From: a virus | IMG/VR virus record: IMGVR_UViG_3300037504_000631 | Coordinates: 1-40,899 of that record | DNA length: 40,899 nucleotides | Reading direction: 5' to 3' (one strand) | Part shown: in pieces, positions 1 to 40,899 of the stretch | How positions within the stretch are numbered: position 1 is the stretch's first letter | How the letters are laid out: every line of letters begins with the position of its first letter | Program-made: the position numbers and the translations under genes | The notes under the pieces: model-generated | Seen by the model: only the letters and a program-made list of their open reading frames with translations | Databases searched by the model: none | Told to the model about the DNA's origin: nothing

Positions 1-1
1 G

Positions 2-94
2 GCGGACGCGTCGTGGCTCTCGCCGACGCCGAGCTCCGAGTGGTTCGGCGCACTATGCGACAGCTATTTACAAGCAAGGTGGCAGGTTCATTGA
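2..94 (+). CDS. possible 3' end of an upstream gene (partial)
   Basis: An open frame enters from the left edge and stops at TGA 92-94, giving about 30 residues rich in Trp, Ser and Pro that end in ARWQVH. It reads more like protein than the other two frames, but there is too little to name it. Frame 1 is also open to 102, so the choice of frame is uncertain. Confidence 0.3.
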   Translation, partial: ADASWLSPTPSSEWFGALCDSYLQARWQVH

Positions 95-121
95 TTGGAT
101 AGAAAGCCGATAGGTGACAAC

Positions 122-367
122 ATGAGCGAACTGCAAAAGCTGACAAGTTTGTGGAAGAAGACAAGCAAGAAAGGCGATACCTACCTTGCTGGAAGGCTTG
201 GTGACATGCGGATTTTGGTCATGGCAAACAAGAACCGCTCGAGCGACGACGAACCGACTCACGTGGTGTTGCTCGCTCCGCGCAACAACGGCAACGGCAG
301 CAACGGCGGCGGCGAGCACCGCTCGTCCACGTTCGACGGGCGGCCGCACTACGGTGGCGAGCGGTGA
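122..367 (+). CDS. DUF736-like small protein
   Basis: An 81-residue protein. The first 50 residues (KLTSLWKKTSKKGDTYLAGRL, then ILVMANKNR and HVVLLAP) match the pattern of a small protein family common in phages and plasmids: a Leu/Trp 'SLWK' opening, a 'SKKGxTYxxGxLG' turn and a closing strand 'xxVxLAP'. The function of the family is not established. The tail is a low-complexity Gly/Asn/His stretch. Its last codons overlap the GTG start of the next gene (GTGA), so the two are probably translationally coupled. The family assignment is from memory of the pattern, not a search. Confidence 0.7.
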   Translation: MSELQKLTSLWKKTSKKGDTYLAGRLGDMRILVMANKNRSSDDEPTHVVLLAPRNNGNGSNGGGEHRSSTFDGRPHYGGER

Positions 368-756
368 GCGGCTGGCTCGCCGCTCTCGCGGAAGACTTCG
401 GCGTCAGCGTGCGAACGCTGCAACGAGACGGTGCGTTCGCCGATGCCGTCGATGAGCTCAAACACATCGCACCAGGGCTCGAAGAAGCCATCGCATCCGG
501 AAAGGCTCCGGCGAGGCAACGGATCGTGGAAGCCGGCTCGCACGCCGCGAGCGATCCAGAGAGAGCGGCCGCGATCCTCGAAGGCGAACCGTGGGAGCGG
601 CGACGACAAATTGTCGTCGCTCTCGACGTCGACATGATCAACGACTTGGACATGCTCGCCGGCGACAGTCTGTCGCGAGCTGAAGTTGTTCGGCTGTTGC
701 TCAAGCGAGCGCTCGCCGACGAGCGATGGTCGCACTTCGGAGTGGCCGGTGATTGA
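364..756 (+). CDS. ParB-tail HTH fused to a ribbon-helix-helix domain
   Basis: A 130-residue protein with a GTG start overlapping the stop of the previous gene. Residues 8-40 (LAEDFGVSVRTLQRDGAFADAV) are the HTH segment found behind the nuclease domain in phage ParB-like proteins. The following 'ASGKAPARQRIVEA' and 'DPERAAAILEG' parts match the same region of the methyltransferase gene at 13052. Residues 80-125 (RRQIVVALDVDMINDLDML then SLSRAEVVRLLLKRAL) look like a ribbon-helix-helix domain. There is no ParB nuclease domain, so this is probably a DNA-binding regulator assembled from a ParB tail. The same HTH tail recurs in the decayed units from 2820 onward. Confidence 0.7.
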   Translation: MSGWLAALAEDFGVSVRTLQRDGAFADAVDELKHIAPGLEEAIASGKAPARQRIVEAGSHAASDPERAAAILEGEPWERRRQIVVALDVDMINDLDMLAGDSLSRAEVVRLLLKRALADERWSHFGVAGD

Positions 757-1120
757 CTGGATCGCCGAACGCCGCTGTCCGCGCTCCGCTGGCAGCAGCG
801 CGCCGTGCCCCTGGGTCGGTTGCCGGTACCACGTCTGGCCAGAAGCCTCCCGTGGTGATCGCCGCGACGTCAACCCGCTCGAGTTGTCGGTGACGTGCTC
901 GCTCGATGCCATTATCGAGCACGGCTGCCACACCTTGGCCGAAACCGGCGCGGTTCTCGGCTACACCCGCGAGCGGGTGCGACAGATCGAGGAAGCGGCG
1001 TTGGCCTACCTGGGCGACTGCTCGGCCGTCGATCGGGACGTGGTGGTCGAGCTGGTTCGCGCGGCCAGGGAGCTCGGCGACGAGCGAGAGGGTGGCAACT
1101 CCTGGCCTGATATGGCCTGA
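749..1120 (+). CDS. sigma-70 region 4-like DNA-binding protein
   Basis: A 123-residue protein with a GTG start overlapping the upstream gene by 8 bases. Its C-terminal half reads LAETGAVLGYTRERVRQIEE, the signature of the sigma-70 region 4 helix-turn-helix (GxTRERVRQIExxAL). The N-terminal half has CPWVGCRYH, a possible metal site. There is no region 2, so it is not a complete sigma factor. Stand-alone proteins of this layout occur in phages and plasmids as small DNA-binding proteins. The role here is probably regulatory; that is inference. Confidence 0.75.
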   Translation: MIDWIAERRCPRSAGSSAPCPWVGCRYHVWPEASRGDRRDVNPLELSVTCSLDAIIEHGCHTLAETGAVLGYTRERVRQIEEAALAYLGDCSAVDRDVVVELVRAARELGDEREGGNSWPDMA

Positions 1121-1128
1121 GGTGACGT

Positions 1129-1509
1129 ATGGCTGACGGACTCACAGCGAAGCAGATCGGAGCAATCAACGCGCTTTTGACGGCGCCAAGCGTAGAGGAA
1201 GCCGCTCGGCAGGCCGGTTGTGGTGCGCGCTCTATCCGGCGCTGGCTGCAACAAGCGCCGTTCCAGGCCGAGCTACAACGGCGCCAGGACGAGCTCTGGG
1301 GCGCCGTCAAACGCCGCTTGACGCGCCATTCCCTGGACGCCGTCGAGGCACTGCACTCCGTCGCCACCGCCGAGCAGTCGGCGGACGGTGCGCGCGTCAG
1401 CGCCGCCGCGAAGCTACTCGAGTTGGCGCGCGGGCTCGTGGCCGACGACTTGGACGCTCGGGTTGCGCGGCTCGAGGAAGCGCTGAACAAGGAAGGAAGC
1501 GAACAATGA
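1129..1509 (+). CDS. HTH protein, paralogue of the gene at 10715
   Basis: A 126-residue protein; GAGGTG lies just before the ATG. Residues 5-40 (LTAKQIGAINALLTAPSVEE then AARQAGCGARSIRRWLQ) form a helix-turn-helix of the type seen in phage small-terminase-like and regulatory proteins. The rest is predicted helical (ELQRRQDELWGAVKRRL). The protein at 10715-11110 has the same layout and many identical residues (AIxALLxAPS, SxIRRW, ELWxxxxRxL, DDLxxRVxxLE). It is therefore the left member of a duplicated module, but outside the near-identical part. The stop overlaps the ATG of the next gene. Confidence 0.7.
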   Translation: MADGLTAKQIGAINALLTAPSVEEAARQAGCGARSIRRWLQQAPFQAELQRRQDELWGAVKRRLTRHSLDAVEALHSVATAEQSADGARVSAAAKLLELARGLVADDLDARVARLEEALNKEGSEQ

Positions 1510-2108
1510 CTCAACGAAAACTGCAACGGCGTGTCGCAGCGCTCGAGGCAAAAGCCGCCGAACGCCAGCACGACCCCCGACCACCGACCGTCGCCGAGCT
1601 GCCTGGCCTGCACCCGGACGAGGCCAACGAGCTCGCTGGCATGTTGGCGCGGCCGATTGAACGACTCGACGGCTTCGAGCTGTGTCGGCTGATGTTCCTG
1701 CATCGCGCGGTGGGGCCCTCGGCGCAGGACGCTCCCGCCAGCGAATGTGGAGACGAGCTCGGGCACCCGTTCAACCAATGCACTTCGCGGGCCTGCTATC
1801 GCGCTCACCTTGGCGACCCTGTCCCAGGCACCGACTGTCCTGCCGATCCGCTCTCCCTGCTCACCGAAGGTGAGCGCCAGCGTTTGGCCAAAATCTCGAC
1901 AGAAAACCCAGCCACCGACGTCCGCGTGCTGCTGCAGCAAGCCATGGCCAGCCGTGACGGCAAGGTCACGGAATCGCTCAGCTTCATGGGCAGCCCAGGC
2001 AGCGGAACGTATCAGCTTCAACACCTTCTCGCCAAAGCATGGCATCGATACCGAACCGGCGGGCTTCCCGCCGCAACCGTGTCAGATTTGACACACAAAG
2101 GAGAATGA
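1506..2108 (+). CDS. conserved protein of the duplicated module, left copy
   Basis: A 200-residue protein starting at ATG 1506, overlapping the stop of the HTH gene (ATGA). The N-terminus is a short coiled-coil-like stretch (RRVAALEAKAAERQ). I do not recognise the family. It is homologous over its whole length to the product of 11100-11714, but the DNA is a mosaic: nearly identical around 1536-1745, clearly diverged around 1750-1955, and identical from 1956 to the end. This patchwork points to recombination between the copies. Its last codons carry the palindrome at 2079-2094. Confidence 0.65.
   Translation: MTQRKLQRRVAALEAKAAERQHDPRPPTVAELPGLHPDEANELAGMLARPIERLDGFELCRLMFLHRAVGPSAQDAPASECGDELGHPFNQCTSRACYRAHLGDPVPGTDCPADPLSLLTEGERQRLAKISTENPATDVRVLLQQAMASRDGKVTESLSFMGSPGSGTYQLQHLLAKAWHRYRTGGLPAATVSDLTHKGE
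2079..2094. promoter_or_regulatory. palindrome GTGTCA-N4-TGACAC (operator-like)
   Basis: A perfect 6-bp inverted repeat with a 4-base spacer (gatt). It lies at the end of the 1506 gene and 15 bases before the ATG at 2110, with the AAAGGAG ribosome site between. The same arms with other spacers occur at 11685-11700 (duplicate) and twice before the prohead protease gene (25620-25635, 25649-25664). Repressor-binding site is the simplest reading; a short RNA hairpin is the alternative. Confidence 0.5.
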
Positions 2109-2109
2109 C

Positions 2110-2538
2110 ATGTCCGATTACTACGACAAGCAGCTTCGTTTTGCGCTGTTGGATGTCCGGGGCCGCTGCACCTCGGAACCGAGCGAATGGCGAGGCTTCT
2201 CCATCGTTCATCTTGATGACGGCCTGGGGCCTTGCCAGGTTCCGACAGAGAGCGCCTACCGCAAGCTCTCCGCGCTCGAAACACAGGTTCGCCAGGCCGG
2301 TGGGCACTTCATCGCCGCGGCCGACGCTCGCAGGGTCCTCGAGAAGTTGCCGCACGCTCCGCCACAGGCTCGAGACGACGGCTCGAGGTTCCGCGTCGCC
2401 AGCGGCAGGATCACTGGTGTCCGCCGCGACGGCGCGGACGCACCCAGGCCGGCGCCTCAGCAGCGGCGAGACTTTTCGAACATCCCATCCCCGAGCATCG
2501 ATGAAGCTCGCCGCAAGATCGACCGCTACGGTCTCTGA
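2110..2538 (+). CDS. protein with a scaffold-like C-terminal motif, left copy
   Basis: A 142-residue protein with a good ribosome site (AAAGGAG). I do not recognise the body (SDYYDKQLRFALLDVRGRC). The last 25 residues contain RRDFSNIPSPSIDEARRK, very close to the C-terminal RRVDYSDIPAPSIDDAARK of the phage prohead protease/scaffold at 25668-26903. Both genes also carry the GTGTCA-N4-TGACAC palindrome just upstream. The protein from the second copy (11716-12144) is identical. A capsid-associated or capsid-interfering role is a reasonable guess, not shown by the sequence. Confidence 0.7.
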   Translation: MSDYYDKQLRFALLDVRGRCTSEPSEWRGFSIVHLDDGLGPCQVPTESAYRKLSALETQVRQAGGHFIAAADARRVLEKLPHAPPQARDDGSRFRVASGRITGVRRDGADAPRPAPQQRRDFSNIPSPSIDEARRKIDRYGL

Positions 2539-2557
2539 TCTAGCCAACCACGTTGTC

Positions 2558-2591
2558 GGTGTGCCGGCACGATCTGGCCCAACGGCACACC
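2558..2591. other. 9-bp inverted repeat in the intergenic gap
   Basis: GGTGTGCCG at 2558-2566 pairs perfectly with CGGCACACC at 2583-2591 across a 16-base loop. It fills most of the 104-base gap between 2538 and 2643. No T-run follows, so it is not a classical terminator. GATCTGGCC occurs in the loop and again at about 2628, a short direct repeat. The same structure is present at 12164-12197 in the second copy. Confidence 0.5.
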
Positions 2592-2642
2592 TCCCGCGAC
2601 CGTAACACCCTGTAACGGCCTGCTCAGGATCTGGCCTATTTC

Positions 2643-2801
2643 ATGCGTCCCCCGCCGCCAGAGGACCAGTGGCTCACCATCGGCGACGCACTGGCTCGAG
2701 GCGACCGGCGCGTCTACATCGACAGCCCCGGCTGGTATCCGGAGCTCGAGCACGAGCAGCCAACTCCCTGGCGGCTCAGCGAGCTCGAGGACGACGAGTG
2801 A
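2643..2801 (+). CDS. small acidic protein, left copy
   Basis: A 52-residue ORF from ATG 2643 to TGA 2799-2801, rich in Pro, Asp, Glu and Trp (MRPPPPEDQWLTIGDALARG, ending WRLSELEDDE). There is no obvious ribosome site. The stop overlaps a GTG (GTGA at 2799) that would start the ParB-like reading frame. It is preserved exactly in the second copy at 12249-12407. I do not recognise it; the in-frame stop position and coupling to the next start make it a plausible real gene. Confidence 0.45.
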   Translation: MRPPPPEDQWLTIGDALARGDRRVYIDSPGWYPELEHEQPTPWRLSELEDDE

Positions 2802-3700
2802 CCACGGCGGAACCTACGCCCGTCGCTGATTCGGGGGCGGATCTACAACCGGGCGAAGCGGAAGCGTGGTGGTGATCGGAAATCAAACCCTCAAAGTGAG
2901 GGTTTGAACCAGGGTAACACCGCCAAACGCCTCGCCAACGACCTCGGTGTCTCCCGCGCCACCATCGAACGCGACGGCGCCTACGCCGAGCTCGGGGGCC
3001 GCAACCTCTCGCCGGATCAGCTCGCAGAAATCAGGGGGCGCATCTACAACCGGGCGAAGCGGAAGCGTGGTGGCACCGGCGCCAACCAGCACACCGAGCA
3101 GCGGTGCCACAGTGACACCGCTGCACCAGAACGGACGCGCGAACGTCTCGCTGAAGACCTTGGGGTGTCTCCAAGAACCTTGGCACGGGACGGAGAGTAC
3201 GCCGATGCCGTCGAGGAACTCGCCGAAGATGTGGCGCCGGAGCTACCCCCGACCAGGCCGCGCTGATCCGGGGCCGCATCTACAACCGGGCGAAGCGGCA
3301 GGGGGCGAGAACCGACCTAACCTCTCCTCAAAGTGAGGAGAGGTCGCGCACGTCTGAACGCCTCGCCAGCGACCTCGGTGTCTCCCGCGCCACCCTCGAA
3401 CGCGACGGCGCCTACGCTCAGGCCGTCGAGGAGCTCGCTGAGGAGGTGGCGCCGGAGTTGCCGGAGCAGGTGGCGTGGATTCGGGGGCGCACCTACAACC
3501 GGGCGAAGCGGAAGCGTGGTGGCACCGGCGCCAACCAGCACACCGAGCAAATCCCTCAAAGTGAGGGAACAGCGAAGGGGCCAACCGCCGAACGCCTCGC
3601 CAACGACCTCGGTGTCTCACCACGCACCCTGAAGAACGACGGCGCCTACGCCCAGGCCGTCGAGGGGCGCTCAGGAGGGCCACAGCGCCGGAGCAACCAA
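2800..3700 (+). pseudogene. decayed tandem ParB-tail units (left copy)
   Basis: The reading frame begins at GTG 2800 (MTTAEPTPVADS) but shifts frame almost at once. What follows are four units of the segment downstream of the nuclease domain in ParB-like proteins: (L)IRGRIYNRAKRKRGG, a variable linker, then ERLANDLGVSRATIERDGAY. Units 1 and 2 (about 2824-3266) are in one frame and stop at TGA 3264-3266. Units 3 and 4 (about 3240-3690) are in another frame. No ParB catalytic domain is present. The ORF 2904-3266 (TTG start) could still make a small HTH protein. Deletions and slippage between repeats probably produced this; a chain of small HTH domains in use is the alternative. Confidence 0.6.
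2883..3568 (+). repeat. four different palindromes at the same place in the ParB-tail units
   Basis: Each unit has an inverted repeat in the linker between NRAKRKRGG and the HTH: 2883-2907 (11-bp arms TCAAACCCTCA/TGAGGGTTTGA, loop AAG), 3098-3124 (9-bp arms GCAGCGGTG/CACCGCTGC), 3320-3344 (11-bp arms ACCTCTCCTCA/TGAGGAGAGGT, loop AAG) and 3552-3568 (7-bp arms TCCCTCA/TGAGGGA, loop AAG). The arms differ in sequence but remain complementary. The first three are also in the second copy at +9606. Confidence 0.75.
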
Positions 3701-3848
3701 GCCGAGGGAGAAGCTGAGCCGGGGGGGCAGCAACGCCGACGGGGAGCGCCGGCCAGCTCCCACCAGCGAAGCCGAGGTGTGTCACTTCGGCGCCGTCGGA
3801 GCCCTACGGAAGGCATCGCCGGCGATGTCGGCTCGCCATGGCTCGAAG

Positions 3849-3891
3849 GGGGTGAGCCCCCGGCGGCCCCAGGGAGCCGGGGGCTCACCCC
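3849..3891. other. 16-bp perfect hairpin (ssi-like)
   Basis: GGGGTGAGCCCCCGGC at 3849-3864 pairs with GCCGGGGGCTCACCCC at 3876-3891 across an 11-base loop. No U-tract follows, so it is not a normal terminator. Its position beside the iterons suggests a single-strand initiation or other origin structure; that is inference. Confidence 0.6.
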
Positions 3892-3894
3892 TTT

Positions 3895-3920
3895 CCCCGT
3901 AGGGTTTCCCCCCTACGGGG
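3895..3920. other. 10-bp perfect hairpin (ssi-like or terminator)
   Basis: CCCCGTAGGG at 3895-3904 pairs with CCCTACGGGG at 3911-3920 with a 6-base loop. A short T run (GTTTTG) follows on the + strand, so it may be a second origin hairpin or a rightward terminator. Confidence 0.55.
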
Positions 3921-3991
3921 GTTTTGTCGGTTTTTGGAGATTTCCGAAAAGCCTAACAATGTCAGTAGCTTAGGATCACTTTTTCAAGGGG

Positions 3992-4060
3992 CAATGTGGG
4001 GGGGGGTATTTCACAAATGTGGGGGGGGGTATTTCACAAATGTGGGGGGGGGTATTTCAC
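3992..4060. repeat. three tandem 23-bp iterons
   Basis: Three head-to-tail units at 3992-4014, 4015-4037 and 4038-4060. Each is AATGT, nine G, then TATTTCAC; the first differs only in its first base. The exact 23-bp period (TATTTCAC at 4007, 4030 and 4053) and the position beside an initiator-like gene are typical of iterons. Confidence 0.8.
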
Positions 4061-4067
4061 CGCGAGC

Positions 4068-5819
4068 TCACCCCTTGGGGCGCCTTCCGGCCTTGCGTAT
4101 CCGCTCCCATGCTTCGATGTATCCCTCCGGCGGGAGGGGCTTGAACTTGCCCCGCTCTGCCCGTTCCAACCTGATCAGCCCGTGCTGTTCGGCGAGGCAT
4201 TCAAGGTCGTTCATGACCAATTTACGAGCATTGGACGTTGCCTTCCTGGCCGTTGTCCCACCCTTTCGGGCTCCGGTCTGGCCTTGGAGGTACTCCACAG
4301 CCGAGGGGGACAGGGTGTTGACCATGGCTCCCCAATCCTCCGGCTTGAAGGCAGGGAGCGCCGCGGGGTTGAACCGCCCATCCGTCCCTGGCAGGTAGGA
4401 AGCGTTCCAGGCCGCGCAAGCTCGGATGTAGTGCCGAAGCAATTGAGGCTTTCGGTTGTCGAGGCCGAGGGCTCCCGTCAGGTTGACGAGAAATTCGCCA
4501 GCATATCGTCCTCGGGTGAAGTCCGGCCATGCCCGCTCGAATGCCTTGGAGAAGCCGAGCCAGATCTGAGCGTCGGGCTCCGGGCTTCCGTCGGGGCGCC
4601 GGGCTACCCTGGCCGTGACTTCGAAAACGCGGGGCATGTTCAAGGCTTCGGGGTTGTAGATATGGAGCCCTCCCATCTCTTCCGCCGCTTCGACAACGCG
4701 GTTTCGTGCCGGGGGCTGGATTCTTTGGGCGTTGGGGTAGAGGGCTCGGGCGAGCTCGTCAACGGTTACACGGACCAGCCCTCCCCCGAGAACACGCGGA
4801 TCCGCCATGGCCAGCAACATGAGCTTGCTTGCCAGGGGGGAGAGCAGCCCTCCGGCGGAGGCTTCGGTCATGGCCACGGGGAGGGGCTGTTCGCCCTGCC
4901 CCAAGCCCAGGGGGAGAGAGGATTGGTGAGGCCGCTTGCGCCACCCCCCGGTGATCAGGGGGTGAGACTTCGGGAGTAGGGCCACCCCTTCGGCGATGTC
5001 ACGGGCCAGCTCGGGGGCCACCCCGTAGCGTTCCCCGTCTTGCACGATGGCTTCGAGGCAATCTCCGGCTTCGAGGCAACCTCCGCCCCAAGCCCAGCTC
5101 ACCGGAGCGACAACCTTGGGCACCTTGGCCATGCCGTCGGTTGTGATCGGTTGCAGGGTCGGGGCTTCGAGCTGGGGGCGTACCCTGTCGTGCCAAAGCA
5201 CCGTGGCCAGCGCCAACATGAACCGGATCGTTTCCCCGCCTTCGGTGAGCCCGTTCCACCAGCTCCAAAGGGGGGCTTCGTCGTCGGTTTCGAGGTATGC
5301 TCGCCAGCGCTCCGCCGCCTTGACTCGAAGCGCACTGGCGTACCTCGCTCCCAATTCCCCGAGCCCTTCCAGGTAGCTCGCCGCTCGAGCGTCCCATGCG
5401 AGCATGGGGGGATCCCCCTCGGCTTCGCTGGGTATGGCCGGTGAGTCATGGGTCAGCTCTGGGTCAACGCAGTCCACCAGCTCGGGGAGCGCTTCAACCA
5501 GCGCTCGGGCCAGCTTGTCTTGGACTTCGACGGCTTCGTTTTGGCCTTGGAGCGCCAGCGCCGTGGCCCAATGGTGAGGGTTGTAGGGGTTGGGCCAGCG
5601 CATAAGAAAGAGGTTGCGACGGGCGCGCAAACTAGGGTGTTTTGACCTGTCTCTCGATTCGGCGGTAACCTCACCTATGCGTTTTAACCTGTAAGAAAGC
5701 TCACCGAAGGTCAGCTTTTCAAAGGTTTCTGGTTTGCCTTCGAGATTGGCTACTTTGACGAGAAACTCTGCTATCCCTTCCGCCATTGCTCTTTCATCGT
5801 CTGTTTCCCAGGTCATCAC
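4068..5819 (-). CDS. replication initiator-like protein
   Basis: A 583-residue protein, last gene of the leftward replication operon. The start overlaps the helicase stop by 4 bases. Residues around 330-370 (LASKLMLLAMADPR then VTVDELARALYP) look like a winged-helix segment of plasmid initiators. The C-terminal part (GQTGARKGGTTARKA, then RLERAERGKFKPLP) is basic and suits DNA binding. The three iterons lie immediately beyond its stop codon. I infer that it binds the iterons and recruits the helicase and primase, as RepC does in IncQ plasmids. It is larger than a typical RepC, and the family is not certain from sequence alone. Confidence 0.6.
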   Translation of the reverse strand: MMTWETDDERAMAEGIAEFLVKVANLEGKPETFEKLTFGELSYRLKRIGEVTAESRDRSKHPSLRARRNLFLMRWPNPYNPHHWATALALQGQNEAVEVQDKLARALVEALPELVDCVDPELTHDSPAIPSEAEGDPPMLAWDARAASYLEGLGELGARYASALRVKAAERWRAYLETDDEAPLWSWWNGLTEGGETIRFMLALATVLWHDRVRPQLEAPTLQPITTDGMAKVPKVVAPVSWAWGGGCLEAGDCLEAIVQDGERYGVAPELARDIAEGVALLPKSHPLITGGWRKRPHQSSLPLGLGQGEQPLPVAMTEASAGGLLSPLASKLMLLAMADPRVLGGGLVRVTVDELARALYPNAQRIQPPARNRVVEAAEEMGGLHIYNPEALNMPRVFEVTARVARRPDGSPEPDAQIWLGFSKAFERAWPDFTRGRYAGEFLVNLTGALGLDNRKPQLLRHYIRACAAWNASYLPGTDGRFNPAALPAFKPEDWGAMVNTLSPSAVEYLQGQTGARKGGTTARKATSNARKLVMNDLECLAEQHGLIRLERAERGKFKPLPPEGYIEAWERIRKAGRRPKG

Positions 5820-7270
5820 ACCAGCTCCGGGTCAACATCCGGCTTCGCATTCGTCTTGCCCTTGGTGGACTTGCTCAACTCCGATACCGCTCGAGCCAGC
5901 TCCCTTCCAACCCTCCGCCGGTTTTCCGCTTCGGCATTGGTGACAGGGTAAAGGCGTTGACGCGCTGGCCACCAGTCGAAGCGGGGCTCCGGGGCTTCGT
6001 CGCCCCCGGTGTTTCGACCATGGCGGTTGTAGGCAACAGTGATCTCGAGCTCGACGCGATCCCGCCGGAGGGCTTCGCTGTAGGCGTTGCACTCCCCCTC
6101 GGCTTCGCTCGCCAGCGCCGCCCCCTTCCCGTTGCCTCCGGCTCGAGCGGCGTTGATGGCGGAGCCCTTCGGCTGGTCCAGCACGAACACCCCTGACAGC
6201 TCATGGGCCAGGTGGTAGCTCCCTCGGAGTACAGCCGTTGCCATGTCGTCCCCTTCCTTTTGAGCGTCACCTTTCGCGGTGTGCTTCGTTGCGTCACTGG
6301 TGAGCAGAGTTACCCAAGCGCCGGCTTGCCCCGTCGTCTCCCCCGTCGTCCATTCCCGGATCGTTGCAGCGAACGCCGACAGCGCCTTGACCTCGTTGTC
6401 CATGTCGGGCTGGAACCGTTGCGCCGGATCGATCACGAGCACGGGCACAACCTCTCGGCCGTAACGCTTCCCGAGCCGGGCTCGCCAGCGCTCGACATAG
6501 GCCCCGAGCTTCCAGGCCGGCCCGGTCCCCTCTCGTGCGACGGCTCCGGGAATCTGGAGCATGTGGCCGTTTCGGGCTTCGGCCATGAGGCCGGCTCCGA
6601 GGGCTCCCCGAGCTCGCTCCCACGCGGCGTTGATGTCCTCCGCCTTGTCCGGCCCCGCCCCCTTCAAGGCCGTTCGGCCAGCTCGGAACCAACCGGCGGA
6701 TCCTTCAGTCCAGCGAGCGAGCCAGCGCCGCGTCAATGCGTCCGCGGGCATTTCGGAGACAACGACAACCGGAGTCAGTGCTGGGCCATAGAGCCCGAGG
6801 TTGTCCGCCGCGGCTTGGATCACAGATTGCTCGGGCTTGGCCAGCCCCTCCCCGAGCCGGGCCAGCCCTTCGGCTCCGAGCGCTACCGCGGCGGAGCGAA
6901 GGGCGAGCCCTTCGGCCAGTTGCATCAAGAACGCTGTCTTGCCCGCCTTCGCCTTCGCCGCCCCAATGACGTACATCTCGCCGGGGGCGAAGCCGCCCCC
7001 CAAGTAGCTCTCGAGAGCTTCCCCGAGCCCGTGACCCGTGGCCATGGGGGTCCCGTTCGAAGGGGGCCAAGCGGGCCACGGGGGGAGCTTGGCGAAGCCG
7101 ATCAGCTCCCGCTCCCTGTCTCGGTCGAGCTGGGCCAGCGCGTACAGGGAGCCCATGGCCCAGTTGTCGAGGTCGGGGTCCAGCTCGGAGCCCACCTTCA
7201 CCGGCTCCGCCCCCTCAGTCGACGGGGGGCGCCCCTCTTGTGCTCGAGCGTTCCAATCGGTTGCAGTCAC
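5816..7270 (-). CDS. DnaB/RepA-like replicative helicase
   Basis: A 484-residue RecA-fold ATPase. Walker A is GAAKAKAGKT (residues 103-112) and Walker B is VLVID (277-281). VVVSEMPADALTRRWLA (from about 169) matches the DnaB 'SLEM' motif carrying the catalytic Glu, and TSDATKH (about 327) sits at the sensor/H4 position. There is no DnaB N-terminal domain, so it is of the short RepA or gp4-helicase type. It starts at GTG 7270, overlapping the primase stop by 4 bases, and overlaps the initiator start by 4. In the operon it would unwind the element's DNA. Confidence 0.8.
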   Translation of the reverse strand: MTATDWNARAQEGRPPSTEGAEPVKVGSELDPDLDNWAMGSLYALAQLDRDRERELIGFAKLPPWPAWPPSNGTPMATGHGLGEALESYLGGGFAPGEMYVIGAAKAKAGKTAFLMQLAEGLALRSAAVALGAEGLARLGEGLAKPEQSVIQAAADNLGLYGPALTPVVVVSEMPADALTRRWLARWTEGSAGWFRAGRTALKGAGPDKAEDINAAWERARGALGAGLMAEARNGHMLQIPGAVAREGTGPAWKLGAYVERWRARLGKRYGREVVPVLVIDPAQRFQPDMDNEVKALSAFAATIREWTTGETTGQAGAWVTLLTSDATKHTAKGDAQKEGDDMATAVLRGSYHLAHELSGVFVLDQPKGSAINAARAGGNGKGAALASEAEGECNAYSEALRRDRVELEITVAYNRHGRNTGGDEAPEPRFDWWPARQRLYPVTNAEAENRRRVGRELARAVSELSKSTKGKTNAKPDVDPELV

Positions 7271-8388
7271 GGTTTCAGCACCTTCGCTTCCAGCTCGCCG
7301 GCCCGGAGTCGAGGGGCCAGCGCGTCAAGTATCCGGGCGGTGTACCGCTCCGCCGCGGTCGGGCTCCCGTCGCCCTTCGGCTCGTCTCTCTGTTCGGCGA
7401 TCACAACCTCGGAGCCCCTCGGGAGCTTCGCCACCAGCTCCGGGGGGAGCGCTCCGTTGAACAGCCCGAGGCAGGCCGGCCCGTGTCCGCTGTCCATGAG
7501 CGCTTCCGGCCCCGTCGCCCATGTGAGCCAGTCGGGCTCACCCTCCGCCAGCACAACCCGGAGCGCCACGTCAGTATCCCACCAGCTCGGGAGCCCCCCG
7601 CCGGCAAGGACCTGGCGAGCCAGCCCGTCCGCCAGCACAAGGCCCTTTCGAGCGAAGCCCGCCGGGGCAAGGCTTTTCGGCTCCGCCGGCCCGACAGCTC
7701 GGGCGATCAGAGATCGCAGCTCGCCCGAGGGGCTCCACAGGGGACAGAGCAGGCGGTGTCCGGTTTCGAGCCAGCTCCCCCGCGCCCCCCCGGCCCAGCT
7801 CGGGAGGGGGGAGCCGGGGGGCAGGGCTCGGGCAAGGTCCGCCGCGGCAACCTCGGAGGGCTCGAGCGCTCGCCCCTCGAGATAGGCGTTGACCTCGCCG
7901 TCGCCGTCAACCGGCCCAGAACGCCCCCAGAGCGCCGCAACCTCGCCGGGGGGCGGATAGACGGGCTCGGGCTCGGGAGGGCTCACAGCGCGTCTCAGGG
8001 GGGCAGGTGAGCTCACAGCTCCGCCCCCTCGCCGGGGGGCTCCCCCTTCGAGCTCGGGCCAGCGGTCGGCGTACCAGCCCCGGACCAGCTCCAGGTCGCC
8101 TCGGCCCAGCTCCGGGAGCCGCTGGCCGGTGAGCCCGACGGCTACCAAGTCGAGGCCATCGCCCCCGGCTTCGCACTGGTGACAGCGCCACCCCGAGCCG
8201 TTGCCGGTGAGCCCGACGGCCCCCCGCTTGTCCTTGCGCTTGTTGTGGCGGGTTGCAGCTCCACAGGCCGGGCACGAGTAGGTTGGACGGCCCGAGGCAG
8301 GCCGGCCCGGCTCGAGCCCGAGGGCTTCGGCCACGTCCCCGAGGGGGATCGCTCGAGCCCCTTCGAGCCAGCTCCGCCGACGGACCAT
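7267..8388 (-). CDS. primase with CHC2-type zinc finger and Toprim-like domain
   Basis: A 373-residue protein from ATG 8388, which overlaps the upstream stop (TGATG). A Cys4 zinc-ribbon (C39, C42, C69, C72: CPAC and CHQC) followed by GGDGLDLV is the CHC2-type zinc domain of DnaG-like primases. Further on, VVLAEGEPDWLTW fits the Toprim acidic motif (EG.PD). The middle is Pro- and Gly-rich. It probably primes replication together with the helicase; the pairing resembles IncQ RepB'-RepA or T7 gp4 split into two genes. The frame is open to 8490, but the overlapping ATG is the better start. Confidence 0.8.
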   Translation of the reverse strand: MVRRRSWLEGARAIPLGDVAEALGLEPGRPASGRPTYSCPACGAATRHNKRKDKRGAVGLTGNGSGWRCHQCEAGGDGLDLVAVGLTGQRLPELGRGDLELVRGWYADRWPELEGGAPRRGGGAVSSPAPLRRAVSPPEPEPVYPPPGEVAALWGRSGPVDGDGEVNAYLEGRALEPSEVAAADLARALPPGSPLPSWAGGARGSWLETGHRLLCPLWSPSGELRSLIARAVGPAEPKSLAPAGFARKGLVLADGLARQVLAGGGLPSWWDTDVALRVVLAEGEPDWLTWATGPEALMDSGHGPACLGLFNGALPPELVAKLPRGSEVVIAEQRDEPKGDGSPTAAERYTARILDALAPRLRAGELEAKVLKP

Positions 8389-8840
8389 CACGCGGCCCAC
8401 CCCAGCAAGACCGGCGCCGCAGTCCTGACCAGCTCGCGAACCACCGCGACATCTCCGGGGGAGAGGGCCACGGTCCCAGCGGCTCGCCACTCCCCCCGGT
8501 CCTTGGCGCCGAGGGAGAGCATGATCCGGCCTTCACCGCCAGGGCGCATCTTGAGCGCCTTGACCACCTGGCCCTTGGTGCTGGTTCCAGCGCCGGGGTC
8601 ATGCACGATGGCCACCTCGGCTCCGTCGAGTCCCTCGAGAATCTGGCCCAGCTCGCCGGGGGCGAGGGCGAGGCGGAGGGCTCCCCGCCACTCGAAGCCC
8701 TCCCGCGAACCTTGGGCGATGCTCAGGTAGAGGCGGCCGGGCTCGAGATAGGTTCCGCCTTCGGCGGGGCGAGGTCGAGAAAGGGACAGCTCCAGCGCCA
8801 GCTCTCGCCGATAGACCCGGAAGTTGGATGGCGCTGGCAT
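8388..8840 (-). CDS. unknown protein of the replication operon
   Basis: A 150-residue protein from ATG 8840, preceded by GGGGGAG. It is mostly predicted beta-strand with alternating hydrophobic residues (LYLSIAQGS, IMLSLGAKD) and ends VRTAAPVLLGWAA. I do not recognise the family. Its place between a regulator and the primase, with a TGATG coupling to the primase, suggests a replication accessory such as a single-strand binding protein, but no motif proves it. The frame is open to 8954, which would overlap the upstream gene. Confidence 0.6.
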   Translation of the reverse strand: MPAPSNFRVYRRELALELSLSRPRPAEGGTYLEPGRLYLSIAQGSREGFEWRGALRLALAPGELGQILEGLDGAEVAIVHDPGAGTSTKGQVVKALKMRPGGEGRIMLSLGAKDRGEWRAAGTVALSPGDVAVVRELVRTAAPVLLGWAA

Positions 8841-8905
8841 GGGCTCCCCCGTCGGGCCGGCCCGAGCTCGCCGGCCCCCGGCTCCGAGGGCTCCGGCTCG
8901 GGGTG

Positions 8906-9127
8906 TCACTTCGCCCCCCGCTTGCGCCGCTTGGAGCCCTTGGCCGTCCCGCATTCCGCCTCGAGAGATTCGAGCCCGCGCATCATGGCGAGCCGGAAAA
9001 CTAGCGCCTTGGATATGCGGCCCATGACATGGGCTCCGGGCTTCGCCTTCATTGCGTCCGCTACCGCTTGAGCTCGATCATGTATTTCGTCCAGGAATTT
9101 CAGAGTGATAGGCCGTTCACCGTCCAT
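8906..9127 (-). CDS. small ribbon-helix-helix-like regulator
   Basis: A 73-residue protein from ATG 9127 with a strong ribosome site (CAGGAGGTTGCCTC). PITLKFLDEIHDRAQAVADA followed by SKALVFRLAMMRGLESLE fits a short strand plus two helices, as in ribbon-helix-helix repressors; the tail is Lys/Arg-rich (KGSKRRKRGAK). First gene of the leftward operon, in the place that the small repressor gene repF holds in IncQ rep operons. Autoregulation of the operon is inference. Confidence 0.6.
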   Translation of the reverse strand: MDGERPITLKFLDEIHDRAQAVADAMKAKPGAHVMGRISKALVFRLAMMRGLESLEAECGTAKGSKRRKRGAK

Positions 9128-9147
9128 GAGGCAACCTCCTGAACGCA

Positions 9148-9176
9148 AGTATAACGTAGCTCGCTTTCAATATCTA
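9148..9176 (-). promoter_or_regulatory. candidate promoter of the leftward replication operon
   Basis: On the minus strand TATACT (9153-9148) is a good -10 element, 17 bases from TAGATA (9176-9171), a weak -35. It sits 21 bases before the start of the small regulator gene, in a visibly AT-rich stretch. Confidence 0.35.
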
Positions 9177-9188
9177 AAAAAAGAGCAC

Positions 9189-9254
9189 ACCTTAGCTTTT
9201 TCTTGCAAGTGCTCAACCCCCTGTGCTAAGGTTCGATAAGCAACGTTATCGAAC
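9189..9254. other. inverted-repeat cluster, candidate recombination site
   Basis: GTTCGATAA (9231-9239) and TTATCGAAC (9246-9254) are perfect 9-bp arms around a 6-base centre, the geometry of a tyrosine-recombinase core site. A second pair, ACCTTAGC (9189-9196) and GCTAAGGT (9225-9232), abuts it. The cluster lies between the divergent replication operon and the gene preceding the tyrosine recombinase. It could be a dimer-resolution or integration core, or an operator for the divergent promoters. Confidence 0.5.
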
Positions 9255-9270
9255 TCTAGGGAGGGGTAAC

Positions 9271-9501
9271 GTGAACATCTTGAACGACGTCATCGACCGG
9301 CTCGCCCATGACTGCGCCGTCGCCGCTCGCCTGCCCTACGGCAAGGCGGTCCCCATCGCCCTCGAGGAATCCCTGGCAGAGCCCGACGAGAGGGCCTGGG
9401 ATGCCTTGCGGCGATGGCTCGAGCGAGCTCCGACCGAAGATGAGCGAGCTCGCTTCCGTGGAACATTCCGCCGAACGATGGGGTGGCTTTGCCGTGGCTG
9501 A
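9271..9501 (+). CDS. small protein preceding the recombinase
   Basis: A 76-residue protein from GTG 9271, with GGGAGGGG as ribosome site. NILNDVIDRLAHDCAVAARL then WDALRRWLERAPTEDERARF is predicted helical. I do not recognise it. Its 3' end overlaps the recombinase reading frame. It is the first rightward gene opposite the replication operon, so an excisionase or regulator role is possible but unproven. Confidence 0.6.
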   Translation: MNILNDVIDRLAHDCAVAARLPYGKAVPIALEESLAEPDERAWDALRRWLERAPTEDERARFRGTFRRTMGWLCRG

Positions 9502-10459
9502 CGCAATCGTCCCGAAAGAGCAGGCCAGTCTTGCCGAACTCCAAGAGCTGGCGGAGCGGGCCATGGCACACGCCGAGGGGGCTCTGGCGGCAAACTCTCG
9601 GCGTGCCTACTCCCGCCACTGGCAGGGCTTCACGTCATGGTGCGAGGGCCACGGGCTTGACCCGCTCCCGGCTGACGGTCGGACTGTGGCGTTGTGGCTG
9701 ACCGAGCTCGCCTCCGAGGGCCTGTCGGTCGCCACCATGGCCCAAGCGCTGGCAGCGGTGGCGAGGGCTCACCGGGCCGCAGAACTCCCGCCTCCGAGCG
9801 GTCGAGCCCTCGAGGACACGTGGGCAGGCATTCGGCGAGAGCTCGGCGTCGCACCGAACCGAAAGGCTCCCCTCTTGACCGACGACCTGGCCAGGGCCCT
9901 CGAGGCCATCGACGGCGATAGCATGATTGAGCTCCGCGACCGGGCCCTCTTGCTCGTCGGCTTCGGGGGAGCTCTGCGCCGAAGCGAGCTCGCGGCCCTC
10001 GAGGTGAGAGACCTATCCTTCGAGGCCGAAGGCGTCGCGTTCCACCTCAGGCGCTCCAAAACCGACCAAGAGGGGCAGGGCCGAGACGTGGGAATCCCCC
10101 ATCGGCTCGGCAAGGGGCTCCATCCCGTCCAGGCTCTTCGGCGCTGGCTCGAAGCCGCGGGCATTGATGAGGGCCCGGTGTTCCGGCGAGTCGACCGCCA
10201 CGGCAATGTGGGGATCTCCCCCCTGCGAACGCAGAGCATCGCCAAGGTCGTCAAGCGTCGGGCCGCCGCTGTGGGGCTCGACCCTGCGAACGTCTCCGGC
10301 CATAGCCTTCGAGCTGGACTGGTGACCAGCGCCGCCAAGGTCGGCAAGCCGCTCCCGGCCATCATGGCGCAGACCGGCCACCGCAACGTGGGCACGGTTC
10401 AGGGCTACATCCGAAGGGCCACTCTGTTCGAGGACAACGCGGCCGAAGGGCTCCGATAA
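9440..10459 (+). CDS. tyrosine recombinase / integrase
   Basis: A 339-residue protein from ATG 9440; GTG 9494 (MADAIVPKEQ), overlapping the upstream stop, is an equally plausible start giving 321 residues. The N-terminal SAM-like DNA-binding domain includes LAANSRRAYSRHWQGFTSWC (about 49-68). All catalytic residues are visible: R180 (GALRRSEL), K207 (RRSKTDQ), H288 and R291 (GHSLR), H314 (TGHRN) and Y323 (QGYIRRA). It is the XerD-like type common on plasmids and integrated elements. It probably acts on the inverted repeat at 9231-9254, resolving multimers or integrating the element. Confidence 0.85.
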   Translation: MSELASVEHSAERWGGFAVADAIVPKEQASLAELQELAERAMAHAEGALAANSRRAYSRHWQGFTSWCEGHGLDPLPADGRTVALWLTELASEGLSVATMAQALAAVARAHRAAELPPPSGRALEDTWAGIRRELGVAPNRKAPLLTDDLARALEAIDGDSMIELRDRALLLVGFGGALRRSELAALEVRDLSFEAEGVAFHLRRSKTDQEGQGRDVGIPHRLGKGLHPVQALRRWLEAAGIDEGPVFRRVDRHGNVGISPLRTQSIAKVVKRRAAAVGLDPANVSGHSLRAGLVTSAAKVGKPLPAIMAQTGHRNVGTVQGYIRRATLFEDNAAEGLR

Positions 10460-10499
10460 CGGCTTTCCCTTGGCACAGCATGAAAGGTAGCGCTCGTAC

Positions 10500-10718
10500 A
10501 TGAGAGATCTAAAAGACACCGCCGACGAGCTCACCCTCAAAGGTAGAGAGCTGGCCACCAAAGCAATCGTCCAAGCGAGCACGGCTGCTCAGCCAATGCT
10601 TTGTGCACGTTACGGTCATCGTGTTCGCATCGAAGAGGTGGACGGTCTTTGCGCGACGTTGGTCGAAATCGGCCGGGAACATTCCCAGCCTATCCGACTC
10701 GGAGGCGAGCGCCGGTGA
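10500..10718 (+). CDS. small protein of unknown function
   Basis: A 72-residue protein from ATG 10500. The first half is helical (RDLKDTADELTLKGRELATK), the second has LCARYGHRVRIEEVDGLC with two Cys. I do not recognise it. Its stop overlaps the GTG start of the HTH gene at 10715. It has no counterpart in the left copy of the module, so it appears to belong to the plasmid-like segment. Confidence 0.5.
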   Translation: MRDLKDTADELTLKGRELATKAIVQASTAAQPMLCARYGHRVRIEEVDGLCATLVEIGREHSQPIRLGGERR

Positions 10719-11110
10719 GCGAATCTGAGCGGATCAACGGCCGGCAGCGAAAGGCGATCCGGGCCCTGCTCTCGGCGCCGTCGATCGTGGCCGCGGCAGA
10801 GGCGAGCGGCATCGGCGAGTCGACGATCCGACGCTGGATCTCCGAGGACAGCACCTTCCGTAATGCCCTCCGCGAGGCCGAGCGCGAGCTGTGGGACGAC
10901 GCCAGGCGGGCGCTGAGCGCAAGGGCGGCGGCCACTGTCGAGGCGCTGGCCGCTGTCGCTGAGGACGACGGACAGCCCGGCAGCACCCGGGTACAGGCCT
11001 GCAAGGTGATCCTCGATCAACTCTCGAAGCTACATGCCGACGACCTCACCGAGCGCGTTGAAGTGCTCGAGGTGATCCTGAGAGCGGAGGAGGCGAACGA
11101 TGAACAGTAA
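10715..11110 (+). CDS. HTH protein, paralogue of the gene at 1129
   Basis: A 131-residue protein from GTG 10715 with GGAGG upstream. Residues 9-42 (RQRKAIRALLSAPSIVAAAE then GIGESTIRRWISED) are a helix-turn-helix followed by a helical region (LREAERELWDDARRALS). It aligns along its length with the 1129-1509 product, but with many substitutions. The DNA divergence here contrasts with the near-identity 0.9 kb further right. Confidence 0.7.
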   Translation: MSESERINGRQRKAIRALLSAPSIVAAAEASGIGESTIRRWISEDSTFRNALREAERELWDDARRALSARAAATVEALAAVAEDDGQPGSTRVQACKVILDQLSKLHADDLTERVEVLEVILRAEEANDEQ

Positions 11111-11714
11111 AAAGTTGATGCAACGGGTAGAACGCCTCGAGGCAAAAGCCGCCGAACGCCAGCACGACCCCCGACCACCGACCGTCGCCGAGCTGCGCGC
11201 CGCGCTGCCGGGGCTGACCGAGGACGAGGCCACCGAGCTCGCTGGCATGTTGGCGCGGCCGATTGAACGACTCGACGGCTTCGAGCTGTGTCGGCTGATG
11301 TTCCTGCATCGCGCGGTGGGTCCCTCGGCGCAGGACGCTCCCGCCAGCGAATGTGGGAATGAGCTTGGCGGCAGGTTCAACCAGCACTCTTCGCGAGCCT
11401 GCTATCGTCGCCATCTCGGTGAGCCGGTTCCGGGACGTGACTACCCTGTCGACGCGCTTGGCCTGCTCACCGAGCACGAGCGGCGGCGGCTGGACGAGAT
11501 AAAGACAGCGAACCCCGGCATCGACATCCGCGAACTGCTGCGGCAAGCCATGGCCAGCCGCGACGGCAAGGTCACGGAATCGCTCAGCTTCATGGGCAGC
11601 CCAGGCAGCGGAACGTATCAGCTTCAACACCTTCTCGCCAAAGCATGGCATCGATACCGAACCGGCGGGCTTCCCGCCGCAACCGTGTCAGATTTGACAC
11701 ACAAAGGAGAATGA
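11100..11714 (+). CDS. conserved protein of the duplicated module, right copy
   Basis: A 204-residue protein starting at ATG 11100, overlapping the upstream stop by 11 bases. It is homologous to the 1506-2108 product. The first codons differ (NSKKLMQRVERLEAKAAERQ), the middle has a 4-residue length difference (RAALPGLTEDEA versus PGLHPDEA), and the last 52 residues are identical. The function is unknown. Confidence 0.65.
   Translation: MNSKKLMQRVERLEAKAAERQHDPRPPTVAELRAALPGLTEDEATELAGMLARPIERLDGFELCRLMFLHRAVGPSAQDAPASECGNELGGRFNQHSSRACYRRHLGEPVPGRDYPVDALGLLTEHERRRLDEIKTANPGIDIRELLRQAMASRDGKVTESLSFMGSPGSGTYQLQHLLAKAWHRYRTGGLPAATVSDLTHKGE
11685..11700. promoter_or_regulatory. palindrome GTGTCA-N4-TGACAC (right copy)
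   Basis: Duplicate of the operator-like palindrome at 2079-2094, 15 bases before the ATG at 11716. Confidence 0.5.
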
Positions 11715-11715
11715 C

Positions 11716-12144
11716 ATGTCCGATTACTACGACAAGCAGCTTCGTTTTGCGCTGTTGGATGTCCGGGGCCGCTGCACCTCGGAACCGAGCGAATGGCGAG
11801 GCTTCTCCATCGTTCATCTTGATGACGGCCTGGGGCCTTGCCAGGTTCCGACAGAGAGCGCCTACCGCAAGCTCTCCGCGCTCGAAACACAGGTTCGCCA
11901 GGCCGGTGGGCACTTCATCGCCGCGGCCGACGCTCGCAGGGTCCTCGAGAAGTTGCCGCACGCTCCGCCACAGGCTCGAGACGACGGCTCGAGGTTCCGC
12001 GTCGCCAGCGGCAGGATCACTGGTGTCCGCCGCGACGGCGCGGACGCACCCAGGCCGGCGCCTCAGCAGCGGCGAGACTTTTCGAACATCCCATCCCCGA
12101 GCATCGATGAAGCTCGCCGCAAGATCGACCGCTACGGTCTCTGA
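11716..12144 (+). CDS. protein with a scaffold-like C-terminal motif, right copy
   Basis: Encodes a 142-residue protein identical to the 2110-2538 product, with the same ribosome site and upstream palindrome. The C-terminus carries FSNIPSPSIDEARRK, similar to the end of the prohead protease/scaffold at 25668. The lack of any difference between the copies indicates either a recent duplication or ongoing gene conversion. Confidence 0.7.
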   Translation: MSDYYDKQLRFALLDVRGRCTSEPSEWRGFSIVHLDDGLGPCQVPTESAYRKLSALETQVRQAGGHFIAAADARRVLEKLPHAPPQARDDGSRFRVASGRITGVRRDGADAPRPAPQQRRDFSNIPSPSIDEARRKIDRYGL

Positions 12145-12163
12145 TCTAGCCAACCACGTTGTC

Positions 12164-12197
12164 GGTGTGCCGGCACGATCTGGCCCAACGGCACACC
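12164..12197. other. 9-bp inverted repeat (right copy)
   Basis: Same structure as 2558-2591: GGTGTGCCG and CGGCACACC around a 16-base loop, in the gap after the 11716 gene. Confidence 0.5.
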
Positions 12198-12248
12198 TCC
12201 CGCGACCGTAACACCCTGTAACGGCCTGCTCAGGATCTGGCCTATTTC

Positions 12249-12407
12249 ATGCGTCCCCCGCCGCCAGAGGACCAGTGGCTCACCATCGGCGACGCACTGG
12301 CTCGAGGCGACCGGCGCGTCTACATCGACAGCCCCGGCTGGTATCCGGAGCTCGAGCACGAGCAGCCAACTCCCTGGCGGCTCAGCGAGCTCGAGGACGA
12401 CGAGTGA
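12249..12407 (+). CDS. small acidic protein, right copy
   Basis: Identical 52-residue ORF to 2643-2801, again with its TGA overlapping a GTG (GTGA) that opens the ParB-like frame. No recognisable domain. Confidence 0.45.
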   Translation: MRPPPPEDQWLTIGDALARGDRRVYIDSPGWYPELEHEQPTPWRLSELEDDE

Positions 12408-13051
12408 CCACGGCGGAACCTACGCCCGTCGCTGATTCGGGGGCGGATCTACAACCGGGCGAAGCGGAAGCGTGGTGGTGATCGGAAATCAAACCCTCAA
12501 AGTGAGGGTTTGAACCAGGGTAACACCGCCAAACGCCTCGCCAACGACCTCGGTGTCTCCCGCGCCACCATCGAACGCGACGGCGCCTACGCCGAGCTCG
12601 GGGGCCGCAACCTCTCGCCGGATCAGCTCGCAGAAATCAGGGGGCGCATCTACAACCGGGCGAAGCGGAAGCGTGGTGGCACCGGCGCCAACCAGCACAC
12701 CGAGCAGCGGTGCCACAGTGACACCGCTGCACCAGAACGGACGCGCGAACGTCTCGCTGAAGACCTTGGGGTGTCTCCAAGAACCTTGGCACGGGACGGA
12801 GAGTACGCCGATGCCGTCGAGGAACTCGCCGAAGATGTGGCGCCGGAGCTACCCCCGACCAGGCCGCGCTGATCCGGGGCCGCATCTACAACCGGGCGAA
12901 GCGGCAGGGGGCGAGAACCGACCTAACCTCTCCTCAAAGTGAGGAGAGGTCGCGCACGTCTGAACGCCTCGCCAGCGACCTCGGTGTCTCCCGCGCCACC
13001 CTCGAACGCGACGGCGCCTACGCTCAGGCCGTCGAGGAGCTCGCTGAGGAG
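12406..13051 (+). pseudogene. decayed ParB-tail units leading into the methyltransferase (right copy)
   Basis: Units 1 to 3 of the ParB-tail array, the same as 2800-3445. Units 1 and 2 share a frame and stop at TGA 12870-12872. Unit 3 is in the frame of the methyltransferase, open from about 12761 without a standard start codon until GTG 13052. I infer that the ancestral gene was one ParB-like/MT-A70 fusion starting at GTG 12406, now split by frame changes. Its N-terminal ParB nuclease domain has been lost. Confidence 0.6.
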
Positions 13052-13765
13052 GTGGCGCCGGAGTTGCCCGAGCAGGTGGCGCAGGGGACGGCGGAGCCGC
13101 GCAAGGTGGTTGTCGAAGCCGCCAAGATCGCCAAGAAAGACCCGGAGGCTGCGGCCGAGATCCTAGCAGGAAAGCGGTCGCTCCAGGCCGAGCGGGCGAA
13201 AGCCCGTAGGGCGGAGAGGATCGAGGAGATCAAGACCACCTCGGGGACGGCGGACCAGCAGCCCGGAGAAGGGAAGCTCTACCAGGTGATTCTTGCTGAT
13301 CCGCCGTGGCGGTACGAGCATGTGCGGACCGAGAGTCGGGCCGTGGAGAACCAGTACCCGACCATGACGATCGAGGAAATCGCGGGCCTTGAGGTCCCCG
13401 CCGGCGATGACGCCATCCTCTATCTTTGGGCGACGGCGCCCAAGCTCGCCGACGCGTTCGAGGTTGTCGGCTCATGGGGGTTTATTTACCGGACTTGCCT
13501 GGTCTGGGTGAAGGATCGGATCGGAATGGGGTACTATGCCCGAGGACGTCACGAACTCATTTTGATCGCGACCAGGGGAAAGATGCCGGTACCAGAGGCG
13601 GGAAACCGGCCCGATTCCGTGATTGAAGCTCCACGCCAAGAGCACAGCCGAAAGCCGGACAAGGTCTACGAGTTGATCGAGCGGTGCTACCCCGAGCTCG
13701 ACAAGATCGAGCTCTTCGCCCGCCAGCCGCGGGAGGGGTGGGCGCGCTGGGGGTACGAGGCATGA
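13052..13765 (+). CDS. MT-A70 family adenine methyltransferase
   Basis: A 237-residue protein from GTG 13052. The catalytic motif DPPW is at residues 83-86 (VILADPPWRYEH), followed by the family's typical YPTMTIEEIAGLEVPA and LYLWATAPKLADAFEVV blocks and the C-terminal KPDKVYELIERCYP and KIELFARQPREGW. MT-A70 enzymes transfer a methyl group to adenine N6, in phages usually on DNA. The first 60 residues are the tail of a ParB-like protein, and the frame continues upstream into ParB-tail unit 3. The true start may be elsewhere. Probable role: protecting phage DNA or regulating by methylation. Confidence 0.85.
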   Translation: MAPELPEQVAQGTAEPRKVVVEAAKIAKKDPEAAAEILAGKRSLQAERAKARRAERIEEIKTTSGTADQQPGEGKLYQVILADPPWRYEHVRTESRAVENQYPTMTIEEIAGLEVPAGDDAILYLWATAPKLADAFEVVGSWGFIYRTCLVWVKDRIGMGYYARGRHELILIATRGKMPVPEAGNRPDSVIEAPRQEHSRKPDKVYELIERCYPELDKIELFARQPREGWARWGYEA

Positions 13766-14313
13766 CCGTCCACGACTTCGGCCGTTCTCTCGAGTGGTCT
13801 CACTCCATGGAAGACGCTCCGTGGTGGGAGCTGGTATACCGCGCCGCGTTTCCGACGATGACCACATACGTATCGGTTAGAGGGGATGGGTGGGCGCAGC
13901 GAGGTGGCATTGATCGACTTGTCGTTCTTGGCTCGGGACGGGTCATCATGATCGACGAAAAAGTACGGTCAAAGGACTATGGAGACATCTTCCTGGAGGT
14001 CTGGTCAGATGCCGAGCGCAAAGTGCCTGGATGGGCGATGAAGGATCTGGCATGCGACTACGTGGCCTACGCCTTTGAGCCGTCGGCGACCTGCTATCTC
14101 TTGCCGTTTCTAGACCTTCGCAGGGCGCTTGGGCTGAACAAGCACCGATGGGGGACGATGGCACGCAAGGGCGAAGCAGGCTTTTCAGTGAGACGGGCAG
14201 AGAATCGGACCAACGGGCGGAGTTGGACAACAGTCGGGGTCTGCGTTCCGATCAACGAGCTACTCGCCGCGATACGAGACGCTCTGGTTATTCAGTGGGG
14301 GGAGCAACGATGA
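13762..14313 (+). CDS. PD-(D/E)XK nuclease-like protein
   Basis: A 183-residue protein from ATG 13762, overlapping the methyltransferase stop (ATGA). QRGGIDRLVVLGSGRVIMID followed by EKVR matches the D...(D/E)xK core of this nuclease fold, with IFLEVWSDAERKVPGW and a helical region after it. Proteins with this layout occur in phages near methyltransferase genes. It could be a recombination or host-DNA-degrading nuclease; substrate and role are not evident. Its stop overlaps the next ATG. Confidence 0.6.
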   Translation: MTVHDFGRSLEWSHSMEDAPWWELVYRAAFPTMTTYVSVRGDGWAQRGGIDRLVVLGSGRVIMIDEKVRSKDYGDIFLEVWSDAERKVPGWAMKDLACDYVAYAFEPSATCYLLPFLDLRRALGLNKHRWGTMARKGEAGFSVRRAENRTNGRSWTTVGVCVPINELLAAIRDALVIQWGEQR

Positions 14314-14354
14314 CCCAGCTCGACCTCTATGGCCGCCCCGGACGGGTGAGGTGA
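14310..14354 (+). CDS. 14-residue peptide, MTQLDLYG type
   Basis: ATG 14310 overlaps the stop of the nuclease-like gene, and the frame ends at TGA 14352-14354 (MTQLDLYGRPGRVR). The start of the gene at 14815 is almost the same (MTKLDLYGLPGE) and also overlaps an upstream stop. The repetition suggests a copied translated leader or a truncated relative of that gene. Confidence 0.35.
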   Translation: MTQLDLYGRPGRVR

Positions 14355-14356
14355 AC

Positions 14357-14818
14357 ATGAACATATGGGACGAGGTGAGCATCCACGAGGCCATGGAGTT
14401 GGGGCTCCAGGTGATCGATCCGACGAGGGACTGGCGGTGCCGGACCGAATGCGTCGAATGTGGCGACTACATCCCGTCGTGGCAGCGCTCGCCGAGGTGT
14501 GACCTATGCAGGGAGCTGCGACGGAGGGAGGTATCCCGCCAGAGAAGCCGCCGGAGCTACCGGCGCATGACCGAGGATGAGGATCGCATGGATCGCCGGA
14601 GGGCCTATCGCCGGAGGTGGTGGCGAGAGCGACACCCTGTCCCTGTGTGCGAGGACTGCGGGGAGCGGCCGGCCACGAGTCGGCATTCGCCGCGATGCGC
14701 AGCCTGTCGTGTTACACACCGCCGGCGGCAGAACGCACGGCGGCAGCGAAAATACAAGCAACGCAAGCGCGAGATGCACGCCAGGTCGCACGAAGCGATC
14801 GCGGAGGACAACTCATGA
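14357..14818 (+). CDS. double zinc-ribbon, Arg-rich protein
   Basis: A 153-residue protein from ATG 14357 (GTG 14351 is an alternative), with GAGGTG just upstream. There are two CxxC...CxxC modules: CVECGDY with CDLCREL near 35-55, and CEDCGER with CAACRVT near 100-120, each followed by a very basic segment. It looks like an HNH-type or zinc-ribbon nucleic-acid-binding protein, but I see no HNH catalytic motif. The function is unknown. The stop overlaps the next ATG. Confidence 0.6.
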   Translation: MNIWDEVSIHEAMELGLQVIDPTRDWRCRTECVECGDYIPSWQRSPRCDLCRELRRREVSRQRSRRSYRRMTEDEDRMDRRRAYRRRWWRERHPVPVCEDCGERPATSRHSPRCAACRVTHRRRQNARRQRKYKQRKREMHARSHEAIAEDNS

Positions 14819-15009
14819 CCAAGCTCGACCTCTACGGCCTCCCCGGCGAGCTGGCAGGTCGTCGAGACGCGCGGGCTCGGGCCGGGGCGACCGGCCCCGT
14901 CGTCGCGAAGCTCCGCGTGGTGCGCTCGACGCTGGTCGTCATGCCGACTGCACCGGTGGAACGCAGGTTTTCGTCGCGCTGTCCGGGCTCGCGAAAGGCC
15001 GCGTGCTGA
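14815..15009 (+). CDS. small basic protein with MTKLDLYG start
   Basis: A 64-residue protein from ATG 14815, overlapping the upstream stop. It opens MTKLDLYGLPGE, nearly the same as the short peptide at 14310, and continues with a basic stretch ending CPGSRKAAC. I do not recognise it. The LDLYG opening appears as a separate shuffled piece in two places 0.5 kb apart. Confidence 0.45.
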   Translation: MTKLDLYGLPGELAGRRDARARAGATGPVVAKLRVVRSTLVVMPTAPVERRFSSRCPGSRKAAC

Positions 15010-15037
15010 TGCTTGCCCACTGCGACGAGCGTTTGGG

Positions 15038-15072
15038 CAGAAAAGCCAGCCATGGGGCTTGGTGCCATGGAC
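15038..15072. repeat. CCATGG hairpin repeat, copy 1
   Basis: CAGAAAAGCCAGCCATGGGG followed by CTTGGTGCCATGGAC, matching the copies near 24849-25551. It lies in the gap between 15009 and 15093. CCATGG occurs twice, and AAGCC can pair with GGCTT. Confidence 0.7.
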
Positions 15073-15092
15073 GACGACGACGGAGGGGTAGA

Positions 15093-15194
15093 ATGAAAAG
15101 AGTCATTCGGGAGCGGGAGCGGATCTGGTTCTCGCCCCATTGTCTATCGCCTGAGTCGCAACCAGAGCAACTGCCACTAGGAGGAGTTGATTGA
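15093..15194 (+). CDS. 33-residue peptide gene
   Basis: ATG 15093 follows CGGAGGGGTAGA, a strong ribosome site. The frame encodes KRVIRERERIWFSPHCLSPE and ends at TGA 15192-15194. It has no recognisable domain; the ribosome site is the main support. Confidence 0.4.
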   Translation: MKRVIRERERIWFSPHCLSPESQPEQLPLGGVD

Positions 15195-15226
15195 TCTTCT
15201 ACAAAATTCGTGGCAAACTCTAACAA

Positions 15227-15766
15227 ATGCCTCCGTGGGAGAGAATCGATGGCGAGGGTGATAAGCCTTACGCTTACTTCAGGACATATCTGATGCAACG
15301 GCCTCCGAGGTCCGTGGCCAGGGTATCTGAAGAACACGATGGGGTCGGATATCCAACGATTAGGCAGTACTCGTCGAAGTACCTCTGGAAAAAAAGGGCC
15401 GCCGCGTGGGACGAGGAGCAGCACATGTCTGAGGATAGAGCGATCATGGATGAGCGGGACCGGATTGCGAGAGAGCAGCTGCGACAACTCGAGCAGATCA
15501 GAGCTGTAGCAGGTGCGGAGATTATCAGAATCGCAAGAACTGCAAAGGAAAAAATAGACGCGGATGAAGAGGTCGTGAAATTTAGGGAAGCGGTCTCAGC
15601 GATCAAGGACGTCGTGCAGCTCGAGCGTCTCATAGCTGGCGAGGCGACAGAGAGGGTTGAGTCTAGCAGCAGTGTAAATTTGGACATATCAGACCTGAGC
15701 CCGAGAGAGAGGGAGGTCCTCATCGATCTGCTTGGACGGGCTGGAGCACTGACTGATGGCGAGTAA
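15227..15766 (+). CDS. small terminase subunit-like protein
   Basis: A 179-residue protein from ATG 15227. The N-terminus (AYFRTYLMQRPPRSVARVSE then YPTIRQYSSKYLWKKRAAAW) is the helix-turn-helix typical of phage small-terminase-like proteins: a Pro-Arg-Ser turn, then 'xTIRxxSSKxxWxxRAAAWD'. The middle is helical (EEVVKFREAVSAIKDVVQL) as expected for an oligomerisation core. It lies upstream of TerL, separated by a ParB-like gene, a methyltransferase-like gene and a reversed gene. Base composition from about 15200 to 16980 is visibly more AT-rich than the flanks. Confidence 0.65.
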   Translation: MPPWERIDGEGDKPYAYFRTYLMQRPPRSVARVSEEHDGVGYPTIRQYSSKYLWKKRAAAWDEEQHMSEDRAIMDERDRIAREQLRQLEQIRAVAGAEIIRIARTAKEKIDADEEVVKFREAVSAIKDVVQLERLIAGEATERVESSSSVNLDISDLSPREREVLIDLLGRAGALTDGE

Positions 15767-16367
15767 AAAAGAAGCACCTGCAGCAGAATGGGTAAGGGTT
15801 GATGACCTTTGCAAGTGGGAGAAAAACCCACGCATCAACGCGAGCGCAATACAGGAGGTGAGAAAGAGCATAGAAAGGTTTGGATTTGGGGCGCCGATTG
15901 TAGCACAGAAGTCGTCGAAACGGGTCATCGCAGGACATACAAGACTGGAGGCAGCAAGGCTCGCTGGGCTCGAGACGGTCCCTGTGAGATACCTCGACCT
16001 CGACGACGAAGATGCCGAGAGCCTTTCGCTGGCGGACAATAAGCTCGGCGAGATCGCGCAGTGGGACATCAGCCGGCTTACTGGGTTTTTGGACGAGGGC
16101 CTCGACCTTGGCGACCTTGGGTGGAGTAATCTCGAGCTCGGCGAGCTCACCGCTGCGAGTAGTCCGGTTATCTCAGATGCGACAGCAAGGAGGACAATAC
16201 AAAATGAACCGACAAAAAGATCAACAATTGTCTCTCTGATGCTACTCGTTGATGACTCGAAGCTGATCGAGGATGCGATCGATGCTGCATCGGGGGGGGA
16301 GGACATCAGCAGGGGTCAGGCAATGATAAAAATCTGCGAGAGGTACCTTGCAAGCGAAAAAGCATAA
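15756..16367 (+). CDS. ParB-like nuclease-domain protein
   Basis: A 203-residue protein whose start overlaps the TerS-like gene by 11 bases. Residues 12-100 form a ParB N-terminal domain: VRVDDLCKWEKNPRIN, then FGFGAPIVAQKSSKRVIAGH, TRLEAARLAGLETVPVRYLD and the SLADNKLGEIAQWD block. In phages such proteins lie next to terminase and methyltransferase genes, and some are nucleases; the exact role is unclear. The C-terminal part is specific (VSLMLLVDDSKLIEDAID). Unlike the decayed ParB tails, this one keeps the N-terminal domain and lacks the HTH tail. Confidence 0.75.
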   Translation: MASKKEAPAAEWVRVDDLCKWEKNPRINASAIQEVRKSIERFGFGAPIVAQKSSKRVIAGHTRLEAARLAGLETVPVRYLDLDDEDAESLSLADNKLGEIAQWDISRLTGFLDEGLDLGDLGWSNLELGELTAASSPVISDATARRTIQNEPTKRSTIVSLMLLVDDSKLIEDAIDAASGGEDISRGQAMIKICERYLASEKA

Positions 16368-17001
16368 CTCAAAAGTGGCTCACAAGCTGCTCGTGAGGCA
16401 GAGGGTCGCTGGACTACTCGGCAACTCTGCCGAGATCCTGGAGACGTTTTCAGGGGAAGGTCTGATGTACGACGGCTGCTGGTCGATGTTCTCTGGGGCA
16501 TGCATCGACAGCGACGCAGCGAAGGCCAGGGACTCGGCGCGTTCACGCCCCCGATGGAGGACGTACTGCGGAGACACAGGGAGGGCACTTTCTGCAGGGT
16601 GGCTCAGCTCGGTCGCGTTTGACGTCGTTGACATTGACCCATACGGCGAGCCGTGGCCGTACGTCCGGGCATTTTTCGATACAGAGAGAGCCATGCCGGA
16701 CCAGTGGTGGCTCATACTCACAGACGGATACTGGCCGCAAATGAACAGATCCGGCATGTCAAAGACCCTGTTTGGCGACAGATGCGGCCAGCGTATTTCT
16801 GGCGTCTCAGCTGCATCTTACATCGAGATGTCAAGGGATTTCATAGGTGGAGAGGCAGAGAGGGTCGGGTTTGTCGTTGGTGGGATGGTTTCACAGAGAC
16901 AGGACAAGAGGACGGCTGGAGTTGGACAGCACGTCGCTCTGATCCAAAGAAACTCTAAAAGAGAGACGCCTGAACTCGAGGAGCTACTTTCTTGGGCTTG
17001 A
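16348..17001 (+). CDS. methyltransferase-like protein (IDPYG motif)
   Basis: A 217-residue protein from TTG 16348 that overlaps the ParB-like gene. FDVVDIDPYGEPWPYVRAFF (about 90-109) resembles the DxDPYG motif of class I methyltransferases such as the Trm1-type. An upstream GNSAEILETFSGEGLMYDG fits a cofactor-loop region, but a clear GxGxG is missing. The target is unknown. Its 3' end overlaps the oppositely oriented DUF5131 gene by 47 bases, so the two transcripts are complementary there. Confidence 0.5.
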   Translation: MQAKKHNSKVAHKLLVRQRVAGLLGNSAEILETFSGEGLMYDGCWSMFSGACIDSDAAKARDSARSRPRWRTYCGDTGRALSAGWLSSVAFDVVDIDPYGEPWPYVRAFFDTERAMPDQWWLILTDGYWPQMNRSGMSKTLFGDRCGQRISGVSAASYIEMSRDFIGGEAERVGFVVGGMVSQRQDKRTAGVGQHVALIQRNSKRETPELEELLSWA

Positions 17002-17746
17002 CGGGATACGCCTGATGGACGACACCGTCAAGGACAGCGAACCTCCCCGCGCGCTTGGCGGCGTGACTGGTGCCACGACCTCCGTGCTGCTTGTGGAAAA
17101 ATGCGATGCCTGCCGTGGCGCAGGCATCGCGAACGACTCGGAACCAGTCGAGCTCTGCGGGACGGGCATTCCAACCGCTTTCGCCGCCAGTGATTACCCA
17201 GCCAACCTTCGCATCAACGAGCTGCGCCGCCAACTCGTCGGCGCTGCCGAGGTCTTCAAGCAGCGGCTCGAACGAGACCATTCGCACGACATCGCTCTCG
17301 ACGGCACCGAGCCCGCGCAGGCGCCGCAGGTGTTTTTTGTCCTCGATGCTCACGCCAGGGATAATGTTCCCTGGAATGGACCCGATAACCCGCTCGATGA
17401 CGGGCCATCTGTCCGCTCGCTTGGTCAGCACCTGGAAGGTATGCCAATGAGCAGACCGCATGGTGCCGAAAACCTCGACGACGAAGCTGTCGGGGATCCC
17501 ATCGTGGAGGAGGTCACTCATCGAGTTGACGAATACCTTTCTTGGCTCATTCCATCTGAGGGGCTCCTTCACCTTGTCCCAGTGGAGGGCAAGGCTGAAG
17601 CCCTCCGCGTACCTAGGATTCCCCATCCGGCGGAGCCGCTCGGCCAGGGGTGCCGCGTAACAGTGGCGACATCCTGGGCTTATCTTGGTGCATCCCGTGG
17701 ATGGATTCCATGTCACCTCGGTCCAGTCGATGCTTGTTTTTCCCAT
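16955..17746 (-). CDS. DUF5131 family (phage Gp37/Gp68-like) protein
   Basis: A 263-residue protein from ATG 17746, preceded by CAGGAGGTAAC. It opens GKTSIDWTEVTWNPSTGCTK with KISPGCRHCYA: the conserved Cys cluster C19-x6-C26-x2-C29 of this family, resembling radical-SAM Fe-S binding. Further family blocks are KVFVNSMSDLLHD, FQVLTKRADRW, IPGVSIEDKKH, MVSFEPLLEDLG, WVITGGESG and FFHKQHGG. The biochemical activity is not established. It is the only leftward gene in the structural half and has its own strong promoter, so it is an accessory gene expressed independently of the late operon. Confidence 0.85.
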   Translation of the reverse strand: MGKTSIDWTEVTWNPSTGCTKISPGCRHCYAAPLAERLRRMGNPRYAEGFSLALHWDKVKEPLRWNEPRKVFVNSMSDLLHDGIPDSFVVEVFGTMRSAHWHTFQVLTKRADRWPVIERVIGSIPGNIIPGVSIEDKKHLRRLRGLGAVESDVVRMVSFEPLLEDLGSADELAAQLVDAKVGWVITGGESGWNARPAELDWFRVVRDACATAGIAFFHKQHGGRGTSHAAKRAGRFAVLDGVVHQAYPVKPKKVAPRVQASLF

Positions 17747-17762
17747 GTTACCTCCTGTTGTA

Positions 17763-17791
17763 ATTATACGTCGCAAGTATGCGACATTCAA
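17763..17791 (-). promoter_or_regulatory. near-consensus sigma70-type promoter with palindrome in the spacer
   Basis: On the minus strand TTGAAT (17791-17786), a 17-base spacer and TATAAT (17768-17763). The spacer contains the perfect palindrome GTCGCA-N4-TGCGAC (17770-17785). It stands just ahead of the ribosome site of the DUF5131 gene. A repressor bound to the palindrome would block the promoter directly. Confidence 0.8.
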
Positions 17792-17812
17792 GGGTTTTCG
17801 TAGGTGCCTCCC

Positions 17813-19297
17813 ATGGCGATAAAGCAGGTCAAGCGACCTGATTTCGATAGAGCATGGGTAGAGGAGGAGGGACTCTCCAGGTTCGTCCGCCTCGCCTGGC
17901 CTCAGGTGATTGCAAAGCCATACATCCATGGGTGGCACATCGATCTGCTCTGCCGCGAGCTCGAGCAATTCTACGCCGGCATGATCCGCAAGATGGTCAT
18001 CATGGTCCCCCCCGGCTCGATGAAGACGCTACTCACAGGCGTTTTTGGACCAGCGTGGGCTTGGATAAAGTCCCCGTCGCTCGGCTTCATCATGACCACC
18101 TACGGACTCAATCTCGGGCTCAAGGCTGCGCGCCAGCATCGTGCATTGATCAACTCGCAGTGGTTCCGCGCGCGCTGGCCCGAGGTATCGATCCCGTACA
18201 AAAACACCCATGCCGCGGCATGGTTCGAGAACATCCGCAAGGGGTTCCGTTTCAGCGGCTCCACCGGCGGCGAAGTCACCGGTCGACATGGCGACGTGCT
18301 CGTCGGCGACGACCTGAACAAGGCGCAGGATGCCATGGGCAACGCAGCGATCAGCTTGACGGCGCTCGACGCAAGCTGGGAGTTCTGGTCGCAGGTGCTT
18401 CCGACGCGCCAGACGGATCCGAGAACGACGAGGCGGCTTCTCATCGGCCAGCGCATACACGAGCGCGACGTCCCCGGCCGGTGGATCGAGAGCGACCCCG
18501 ACGTCCAGGTGGTGTGTCTCCCGCTCCACTACGACCCGGACCACCCCTACGCCCACCAGCACGACCCGCGCGAGCCCGGTGAGCTCCTGTGGCCCGAGCG
18601 GATGCCAGAGTCAGAGGTCGAGGATCTGCGCCGCACCCTCGGCCCTGTCCATGCAGAGGCTCAGCTCGAGCAGCGCCCGGTACCCGTTGGCGGCGGCGTG
18701 TTTAAGCGCGACTGGGTGCGTTTCTGGACGCGGCTCCCCGAGCGCCTCGAGGTCGTCGACTCGTGGGACATGACGTTTGGGGCCACCGGACAGAGCTCGA
18801 GCTGGGTCGTGGGGCAGAAGTGGGGCCGCTCTGGTGCCGACCGCTACCTCATCGACCAGACGCGCGGGCGCGTAGAGTACCCTGCCATGCGCGACATGCT
18901 GCGGACGTTCAGCGCGAAGAAGCCAGTCGCCTCGGTGAAGCTCGTTGAAGACAAGGCGGCCGGCAAGCCCATCGTCCAGGATCTCAGAGGCGAGATCCAC
19001 GGGCTGATCGAGGTCAAGGTCACCGGCGCGAGCGGAGGCAAGCTCGCCCGTGCTCAAGCTACGACCGGCCAGTGGGAGGCCGGGAACGTCTACCTGCCGC
19101 ACCCCACCGATGCTATGCTCCCAGATGGCACGCTGCATCCGTGTCCGTGGGTGCATGACCTGATCGAGCGGCTCTGCACGTTCCGGGGTGTCCCCGGAGA
19201 TGTTGCAGACGAGGTCGACGCTATGAGCCAGGTGCTCAATCGGTGGGAGTCGCACGGGAGCTACGTCGACGACTGGAAAAAGGCGCTGAAATCGTGA
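17813..19297 (+). CDS. terL: terminase large subunit
   Basis: A 494-residue protein (ATG 17813; GTG 17804 adds three residues). The ATPase domain has Walker A VPPGSMKT (65-72) and a Walker B LVGDD (163-167) after the TGGEVTGRHGD segment. The nuclease domain starts VVDSWDMTFGATG and includes VKLVEDKAAGKPIVQDL and a late acidic DVADEVDAMSQVL, as in RNase H-like TerL nucleases. Together with the TerS-like protein it packages DNA into the prohead through the portal. Length is normal for the family. Confidence 0.9.
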   Translation: MAIKQVKRPDFDRAWVEEEGLSRFVRLAWPQVIAKPYIHGWHIDLLCRELEQFYAGMIRKMVIMVPPGSMKTLLTGVFGPAWAWIKSPSLGFIMTTYGLNLGLKAARQHRALINSQWFRARWPEVSIPYKNTHAAAWFENIRKGFRFSGSTGGEVTGRHGDVLVGDDLNKAQDAMGNAAISLTALDASWEFWSQVLPTRQTDPRTTRRLLIGQRIHERDVPGRWIESDPDVQVVCLPLHYDPDHPYAHQHDPREPGELLWPERMPESEVEDLRRTLGPVHAEAQLEQRPVPVGGGVFKRDWVRFWTRLPERLEVVDSWDMTFGATGQSSSWVVGQKWGRSGADRYLIDQTRGRVEYPAMRDMLRTFSAKKPVASVKLVEDKAAGKPIVQDLRGEIHGLIEVKVTGASGGKLARAQATTGQWEAGNVYLPHPTDAMLPDGTLHPCPWVHDLIERLCTFRGVPGDVADEVDAMSQVLNRWESHGSYVDDWKKALKS

Positions 19298-19324
19298 GAC
19301 CATGTGCATACAAAGGAAAAAGCC

Positions 19325-21049
19325 ATGAAATGGGTTGACGTGGTCCGCGACAGGGCCTCTGCGATATGGGATGGGTGGCAGAATGCCACCACGATGCTAG
19401 GTACGGCGCTCGACCCGCAGAAGCATCACGTGCCGGTTGCGAGCGCGTGGCTCGACAACCAGAGTCTCGAGGCGCTCTATTACGGCGGGGGCTACGCGAA
19501 GAAGATCGTGCAGGCGCCGGTAAAAGCCAGCTTTCGCCGAGGATTCAGCCTGACGGCGCCTGCTGACCTCGATCCCGAGGCAGCCCAGCAGCAGCGTGAG
19601 ATGCTCAGCTCGCGAATCTGGGACCTCGAAGTGCAGCGGAAGTTGCAGGAGGCGATCATCTGGGGGCGGCTCTATGGGCGCAGTGGCCTGTTGCTCGGCG
19701 CCGATGATGGCCGCTCGAGCATGCGTCAGCCACTCCGTCCAGAGCGCATTCGCGGCCTTGACTGGGTCGAGGTACTCGAAGCCGATGACTTCTCGGTGCT
19801 CGAGACTCAGGATGACCCCAGAAATCAGGGCTACGGCGAGCCGGACGTGTGGATCGTGCACAGGGCCTCCGGCCGCGGCGAGACCCAAGAGGTGCACTCG
19901 AGCCGTATAATCCTCACTGGTGGCGAGATCACGAGCCGGCGGAAACGTGAGGAGGAGGGCTGGCGTGACCTGTCGGTGCTCCAGGGCGTCTACGACCAGC
20001 TCCAGCGCTACGACCAGGCGATTGCCGGCATCGGGCGCATGCTGCTCGACTCGAGCCAGGCGGTGCTCGGCATTGACGGCCTTGCGAGGATGCTCGCAAG
20101 CGAGGGTACCGAGGTGTTTACGTCAAGGATGCGCATCCTCGAGCTCGCGCGGTCGATTCGCGTCATGCCGATCGATTCTTCGTCGGAGAGCTTTGACTAC
20201 GTCGAGCGCTCGTTCACTGGAGTCGCCGACTCGGTCGACCGCATCATCAACGACGTGGCCGGTGCGGCCGACATGCCGCAGACGGTCCTCTTTGGTCGGG
20301 CACCTGCCGGACTGAACGCCACCGGTGAGAGCGATATCCGGGCATGGTACGACTCGGTGGCCGCAGACCGCGACACGCTCTACACGCCGCTGCTCGAGCG
20401 GATCGTCTACTACGCAGCCATTGCTGCCGGGCTTGACAAGCCTGACAGGTGGGGGATCGAGTGGCCGAGCCTCTGGCAGATGAGCCCGACCGAGAAATCG
20501 GAGCACCAGAAGAGCGTCGCCAAGACAGACAAGATCTACGTAGACATGGGCGCAGTCACCGAGGACGAGGTCGCCATGACGCGGTTCGGGGGTAATGAGT
20601 GGTCCGACGGGCCAATCCAGATCGACTTCGAGATGAGAGAGCGCCTCCGTGCCATGGACATCGAGCGCGCAGCGGAACAGATGACAGACCCCGACGAGCC
20701 AGGCGACGAGGATAGCGAGCCCCAGGATGGTGAAGAAGAGCAAGACGAGCGAGGCGATGCTGAGCGCCGGGACCCGGACGTGGCCGAGGCGCCGCCGGCG
20801 TCGAAGCGAGGAGAGCAGATCGCGCAGTCGGTGACGCTGCCGGCCTCGTGGACGCGCGCCGCGGCTGCCTCGTGGCTGAGAGAGCGCGGCCATCGCTCCG
20901 AGACGCTCGAGCGGCCGAACAGCTCCACCAGATGGCGAGCCAGGCAGTTCAACCCCGAGCATTTCGTCGAGGGCACATTCGCCACCGAGGAGGTCGAGCG
21001 CGGCGTCCAGATCGTCACGGCCGTGGTCGAGGGAGGCGACGATGCGTAG
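19325..21049 (+). CDS. portal protein (DUF1073 family)
   Basis: A 574-residue protein from ATG 19325 with AAAGGAAA as ribosome site. The body has the family blocks YYGGGYAKKIVQAPVKASFRR, WGRLYGRSGLLLGADDG, the ADDFSVLE stretch, and ADMPQTVLFGRAPAGLNATG, typical of DUF1073 portals. After an acidic linker (about 450-500) comes a small extra domain (LPASWTRAAAASWLRERGHR, then ARQFNPEHFVEGTFAT) also seen at the ends of other phage head proteins. It forms the ring through which DNA enters and leaves the head. The stop overlaps the next start by 8 bases. Confidence 0.85.
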   Translation: MKWVDVVRDRASAIWDGWQNATTMLGTALDPQKHHVPVASAWLDNQSLEALYYGGGYAKKIVQAPVKASFRRGFSLTAPADLDPEAAQQQREMLSSRIWDLEVQRKLQEAIIWGRLYGRSGLLLGADDGRSSMRQPLRPERIRGLDWVEVLEADDFSVLETQDDPRNQGYGEPDVWIVHRASGRGETQEVHSSRIILTGGEITSRRKREEEGWRDLSVLQGVYDQLQRYDQAIAGIGRMLLDSSQAVLGIDGLARMLASEGTEVFTSRMRILELARSIRVMPIDSSSESFDYVERSFTGVADSVDRIINDVAGAADMPQTVLFGRAPAGLNATGESDIRAWYDSVAADRDTLYTPLLERIVYYAAIAAGLDKPDRWGIEWPSLWQMSPTEKSEHQKSVAKTDKIYVDMGAVTEDEVAMTRFGGNEWSDGPIQIDFEMRERLRAMDIERAAEQMTDPDEPGDEDSEPQDGEEEQDERGDAERRDPDVAEAPPASKRGEQIAQSVTLPASWTRAAAASWLRERGHRSETLERPNSSTRWRARQFNPEHFVEGTFATEEVERGVQIVTAVVEGGDDA

Positions 21050-21614
21050 CGTGGCGGTATGCCTCACCCTGCTGGCTGTCTCGTGCGGATACCCAGACAG
21101 CGGCTGGATCACATTGGGCGACTACGATGTGGAGCCGGCCGTGCTGCCCGTGGTGCTCGTGCCCGACGGCGACGTCACGGCCGAGGAGCTCGCCGCCGAG
21201 GCCGAGTGGTGGCACGAGCAGACGTGCCCGGGGCTGTTCGAGGTCGAGGACGACGAGGATCTATACCTCGAGCTCGACCTCCTCTACATGACTGACCGCC
21301 CCATCGGCTACGCTCTCATCTACGAGGCCGAGCCGCCGACCGACGAGGCGATACCGGGCTGGACCTCGGCCGGGCCGCTCGGCATGGCGGTGCTCCACAT
21401 CGAGTATGGACAGATCGACTCGGCCGAGGTGATGATCAGCTCTCGGGCCGAGGGCGACTGGCGCCGGCAGACGATTCGCCACGAGCTTGGACACCTGCTC
21501 GGATTGGCCGACGACCCAGACAGCGTCGACGCGGACTCGGTGATGTCCGATCGCGCTGGCTCGAGAGTGACACCAGCTGACCGCGAGCGCGCGTGCTCGC
21601 TCGTCGGCTGGTAG
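21042..21614 (+). CDS. secreted lipoprotein-type metzincin-like protease
   Basis: A 190-residue protein. The N-terminus (MRSVAVCLTLLAVSCGYPDS) is a signal peptide with a lipoprotein-type Cys15, although Ala at -3 is not the usual Leu. HELGHLLGLAD (147-157) is the zinc motif HExxHxxGxxD, with Asp as third ligand as in snapalysin-type metzincins. M168 in SVMSD fits the Met-turn. It should be exported, anchored to a membrane and cleave protein. It is unrelated to head assembly although it lies between portal and head morphogenesis genes and overlaps the portal stop. Host-surface or lysis-related roles are possible. Confidence 0.75.
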   Translation: MRSVAVCLTLLAVSCGYPDSGWITLGDYDVEPAVLPVVLVPDGDVTAEELAAEAEWWHEQTCPGLFEVEDDEDLYLELDLLYMTDRPIGYALIYEAEPPTDEAIPGWTSAGPLGMAVLHIEYGQIDSAEVMISSRAEGDWRRQTIRHELGHLLGLADDPDSVDADSVMSDRAGSRVTPADRERACSLVGW

Positions 21615-21633
21615 CAGCATAGGAGGAGAAGCG

Positions 21634-21930
21634 ATGAACGAGAACCAAGAATCAGAGGACATCGGAGCCGAGGGCATGGACGATGCGTCGGAGCGTGAGC
21701 GTGTGGCATGCATACTGGAGCACGCAGCCAGCATGCTCAGAGCTCACGGCAGCTCTGTCGCCGGTGTCGTTGTCGTGCTGGCAGCCGAGGACGGGGCCGT
21801 GGAGAACGCATACCACGGACAAGACCACATGCGCATGATCGGCGCCTGTCGGATGATGTCGCGCGTGATCGAGGAAATCGTGGCCTCGACCAGAGAGGAC
21901 GCCGTGCACTTGACCGAGGATGAGTCGTGA
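21634..21930 (+). CDS. small helical protein of unknown function
   Basis: A 98-residue protein after a strong ribosome site (AGGAGGAG). It is acidic at both ends with a hydrophobic centre (SSVAGVVVVLAAEDGAVENA) and an HMRMIGACRMMSRVIEEI helix. I do not recognise it. It belongs to the accessory group between the portal and the Mu F-like gene; its stop overlaps the next GTG. Confidence 0.6.
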   Translation: MNENQESEDIGAEGMDDASERERVACILEHAASMLRAHGSSVAGVVVVLAAEDGAVENAYHGQDHMRMIGACRMMSRVIEEIVASTREDAVHLTEDES

Positions 21931-22211
21931 TAACGGGACGGCTCAGGCACGCGAGAACGATTACGGCTGTGTGTGACATGTGTAGTGGTATGGGTATATG
22001 TGCCGAGATCTGCGAGGTCTGCACAGATGATCACCTGCGGCCAGTGGCACATATCTGCCTGCGGTGCTCGGCGCTCATGTGGTCAGTCATCGCCACGGAG
22101 CACCCTCTGAACAAGCCAGTCACCTGGCATTGCACCAGGAGATCGCGTTGGAAAAGCCATCCACGATGGTTTAGTACTATGGACATCGACAACGGAAGGA
22201 GAAGGCAATGA
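21927..22211 (+). CDS. Cys-rich, zinc-binding-type small protein
   Basis: A 94-residue frame from GTG 21927, overlapping the upstream stop (GTGA). CDMCSGMG, CEVC and CLRC form three CxxC pairs, suggesting a zinc-binding fold. The last third runs through the hairpin repeat at 22151-22184, so the original gene may have been shorter or extended by the repeat. Function unknown. Confidence 0.5.
   Translation: MITGRLRHARTITAVCDMCSGMGICAEICEVCTDDHLRPVAHICLRCSALMWSVIATEHPLNKPVTWHCTRRSRWKSHPRWFSTMDIDNGRRRQ
22151..22184. repeat. CCATGG hairpin repeat, diverged copy
   Basis: GAAAAGCCATCCACGATGG followed by TTTAGTACTATGGAC aligns with the repeat family at 15038 and 24849-25551. In the AAAGCC/GGCTTT stem the right arm has changed to GGTTT, which would still pair by G-U. 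Confidence 0.5.
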
Positions 22212-22384
22212 CCAGACGTGAAAGACGACTATTGTTTATCCTGGCCGATGAGATGAGCAAGAGATACGACCTCGGCTACAACGACGAGGAGGCAAGGGCA
22301 CTGAAGTGCTACCTCCAAGAGGAAGCTGACTGGCTCATGAAGGAATTGGATCGTGAGGTCGGCGAGGGCCAGGGCGACGACTGA
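22208..22384 (+). CDS. 58-residue acidic protein
   Basis: ATG 22208 follows GGAAGGAGAAGGCA. The frame (MTRRERRLLFILADEMSKRY, then DEEARALKCYLQEEADWLMK) is helical and ends at TGA 22382-22384, overlapping the next ATG (TGATG). It has no recognisable domain, but the ribosome site and coupling support a real gene. Confidence 0.6.
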   Translation: MTRRERRLLFILADEMSKRYDLGYNDEEARALKCYLQEEADWLMKELDREVGEGQGDD

Positions 22385-23544
22385 TGCCTCGCGCTCCATC
22401 CGAGCCTCGCGCTGCTGAAGCTGCCTACATGCGAACCCTCACCCTCGCCTCAAGAAAGGTACAGCTCGCGATCGACGAGGCCCTCGCTCCCCTACTTGCA
22501 TTGTGGCCATCGGAGCGAGAGGACTCCTCGGCAGCTTGGGAAACCTCGGCCGCCAACTCTTCATCCGTCCCCCGATTCGACTCCGACCCCTACAACCCTC
22601 TCGGGCCCAGGCCGCGCGCGCGATCCATTGAGAGGTTATCAGACTCAGAGCTGCGACGTATGTGGCCGTCGGTGCCGCCGGACCAGGTCCGCACATACGC
22701 CCCCTGGGCCACGAGCCGCCGGATAGTTCGGCGACTCGCACCGGATCTGCCACCGACGGATGAAGCCGTCGACGACTACGTCTCTCGCGCCATCGAGGCT
22801 GCCAGGTCTGTGCGTCCTGACCTGCGGCGCATCCCACCTCGCCGCGGCCGACTGCTCAGCGGCAAGGCGCCGATCGTACTCGGAGACAATGGCCTCCCCC
22901 TCCCTCCAGCTCCGGTGCCATCAGCACTCACCGAGACAGCAGTTGCCACACAGCTTGACCACGCCGCCGAGGTGGTCGGGCACCTGGTGACCGTCGACAA
23001 TGTCGACCGCCTCATAGCTGGCGCTGGGCGACGCGTTGACCTGCACGTTGCCAGGCAGCTCGCCCAGATCATCTCCATCGATCTGCGCGCCGACGTACCT
23101 GGACTGCAGGCGCTGATAGACCGCTGGCGCGAGCGCAACGTCAGCTTGATCACCACTGCCCTCGCCGGCCCAGGCGATGGTGTCCGGCTCAAGCCCGTGC
23201 TCGAGGACGTCTCAGACGTGATCGAGGATGCACACCGCAATGGGCTGCGCGTCGAAAACCTCGCCAGCGAGCTCGAGCAGCGCTACTCGGTCTCGCGAAG
23301 CCGCGCCGAGCTGATAGCCCGTGACCAGGTGCTCACCCTGAATGGTCAGATCAACGCTCATCGCCAACAGGCAGCCGGGATCGAGTCGTATCGCTGGATC
23401 ACGAGTCGTGACGAGCGGGTGCGTAAAAGCCACCAGCGCCTCCACGGGACCGTTCATCGCTGGGATGACCCGCCGAGCGTTGGCCACCCTGGTGACGATA
23501 TCCAGTGCCGTTGCACCGCGTCGCCGATTCTCCCAGGAACTTGA
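22384..23544 (+). CDS. Mu gpF-like minor head morphogenesis protein
   Basis: A 386-residue protein. The C-terminal third has the Mu F-like signature: SRSRAELIARDQVLTLNGQI, then RYRWITSRDER-type sequence (SYRWITSRDERVRKSH), LHGTVHRWDDPP and the closing GHPGDDIQCRCTASPIL. The N-terminal two thirds are less conserved and Pro/Arg-rich. These proteins are minor head components assembled with the portal. Position between portal and prohead protease is standard. Confidence 0.85.
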   Translation: MPRAPSEPRAAEAAYMRTLTLASRKVQLAIDEALAPLLALWPSEREDSSAAWETSAANSSSVPRFDSDPYNPLGPRPRARSIERLSDSELRRMWPSVPPDQVRTYAPWATSRRIVRRLAPDLPPTDEAVDDYVSRAIEAARSVRPDLRRIPPRRGRLLSGKAPIVLGDNGLPLPPAPVPSALTETAVATQLDHAAEVVGHLVTVDNVDRLIAGAGRRVDLHVARQLAQIISIDLRADVPGLQALIDRWRERNVSLITTALAGPGDGVRLKPVLEDVSDVIEDAHRNGLRVENLASELEQRYSVSRSRAELIARDQVLTLNGQINAHRQQAAGIESYRWITSRDERVRKSHQRLHGTVHRWDDPPSVGHPGDDIQCRCTASPILPGT

Positions 23545-23557
23545 CTGCCGTTTCAGG

Positions 23558-23579
23558 CCATGCCATACATTGGGCATGG
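23558..23579. promoter_or_regulatory. inverted repeat across the start of the HTH gene
   Basis: CCATGCC (23558-23564) and GGCATGG (23573-23579) are perfect arms around 8 bases and include the ATG at 23576. It may be an operator for the encoded HTH protein or an mRNA hairpin hiding the start; no ribosome site is seen upstream. Confidence 0.4.
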
Positions 23580-23782
23580 AGCCATTGATGGGAATCGACG
23601 AGGTTTGCGAGGTGCTCGGCGTGAAGCGGACGACGCTCTGGCGCTGGCGCCGCAACGGCGAGGGTCCGAGGTGGCTCATCGTCGGTGATTGCTCGGTGAG
23701 GTACGACCCACAGGATGTTCGGGACTACATCGAGGAGCTCAAGGAGAAGGGCTCGGATGGGCTCGAGGAGGATGGAGAATGA
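23576..23782 (+). CDS. AlpA/MerR-type HTH protein
   Basis: A 68-residue protein (ATG 23576; ATG 23588 is an alternative). MGIDEVCEVLGVKRTTLWRW, a basic wing (RRNGEGPRWLIVG) and RYDPQDVRDYIEEL match AlpA-like or excisionase-type DNA-binding proteins. It sits between head genes and an AT-richer ParB-like gene, so it may regulate that accessory gene. The start lies inside an inverted repeat. Confidence 0.75.
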   Translation: MEPLMGIDEVCEVLGVKRTTLWRWRRNGEGPRWLIVGDCSVRYDPQDVRDYIEELKEKGSDGLEEDGE

Positions 23783-24669
23783 CAATACCTAACTATGATC
23801 ATCTTTGTGAACTTATCGCATCGGCGATGGATGTGCCGGAAATCTGGCAAGATATAAATAAGGATGTCCTTGAAAAATACATAAGAAGAGAAACACTGGT
23901 GATCACGCCGAAAAAGGCGAAAGAGATCCTAGAGAAAAACACAAAGAACCGGAGAGTGAGAAAGGCTCACGTCTCTCGGCTGTCGGACATGATGATCAGA
24001 GGGCAGTGGCGGGACGATATAATGCCACCGATCATCCTTGGAAAAGGTGGAGTGTTAATCGACGGTCAGCATAGACTTCTTGCTGTCGTGAAGAGCGGAC
24101 GCACGGTTGTGGCAGAAGTCCGATCGGTCATGGACGAGACGGCGATGGGTGTCCCAATAGACGCCAATATAATCAGGGAACCTGAAGACATACTACTCAC
24201 AGATAATAGAGTTGCTTCGGTAATCAATGCGATCGCTGCCTTTGCCAAGGGACACCATGCTAGGGACAGAGAGCATCTTGTGAAATGGGCCGGCATTGTT
24301 GGCACAGAGGCGGTGGCACTTACCAGAAAGACCAAAACTACGAGAGCCGGCGTCTCAACGGCTAGCGTCAGGGCCGGATTTGTCATCAAGATGAAAGAAT
24401 CTCCCGGGGACACGGACAAGATATTATCTGATTACTCATCGATCGTTAGTGGCGACCCTGGAGATATCGAATCCAAATCCCTTCGTTCCCTGCTGATGCA
24501 GTTACTTGGCGGGGACAGACGGGGAGGATCGAGGGCGGTAGCAGAGAGGCTCTGCAGGACCATCAGAGCGCTCGACAGACCGGACTCCAAGGTGCGTGTA
24601 AGCGACATGGATGCAGAAATCGCACGCACCAGGGCCAGGGTCAGAGCACTGGCTGGTGAGGAGGCATAA
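23779..24669 (+). CDS. ParB/DndB-like protein in an AT-richer island
   Basis: A 296-residue protein from ATG 23779, overlapping the HTH stop, with a ribosome-site-like GATGGAG upstream. RRVRKAHVSRLSDMMIRGQW, then IILGKGGVLIDGQHRLLAVV and SGRTVVAEVRS match the 'IDGQHRL' core of ParB- and DndB-like proteins. The rest is helical (SLRSLLMQLLGGDRRGGSRA). The coding sequence uses more AT-rich codons than the head genes on either side, suggesting a late arrival. Role unknown; DNA binding or nucleotide hydrolysis is possible. Confidence 0.65.
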   Translation: MTIPNYDHLCELIASAMDVPEIWQDINKDVLEKYIRRETLVITPKKAKEILEKNTKNRRVRKAHVSRLSDMMIRGQWRDDIMPPIILGKGGVLIDGQHRLLAVVKSGRTVVAEVRSVMDETAMGVPIDANIIREPEDILLTDNRVASVINAIAAFAKGHHARDREHLVKWAGIVGTEAVALTRKTKTTRAGVSTASVRAGFVIKMKESPGDTDKILSDYSSIVSGDPGDIESKSLRSLLMQLLGGDRRGGSRAVAERLCRTIRALDRPDSKVRVSDMDAEIARTRARVRALAGEEA

Positions 24670-24827
24670 TGACACTGAGCACCTTCAAGAATAAGCACCT
24701 GAGCTACTCACGGCTCGAACGCTACCTGGCGTGCCCGATGGCGTTCCGCCTCCACTACATCGACAAGCTGCAGGCCGAGCCGTGGTCACCATGCGGTAGA
24801 GATTCGAGTCCTGCCACGGCCTGGTAA
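24669..24827 (+). pseudogene. truncated RecB/Cas4-like nuclease start
   Basis: A 52-residue frame from ATG 24669, coupled to the previous stop (TAATG). LSYSRLERYLACPMAFRLHY followed by IDKLQAEP is the opening of PD-(D/E)XK RecB/Cas4-like nucleases (SxSRLxxYxxCPxxFxxxYID). After LQAEP the similarity stops and the frame ends within 17 codons; the catalytic part is absent. The break falls exactly where the tRNA-like fold at 24779-24820 begins, pointing to a recombination junction. Confidence 0.65.
24779..24820 (+). other. tRNA-like remnant (acceptor, D-loop and T-loop motifs, no anticodon arm)
   Basis: GCCGTGG (24779-24785) and CCACGGC (24814-24820) make a perfect 7-bp acceptor-length stem. Inside are GCGGTAGAG (24793-24801), like a tRNA D-loop, and TTCGAGT (24803-24809) then CCTG, like a T-loop and 3' T-stem. 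The anticodon arm is missing, no intact T-stem forms and no CCA follows. It may be a deleted tRNA, an attachment-site scar, or chance. Confidence 0.35.
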
Positions 24828-24848
24828 GGATTTGGACAGGTTTAGCGG

Positions 24849-24885
24849 GTCAGACAAGCCAGCCATGGGGCTTTGTGCCATGGAC
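24849..24885. repeat. CCATGG hairpin repeat, copy 2
   Basis: GTCAGACAAGCCAGCCATGG followed by GGCTTTGTGCCATGGAC. It is nearly identical to the copies at 24923 and 25513 and lies in the gene-free stretch after the truncated nuclease. Confidence 0.75.
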
Positions 24886-24922
24886 TCGCGAGCACTCCTG
24901 ATACGTCGTGCTCGCTCCATCC

Positions 24923-24966
24923 GCGTCAGAAAAGCCAGCCATGGGGCTTTGTGCCATGGCTGGCTT
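24923..24966. repeat. CCATGG hairpin repeat, copy 3, with 13-bp palindrome
   Basis: Starts GCGTCAGAAAAGCCAGCC. Here the repeat extends into a perfect 13-bp inverted repeat: AAGCCAGCCATGG (24932-24944) and CCATGGCTGGCTT (24954-24966) with a 9-base loop. Confidence 0.8.
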
Positions 24967-25051
24967 CGTACTGTGGACATTTGCCTTGACACTGTTGACA
25001 GGCAATGCCAAACTTCAGCGTATCCTTTTCCTCCTCGGTGTGCCTCCGCCG

Positions 25052-25077
25052 GGTGCCCCAGCTCCGGCGGGGGCACC
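25052..25077. terminator. 8-bp hairpin, weak terminator candidate
   Basis: GGTGCCCC (25052-25059) pairs with GGGGCACC (25070-25077), followed by the T-rich ATCTTTCT. The T-run is interrupted, so the terminator call is weak. Confidence 0.35.
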
Positions 25078-25100
25078 ATCTTTCTCGGGCGCATCGGCCA

Positions 25101-25127
25101 CCGGTTGCGGGGCTTTGTACCATGGAC
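25101..25127. repeat. CCATGG hairpin repeat, diverged copy 4
   Basis: GGTTGCGGGGCTTTGTACC then ATGGAC keeps the right half of the repeat. CCATGG recurs at 25134-25139 and 25145-25150, just before a terminator. Confidence 0.5.
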
Positions 25128-25153
25128 CATCCCCATGGCTACGTGCCATGGCC

Positions 25154-25177
25154 GCCCCGTCTCGGCGGGGCTTTTTT
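25154..25177 (+). terminator. rho-independent terminator
   Basis: GCCCCG (25154-25159) and CGGGGC (25166-25171) form a stem with a 6-base loop, followed directly by six T. It stands 53 bases before the start of the Zn-ribbon gene at 25230 and would end rightward transcripts from the accessory region. Confidence 0.75.
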
Positions 25178-25229
25178 ATTGACACGTCGCCGCCGCGCTA
25201 TGCGCGGTGAATCACACAGGAGGCACAGC

Positions 25230-25490
25230 ATGTCGAAGCGAGATGGGTACTGTTGTAGAGTCCCCGGCCATACCGGTGACGACAGGGCGTTTACCGAGGG
25301 CGAGCCATGCCCCACGTGCATCGAGCGCCTTGCAGCATGGGCGAGGTTGACGGGCAAATGCCCTCGATGCACGTGTGGCCTCGAGCGGCTGCGGCCGCGC
25401 GGGCGGTTCCTCGTCTGCACGCGATGCGGATACTCGGCTTTTTCCAGCCCCCGTGACCGGCTCCTGGGCGTTGACGAGGCCGCGCCATAA
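25230..25490 (+). CDS. zinc-ribbon small protein
   Basis: An 86-residue protein with an excellent ribosome site (ACAGGAGGCACAGC). Cys pairs CPTC, CPRCTC and CTRCGY suggest one or two zinc ribbons. It starts right after a terminator and TTGACA (25179-25184), so it probably has its own promoter, though no good -10 is visible. It is flanked by hairpin repeats on both sides. Function unknown. Confidence 0.6.
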   Translation: MSKRDGYCCRVPGHTGDDRAFTEGEPCPTCIERLAAWARLTGKCPRCTCGLERLRPRGRFLVCTRCGYSAFSSPRDRLLGVDEAAP

Positions 25491-25512
25491 TCGGCGAAGG
25501 CATTCATCGCGC

Positions 25513-25551
25513 GCGTCAGAAAAGCCAGCCATGGGGCTTTGTACCATGGAC
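25513..25551. repeat. CCATGG hairpin repeat, copy 5
   Basis: GCGTCAGAAAAGCCAGCC, then ATGGGGCTTTGTACCATGG and AC. Only the G-to-A change in TACC separates it from copy 3. It lies between the Zn-ribbon gene and the protease/scaffold gene. Confidence 0.75.
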
Positions 25552-25619
25552 GACCGCCATCCCGGAGCCCGACGAGCACCAGCCGCTCGACTTCACCCCG
25601 CCTCGCTGACAGCCAATAC

Positions 25620-25664
25620 GTGTCATAGTTGACACGCTCTACAGAAACGTGTCATTGTTGACAC
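25620..25664. promoter_or_regulatory. two GTGTCA-N4-TGACAC palindromes before the protease/scaffold gene
   Basis: Perfect palindromes at 25620-25635 and 25649-25664, 29 bases apart start to start and each preceded by AC. The second ends 3 bases before the ATG and occupies the place of a ribosome site. TTGACA at 25629-25634 could also act as a -35. The same palindrome stands before the 2110 and 11716 genes. Confidence 0.6.
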
Positions 25665-25667
25665 AGC

Positions 25668-26903
25668 ATGGGAAACCGCCTCCGTCGAGCCGTCTTCAGG
25701 ATAGACGGACACCAGGTCGTCGATCAGCGCCTGCGCGTCGACGGGTACCTGTCGCGCACAGGCACACAGGAGTACTCCGACGGCTACGGCGGTACGCGCA
25801 TCGAATACCGCCCACCTGACGAAGTCTTCGACGACGACTCCCTCTTCAGCCTGAGAGGCATGGTGCTCACCGATGGCCACCCACCACGGGAGATGGTCGA
25901 CGGTGCCAACTGGAGGAAGTACCAGGTCGGCCATGTCGGCGACGACGTCGCCCAGGCGGACGATGGACGCCATGTCTCTGCATCCGTCTGGGTTATCGAT
26001 GCGAAAACCCAAAGGCGCGTGCTCGACGGCGAACTGACCGAGCTGTCGGTCGGCTACTATGCGCGGCTCGATGAGACGCCCGGGGTCAGCCCCGAGGGCG
26101 AGCGCTACGACGCTGTGCAGCGCGGCATCCGAGGAAACCACCTCGCCCTGCTGAAAGACGGGCAGGCCCGGGCTGGCAGCAGCGCGAGACTGCGCCTCGA
26201 TGCCTCGGGTGATGCCATCCTCCCCGACACAGAACCCCCGGCGGTGACGGCCCCGGGCGACCACTATCGAAGGGACCAGCAGATGAAGAAAATCATCAGG
26301 ATCGACGGCGTGCCGTTCGAGGTCGAGGTCGACGACTCGTTCGTCGCCGCCCTCGAGAAGGAGCGGGCGGCGCTGACGGACCGCGCCGAAGAGGCCGAGG
26401 GGCGCATCGCAGCCCTCGAGTCCGAGGCGAAGAACGCGCGGTCGAAGGCCGACGAGGCGAAGGCCAGGGCCGATGCCGCCGACGAGAAGGTGAAGAAGCT
26501 CGAGGACGAGCTGGCCAAGGCCACTGACCCGAAGAGCCTCGACGAACGGGCCGCGAAGCGTGTCGAGCTCATCGATGGCGCCAGGATCGTCGCTGGCGAT
26601 CCTGATTTCGAGGTCTCTGGCACCGATCACGAGATCCGTCTGGCTGCGCTCGAGGCCGCGGGCTACCGGGCCGACGAGGACAATCCTCCGAGCGAGGATT
26701 ACGTCAAGGCCCGCTTCGACCTCATGGCCGAGGACGCCCGAGAGAGCGGCCGCCGTGACGGGCTCGACCAAGCCCGCCGGGCTGCCGCCGGCCCTGGTCG
26801 TCGTGCCGGTCGGGCAGATCGCGCCCGTCGGGTCGATTACAGCGACATTCCGGCCCCGTCGATCGATGACGCGGCGCGGAAATTCAAAATCGGAGGCGAG
26901 TGA
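25668..26903 (+). CDS. prohead protease fused to scaffold (DUF2213 family)
   Basis: A 411-residue protein. The N-terminal DUF2213 protease part has EYRPPDEVF, VLTDGHPP with H71, ELSVGYYA with S127 and GNHLALL with H158, a plausible Ser-His-His catalytic set. A second part from about 206 (MKKIIRIDGVPFEVEVDDSF) is a scaffold with a long charged coiled coil (about 225-300) and ends YSDIPAPSIDDAARK. The protein would direct capsid assembly and then be cut. An internal ATG at 26283 may express the scaffold part alone. No ordinary ribosome site precedes the first ATG. Confidence 0.85.
   Translation: MGNRLRRAVFRIDGHQVVDQRLRVDGYLSRTGTQEYSDGYGGTRIEYRPPDEVFDDDSLFSLRGMVLTDGHPPREMVDGANWRKYQVGHVGDDVAQADDGRHVSASVWVIDAKTQRRVLDGELTELSVGYYARLDETPGVSPEGERYDAVQRGIRGNHLALLKDGQARAGSSARLRLDASGDAILPDTEPPAVTAPGDHYRRDQQMKKIIRIDGVPFEVEVDDSFVAALEKERAALTDRAEEAEGRIAALESEAKNARSKADEAKARADAADEKVKKLEDELAKATDPKSLDERAAKRVELIDGARIVAGDPDFEVSGTDHEIRLAALEAAGYRADEDNPPSEDYVKARFDLMAEDARESGRRDGLDQARRAAAGPGRRAGRADRARRVDYSDIPAPSIDDAARKFKIGGE
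26283..26903 (+). CDS. possible nested scaffold protein (internal start)
   Basis: ATG 26283 is in frame within the protease gene and follows AAGGGA by about 7 bases. It would yield a 206-residue protein made of the coiled coil and C-terminal scaffold motif without protease. Nested scaffolds are known in other phages (lambda C/Nu3). Supported by position and ribosome site only. Confidence 0.45.
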   Translation: MKKIIRIDGVPFEVEVDDSFVAALEKERAALTDRAEEAEGRIAALESEAKNARSKADEAKARADAADEKVKKLEDELAKATDPKSLDERAAKRVELIDGARIVAGDPDFEVSGTDHEIRLAALEAAGYRADEDNPPSEDYVKARFDLMAEDARESGRRDGLDQARRAAAGPGRRAGRADRARRVDYSDIPAPSIDDAARKFKIGGE

Positions 26904-27751
26904 TGGTTCAGACTGCCGTTTCAGACCCCACGCTTCGCAAGGGGCAGATCGTCGAAGGATGGCCGCAGGGTGTTATCAGTCGGGCGGCTGGGGGCGACCT
27001 CGCCGCGGGCAGTCTCGTCAAGTGGGGCACCAGCCCGGAGCAGCAGGTCATCGAGCTACCGGCCCTACCAGCAGCGGACCCCGATGCGATCATGACAGCC
27101 GCAGCTCTGGCGAGCTCCGCTGCTGCGCAATCCATTGACGCTTCGAGCTTCGATGGTGCGACGGGCAGCGACCGCATCGCGCCGGCTGCTACCATCACTG
27201 TCACCTTCGACGGCTCGGCGGACTGGGACACCCCGAGCGGCGAATGCCGTGTCGACATCTACGGCGTGGACGCCAGCGGTGCGTCTGTGCGGGATACCGT
27301 CGCCAAGCCGAACGGCTCCGGCGCTGGAGCCTACGAGACAGAGGTCGCCTTCGCCTCCGTGACCCATGTGGACGTCGAGGCATGCAACGGCGCCGGCGGG
27401 ACCGCGACCATGGGCACTGGTACCAGCCGCTACGAGCTGAGCCAGAAGGATTACCCCGGCGTCGCGCTCTACGAGAGCATCAAGGAGCCGAACACCGACG
27501 CCCGCGAATTTGCCCAGTACGAGGACGTTGCGGTTCTGAAGAGCGGCATCGTCGCAGTCCAGGTCGAGCACGCCGTCAGCTCTGGCGACGATGCCTACGT
27601 CCGCGTCGTTGCGGCCGGCACCGACCTCCGCGGACAGTGGACCGGCCAGGACGGCGCCGAGACGCCGGCCACGTACGCACGCTTCCCGGCCGCAAGGTTC
27701 GTCAGCTCGGCCGACGCCGACGGCATCGCACACCTCGAGATCGGAGGGTGA
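26903..27751 (+). CDS. head decoration / structural cement-like protein
   Basis: A 283-residue protein with a CGGAGG ribosome site. RKGQIVEGWPQGVISRAAGG near the start and YPGVALYESIKEPNTDAREF followed by LKSGIVAVQVEHAVSSGDDA are the pattern of phage structural cement proteins. A central Ala/Gly/Thr-rich beta domain (about 75-170) seems to be an insertion. It lies immediately before the major capsid gene, the usual place for such proteins. The product would stabilise the capsid shell. Confidence 0.65.
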   Translation: MVQTAVSDPTLRKGQIVEGWPQGVISRAAGGDLAAGSLVKWGTSPEQQVIELPALPAADPDAIMTAAALASSAAAQSIDASSFDGATGSDRIAPAATITVTFDGSADWDTPSGECRVDIYGVDASGASVRDTVAKPNGSGAGAYETEVAFASVTHVDVEACNGAGGTATMGTGTSRYELSQKDYPGVALYESIKEPNTDAREFAQYEDVAVLKSGIVAVQVEHAVSSGDDAYVRVVAAGTDLRGQWTGQDGAETPATYARFPAARFVSSADADGIAHLEIGG

Positions 27752-27753
27752 TC

Positions 27754-28896
27754 ATGACCACCTACCAGAAACTGCAACAGCGACTTGACGCCCACATCGA
27801 GGGGCACCGCCGCGGCGAAGAGGCCGCGAGGCACGAGCTCCAGCGCGCGCTCCGTGGCCTCCGCTGGGATGATCGGTCCGTCGAGGACGGTGGCATCATC
27901 CAGGGTGGCTGGTCGGACCGCAGAACGAACCCCAGCGACTGGGCGATCGAGCAACTCGCTCGCATGGTCGTGACCGACTCGGCTCATTTCCAGGAGCTCG
28001 GCATCCGCGCTGACGCCGGGGAAACCCGACTCTTCGCCACGATGCTCAAGCACGTCGTGGCCCGCGCCGTGCCGACCCTGTACCTGCCGAACCAGGCCCG
28101 GCAGGCGTTCCCAATTGACAACTCGATCCCTGCCGGAGCCCGGACTGCGGCCTTCCACCGGATCGAAGACAAGGACGACGACGACCTCGGTCATCGCGCG
28201 TCGAAGGCAGACGACATCAAGATCGTCGAGCTCGAGGCCGAGGAGATGATCTATCGCCTCGCATCCTTCGCCCGTGGCTTCGAGTGGGACATGGACGAGC
28301 TCGAGGAGGCGGCGTTCGCCGGAAACAGCCTCTCGACCGAGGGTCTCGCTGCACTGAACCGGGCCGCCGAGCGCGTCTTCGAGCTCGTCTCGCTCCAGGG
28401 GTACGCGAGCTCGAACATCCCTGGCGCCTACAACGATGCCAACGTCACGATCACCGGCGTCGTGACCGGCGCCTGGGGCGCGGCTACGGCAGACCAAGTC
28501 ATGGGTGACATCCGCCAACTTGTCGAGGCCGTGAAGATCGCCTCTGGCGACAACTTCACCCCGAATCGGCTGCTGGTCCCGGCGAATAGGACCAGGTACC
28601 TGAACCTGCGTCGAGCCGAGACGGACCTCAACGTTCGGCGCATGATCCAGGACGACTACCCTGGCATGCAGGTGATGGAGATGCGCCGGGCGAACGAGTA
28701 CGACGCCGCCGGGACGGGGCCTCGCATGATGGCATTCACCTACAGCCCCGACCTCATCAAGGTGGTCGAGCCCCGGCGGTTCACGCTCGAGACGCCAGAG
28801 CGCCACGGGTACACCTATCGCGTGATCGGACGGCAGAAGCTCGGCGGAACGGCAATCACCGTGCCGCTGAGCGCCGGCTACATGGACAACATCTGA
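27754..28896 (+). CDS. major capsid protein (DUF2184 type)
   Basis: A 380-residue protein from ATG 27754 (upstream GGAGGGTGATC). Features of the family: ETRLFATMLKHVVARAVPTL, NQARQAFPIDNSIPAGA, LASFARGFEWDMDELEEAAF, NRAAERVFELVSLQGYASSN and the C-terminal RRFTLETPERHGYTYRVIG followed by TAITVPLSAGYMD. It has the HK97-fold architecture and should form the icosahedral shell. Expected to be the most abundant protein of the particle. Confidence 0.85.
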   Translation: MTTYQKLQQRLDAHIEGHRRGEEAARHELQRALRGLRWDDRSVEDGGIIQGGWSDRRTNPSDWAIEQLARMVVTDSAHFQELGIRADAGETRLFATMLKHVVARAVPTLYLPNQARQAFPIDNSIPAGARTAAFHRIEDKDDDDLGHRASKADDIKIVELEAEEMIYRLASFARGFEWDMDELEEAAFAGNSLSTEGLAALNRAAERVFELVSLQGYASSNIPGAYNDANVTITGVVTGAWGAATADQVMGDIRQLVEAVKIASGDNFTPNRLLVPANRTRYLNLRRAETDLNVRRMIQDDYPGMQVMEMRRANEYDAAGTGPRMMAFTYSPDLIKVVEPRRFTLETPERHGYTYRVIGRQKLGGTAITVPLSAGYMDNI

Positions 28897-28908
28897 GGAG
28901 GAGCCGCG

Positions 28909-29133
28909 ATGAAGTTCCGCAACACACGTCGAGGACCCTATGTGGTCCCGCAGAAGACGGCACGTAGAGACGACGAGCTCATTTTCGAGCCACTCGTGAT
29001 TGCCTCCGGCCAGTCGGCAAAGCTCGACCCAGAGAGCCCGTCTGTCCGGATGCACGCGCTGGCCGGCATCCTCGAGCCCGACGACGCCGAGAGCAGAAAG
29101 GCCCTGGCCGAGTGGCAGAAGGCTGCGTGCTGA
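28909..29133 (+). CDS. small head-completion-region protein
   Basis: A 74-residue protein after GAGGAGCCGCG. MKFRNTRRGPYVVPQKTARR then LVIASGQSAKLDPESP looks like a short beta protein. I do not recognise the family. Position between capsid and the DUF4054 gene is often filled by a small head-related protein. Confidence 0.6.
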   Translation: MKFRNTRRGPYVVPQKTARRDDELIFEPLVIASGQSAKLDPESPSVRMHALAGILEPDDAESRKALAEWQKAAC

Positions 29134-29136
29134 GCT

Positions 29137-29457
29137 GTGGCCGTGACGATCACATCGGCTGGTCTGCGAGCTGCGTATCCGGAGTGGCAGAACGCTCCTG
29201 ACCCAGTCGTGGATCACGCCGTCACGGTCGCCAACGCTCGCACGCTCACCCTCTACACCGACACCGACGAGGAAACGCACCGGCGGTATCTCGAGGCTTC
29301 GGCAATGCTCTACGAGCACCCGTTTGGACGCGATCTGCACAAGATCACCGGTGACCAGCTCCACAACCACTACCGCCGAGAAGCTGATCGCCTCGACCAG
29401 CTCAAAGGCACTGCATATCGCGCCCCAGGCTGGACGGTCCCCTCAGGGGTGACCTGA
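29137..29457 (+). CDS. DUF4054 head-tail connector protein
   Basis: A 106-residue protein from GTG 29137. ITSAGLRAAYPEWQNAPDPV, then ARTLTLYTDTDEETHRRYLE and LYEHPFGRDL match the small helical DUF4054 family located after the capsid gene, which acts as a connector or neck component. Its stop overlaps the ATG of the next gene (TGATG). Confidence 0.75.
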   Translation: MAVTITSAGLRAAYPEWQNAPDPVVDHAVTVANARTLTLYTDTDEETHRRYLEASAMLYEHPFGRDLHKITGDQLHNHYRREADRLDQLKGTAYRAPGWTVPSGVT

Positions 29458-29903
29458 TGACGGTCCGGGATCGAGACCGCGGTGCCCAGGCCCTGCTGCG
29501 ACGAGCGCAGCGCCGGGTGAGCATACGCGTCGGCGTAATGGGGAGCGAGGCGTCAGACCGATATGAGGGCGGGGCTACGGTGGCGATGGTCGCCGCCGCC
29601 CACGAGCTCGGCCTTGGCGTGCCCGAGCGATCGTGGTTGAGGGGCTGGGCTGATGAGAACGAGGACGAGAATGCCGCACTGATGAAGAGGATCGCCCGCG
29701 GAATTGCCAAGGGCGACATTCCGCTCGAGCAGCTCGCAGAGCAAACCGCGCTGTCCATGACCTCGGGGATACAGGAGCGCATCTCTCGCGGCATTCCGCC
29801 GCCGCTGAGCCAGACCACGATCGATCGAAAGGGCTCGAGCGTCCCGCTGATCGACACCGGGCAGCTTCGCACGTCGATCACCGGCGTGTCCGAGGTGGAC
29901 TGA
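29457..29903 (+). CDS. neck / head-tail joining protein (HK97 gp10-like)
   Basis: A 148-residue protein. VSIRVGVMGSEASDRYEG followed by VAAAHELGLGVPERSWLRGW is the phage neck pattern 'xxVGxxG...A..hE.G....P.RsfLr', and the C-terminus ends GSSVPLIDTGQLRTSI. It probably completes the neck between portal and tail. It is chained to its neighbours by overlapping stop and start codons. Confidence 0.75.
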   Translation: MTVRDRDRGAQALLRRAQRRVSIRVGVMGSEASDRYEGGATVAMVAAAHELGLGVPERSWLRGWADENEDENAALMKRIARGIAKGDIPLEQLAEQTALSMTSGIQERISRGIPPPLSQTTIDRKGSSVPLIDTGQLRTSITGVSEVD

Positions 29904-30463
29904 TGCCCGACTGGTCGTCAGTTCGCAGCGAGATCGAGTCCTGGGTCACGGACGTCACTGGGCTGCCGACATACTGGAGGCGCCGACCGCGCGGGTGGGT
30001 CAGCGAGGACGAGGGCTACATCCTGCTCTCGCTCTCGTCGCGCAGGTCCCGCGGAATCGACGAAGTGCACCTCGAGTACGATGCGACGGCAGCGGCCGGG
30101 GAAGAGTTTACGCCTTGGCAGTTCGGCCAGCGCACATTCGTGCTCGAGGTCCAGGTCAGGACATGGCGCTCGGACGACGACGTCGACGCGCTGCACTACA
30201 CGTCATTGCTGCGCGATTCGCTGAGGCTCCCCAGGGCGTCGAGGGCGTTCCAGCGCGCAGACGTGGCATTCGCTCGCATCGTGAACGAAACCGGGATCGA
30301 GTCTGAGCAGGATGGACGCCAGATGTCTGTTGCTCAGCTCGACCTGCTCTTCAACGGCAAGTCCGAGCAAGCAGGCGAGCCATTCGGTTACGTCGAGACC
30401 GTCGAGTCGACACTACAGGCCCCGCAAGGCGTCGATCGCTGGAGCGGGGATTTTGAGATTTGA
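29903..30463 (+). CDS. tail terminator / neck protein
   Basis: A 186-residue protein from ATG 29903. LPTYWRRRPRGWVSEDEGYI, then FGQRTFVLEVQVRTW and DDDVDALHYTSLLRDSLRLP resemble the neck protein family placed before the sheath in DUF3383-type phages. It probably caps the tail or joins tail to head. The assignment leans on position. Confidence 0.55.
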   Translation: MPDWSSVRSEIESWVTDVTGLPTYWRRRPRGWVSEDEGYILLSLSSRRSRGIDEVHLEYDATAAAGEEFTPWQFGQRTFVLEVQVRTWRSDDDVDALHYTSLLRDSLRLPRASRAFQRADVAFARIVNETGIESEQDGRQMSVAQLDLLFNGKSEQAGEPFGYVETVESTLQAPQGVDRWSGDFEI

Positions 30464-30473
30464 GAGGTAAGGC

Positions 30474-31886
30474 ATGGACATCTCGAATGTCGTCAGCGTC
30501 ACCATCAGCGTCGCCTCGCCGGGCGTGTCACGGCTGGGTTTCGGCGAGCCCTGTGTGTTCTTCTACGGCGACTCGTCGACTCCTGCAGCGAACCCAATCA
30601 CGAACAGCGAGCGGGTGCGGCGCTACTCGGCGGCGACCGTGCTGTCGGATATGCAGGACGACGGCTTCGCCACCACCGACCCGGCGTACCTCGCGGCTCA
30701 GGCTATCGTAAGCCAGGACCCGCATCCGCAGACCATCAAGCTTGCCCGCGGCGGCACCGCGTTCACTCATGCCGTGGAGTTCGAGCCGACAACGACCACC
30801 GAGGATGAGGTCTGTTCGTTCACCATGTCGAAGGGCGGCACGAGCCAGACGGTGAGCTACACCGTCACGGCGGGCGACACGAAGAACGACATCGTCACAG
30901 CCATGCAGGCGAGCGCGGATGCAGATGCCGCAGGTTTCGGAACCGCAGGAACCGGCGAGATCACCTTCGCGGTCAGCGGCGGGGGCGCTGGCGACATCCT
31001 CGAGATCGATGCCGTCAGCCCGGCCAACGACGGCGAGATGTGGTACTACGACGACATCGAGAACATGACACTTGAGGACGTTACCGCCGACCGCGGTATC
31101 GCGACCGACCTCAACACGGTCATCGGTGTCGACGCCGACTGGTACGGCCTGGTGCTCGCCGATGCATTTGGCGCGCTCGAGATCGATGCGGCAGCCGGTT
31201 GGGCGTCTGGGCAGACGAACAAGATCCTGTGTGCCAGCACCCAAGACACGCAGGTCGTGAGCGCTGGCACCGGGATCGGTGCCACACTATCCTCGGCGGA
31301 CTACGACGAGACGCTCTTGGTGTACTCCAACCACTCGATGAGCGAGTACCCTGGCGGCGCAGCAGCCGGACGATTCCTTCCCGAGACCCCGGGCACCGAA
31401 GTGTGGGCGATGAAGAGCCTCTCCGGTGTCACGCCATCGAACCTGTCCTCATCCGAGGTCACGAACGCCTCGGACAACTACGTGAACGTCTACACTGGCA
31501 TCGAGGCCGGCGGTGTCGAGATCGTCCGAGGCAACCTCTGGAAGGGGTGGTCGAGCGGCTCCAGCGAGACGTTTATCGACACGATCCGCCTGATCGACGC
31601 CACGGTTGCTGAAGTCCAGACGAGGCTGCTGTCGCTTCTCAGGGCGAGCTCGAAGCTGCCCTACACAAACAAGGGGCTTGCCTCGATCAAAGGAGGTATC
31701 CTGAACTCGATCCGAAAGTTCCAGCCGCTCGGGTACGCAAACGGCACCGAGTTCTGTTCTGTGCCTGACGTCGACGACGTCAGCGACGCGAACAAGAACG
31801 CGCGGATCCTGCCAAACGTGACGTTCGGGGCAACCCTGGCGGGCGCCGTGCTGAAGATCACCATCACCGCGCAGGTGAGCTACTGA
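30474..31886 (+). CDS. tail sheath protein (DUF3383 family)
   Basis: A 470-residue protein. The N-terminus (ISNVVSVTISVASPGVSRLG, then FGEPCVFFYG) and the C-terminus (GGILNSIRKFQPLGYANGTE, then VTFGATLAGAVLKITITAQV) are typical of the DUF3383 sheath. The central part (about 90-230) holds the extra beta domain exposed on the sheath surface. It contracts around the tube at infection, which makes this phage a myovirus by tail type. Confidence 0.85.
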   Translation: MDISNVVSVTISVASPGVSRLGFGEPCVFFYGDSSTPAANPITNSERVRRYSAATVLSDMQDDGFATTDPAYLAAQAIVSQDPHPQTIKLARGGTAFTHAVEFEPTTTTEDEVCSFTMSKGGTSQTVSYTVTAGDTKNDIVTAMQASADADAAGFGTAGTGEITFAVSGGGAGDILEIDAVSPANDGEMWYYDDIENMTLEDVTADRGIATDLNTVIGVDADWYGLVLADAFGALEIDAAAGWASGQTNKILCASTQDTQVVSAGTGIGATLSSADYDETLLVYSNHSMSEYPGGAAAGRFLPETPGTEVWAMKSLSGVTPSNLSSSEVTNASDNYVNVYTGIEAGGVEIVRGNLWKGWSSGSSETFIDTIRLIDATVAEVQTRLLSLLRASSKLPYTNKGLASIKGGILNSIRKFQPLGYANGTEFCSVPDVDDVSDANKNARILPNVTFGATLAGAVLKITITAQVSY

Positions 31887-31898
31887 TAGGAGGCCACA

Positions 31899-32339
31899 GT
31901 GGCTGAGACCTACATACATTCTATCGACGCCTTCACCGTCACCTTTGCCGGCATCCTAATCGATGGCGGTGGCGCATCGGACGGGTTCGTCGAGATCGAG
32001 CTGCCTCAACGATTCGACTCGACGAGCGGCGTTCAGGGCGACGTCGTGACGTACAAGATGGGGAATAACGTCGCGACAGTACGAATCAACCTGCTCAAAG
32101 AGGCGTCGGTAAACGAGGATCTCTTCGCCCTGCATCGTGAGGACTGGAACAGCGAGAGCGGATCTGGTATCGGAGACTTCATCCTCGAGGATCTGAACAC
32201 CGGGATCGAGTACTCGGGAGAGGCGCGCATCATTCAGGCGCCGACGCTCAACGTCCAGGCGGAGAGCCAGAGCTGGCAGTGGACGCTCCAACTCTTCCAG
32301 CCGAGCGTGGACTACAACCCACGCGGCGTCGTGGTTTGA
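31899..32339 (+). CDS. tail tube protein (DUF3277-like)
   Basis: A 146-residue protein from GTG 31899 after GGAGGCCAC. IDAFTVTFAGILIDGGG near the start and LQLFQPSVDYNPRGVVV at the end are the tube-family pattern; the middle holds VTYKMGNNVATVRINLLK. It should polymerise into the inner tube inside the sheath encoded upstream. Confidence 0.75.
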   Translation: MAETYIHSIDAFTVTFAGILIDGGGASDGFVEIELPQRFDSTSGVQGDVVTYKMGNNVATVRINLLKEASVNEDLFALHREDWNSESGSGIGDFILEDLNTGIEYSGEARIIQAPTLNVQAESQSWQWTLQLFQPSVDYNPRGVVV

Positions 32340-32350
32340 GGAGGCTGAAA

Positions 32351-32839
32351 ATGAGCCGTGACGGCAAGATGCCAGAGCTTCCGAGCGAAGAGCGCGAGGT
32401 CTACGAGCACACCTACCGCGCTCGTCGACTACTGCTCGGCGACTGGATCGAGCTCGAGACCCTCGTGATGAGCCTGATCGGCTCTCAGGTGCTCGACCTC
32501 GACGAGAACAACCTCTCATCGCTCGCTCCGGCTGCGATCCGCTCGAGCAACCCGCAGGCCCACCGCAAGCTCTTCGAGCTGCTCGGCAAGAGCATAGACG
32601 TGCAGAAGGATGGCGGCGGCTGGTCGCCACTGACCTACGAGCGCCAGAGCAGGTGGTGGGCGTTCTATCAGCGCGAGCTGCCGGCAGCAGTCGCGCTGTT
32701 CTTCGAGGTGCAGTTCCGGGATTTTTTCTCCGGGCTCGAGCTGCTCTCCGGAGACAAGGGCGAGCCGCTCGAAGGAGCCGACCAAGAGGAAGCCCAGCTC
32801 CCAAGCCTGTTCCAGAACACCTCTGCCGGACGATCGTGA
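32351..32839 (+). CDS. tail assembly chaperone, unshifted product
   Basis: A 162-residue protein from ATG 32351 (GAGGAGG upstream). YEHTYRARRLLLGDWIELET then AAIRSSNPQAHRKLFELLGK is helical, as expected for the short form of a tail chaperone. In codons 125-126 the mRNA has T_TTT_TTC at 32722-32728, in the right phase for -1 slippage. Chaperone pairs made by -1 frameshift precede the tape measure gene in most long-tailed phages, which is exactly the position here. Confidence 0.7.
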   Translation: MSRDGKMPELPSEEREVYEHTYRARRLLLGDWIELETLVMSLIGSQVLDLDENNLSSLAPAAIRSSNPQAHRKLFELLGKSIDVQKDGGGWSPLTYERQSRWWAFYQRELPAAVALFFEVQFRDFFSGLELLSGDKGEPLEGADQEEAQLPSLFQNTSAGRS

Positions 32840-32970
32840 GATGGTGGATGATCGACGTGGCCACCACACCCCAGTGCTCCGTCACACTGGCTGAGCTGCG
32901 CGATCATCACACGGTGATCGATCTCGTTGACTACGTAGACGCATTGCTCTTCATTGGCGCGGAGGGATGA
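32722..32970 (+). CDS. -1 frameshift extension of the tail chaperone
   Basis: After slippage at T_TTT_TTC the -1 frame is open for 80 more codons, starting LRARAALRRQ and ending IDLVDYVDALLFIGAEG at TGA 32968-32970. The fused protein from 32351 would have 206 residues. The extension past the first stop (CSVTLAELRDHHTVIDLVDY) looks like genuine protein. GTG 32836 could also begin a separate 44-residue product. Confidence 0.7.
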   Translation, partial: FFLRARAALRRQGRAARRSRPRGSPAPKPVPEHLCRTIVRWWMIDVATTPQCSVTLAELRDHHTVIDLVDYVDALLFIGAEG

Positions 32971-34583
32971 AGATGCCGGCGCTGCGCGAGATTTACGCCA
33001 GCTACGGAGTGGAGTTCGACAAGGAGCGCAATCTTCAGCGCGGAAACCGCCAAGTTGACCGGTTGAGAAGCCGCCTTGGACGACTCAGCGCTGTCGCTGG
33101 CAGGGTCCGCGGCGCCATGGGCGGACTCACCGCAGTGGTCGGCGGCGGGGCAGCCGCGATCGGCGGCATGGTCACGTCTACTGTGCGAGCTGAGCGTGAG
33201 CTCGGTCTCTGGAGCGAGAGGCTCAACATTGGCTCGAGGTCCCTGCGCACGTGGATCGAGCTCGGCCGCGAGTATGGCGCGAGCATCGACGACGTGACCG
33301 ACGCGCTCAAGGAGCTCCAGCTCAAGGCGCAGGACGCTATAAGTGGCGGCACAGAGCAGGCAGAAATGTTCGAGCGGATCGGCATCTCGATCGATGATCT
33401 TCGCCCGATAGTCAGTGACACCGACGAGCTGATGGGGCTATTCACTCGCCGGCTGAACGAGAACACCACGGCCGCGATGCGCAACTTCACGGTCGACGAG
33501 ATCATGAGCGATGCCGGTACGAGAATGATGGGTGTGTTCAAACTCGGCGCCGAGGCCATCGACAGAAGGCGCGAGGCGATCGAGCGCCAGCTGTCCCCAG
33601 AGCAGGACCTGACCGCTCAGGTGCAGGAGAGCGCCTCGACAGTCGCCCGTCTCAGTCGAGAATATCGCCGGTTCAAGCGCGAGCTCACCGCATTGTTGAT
33701 GCCGGCGCTCCAGCGTGTGACACAGGTTCTGGGCGAGATGACGCCGACGATTCGCCGAGTCATCCCGGCCGTCACAGAAATCATCGAGAACACGAACCTG
33801 CTCGAAGGTGCTCTGTACGGGCTCGCGGCCGCGGCCGCTGTGTTGGCGATCGCCACCATCGAGCTCTGGGGGCCAATGGCTCTCGCCGCCGGGGCAGCGG
33901 CAGCCGTCGTTGCAGGCGTTGCCGTGGCCTACGATCAAGTTACCAGGTCGATCAATGGGTCCGAGACAGCACTGTCCGAGTACCTCGATGCAGAGGAACG
34001 GCTCGGCGAGGGCGGCACGAGAGGAGTGCTGCTGCTGCTGAGCGACGCGTGGGAGAGGCTGACGAGCAGGCTCCAGACGGCGTGGGGTTGGCTCGAATCT
34101 GTACGAGAAACGCTCAATTCAATAGGCGGGCTATTCGACGCCGGCATCGGGCAGGTGCTGAGCATGATTCCTGGAGGAGAAGTCATCAGGAGTGGCCTGG
34201 CCGAGTCTGGCATGGATATTCTTGGCCGGGCAGCGCGCGCGAGGACAGCAGAAGAAGAGCGACGCGAGGCCGCGTCGGTCGAAGCTCGAAACCAACAGCT
34301 ACAGCGGTGGGAGAATGAGACCCTCCCTGCCGGCGGCGGCCCGGCGCTAGACGTGTTTGGCCGACCGATTTCACTGGCACCAGCGGAGCGCCCATCGCTG
34401 ATTCGCGAACGCGAGCAGCGTATCGAGCAAAATGTAGACGCACGGTCTGATATCAGCGTCACGGTGAATGAGGCCGAGGACGGGGAGGAGGCGTACCGCC
34501 GAGTTCGCAGGGAGGTCGAAGAAGCTCAGGCAGACATGATCCGCCAGATGCAGGGGGTCACCCATCAGCCGGAGGAGGACTGA
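32967..34583 (+). CDS. tape measure protein
   Basis: A 538-residue protein from ATG 32967, overlapping the chaperone stop (ATGA). The opening is charged and helical (DRLRSRLGRLSAVAGRVRGA), with hydrophobic segments at about 45-65 (GGLTAVVGGGAAAIGG) and 280-320 (LYGLAAAAAVLAIATIELWG, then AAGAAAAVVAGVAVAY). The second half is long charged helix. It sets tail length; 538 residues at about 1.5 angstrom each suggests a fairly short tail of roughly 80 nm. Confidence 0.8.
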   Translation: MKMPALREIYASYGVEFDKERNLQRGNRQVDRLRSRLGRLSAVAGRVRGAMGGLTAVVGGGAAAIGGMVTSTVRAERELGLWSERLNIGSRSLRTWIELGREYGASIDDVTDALKELQLKAQDAISGGTEQAEMFERIGISIDDLRPIVSDTDELMGLFTRRLNENTTAAMRNFTVDEIMSDAGTRMMGVFKLGAEAIDRRREAIERQLSPEQDLTAQVQESASTVARLSREYRRFKRELTALLMPALQRVTQVLGEMTPTIRRVIPAVTEIIENTNLLEGALYGLAAAAAVLAIATIELWGPMALAAGAAAAVVAGVAVAYDQVTRSINGSETALSEYLDAEERLGEGGTRGVLLLLSDAWERLTSRLQTAWGWLESVRETLNSIGGLFDAGIGQVLSMIPGGEVIRSGLAESGMDILGRAARARTAEEERREAASVEARNQQLQRWENETLPAGGGPALDVFGRPISLAPAERPSLIREREQRIEQNVDARSDISVTVNEAEDGEEAYRRVRREVEEAQADMIRQMQGVTHQPEED

Positions 34584-34586
34584 GCA

Positions 34587-35321
34587 GTGGCGCTCGAGAT
34601 CTACTGGCAGCGGCAGCAGTCGAGGCAGCTCCCCGAAGGGGGGGATGCTGTGGACCTCGAACTCGGACTTCTCGTGCTCGACATGGTCGACCGCGACCAG
34701 TACGACGTTGGGTCGGACATCACGGATCACTCGGTTGGTAGCGTCTCGCAGATCACCGACCACCAGATACCAAAAAATGACCGCGTCATGGTGACATGCT
34801 GGGTCTCTGACAGCCCAACATCAGCCACTGGCGCGGACGACGCAGAGCAGACGAGCATTGATCTCCCGAGTGGTCGCAGCGCGTCTGTGATCACGATGCC
34901 TGAGGGTACCAGACGCACAGACGACGCCTTTGACACCCTGCGGCGCCTGACTCGCGAGGGGATACCTGTCGACGTCTACGGTCTGCGGCGACCGGTCGAG
35001 GGGTGGATGATCTCCGATGTCTCGACGTCCAGGAGCGCTGGGGACTCCGGGGCGCTCATCGTCTCCATCTCGCTTCGCGCTTTTTCCGTCGCCTCGACCG
35101 AGGAAACTGAGGCGCCGAGCCCCCGAGTAGAGCGAGGTCGACCACGGCGCGATCGCGGAAGACAGAGGGCAGCTTCTACCGGTGACGACGAGACCACGAT
35201 CGATCCCGATGCCGCAGGGGGCTGGGACAGCGGGAGTCAGAGCATCCAGGGCGCGGTGATCGACTACGATACCGGAGAGCCGCTGGCGGCTGGTGAGGGT
35301 ACGGAGGGGGCTGGATCATGA
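34587..35321 (+). CDS. baseplate / Dit-like tail protein
   Basis: A 244-residue protein from GTG 34587. DITDHSVGSVSQITDHQIPK then TRRTDDAFDTLRRLTREGIP, IPVDVYGLRRPVEGWMISDV and ALIVSISLRAFSVASTEE match the phage protein family between tape measure and baseplate plug in this type of phage. The C-terminal third is Arg/Asp/Gly-rich and probably disordered. Its role is likely in the baseplate hub. Confidence 0.65.
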   Translation: MALEIYWQRQQSRQLPEGGDAVDLELGLLVLDMVDRDQYDVGSDITDHSVGSVSQITDHQIPKNDRVMVTCWVSDSPTSATGADDAEQTSIDLPSGRSASVITMPEGTRRTDDAFDTLRRLTREGIPVDVYGLRRPVEGWMISDVSTSRSAGDSGALIVSISLRAFSVASTEETEAPSPRVERGRPRRDRGRQRAASTGDDETTIDPDAAGGWDSGSQSIQGAVIDYDTGEPLAAGEGTEGAGS

Positions 35322-35644
35322 TCAGGGTCATAGACATCGATCCGTCGAAGTCGAATCAAATATTCACAGTGACCCTCGACGGCGAGACCTTCGAGGTGCG
35401 GCTGCTATGGAATGCCAGGGCCGGTGGGTGGTTCCTATCTCTGCTCGACGCCGAAGGGACTAGGATTGCGACCGGACGCAAGGTGACCACAGATCACCCG
35501 CTACTTCTACGTGACACGTTGCCGGGAATGCCGGCTGGCTACCTCTGGCTCGTGGACATGACTGGCCGCGGAGAAGAGGCTGGGCTGCGGGATCTCGGGC
35601 GCCGGCACCGTCTCGCCTACATCGAGGGGGAGTCGCTATCATGA
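35318..35644 (+). CDS. baseplate plug protein (DUF6983-like)
   Basis: A 108-residue protein coupled to both neighbours by 4-base overlaps. NQIFTVTLDGETFEVRLLWN, then ARAGGWFLSLLDAEGTRIAT, then the closing GLRDLGRRHRLAYIEG are the pattern of a small beta protein found next to the baseplate hub, called the plug in Pam3-type baseplates. Role inferred from family memory and position. Confidence 0.7.
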   Translation: MIRVIDIDPSKSNQIFTVTLDGETFEVRLLWNARAGGWFLSLLDAEGTRIATGRKVTTDHPLLLRDTLPGMPAGYLWLVDMTGRGEEAGLRDLGRRHRLAYIEGESLS

Positions 35645-36501
35645 CCGAGCTGCTCGACAGACGATGGCGCGTGACGGTAGGTGGTCGAGGGGTGTCACCC
35701 GAGCCAGCAGGATCTCGGCCGATGACCGTGCGCTTCGACGTGGAGAAGTCCACAGAGCGCGAGCCGAACCGAGCGAAGGTCGAACTGTGCAATCTGACAC
35801 CGGATGTGCGTGAGCAGCTCGAGCAGGCCGCTGAGCCGCAAATCGAGCTCGAAGCTGGCTACAAGGATCTCATAGACGTGATCTTCGCCGGCGATGTGCG
35901 CAGCGTGCACAGTAGGCGAAGTGGTCCAGACATCTGGACCGTGATCGACTCCGAAGACGGCGGACGAGCATACAGAACCGCGAGAATCTCTCGGGGGTGG
36001 GATGCTGGCGTGTCGCTCTCTACCGTCATCGCCGCGTGTGCGGATGCCATGGGCGTCGGACGAGGCAACAGTGCATCGGTCGCCGCAGCCGCGGAACTCG
36101 AGTCCGGCGGGGCTGTGTTTCCCGATGGGATTACCCTTGACTCGCCGGCTCGACAAGCCCTTGACCGTGTATGCCGCAGCGCCGGGCTGCGGGCAAGTGT
36201 CCAGAACGGCGTGATCTTGCTCCAGCGGGGGCGGCACGCGACCGGCGAGACCGCAATCGTGCTGAGCTCAGGCTCGGGCCTCGTCGGCTCGCCGACGAGG
36301 GGGAGCCAGGATGCTCGCTCCGGTGTGCCGGTATACTCGGCTCGAGCACTCCTCAACCCCGGGCTGTACCCCGGGCGATCCATTCGCCTCGAGACCGACA
36401 CCGTCACCGGGGACTACACGTGCTCGCGAGTGCGGTATCGTGGCGAGACCACGGGATCGCAGTGGCATGCTGAGATTGAGCTCGAGGAGGTCGATTCATG
36501 A
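35641..36501 (+). CDS. baseplate hub protein (gp27/gpD-like)
   Basis: A 286-residue protein. RPMTVRFDVEKSTEREPNRA, AKVELCNLTPDVREQLEQ, IELEAGYKDLIDVIFAGDVR and the late VYSARALLNPGLYPGRSIRL match hub proteins of contractile tails, which bridge the tube and the spike. It overlaps the plug gene and the spike gene by 4 bases each, so the hub, plug and spike are co-translated. Confidence 0.75.
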   Translation: MTELLDRRWRVTVGGRGVSPEPAGSRPMTVRFDVEKSTEREPNRAKVELCNLTPDVREQLEQAAEPQIELEAGYKDLIDVIFAGDVRSVHSRRSGPDIWTVIDSEDGGRAYRTARISRGWDAGVSLSTVIAACADAMGVGRGNSASVAAAAELESGGAVFPDGITLDSPARQALDRVCRSAGLRASVQNGVILLQRGRHATGETAIVLSSGSGLVGSPTRGSQDARSGVPVYSARALLNPGLYPGRSIRLETDTVTGDYTCSRVRYRGETTGSQWHAEIELEEVDS

Positions 36502-37193
36502 GCGCAGAGAGACCGGGAACGCCGAGCTTCGGGGAGGCGCTCGAGCAGATCTTCGGTGACCGCCTGGGCGAGCTGCGGGCAATCGAGCCAGCGAAAGTTG
36601 AGGCATTTAACAGGGCCTCACAGGTGGCCACTGTTAGACCTCTGGTGCTTGGCCGCGGCGGCAGAGCTCGCCCTCCACTGTACAGGGTGCCGGTGGTCTT
36701 CCCTGTCGCCTACTACGACGTGCAGGATGAAGAGACGGGGCTGCTGCTCGTGGCGGACGAGGATTGGCGTTCGTGGTGGCGCACCGGTGAAGCCTCGTCG
36801 CCGGCGACGAGGCTGTCGCATGATCTGTCGAATGCCGTATTTCTGCCAGGGTTCCGTCCGTCGACGAACCCACACTCCACCCTGCCCTCTGAGGCTGCGG
36901 TGCTCGAAAAGCCAACTGCGAGCGGCACTGTGCGCCTTGGCGACCCGTCTGCGACGAAGGCGGTGCTTCACGAAGACCTGCTCTCTGACTTGGACGCCAT
37001 GCTCGCGGACTGGCGGGCCTATATCGCGCTGTTCGACACGTGGGCAGCAGCGGTAGGGACGGCGACAGGTGTCGCCTGGACGGGCCAGCCCGTCCAGGCT
37101 GCGCTAAACACACTTGACGGTGAGATTGGAGATCTCAGAACAGGCATCGCCGGCAGCGACTACGAGAGCCCGACCGTGAAGGTTGAGGACTGA
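36498..37193 (+). CDS. baseplate central spike protein (Gp138-like N-domain)
   Basis: A 231-residue protein. The N-terminal half (EAFNRASQVATVRPLVLG, PPLYRVPVVFPVAYYDVQDE, GLLLVADEDWRSWW) is an OB-fold domain of the Gp138/gpV type; the HDLSNAVFLPGFRPST segment is also typical. The C-terminal part is helical (LDAMLADWRAYIALFDTWAA). As the tip of the tail it punctures the outer layer of the cell. No lysozyme domain is attached. Confidence 0.75.
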   Translation: MSAERPGTPSFGEALEQIFGDRLGELRAIEPAKVEAFNRASQVATVRPLVLGRGGRARPPLYRVPVVFPVAYYDVQDEETGLLLVADEDWRSWWRTGEASSPATRLSHDLSNAVFLPGFRPSTNPHSTLPSEAAVLEKPTASGTVRLGDPSATKAVLHEDLLSDLDAMLADWRAYIALFDTWAAAVGTATGVAWTGQPVQAALNTLDGEIGDLRTGIAGSDYESPTVKVED

Positions 37194-37194
37194 C

Positions 37195-37638
37195 ATGCCG
37201 TGCAACCTCCGCCTCGTCACCTCGACCACCGCAGCGAACCCGAACTCGCACGACCTGTACCTCGACGACTCGGGCCAGCTCGAGCTCGTCGGCAGCGACA
37301 TCACCGACGTCGACAGCTACACGATCGCCGTCGCACAGCGCATCAAGACCCGACTGCTGATGGTGCGAGGCGAGTGGTACCTCGACCAGCGAGTCGGTAC
37401 GCCACTGCGCGAGAGGGTGTGGCTCAAGGGGGCGACTGCTGCATCGATCAAGCGGACGCTGCGGGAGGTCACGGAGTCGACGCCCGGGGTGCTCAGTGTC
37501 GAGTCGATCGAGGTATCGCTGAACGCAGCGGCTCGCACAGCGACGGCGACTATTCAGGCGAGGACAGATCTGCAGACTATCGCCACCATCGAGATTCTCG
37601 ACCAGCCCCTCGTGATTGATGTGAGAGGTGACAGATGA
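37195..37638 (+). CDS. gp25-like baseplate wedge protein
   Basis: A 147-residue protein from ATG 37195. DVDSYTIAVAQRIKTRLLM then RGEWYLDQRVGTPLRERVW contains the wedge-family pattern with the conserved 'GEWxLDxxxGxP' turn. The rest (IKRTLREVTESTPGVLSVES) is the usual alpha/beta end. It joins the sheath to the baseplate. It overlaps the J-like gene by 4 bases. Confidence 0.8.
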   Translation: MPCNLRLVTSTTAANPNSHDLYLDDSGQLELVGSDITDVDSYTIAVAQRIKTRLLMVRGEWYLDQRVGTPLRERVWLKGATAASIKRTLREVTESTPGVLSVESIEVSLNAAARTATATIQARTDLQTIATIEILDQPLVIDVRGDR

Positions 37639-38843
37639 CCGACGAGCTGACGAGCACTGGGCTCGCAATCGACGATCTCCAGACGCGCCGGGCCCGGAAG
37701 GTGGCGGCGCTCCGTGCCGGCATATCGTCGGTGCTCGACGTGAGCGCCGACACGCCGATTGGTCAGCTCGTCGACATCTCGAACGAGCACGATCAGCAGC
37801 TTGCGGAGCTGCTGCAGGAAATCTACTCGGCATTCGACCCCGAGCAAGCAACTAATCAGAGCCTCGACGCCTTGTGCTCGATCACGGGCACATATCGTCG
37901 CGAGGCCACGAAAGGCACGGTCACTCTGAAGCTGAACCTCGACGCGGCGACAACTGTGTCGTCTGGCAGCCAGGCTGCTGTCAGCGGAGATCCAGACAAT
38001 ATCTGGGTCACGACCGAGGACGTCACCAGCGTCGGAGCTGGCGACTATACAGTCCCAGCCGAGGCTGCCGAGGCCGGCGACATCGAGGCCCCGGCTGGGA
38101 CGATCACAGTGATCGTGACCCCTGTCGGGGGATGGAACTCGGTGACGAATGACGATGACGCTACGCCAGGGCTGGAACGCGAGCTCGATTCAGAGCTGCG
38201 CCAGCGCCGGGCGTCCGAGCTCGCGATCGGCGGGTCGACAACTGTGGACGCGATCCAGGCCCAGGTCTCGGCTCTCGATGGCGTCGAGCAGGCCATCTGC
38301 ACCGAAAATGACAACTGGTACGCCTCCGGGGGACTCCCGCCAAACAGTGTCGAAGTCGTATATTGGGACGGGAGCGGCTCGCCCTCGGCCACGGTAGTCG
38401 CGAACGTGGCCGAGGCGATCTATGAGACGAAAGCAGGCGGCGTGCGTGCCTATGGTACCGACACGGACGGCGCGGGCACCACGAGTGAGACCGTCACCGA
38501 TGACCAGGGGAACAGTCACACCATCGGCTTCACCCTTGCGGCCGAGCAGGAGATCCTCGTCGACATCACCGTCGTCCAGGACGCCGCTGGGCCTACGGTG
38601 ACGACCACGGCGGTCGAGGACGCGATCCTCGCCTGGGCCAGCAGCGCGCTCACCATCGGCGAGGACGTCTACCGCTCGAAGGTGATCGCCGCCGCGGCCG
38701 ACGTCTCTGGCGTCGAGGACGTGCCGCTCGCGACAGTGCTCCTCGCCATCAGCCCCGCAGGTACAGCGGCATCGGATGTGACCATCGGCGCCCGCCAGAT
38801 CGCCACGATCGACCGGGCCGACATCAACGTGACAGTGACCTGA
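37635..38843 (+). CDS. baseplate J-like protein
   Basis: A 402-residue protein. QLVDISNEHDQQLAELLQEI, then FDPEQATNQSLDALCSITGT and YRREATKGTVTLKLNLDAAT open it as in J-like proteins. VTNDDDATPGLERELDSELR followed by LRQRRASELAIGGSTTVDAI is the family's core. The C-terminal part is a repeated alpha/beta wedge domain. It forms the baseplate ring with the gp25-like protein. In related phages the next gene usually encodes a tail protein I/DUF2612-type fibre adaptor; here an AT-richer cassette follows instead. Confidence 0.85.
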   Translation: MTDELTSTGLAIDDLQTRRARKVAALRAGISSVLDVSADTPIGQLVDISNEHDQQLAELLQEIYSAFDPEQATNQSLDALCSITGTYRREATKGTVTLKLNLDAATTVSSGSQAAVSGDPDNIWVTTEDVTSVGAGDYTVPAEAAEAGDIEAPAGTITVIVTPVGGWNSVTNDDDATPGLERELDSELRQRRASELAIGGSTTVDAIQAQVSALDGVEQAICTENDNWYASGGLPPNSVEVVYWDGSGSPSATVVANVAEAIYETKAGGVRAYGTDTDGAGTTSETVTDDQGNSHTIGFTLAAEQEILVDITVVQDAAGPTVTTTAVEDAILAWASSALTIGEDVYRSKVIAAAADVSGVEDVPLATVLLAISPAGTAASDVTIGARQIATIDRADINVTVT

Positions 38844-38854
38844 GGAGGACGCGC

Positions 38855-39652
38855 ATGTTTCATCCATTATTGCGTAGTGGCAATCTCGGGGTTGTGGTTC
38901 ATGACGCTGTCTTGGCTGACAGCACTACCCACAATATTGACCTGACAACAGAGGACGACGGTGTGACATCGTCTGGTGTACCAAGTGAGGCATGTATAGT
39001 ATCATTAGCTGTTAATGCTGATTCCGAATCAAGCGGTGACCCCCTGTTTTTTACAGACGGAACGAATGCCAATATGGAGCCCGTTGGATGGGAGGAGGTT
39101 GGCCCAAACTGCTGGTATCCCACGGCTGCTTTGGAGACGTTTTTCATAGAGGTGTTGACCAAATCAGATGGCTCTGTTGATCTGACTATACCAGCATACG
39201 CCGCAAACCCAACAGTTGAGATATCTGTTTTGGGGTATAAAGATTGCGACGTTCACGGCCACTCAATACTCACAGACACACTCGGATGCGACTGTACGTT
39301 CTGCGATTGCAGCGAGGCGTGGACTGTCAATGTCGAAGACAGCGGAGGGTCGCCAATAGGAGGGGGCTGGCATAAGCTTGCTGTCGTTATAGACCTCGGC
39401 TATAGGTACTATGGCGGGACCTATCACTACCCAGACGACCCGAGAATGGCAGCAATTGATTTGGCGGATGATGATGGAAGCGCCGCAAACACGACGCCGT
39501 GGACTTACTACCTCTGCAACGCTGACAGAGGGGCAAATCAGTGTGGGTCTAATAGTTCGGGGAAGCTAAAGGATGCTGTGAGTGTTGCGTCCGACAGTGC
39601 AAACTCGCAGATAAAAATGGGATTTGTCTGCGATTCCCCAGGTTCATGCTGA
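38855..39652 (+). CDS. Cys-rich tail-tip region protein
   Basis: A 265-residue protein with a GAGGAGGACGCGC ribosome site. The N-terminal half is a beta domain (GNLGVVVHDAVLADSTTHNI, SEACIVSLAVNADSESSGDP, YPTAALETFFIEVLTK). The C-terminal half is unusual for phage proteins in having many Cys (CDCTFCDCSEAW, then CNADRGANQCG and CDSPGSC), perhaps for disulfides or metal. Codons are visibly AT-richer than in the J-like gene. Most likely a receptor-facing or fibre-adaptor protein; I do not recognise the family. Confidence 0.5.
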   Translation: MFHPLLRSGNLGVVVHDAVLADSTTHNIDLTTEDDGVTSSGVPSEACIVSLAVNADSESSGDPLFFTDGTNANMEPVGWEEVGPNCWYPTAALETFFIEVLTKSDGSVDLTIPAYAANPTVEISVLGYKDCDVHGHSILTDTLGCDCTFCDCSEAWTVNVEDSGGSPIGGGWHKLAVVIDLGYRYYGGTYHYPDDPRMAAIDLADDDGSAANTTPWTYYLCNADRGANQCGSNSSGKLKDAVSVASDSANSQIKMGFVCDSPGSC

Positions 39653-40362
39653 TGTTGTCTGCCGTATTCCACTGTACTCCTGACAGGGCCGACAAAGCAG
39701 CCATGTCGATTAGCCATGTGAGACGGAATTTCTACAATATAGAGATAATTACCGTATGCACACCTCCTATTGCAGATGTTGTAGCTGACCTTTCTGATAT
39801 TGTGGTGGAAGGTAGATTTATCGATGATAAGTACTGCGCATCACTGATGAAGAATCTAGGTATTTATTGCTGCTCTAGGGACAGAGTTATTACTGTTGAT
39901 GCTGATGTCATTCTGCGTCGAGATTATATTGATACAGTCATACGTGCCCCGTCCGGGTGTGCGCTATACCCCGTTGTTCATCATCCGGATGATACACAGC
40001 TAGACTACGCATCAGACAGCATATTTGAAGACGTTCTAAAAGTTCCCCACCTAGTGTTAGATTGGGTTGGGGCATTCTCAGTTGCTTGTGATAAATCTGC
40101 ATTAGAATCTGTCGGTGGGTTTGACGAGGGGTTTGTCGGGTACGGTTATGAAGATGTTGATCTTGTGCACAGGCTAAACCGGCATGGTGTCGGTACATGT
40201 AAGGTGTTTGATAGTAACAAGCCAATAGCTGTACATCAGTACCACGATCGACTATCTGTGAATGAGCAGGATAACCAGTCCGGTGAGACGAACCGGAGAC
40301 TGCTGTACAGAAATGACGACCAAAAAGTTATAGAGGTGTGCAATGGGCGGCGTAGATCATGA
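39652..40362 (+). CDS. glycosyltransferase (GT-A fold)
   Basis: A 236-residue protein from ATG 39652, overlapping the upstream stop (TGATG; ATG 39646 is an alternative). TVDADVILRRDY (DAD at 83-85) is the metal-binding DxD motif. ALESVGGFDEGFVGYGYEDV with DLVHRLNRHG is the C-terminal acceptor motif of galactosyltransferase-like enzymes ('GGFDExFxGYGxEDxDL'). It lies between tail-tip genes in the AT-richer cassette. It may glycosylate a phage tail protein or a host surface molecule; which one is not evident. Confidence 0.75.
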   Translation: MLSAVFHCTPDRADKAAMSISHVRRNFYNIEIITVCTPPIADVVADLSDIVVEGRFIDDKYCASLMKNLGIYCCSRDRVITVDADVILRRDYIDTVIRAPSGCALYPVVHHPDDTQLDYASDSIFEDVLKVPHLVLDWVGAFSVACDKSALESVGGFDEGFVGYGYEDVDLVHRLNRHGVGTCKVFDSNKPIAVHQYHDRLSVNEQDNQSGETNRRLLYRNDDQKVIEVCNGRRRS

Positions 40363-40899
40363 TATTGATGTAAAGCTGCTGGCATCTGTCACTGATGATT
40401 GGGTTGAGGATGGTGCTACAGTACTTCACAACGGAGCATCTCCTGGTAGCTCGTGGAGTGTTTTAGACCTGAGTGGCACAGTTGGGTCTAAATATTCGTT
40501 TGTGCGGATTCGCGTTGAGAATACTGGTGGTGCTGCTGACGACATAAACTTGGCGTTTGCGCCAAACGGGATGAGTGTCGTTGCACCAGCAAGCACAAAT
40601 GAAGCATGTGGAGCAGCTCGCGTATATTTGAGTGGGACGTGTAAATATGGCACTGTTGAGATACCGACAGACGGTGATGGAAAGATAAAGTGGTATGATT
40701 CAGAGTCAACGAACTCGTGTAAGTTGACTCTGATTGGGTACGTGGAAGGGCCTAATGCCCCAACGATCAGCGGCGAGGCGCCGACTGGTGCGTCCGAAGC
40801 ACCAAACGTCAACGTCTCGTTCGATAGCGCGGACATCGACGGCGACGTCTCGGCGTCCGGCATCGATCTGGAGCTCCTCGACCCAGACGGTGTCACAAC
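40343..40899 (+). CDS. tail fibre-like protein, 5' part (runs off the window)
   Basis: ATG 40343 lies inside the end of the glycosyltransferase gene, and the frame is open to the last base (about 185 codons). The first 130 residues are a beta-rich domain (TVLHNGASPGSSWSVLDLSG, YGTVEIPTDGDGKIKWYD). Around 40740 the codons become GC-rich and the sequence changes to a surface-domain-like linker (APTISGEAPTGASEAPNVNV, then DIDLELLDPD-type residues). The change marks one edge of the AT-richer cassette inside a gene. Confidence 0.6.
   Translation, partial: MGGVDHDIDVKLLASVTDDWVEDGATVLHNGASPGSSWSVLDLSGTVGSKYSFVRIRVENTGGAADDINLAFAPNGMSVVAPASTNEACGAARVYLSGTCKYGTVEIPTDGDGKIKWYDSESTNSCKLTLIGYVEGPNAPTISGEAPTGASEAPNVNVSFDSADIDGDVSASGIDLELLDPDGVT

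Follow-up and report, generated by a model that had tools for sequence, protein, structure and literature searches.

Islands of the SaPI type carry a recombinase, a primase, replication genes, iterons and terS in about 10 kb, and RSF1010/IncQ-like plasmids encode their initiator, helicase and primase together. In SPP1, a theta plasmid is transduced at 8.2e-8, but at 4.5e-4 once it carries 1340 bp of phage homology, and a phage-plasmid chimera was proposed, though not detected, as the intermediate (PMC5615212). In Marinitoga piezophila the plasmid pMP1, 13.3 kb long and with no virion genes, occupies up to 70% of MPV1 capsids after induction; the role of terS in phage-inducible chromosomal islands (PICIs) is described in the same work (PMC11921389). 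For phage-plasmids, gene exchange by homologous recombination has been proposed (PMC10879196).

In this work we describe a stretch of viral DNA in which a plasmid-like replicon stands among the genes of a tailed phage. The arrangement is real and unusual, and it belongs to the already known recombination between phages and plasmids. It resembles homology-facilitated plasmid transduction (SPP1, P22, T4) in that the replicon shares about 1.3-1.5 kb with the phage; whereas the SPP1 work used phage DNA cloned into plasmids, the homology here is a natural mosaic module beside a terS-like gene, known from sequence alone. As with pMP1 and MPV1 (PMC11921389), a small plasmid that encodes DNA-processing but no virion proteins would ride with a tailed phage, but whilst no terS homologue was found in pMP1 and its packaging was demonstrated, the replicon described here has a terS-like gene and a long block shared with the phage, and its packaging is predicted. 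The likeness to SaPI-type islands lies in a recombinase, primase, replication genes, iterons and a terS-like gene within about 10 kb. Set against the definition of PICIs, an integrase, a primase/Rep and a terS-like gene indeed lie within about 10-15 kb with no virion structural genes among them, but the flanks are phage genes and not a chromosomal att site, and profile searches recognised no PICI-type repressor, capsid-remodelling or packaging-interference genes in the replicon. Plasmid replication and virion genes on one sequence are what phage-plasmids also show, except that the plasmid part here lies between exact 1.5-kb direct repeats, from which it could be released whole. Iterons with a presumed initiator, a helicase and a primase recall RSF1010/IncQ-like plasmids, to which no sequence similarity was found and to whose gene set the replicon adds a Whirly-type single-stranded DNA (ssDNA) binder; no mobilisation genes were recognised in the replicon.

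Results

The window, i.e. the whole stretch of DNA analysed, is the entire virus record IMGVR_UViG_3300037504_000631 (40,899 bp, class 'linear'). No end repeats occur in its 40,899 bp, and the record is probably a partial phage genome. The phage genes on its left include a sigma-region-4-like gene, the terS-like gene and gene X, and its right part, of contractile-tailed type, also has recognisable genes for the small and large terminase subunits, head proteins, protease and capsid. No replication operon was recognised by PHROGs and Pfam matches in the phage part of this probably partial genome. The features, from left to right, are:

1129..1509, + strand: terS-like helix-turn-helix (HTH) gene, phage side (terminase small subunit PHROGs, 4.6e-5 and 8.1e-5)
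1506..2108, + strand: gene X, phage side (200 aa, no assigned function; 3' part inside the exact repeat)
1542..1955, no strand: mosaic left flank, homologous to 11136-11561 (base-by-base alignment)
1956..3462, no strand: exact repeat, copy 1 (end of gene X, a 142-aa gene, three HTH units with palindromes)
3463..3700, + strand: extra degenerate HTH units, replicon side only, similar to the units in the repeat
3845..3925, + strand: strong, terminator-like double hairpin (-68.9 kcal/mol, z -6.0) between the HTH array and the iterons
3894-3921: terminator-like site within the double hairpin
3993..4060, no strand: iterons, three perfect copies of the 23-bp AATGTGGGGGGGGGTATTTCACA (Tandem Repeats Finder, period 23, 100%)
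4068..5819, - strand: presumed replication initiator, Rep (583 aa; judged from its place within the operon and next to the iterons)
5816..7270, - strand: DnaB/RecA-fold replicative helicase (phrog_19, 1.3e-7; DnaB_C, 0.0028)
7267..8490, - strand: primase with zinc ribbon (Zn_Ribbon_Prim, 6.7e-4; PHROG primase, 6.3e-5)
8415..8840, - strand: Whirly-type ssDNA-binding protein (PF08536, 4e-10, over the cut-off; PDB 4kop WHY2, 1.2e-4)
8906..9148, - strand: 80-aa open reading frame, first gene of the operon (about 73 aa from an ATG near 9127; reading frame and position)
9271..9501, + strand: 76-aa regulator- or antitoxin-like protein (PSK_trans_fac, 4.5e-4, below the cut-off)
9308..10459, + strand: tyrosine recombinase (Phage_integrase, 2.2e-15; probable start near 9497)
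10715..11110, + strand: terS-like HTH gene, replicon side (terminase small subunit PHROGs, 3.6e-7, 1.8e-6 and 8.5e-5)
11100..11714, + strand: gene X, replicon side (204 aa)
11562..13068, no strand: exact repeat, copy 2 (0 mismatches to 1956-3462)
13052..13765, + strand: MT-A70 DNA methyltransferase, phage side (MT-A70, 8.4e-25; the last HTH unit of the repeat is in frame with it)
13069..40899, + strand: phage body with ParB-like, terminase, portal, head, sheath, tape measure and baseplate genes (PHROGs matches)

The first-pass annotation had reported two segments matching at an offset of 9606 bp, and they do so without a single mismatch over 1507 bp, the first differences falling at 1955 and 3463. 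Such a direct repeat is far above chance or the usual background; elsewhere, in 29 loci of 4-21 kb each from viral and genome collections, the longest exact direct repeat is 54 bp. One copy adjoins the replicon and the other the phage genes, as had been claimed: copy 1 is followed by the degenerate HTH units and hairpins, whilst the phage copy runs in frame into the methyltransferase. Direct repeats thus stand around a complete replicon (repeat, gene matches, iterons), as in a single-crossover cointegrate. Excised on paper, the replicon comprises 3463-13068 (9606 bp) and the phage segment 1-3462 plus 13069 onward (31,293 bp). The prediction that recombination between the repeats would free a 9.6-kb circle, with one module in each product, agrees with the continuity of the genes in both products, which read X-142-HTH-methyltransferase in the resolved phage and X'-142-HTH array-hairpins-iterons in the resolved circle. 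Integration by the tyrosine recombinase was considered as the source of the repeats and rejected, because att repeats are short and the repeat here is 1.5 kb of mostly coding sequence.

The putative iteron origin, the five-gene replication operon and the tyrosine recombinase said to lie between the repeats are all present, on the evidence of the three perfect iterons and the gene matches, with Rep presumed from its position. The operon is read on the minus strand, starting at about 9127 and ending at 4068, opposite to the phage genes. The iterons adjoin the gene of the 583-aa protein, which is presumed to be the initiator by position only; it has no family match in Pfam and PHROG profile searches, nor has the 80-aa reading frame in profile searches. 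A 72-aa gene (+) lies between the recombinase and the replicon-side terS-like gene. The replicon can probably replicate itself from the iterons, since it encodes a presumed initiator as well as a helicase, a primase and an ssDNA binder of its own. A Whirly-domain ssDNA binder thus sits in a plasmid-like replication operon; the domain is best known from plant organelles. Single-sequence fold models were unusable (pLDDT 39.6 for Rep, 57.8 for X).

That none of these genes is typical of this phage type, as the same annotation held, went too far for the recombinase, to which proteins in 14 viral contigs are related at 36-49% identity; in those 14 contigs tblastn found none of the other replicon genes. 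A search of 50,697 phage and 72,556 plasmid records gave no relatives of Rep, helicase or primase, and IMG/VR contigs gave none at close range for these three, X or the iterons; a Rep fragment matched nothing in GTDB contigs, nor did the helicase in 398 genomes from a single phylum. The collections searched also gave no circular relative, no phage with an empty site and no second integrated copy. These negatives are weak, since pattern scans see only close relatives. The terminase has relatives in genome contigs that are 27-36% identical and name no host. Compared with the phage structural genes, codon usage deviates in Rep (z 5.6) and helicase (z 3.6). Composition was set aside as proof of foreign origin because it gives no clean split: the phage's own early genes deviate too (z 6.8), and the recombinase does not.

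The block shared by phage and replicon (terS-like gene, X, the 142-aa gene and the HTH array) extends to the left beyond the exact repeat in a diverged and mosaic form. The two terS-like copies (1129-1509 and 10715-11110) have 38% amino acid and about 49% DNA identity, and the two X proteins 82% amino acid identity overall and 76% over residues 1-155, ahead of the repeat. Base by base within gene X, ahead of the repeat, 1542-1602 is identical (61 bp), 1628-1750 has one mismatch (about 123 bp), 1751-1936 is about 67% identical (186 bp) and 1937-1954 is identical again, after which the exact repeat begins. To the right of the repeat, homology stops after 13 bp and the sequences beyond are unrelated. 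Near-total identity, third codon positions included, beside tracts of 67% points to separate exchange tracts and not to protein constraint, although constraint at the DNA level is possible. Because the homology outside the repeat is diverged and mosaic, two lineages of one gene block seem to have met and exchanged pieces more than once. The terS-like match on both versions of the block suggests that the replicon has a packaging-type gene of its own; small HTH proteins, it should be said, often look like terS without being terS.

Some further observations concern the HTH array (2803-3700, 12409-13068), which shifts reading frame between units. No ATG, GTG or TTG start lies in the methyltransferase frame upstream of the GTG at 13052. 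A decayed gene, a programmed frameshift and a sequence error are all candidate explanations. Each unit has a palindrome inside its coding sequence (2884-2908, 3099-3126, 3319-3343 and 3551-3568, the first three also in the copies at +9606), of which TCAAACCCTCAAAGTGAGGGTTTGA, encoding PQSE, is an example; the stems vary in sequence between units yet stay paired around a 3-base loop, with fold z-scores from -3.5 to -4.5. To the left of the shared block, a separate gene at 364-756 (+) encodes a protein whose N-terminal domain resembles the HTH units (54-67% amino acid identity over 33-69 residues).

The phage body has peculiarities of its own. A truncated PD-(D/E)XK exonuclease, of which just the first residues are present (PDDEXK_1, 8.7e-6, profile positions 1-27 of 247), lies among the structural genes at 24669-24827 (+), and a second recombination scar and a join are candidate explanations for it. 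An element of 38-41 bp, TCAGAAAAGCCAGCCATGGGGCTTTGTGCCATGG, is dispersed in four copies (15032, 24845, 24921 and 25511) that are 85-97% alike. Beside the baseplate genes, where the GC content is lower (49% over 39001-40000), stands a glycosyltransferase-like gene at 39646-40362 (+). In the viral contig with the closest terminase relative (L006), an unrelated promoter-like direct repeat lies downstream of the head genes.

The contig and a 9606-bp circle plus the 31,293-bp phage segment have the same set of words at all lengths tested from 31 to 1508 bp, and differ first at 1509. Short reads and ordinary read pairs therefore cannot separate the fused from the separate state, and fragments of at least 1509 bp are needed to see the fused form across a repeat. 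An assembler passing a loop once would output exactly such a contig. In the near-identical tracts beside the repeat 2 of 196 bases differ (about 1%), whilst the repeat has 0 differences in 1507 where about 15 would be expected, and its exact identity may be the assembly consensus of two merged versions. Although virion genes and plasmid replication genes share one contig, as they do in phage-plasmids, the word sets fit two molecules equally well.

Discussion

The main rival to a separable replicon is that the operon and the recombinase are the phage's own lysogeny/replication region, as in an ordinary phage-plasmid, and that the flanking block goes back to an old duplication within the genome, with its middle part later homogenised by gene conversion. 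The 31 kb of phage sequence have no other visible replication or integration genes, relatives of the recombinase occur in viral contigs and its codon usage is phage-like, and the mosaic tracts could reflect repeated gene conversion inside one genome. On the other hand, the operon runs against the phage genes, a duplication that left the terS-like copies so different would be very old, and an essential module framed by exact direct repeats of 1.5 kb would be prone to deletion. Long exact direct repeats in such a place should be lost by recombination, which makes a stable resident essential module of 8 kb less likely, and we regard this explanation as rather unlikely. A recent tandem duplication of a 9.6-kb unit would give the constant offset of 9606, but also two copies alike over the full unit, whereas the left flank is homologous but mosaic and strongly diverged (the terS-like copies have only about 49% DNA identity) and the right flank unrelated beyond 13 bp. 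The diverged homologous flanks argue against any simple or recent duplication, and the recent one was rejected as very improbable, which leaves only an ancient duplication followed by conversion.

The contig might also be an assembly chimera of two related phages that have the 1507 bp in common, in which case neither a plasmid nor a biological circle would be involved. Sequence common to co-occurring relatives is a documented cause of chimeric contigs (PMC7299287), the excess of identity in the repeat over the neighbouring tracts is what a consensus collapse would give, and up to 1508 bp the word sets do not distinguish a fused from a separate state. Nevertheless, one and the same segment runs out of the first repeat and into the second, so that two phages would require an extra join inside 3463-11561, where no assembly seam was seen; we consider such a chimera quite unlikely.

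We lean slightly, then, towards a replicon that can separate from the phage and that has a module in common with it, exchanged between the two, seen here either fused to it or as the assembly equivalent of fusion. The parts of this reading are less probable than the whole: a circle that lived alongside the phage and was joined to it by the assembler is a tentative possibility, whilst a physically fused molecule seems somewhat doubtful. The two mobile elements would be a contractile-tailed phage and a 9606-bp replicon, each with its version of one gene block, part of which would have been exchanged recently between them. A crossover in the identical 1507 bp would fuse circle and phage, and the reverse crossover would free both. 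The single-crossover cointegrate first proposed thus stands as far as the anatomy and the diverged outer homologues go; it falls short in that a crossover alone leaves the identity of the repeats unexplained and in that fused and separate forms are the same up to 1508 bp. When diverged modules cross over, the products are two hybrids and not two identical copies, so that a recent exchange, gene conversion after the fusion, or gap repair would also be needed for 1507 identical bases; repair of a double-strand gap ending in a crossover could provide identity and fusion in one event.

From the anatomy we infer that a free circle exists and that the fusion may be physical and not an assembly path. 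Fusion, or shared homology, would let the replicon into phage particles, perhaps aided by its own terS-like gene; for such hitch-hiking the SPP1 experiments are a good precedent from the laboratory (PMC5615212). It is tempting to go further and to see in it a natural plasmid-type satellite fused to its helper phage, i.e. an iteron replicon that is autonomous, brings its own helicase, primase, ssDNA binder and terS-like gene, and whose module is kept identical by repeated exchange and whose homology is used to enter and leave particles, though we think this unlikely.

The locus also carries a caution, in that a plasmid lying between long exact repeats in a short-read contig is not evidence of fusion. 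A phage-plasmid chimera is the proposed route by which shared homology lifts plasmid transduction thousands of times (PMC5615212). If our interpretation is correct, phage and replicon would be a natural pair with an exchanged module, and plasmids would use this homology route outside the laboratory.
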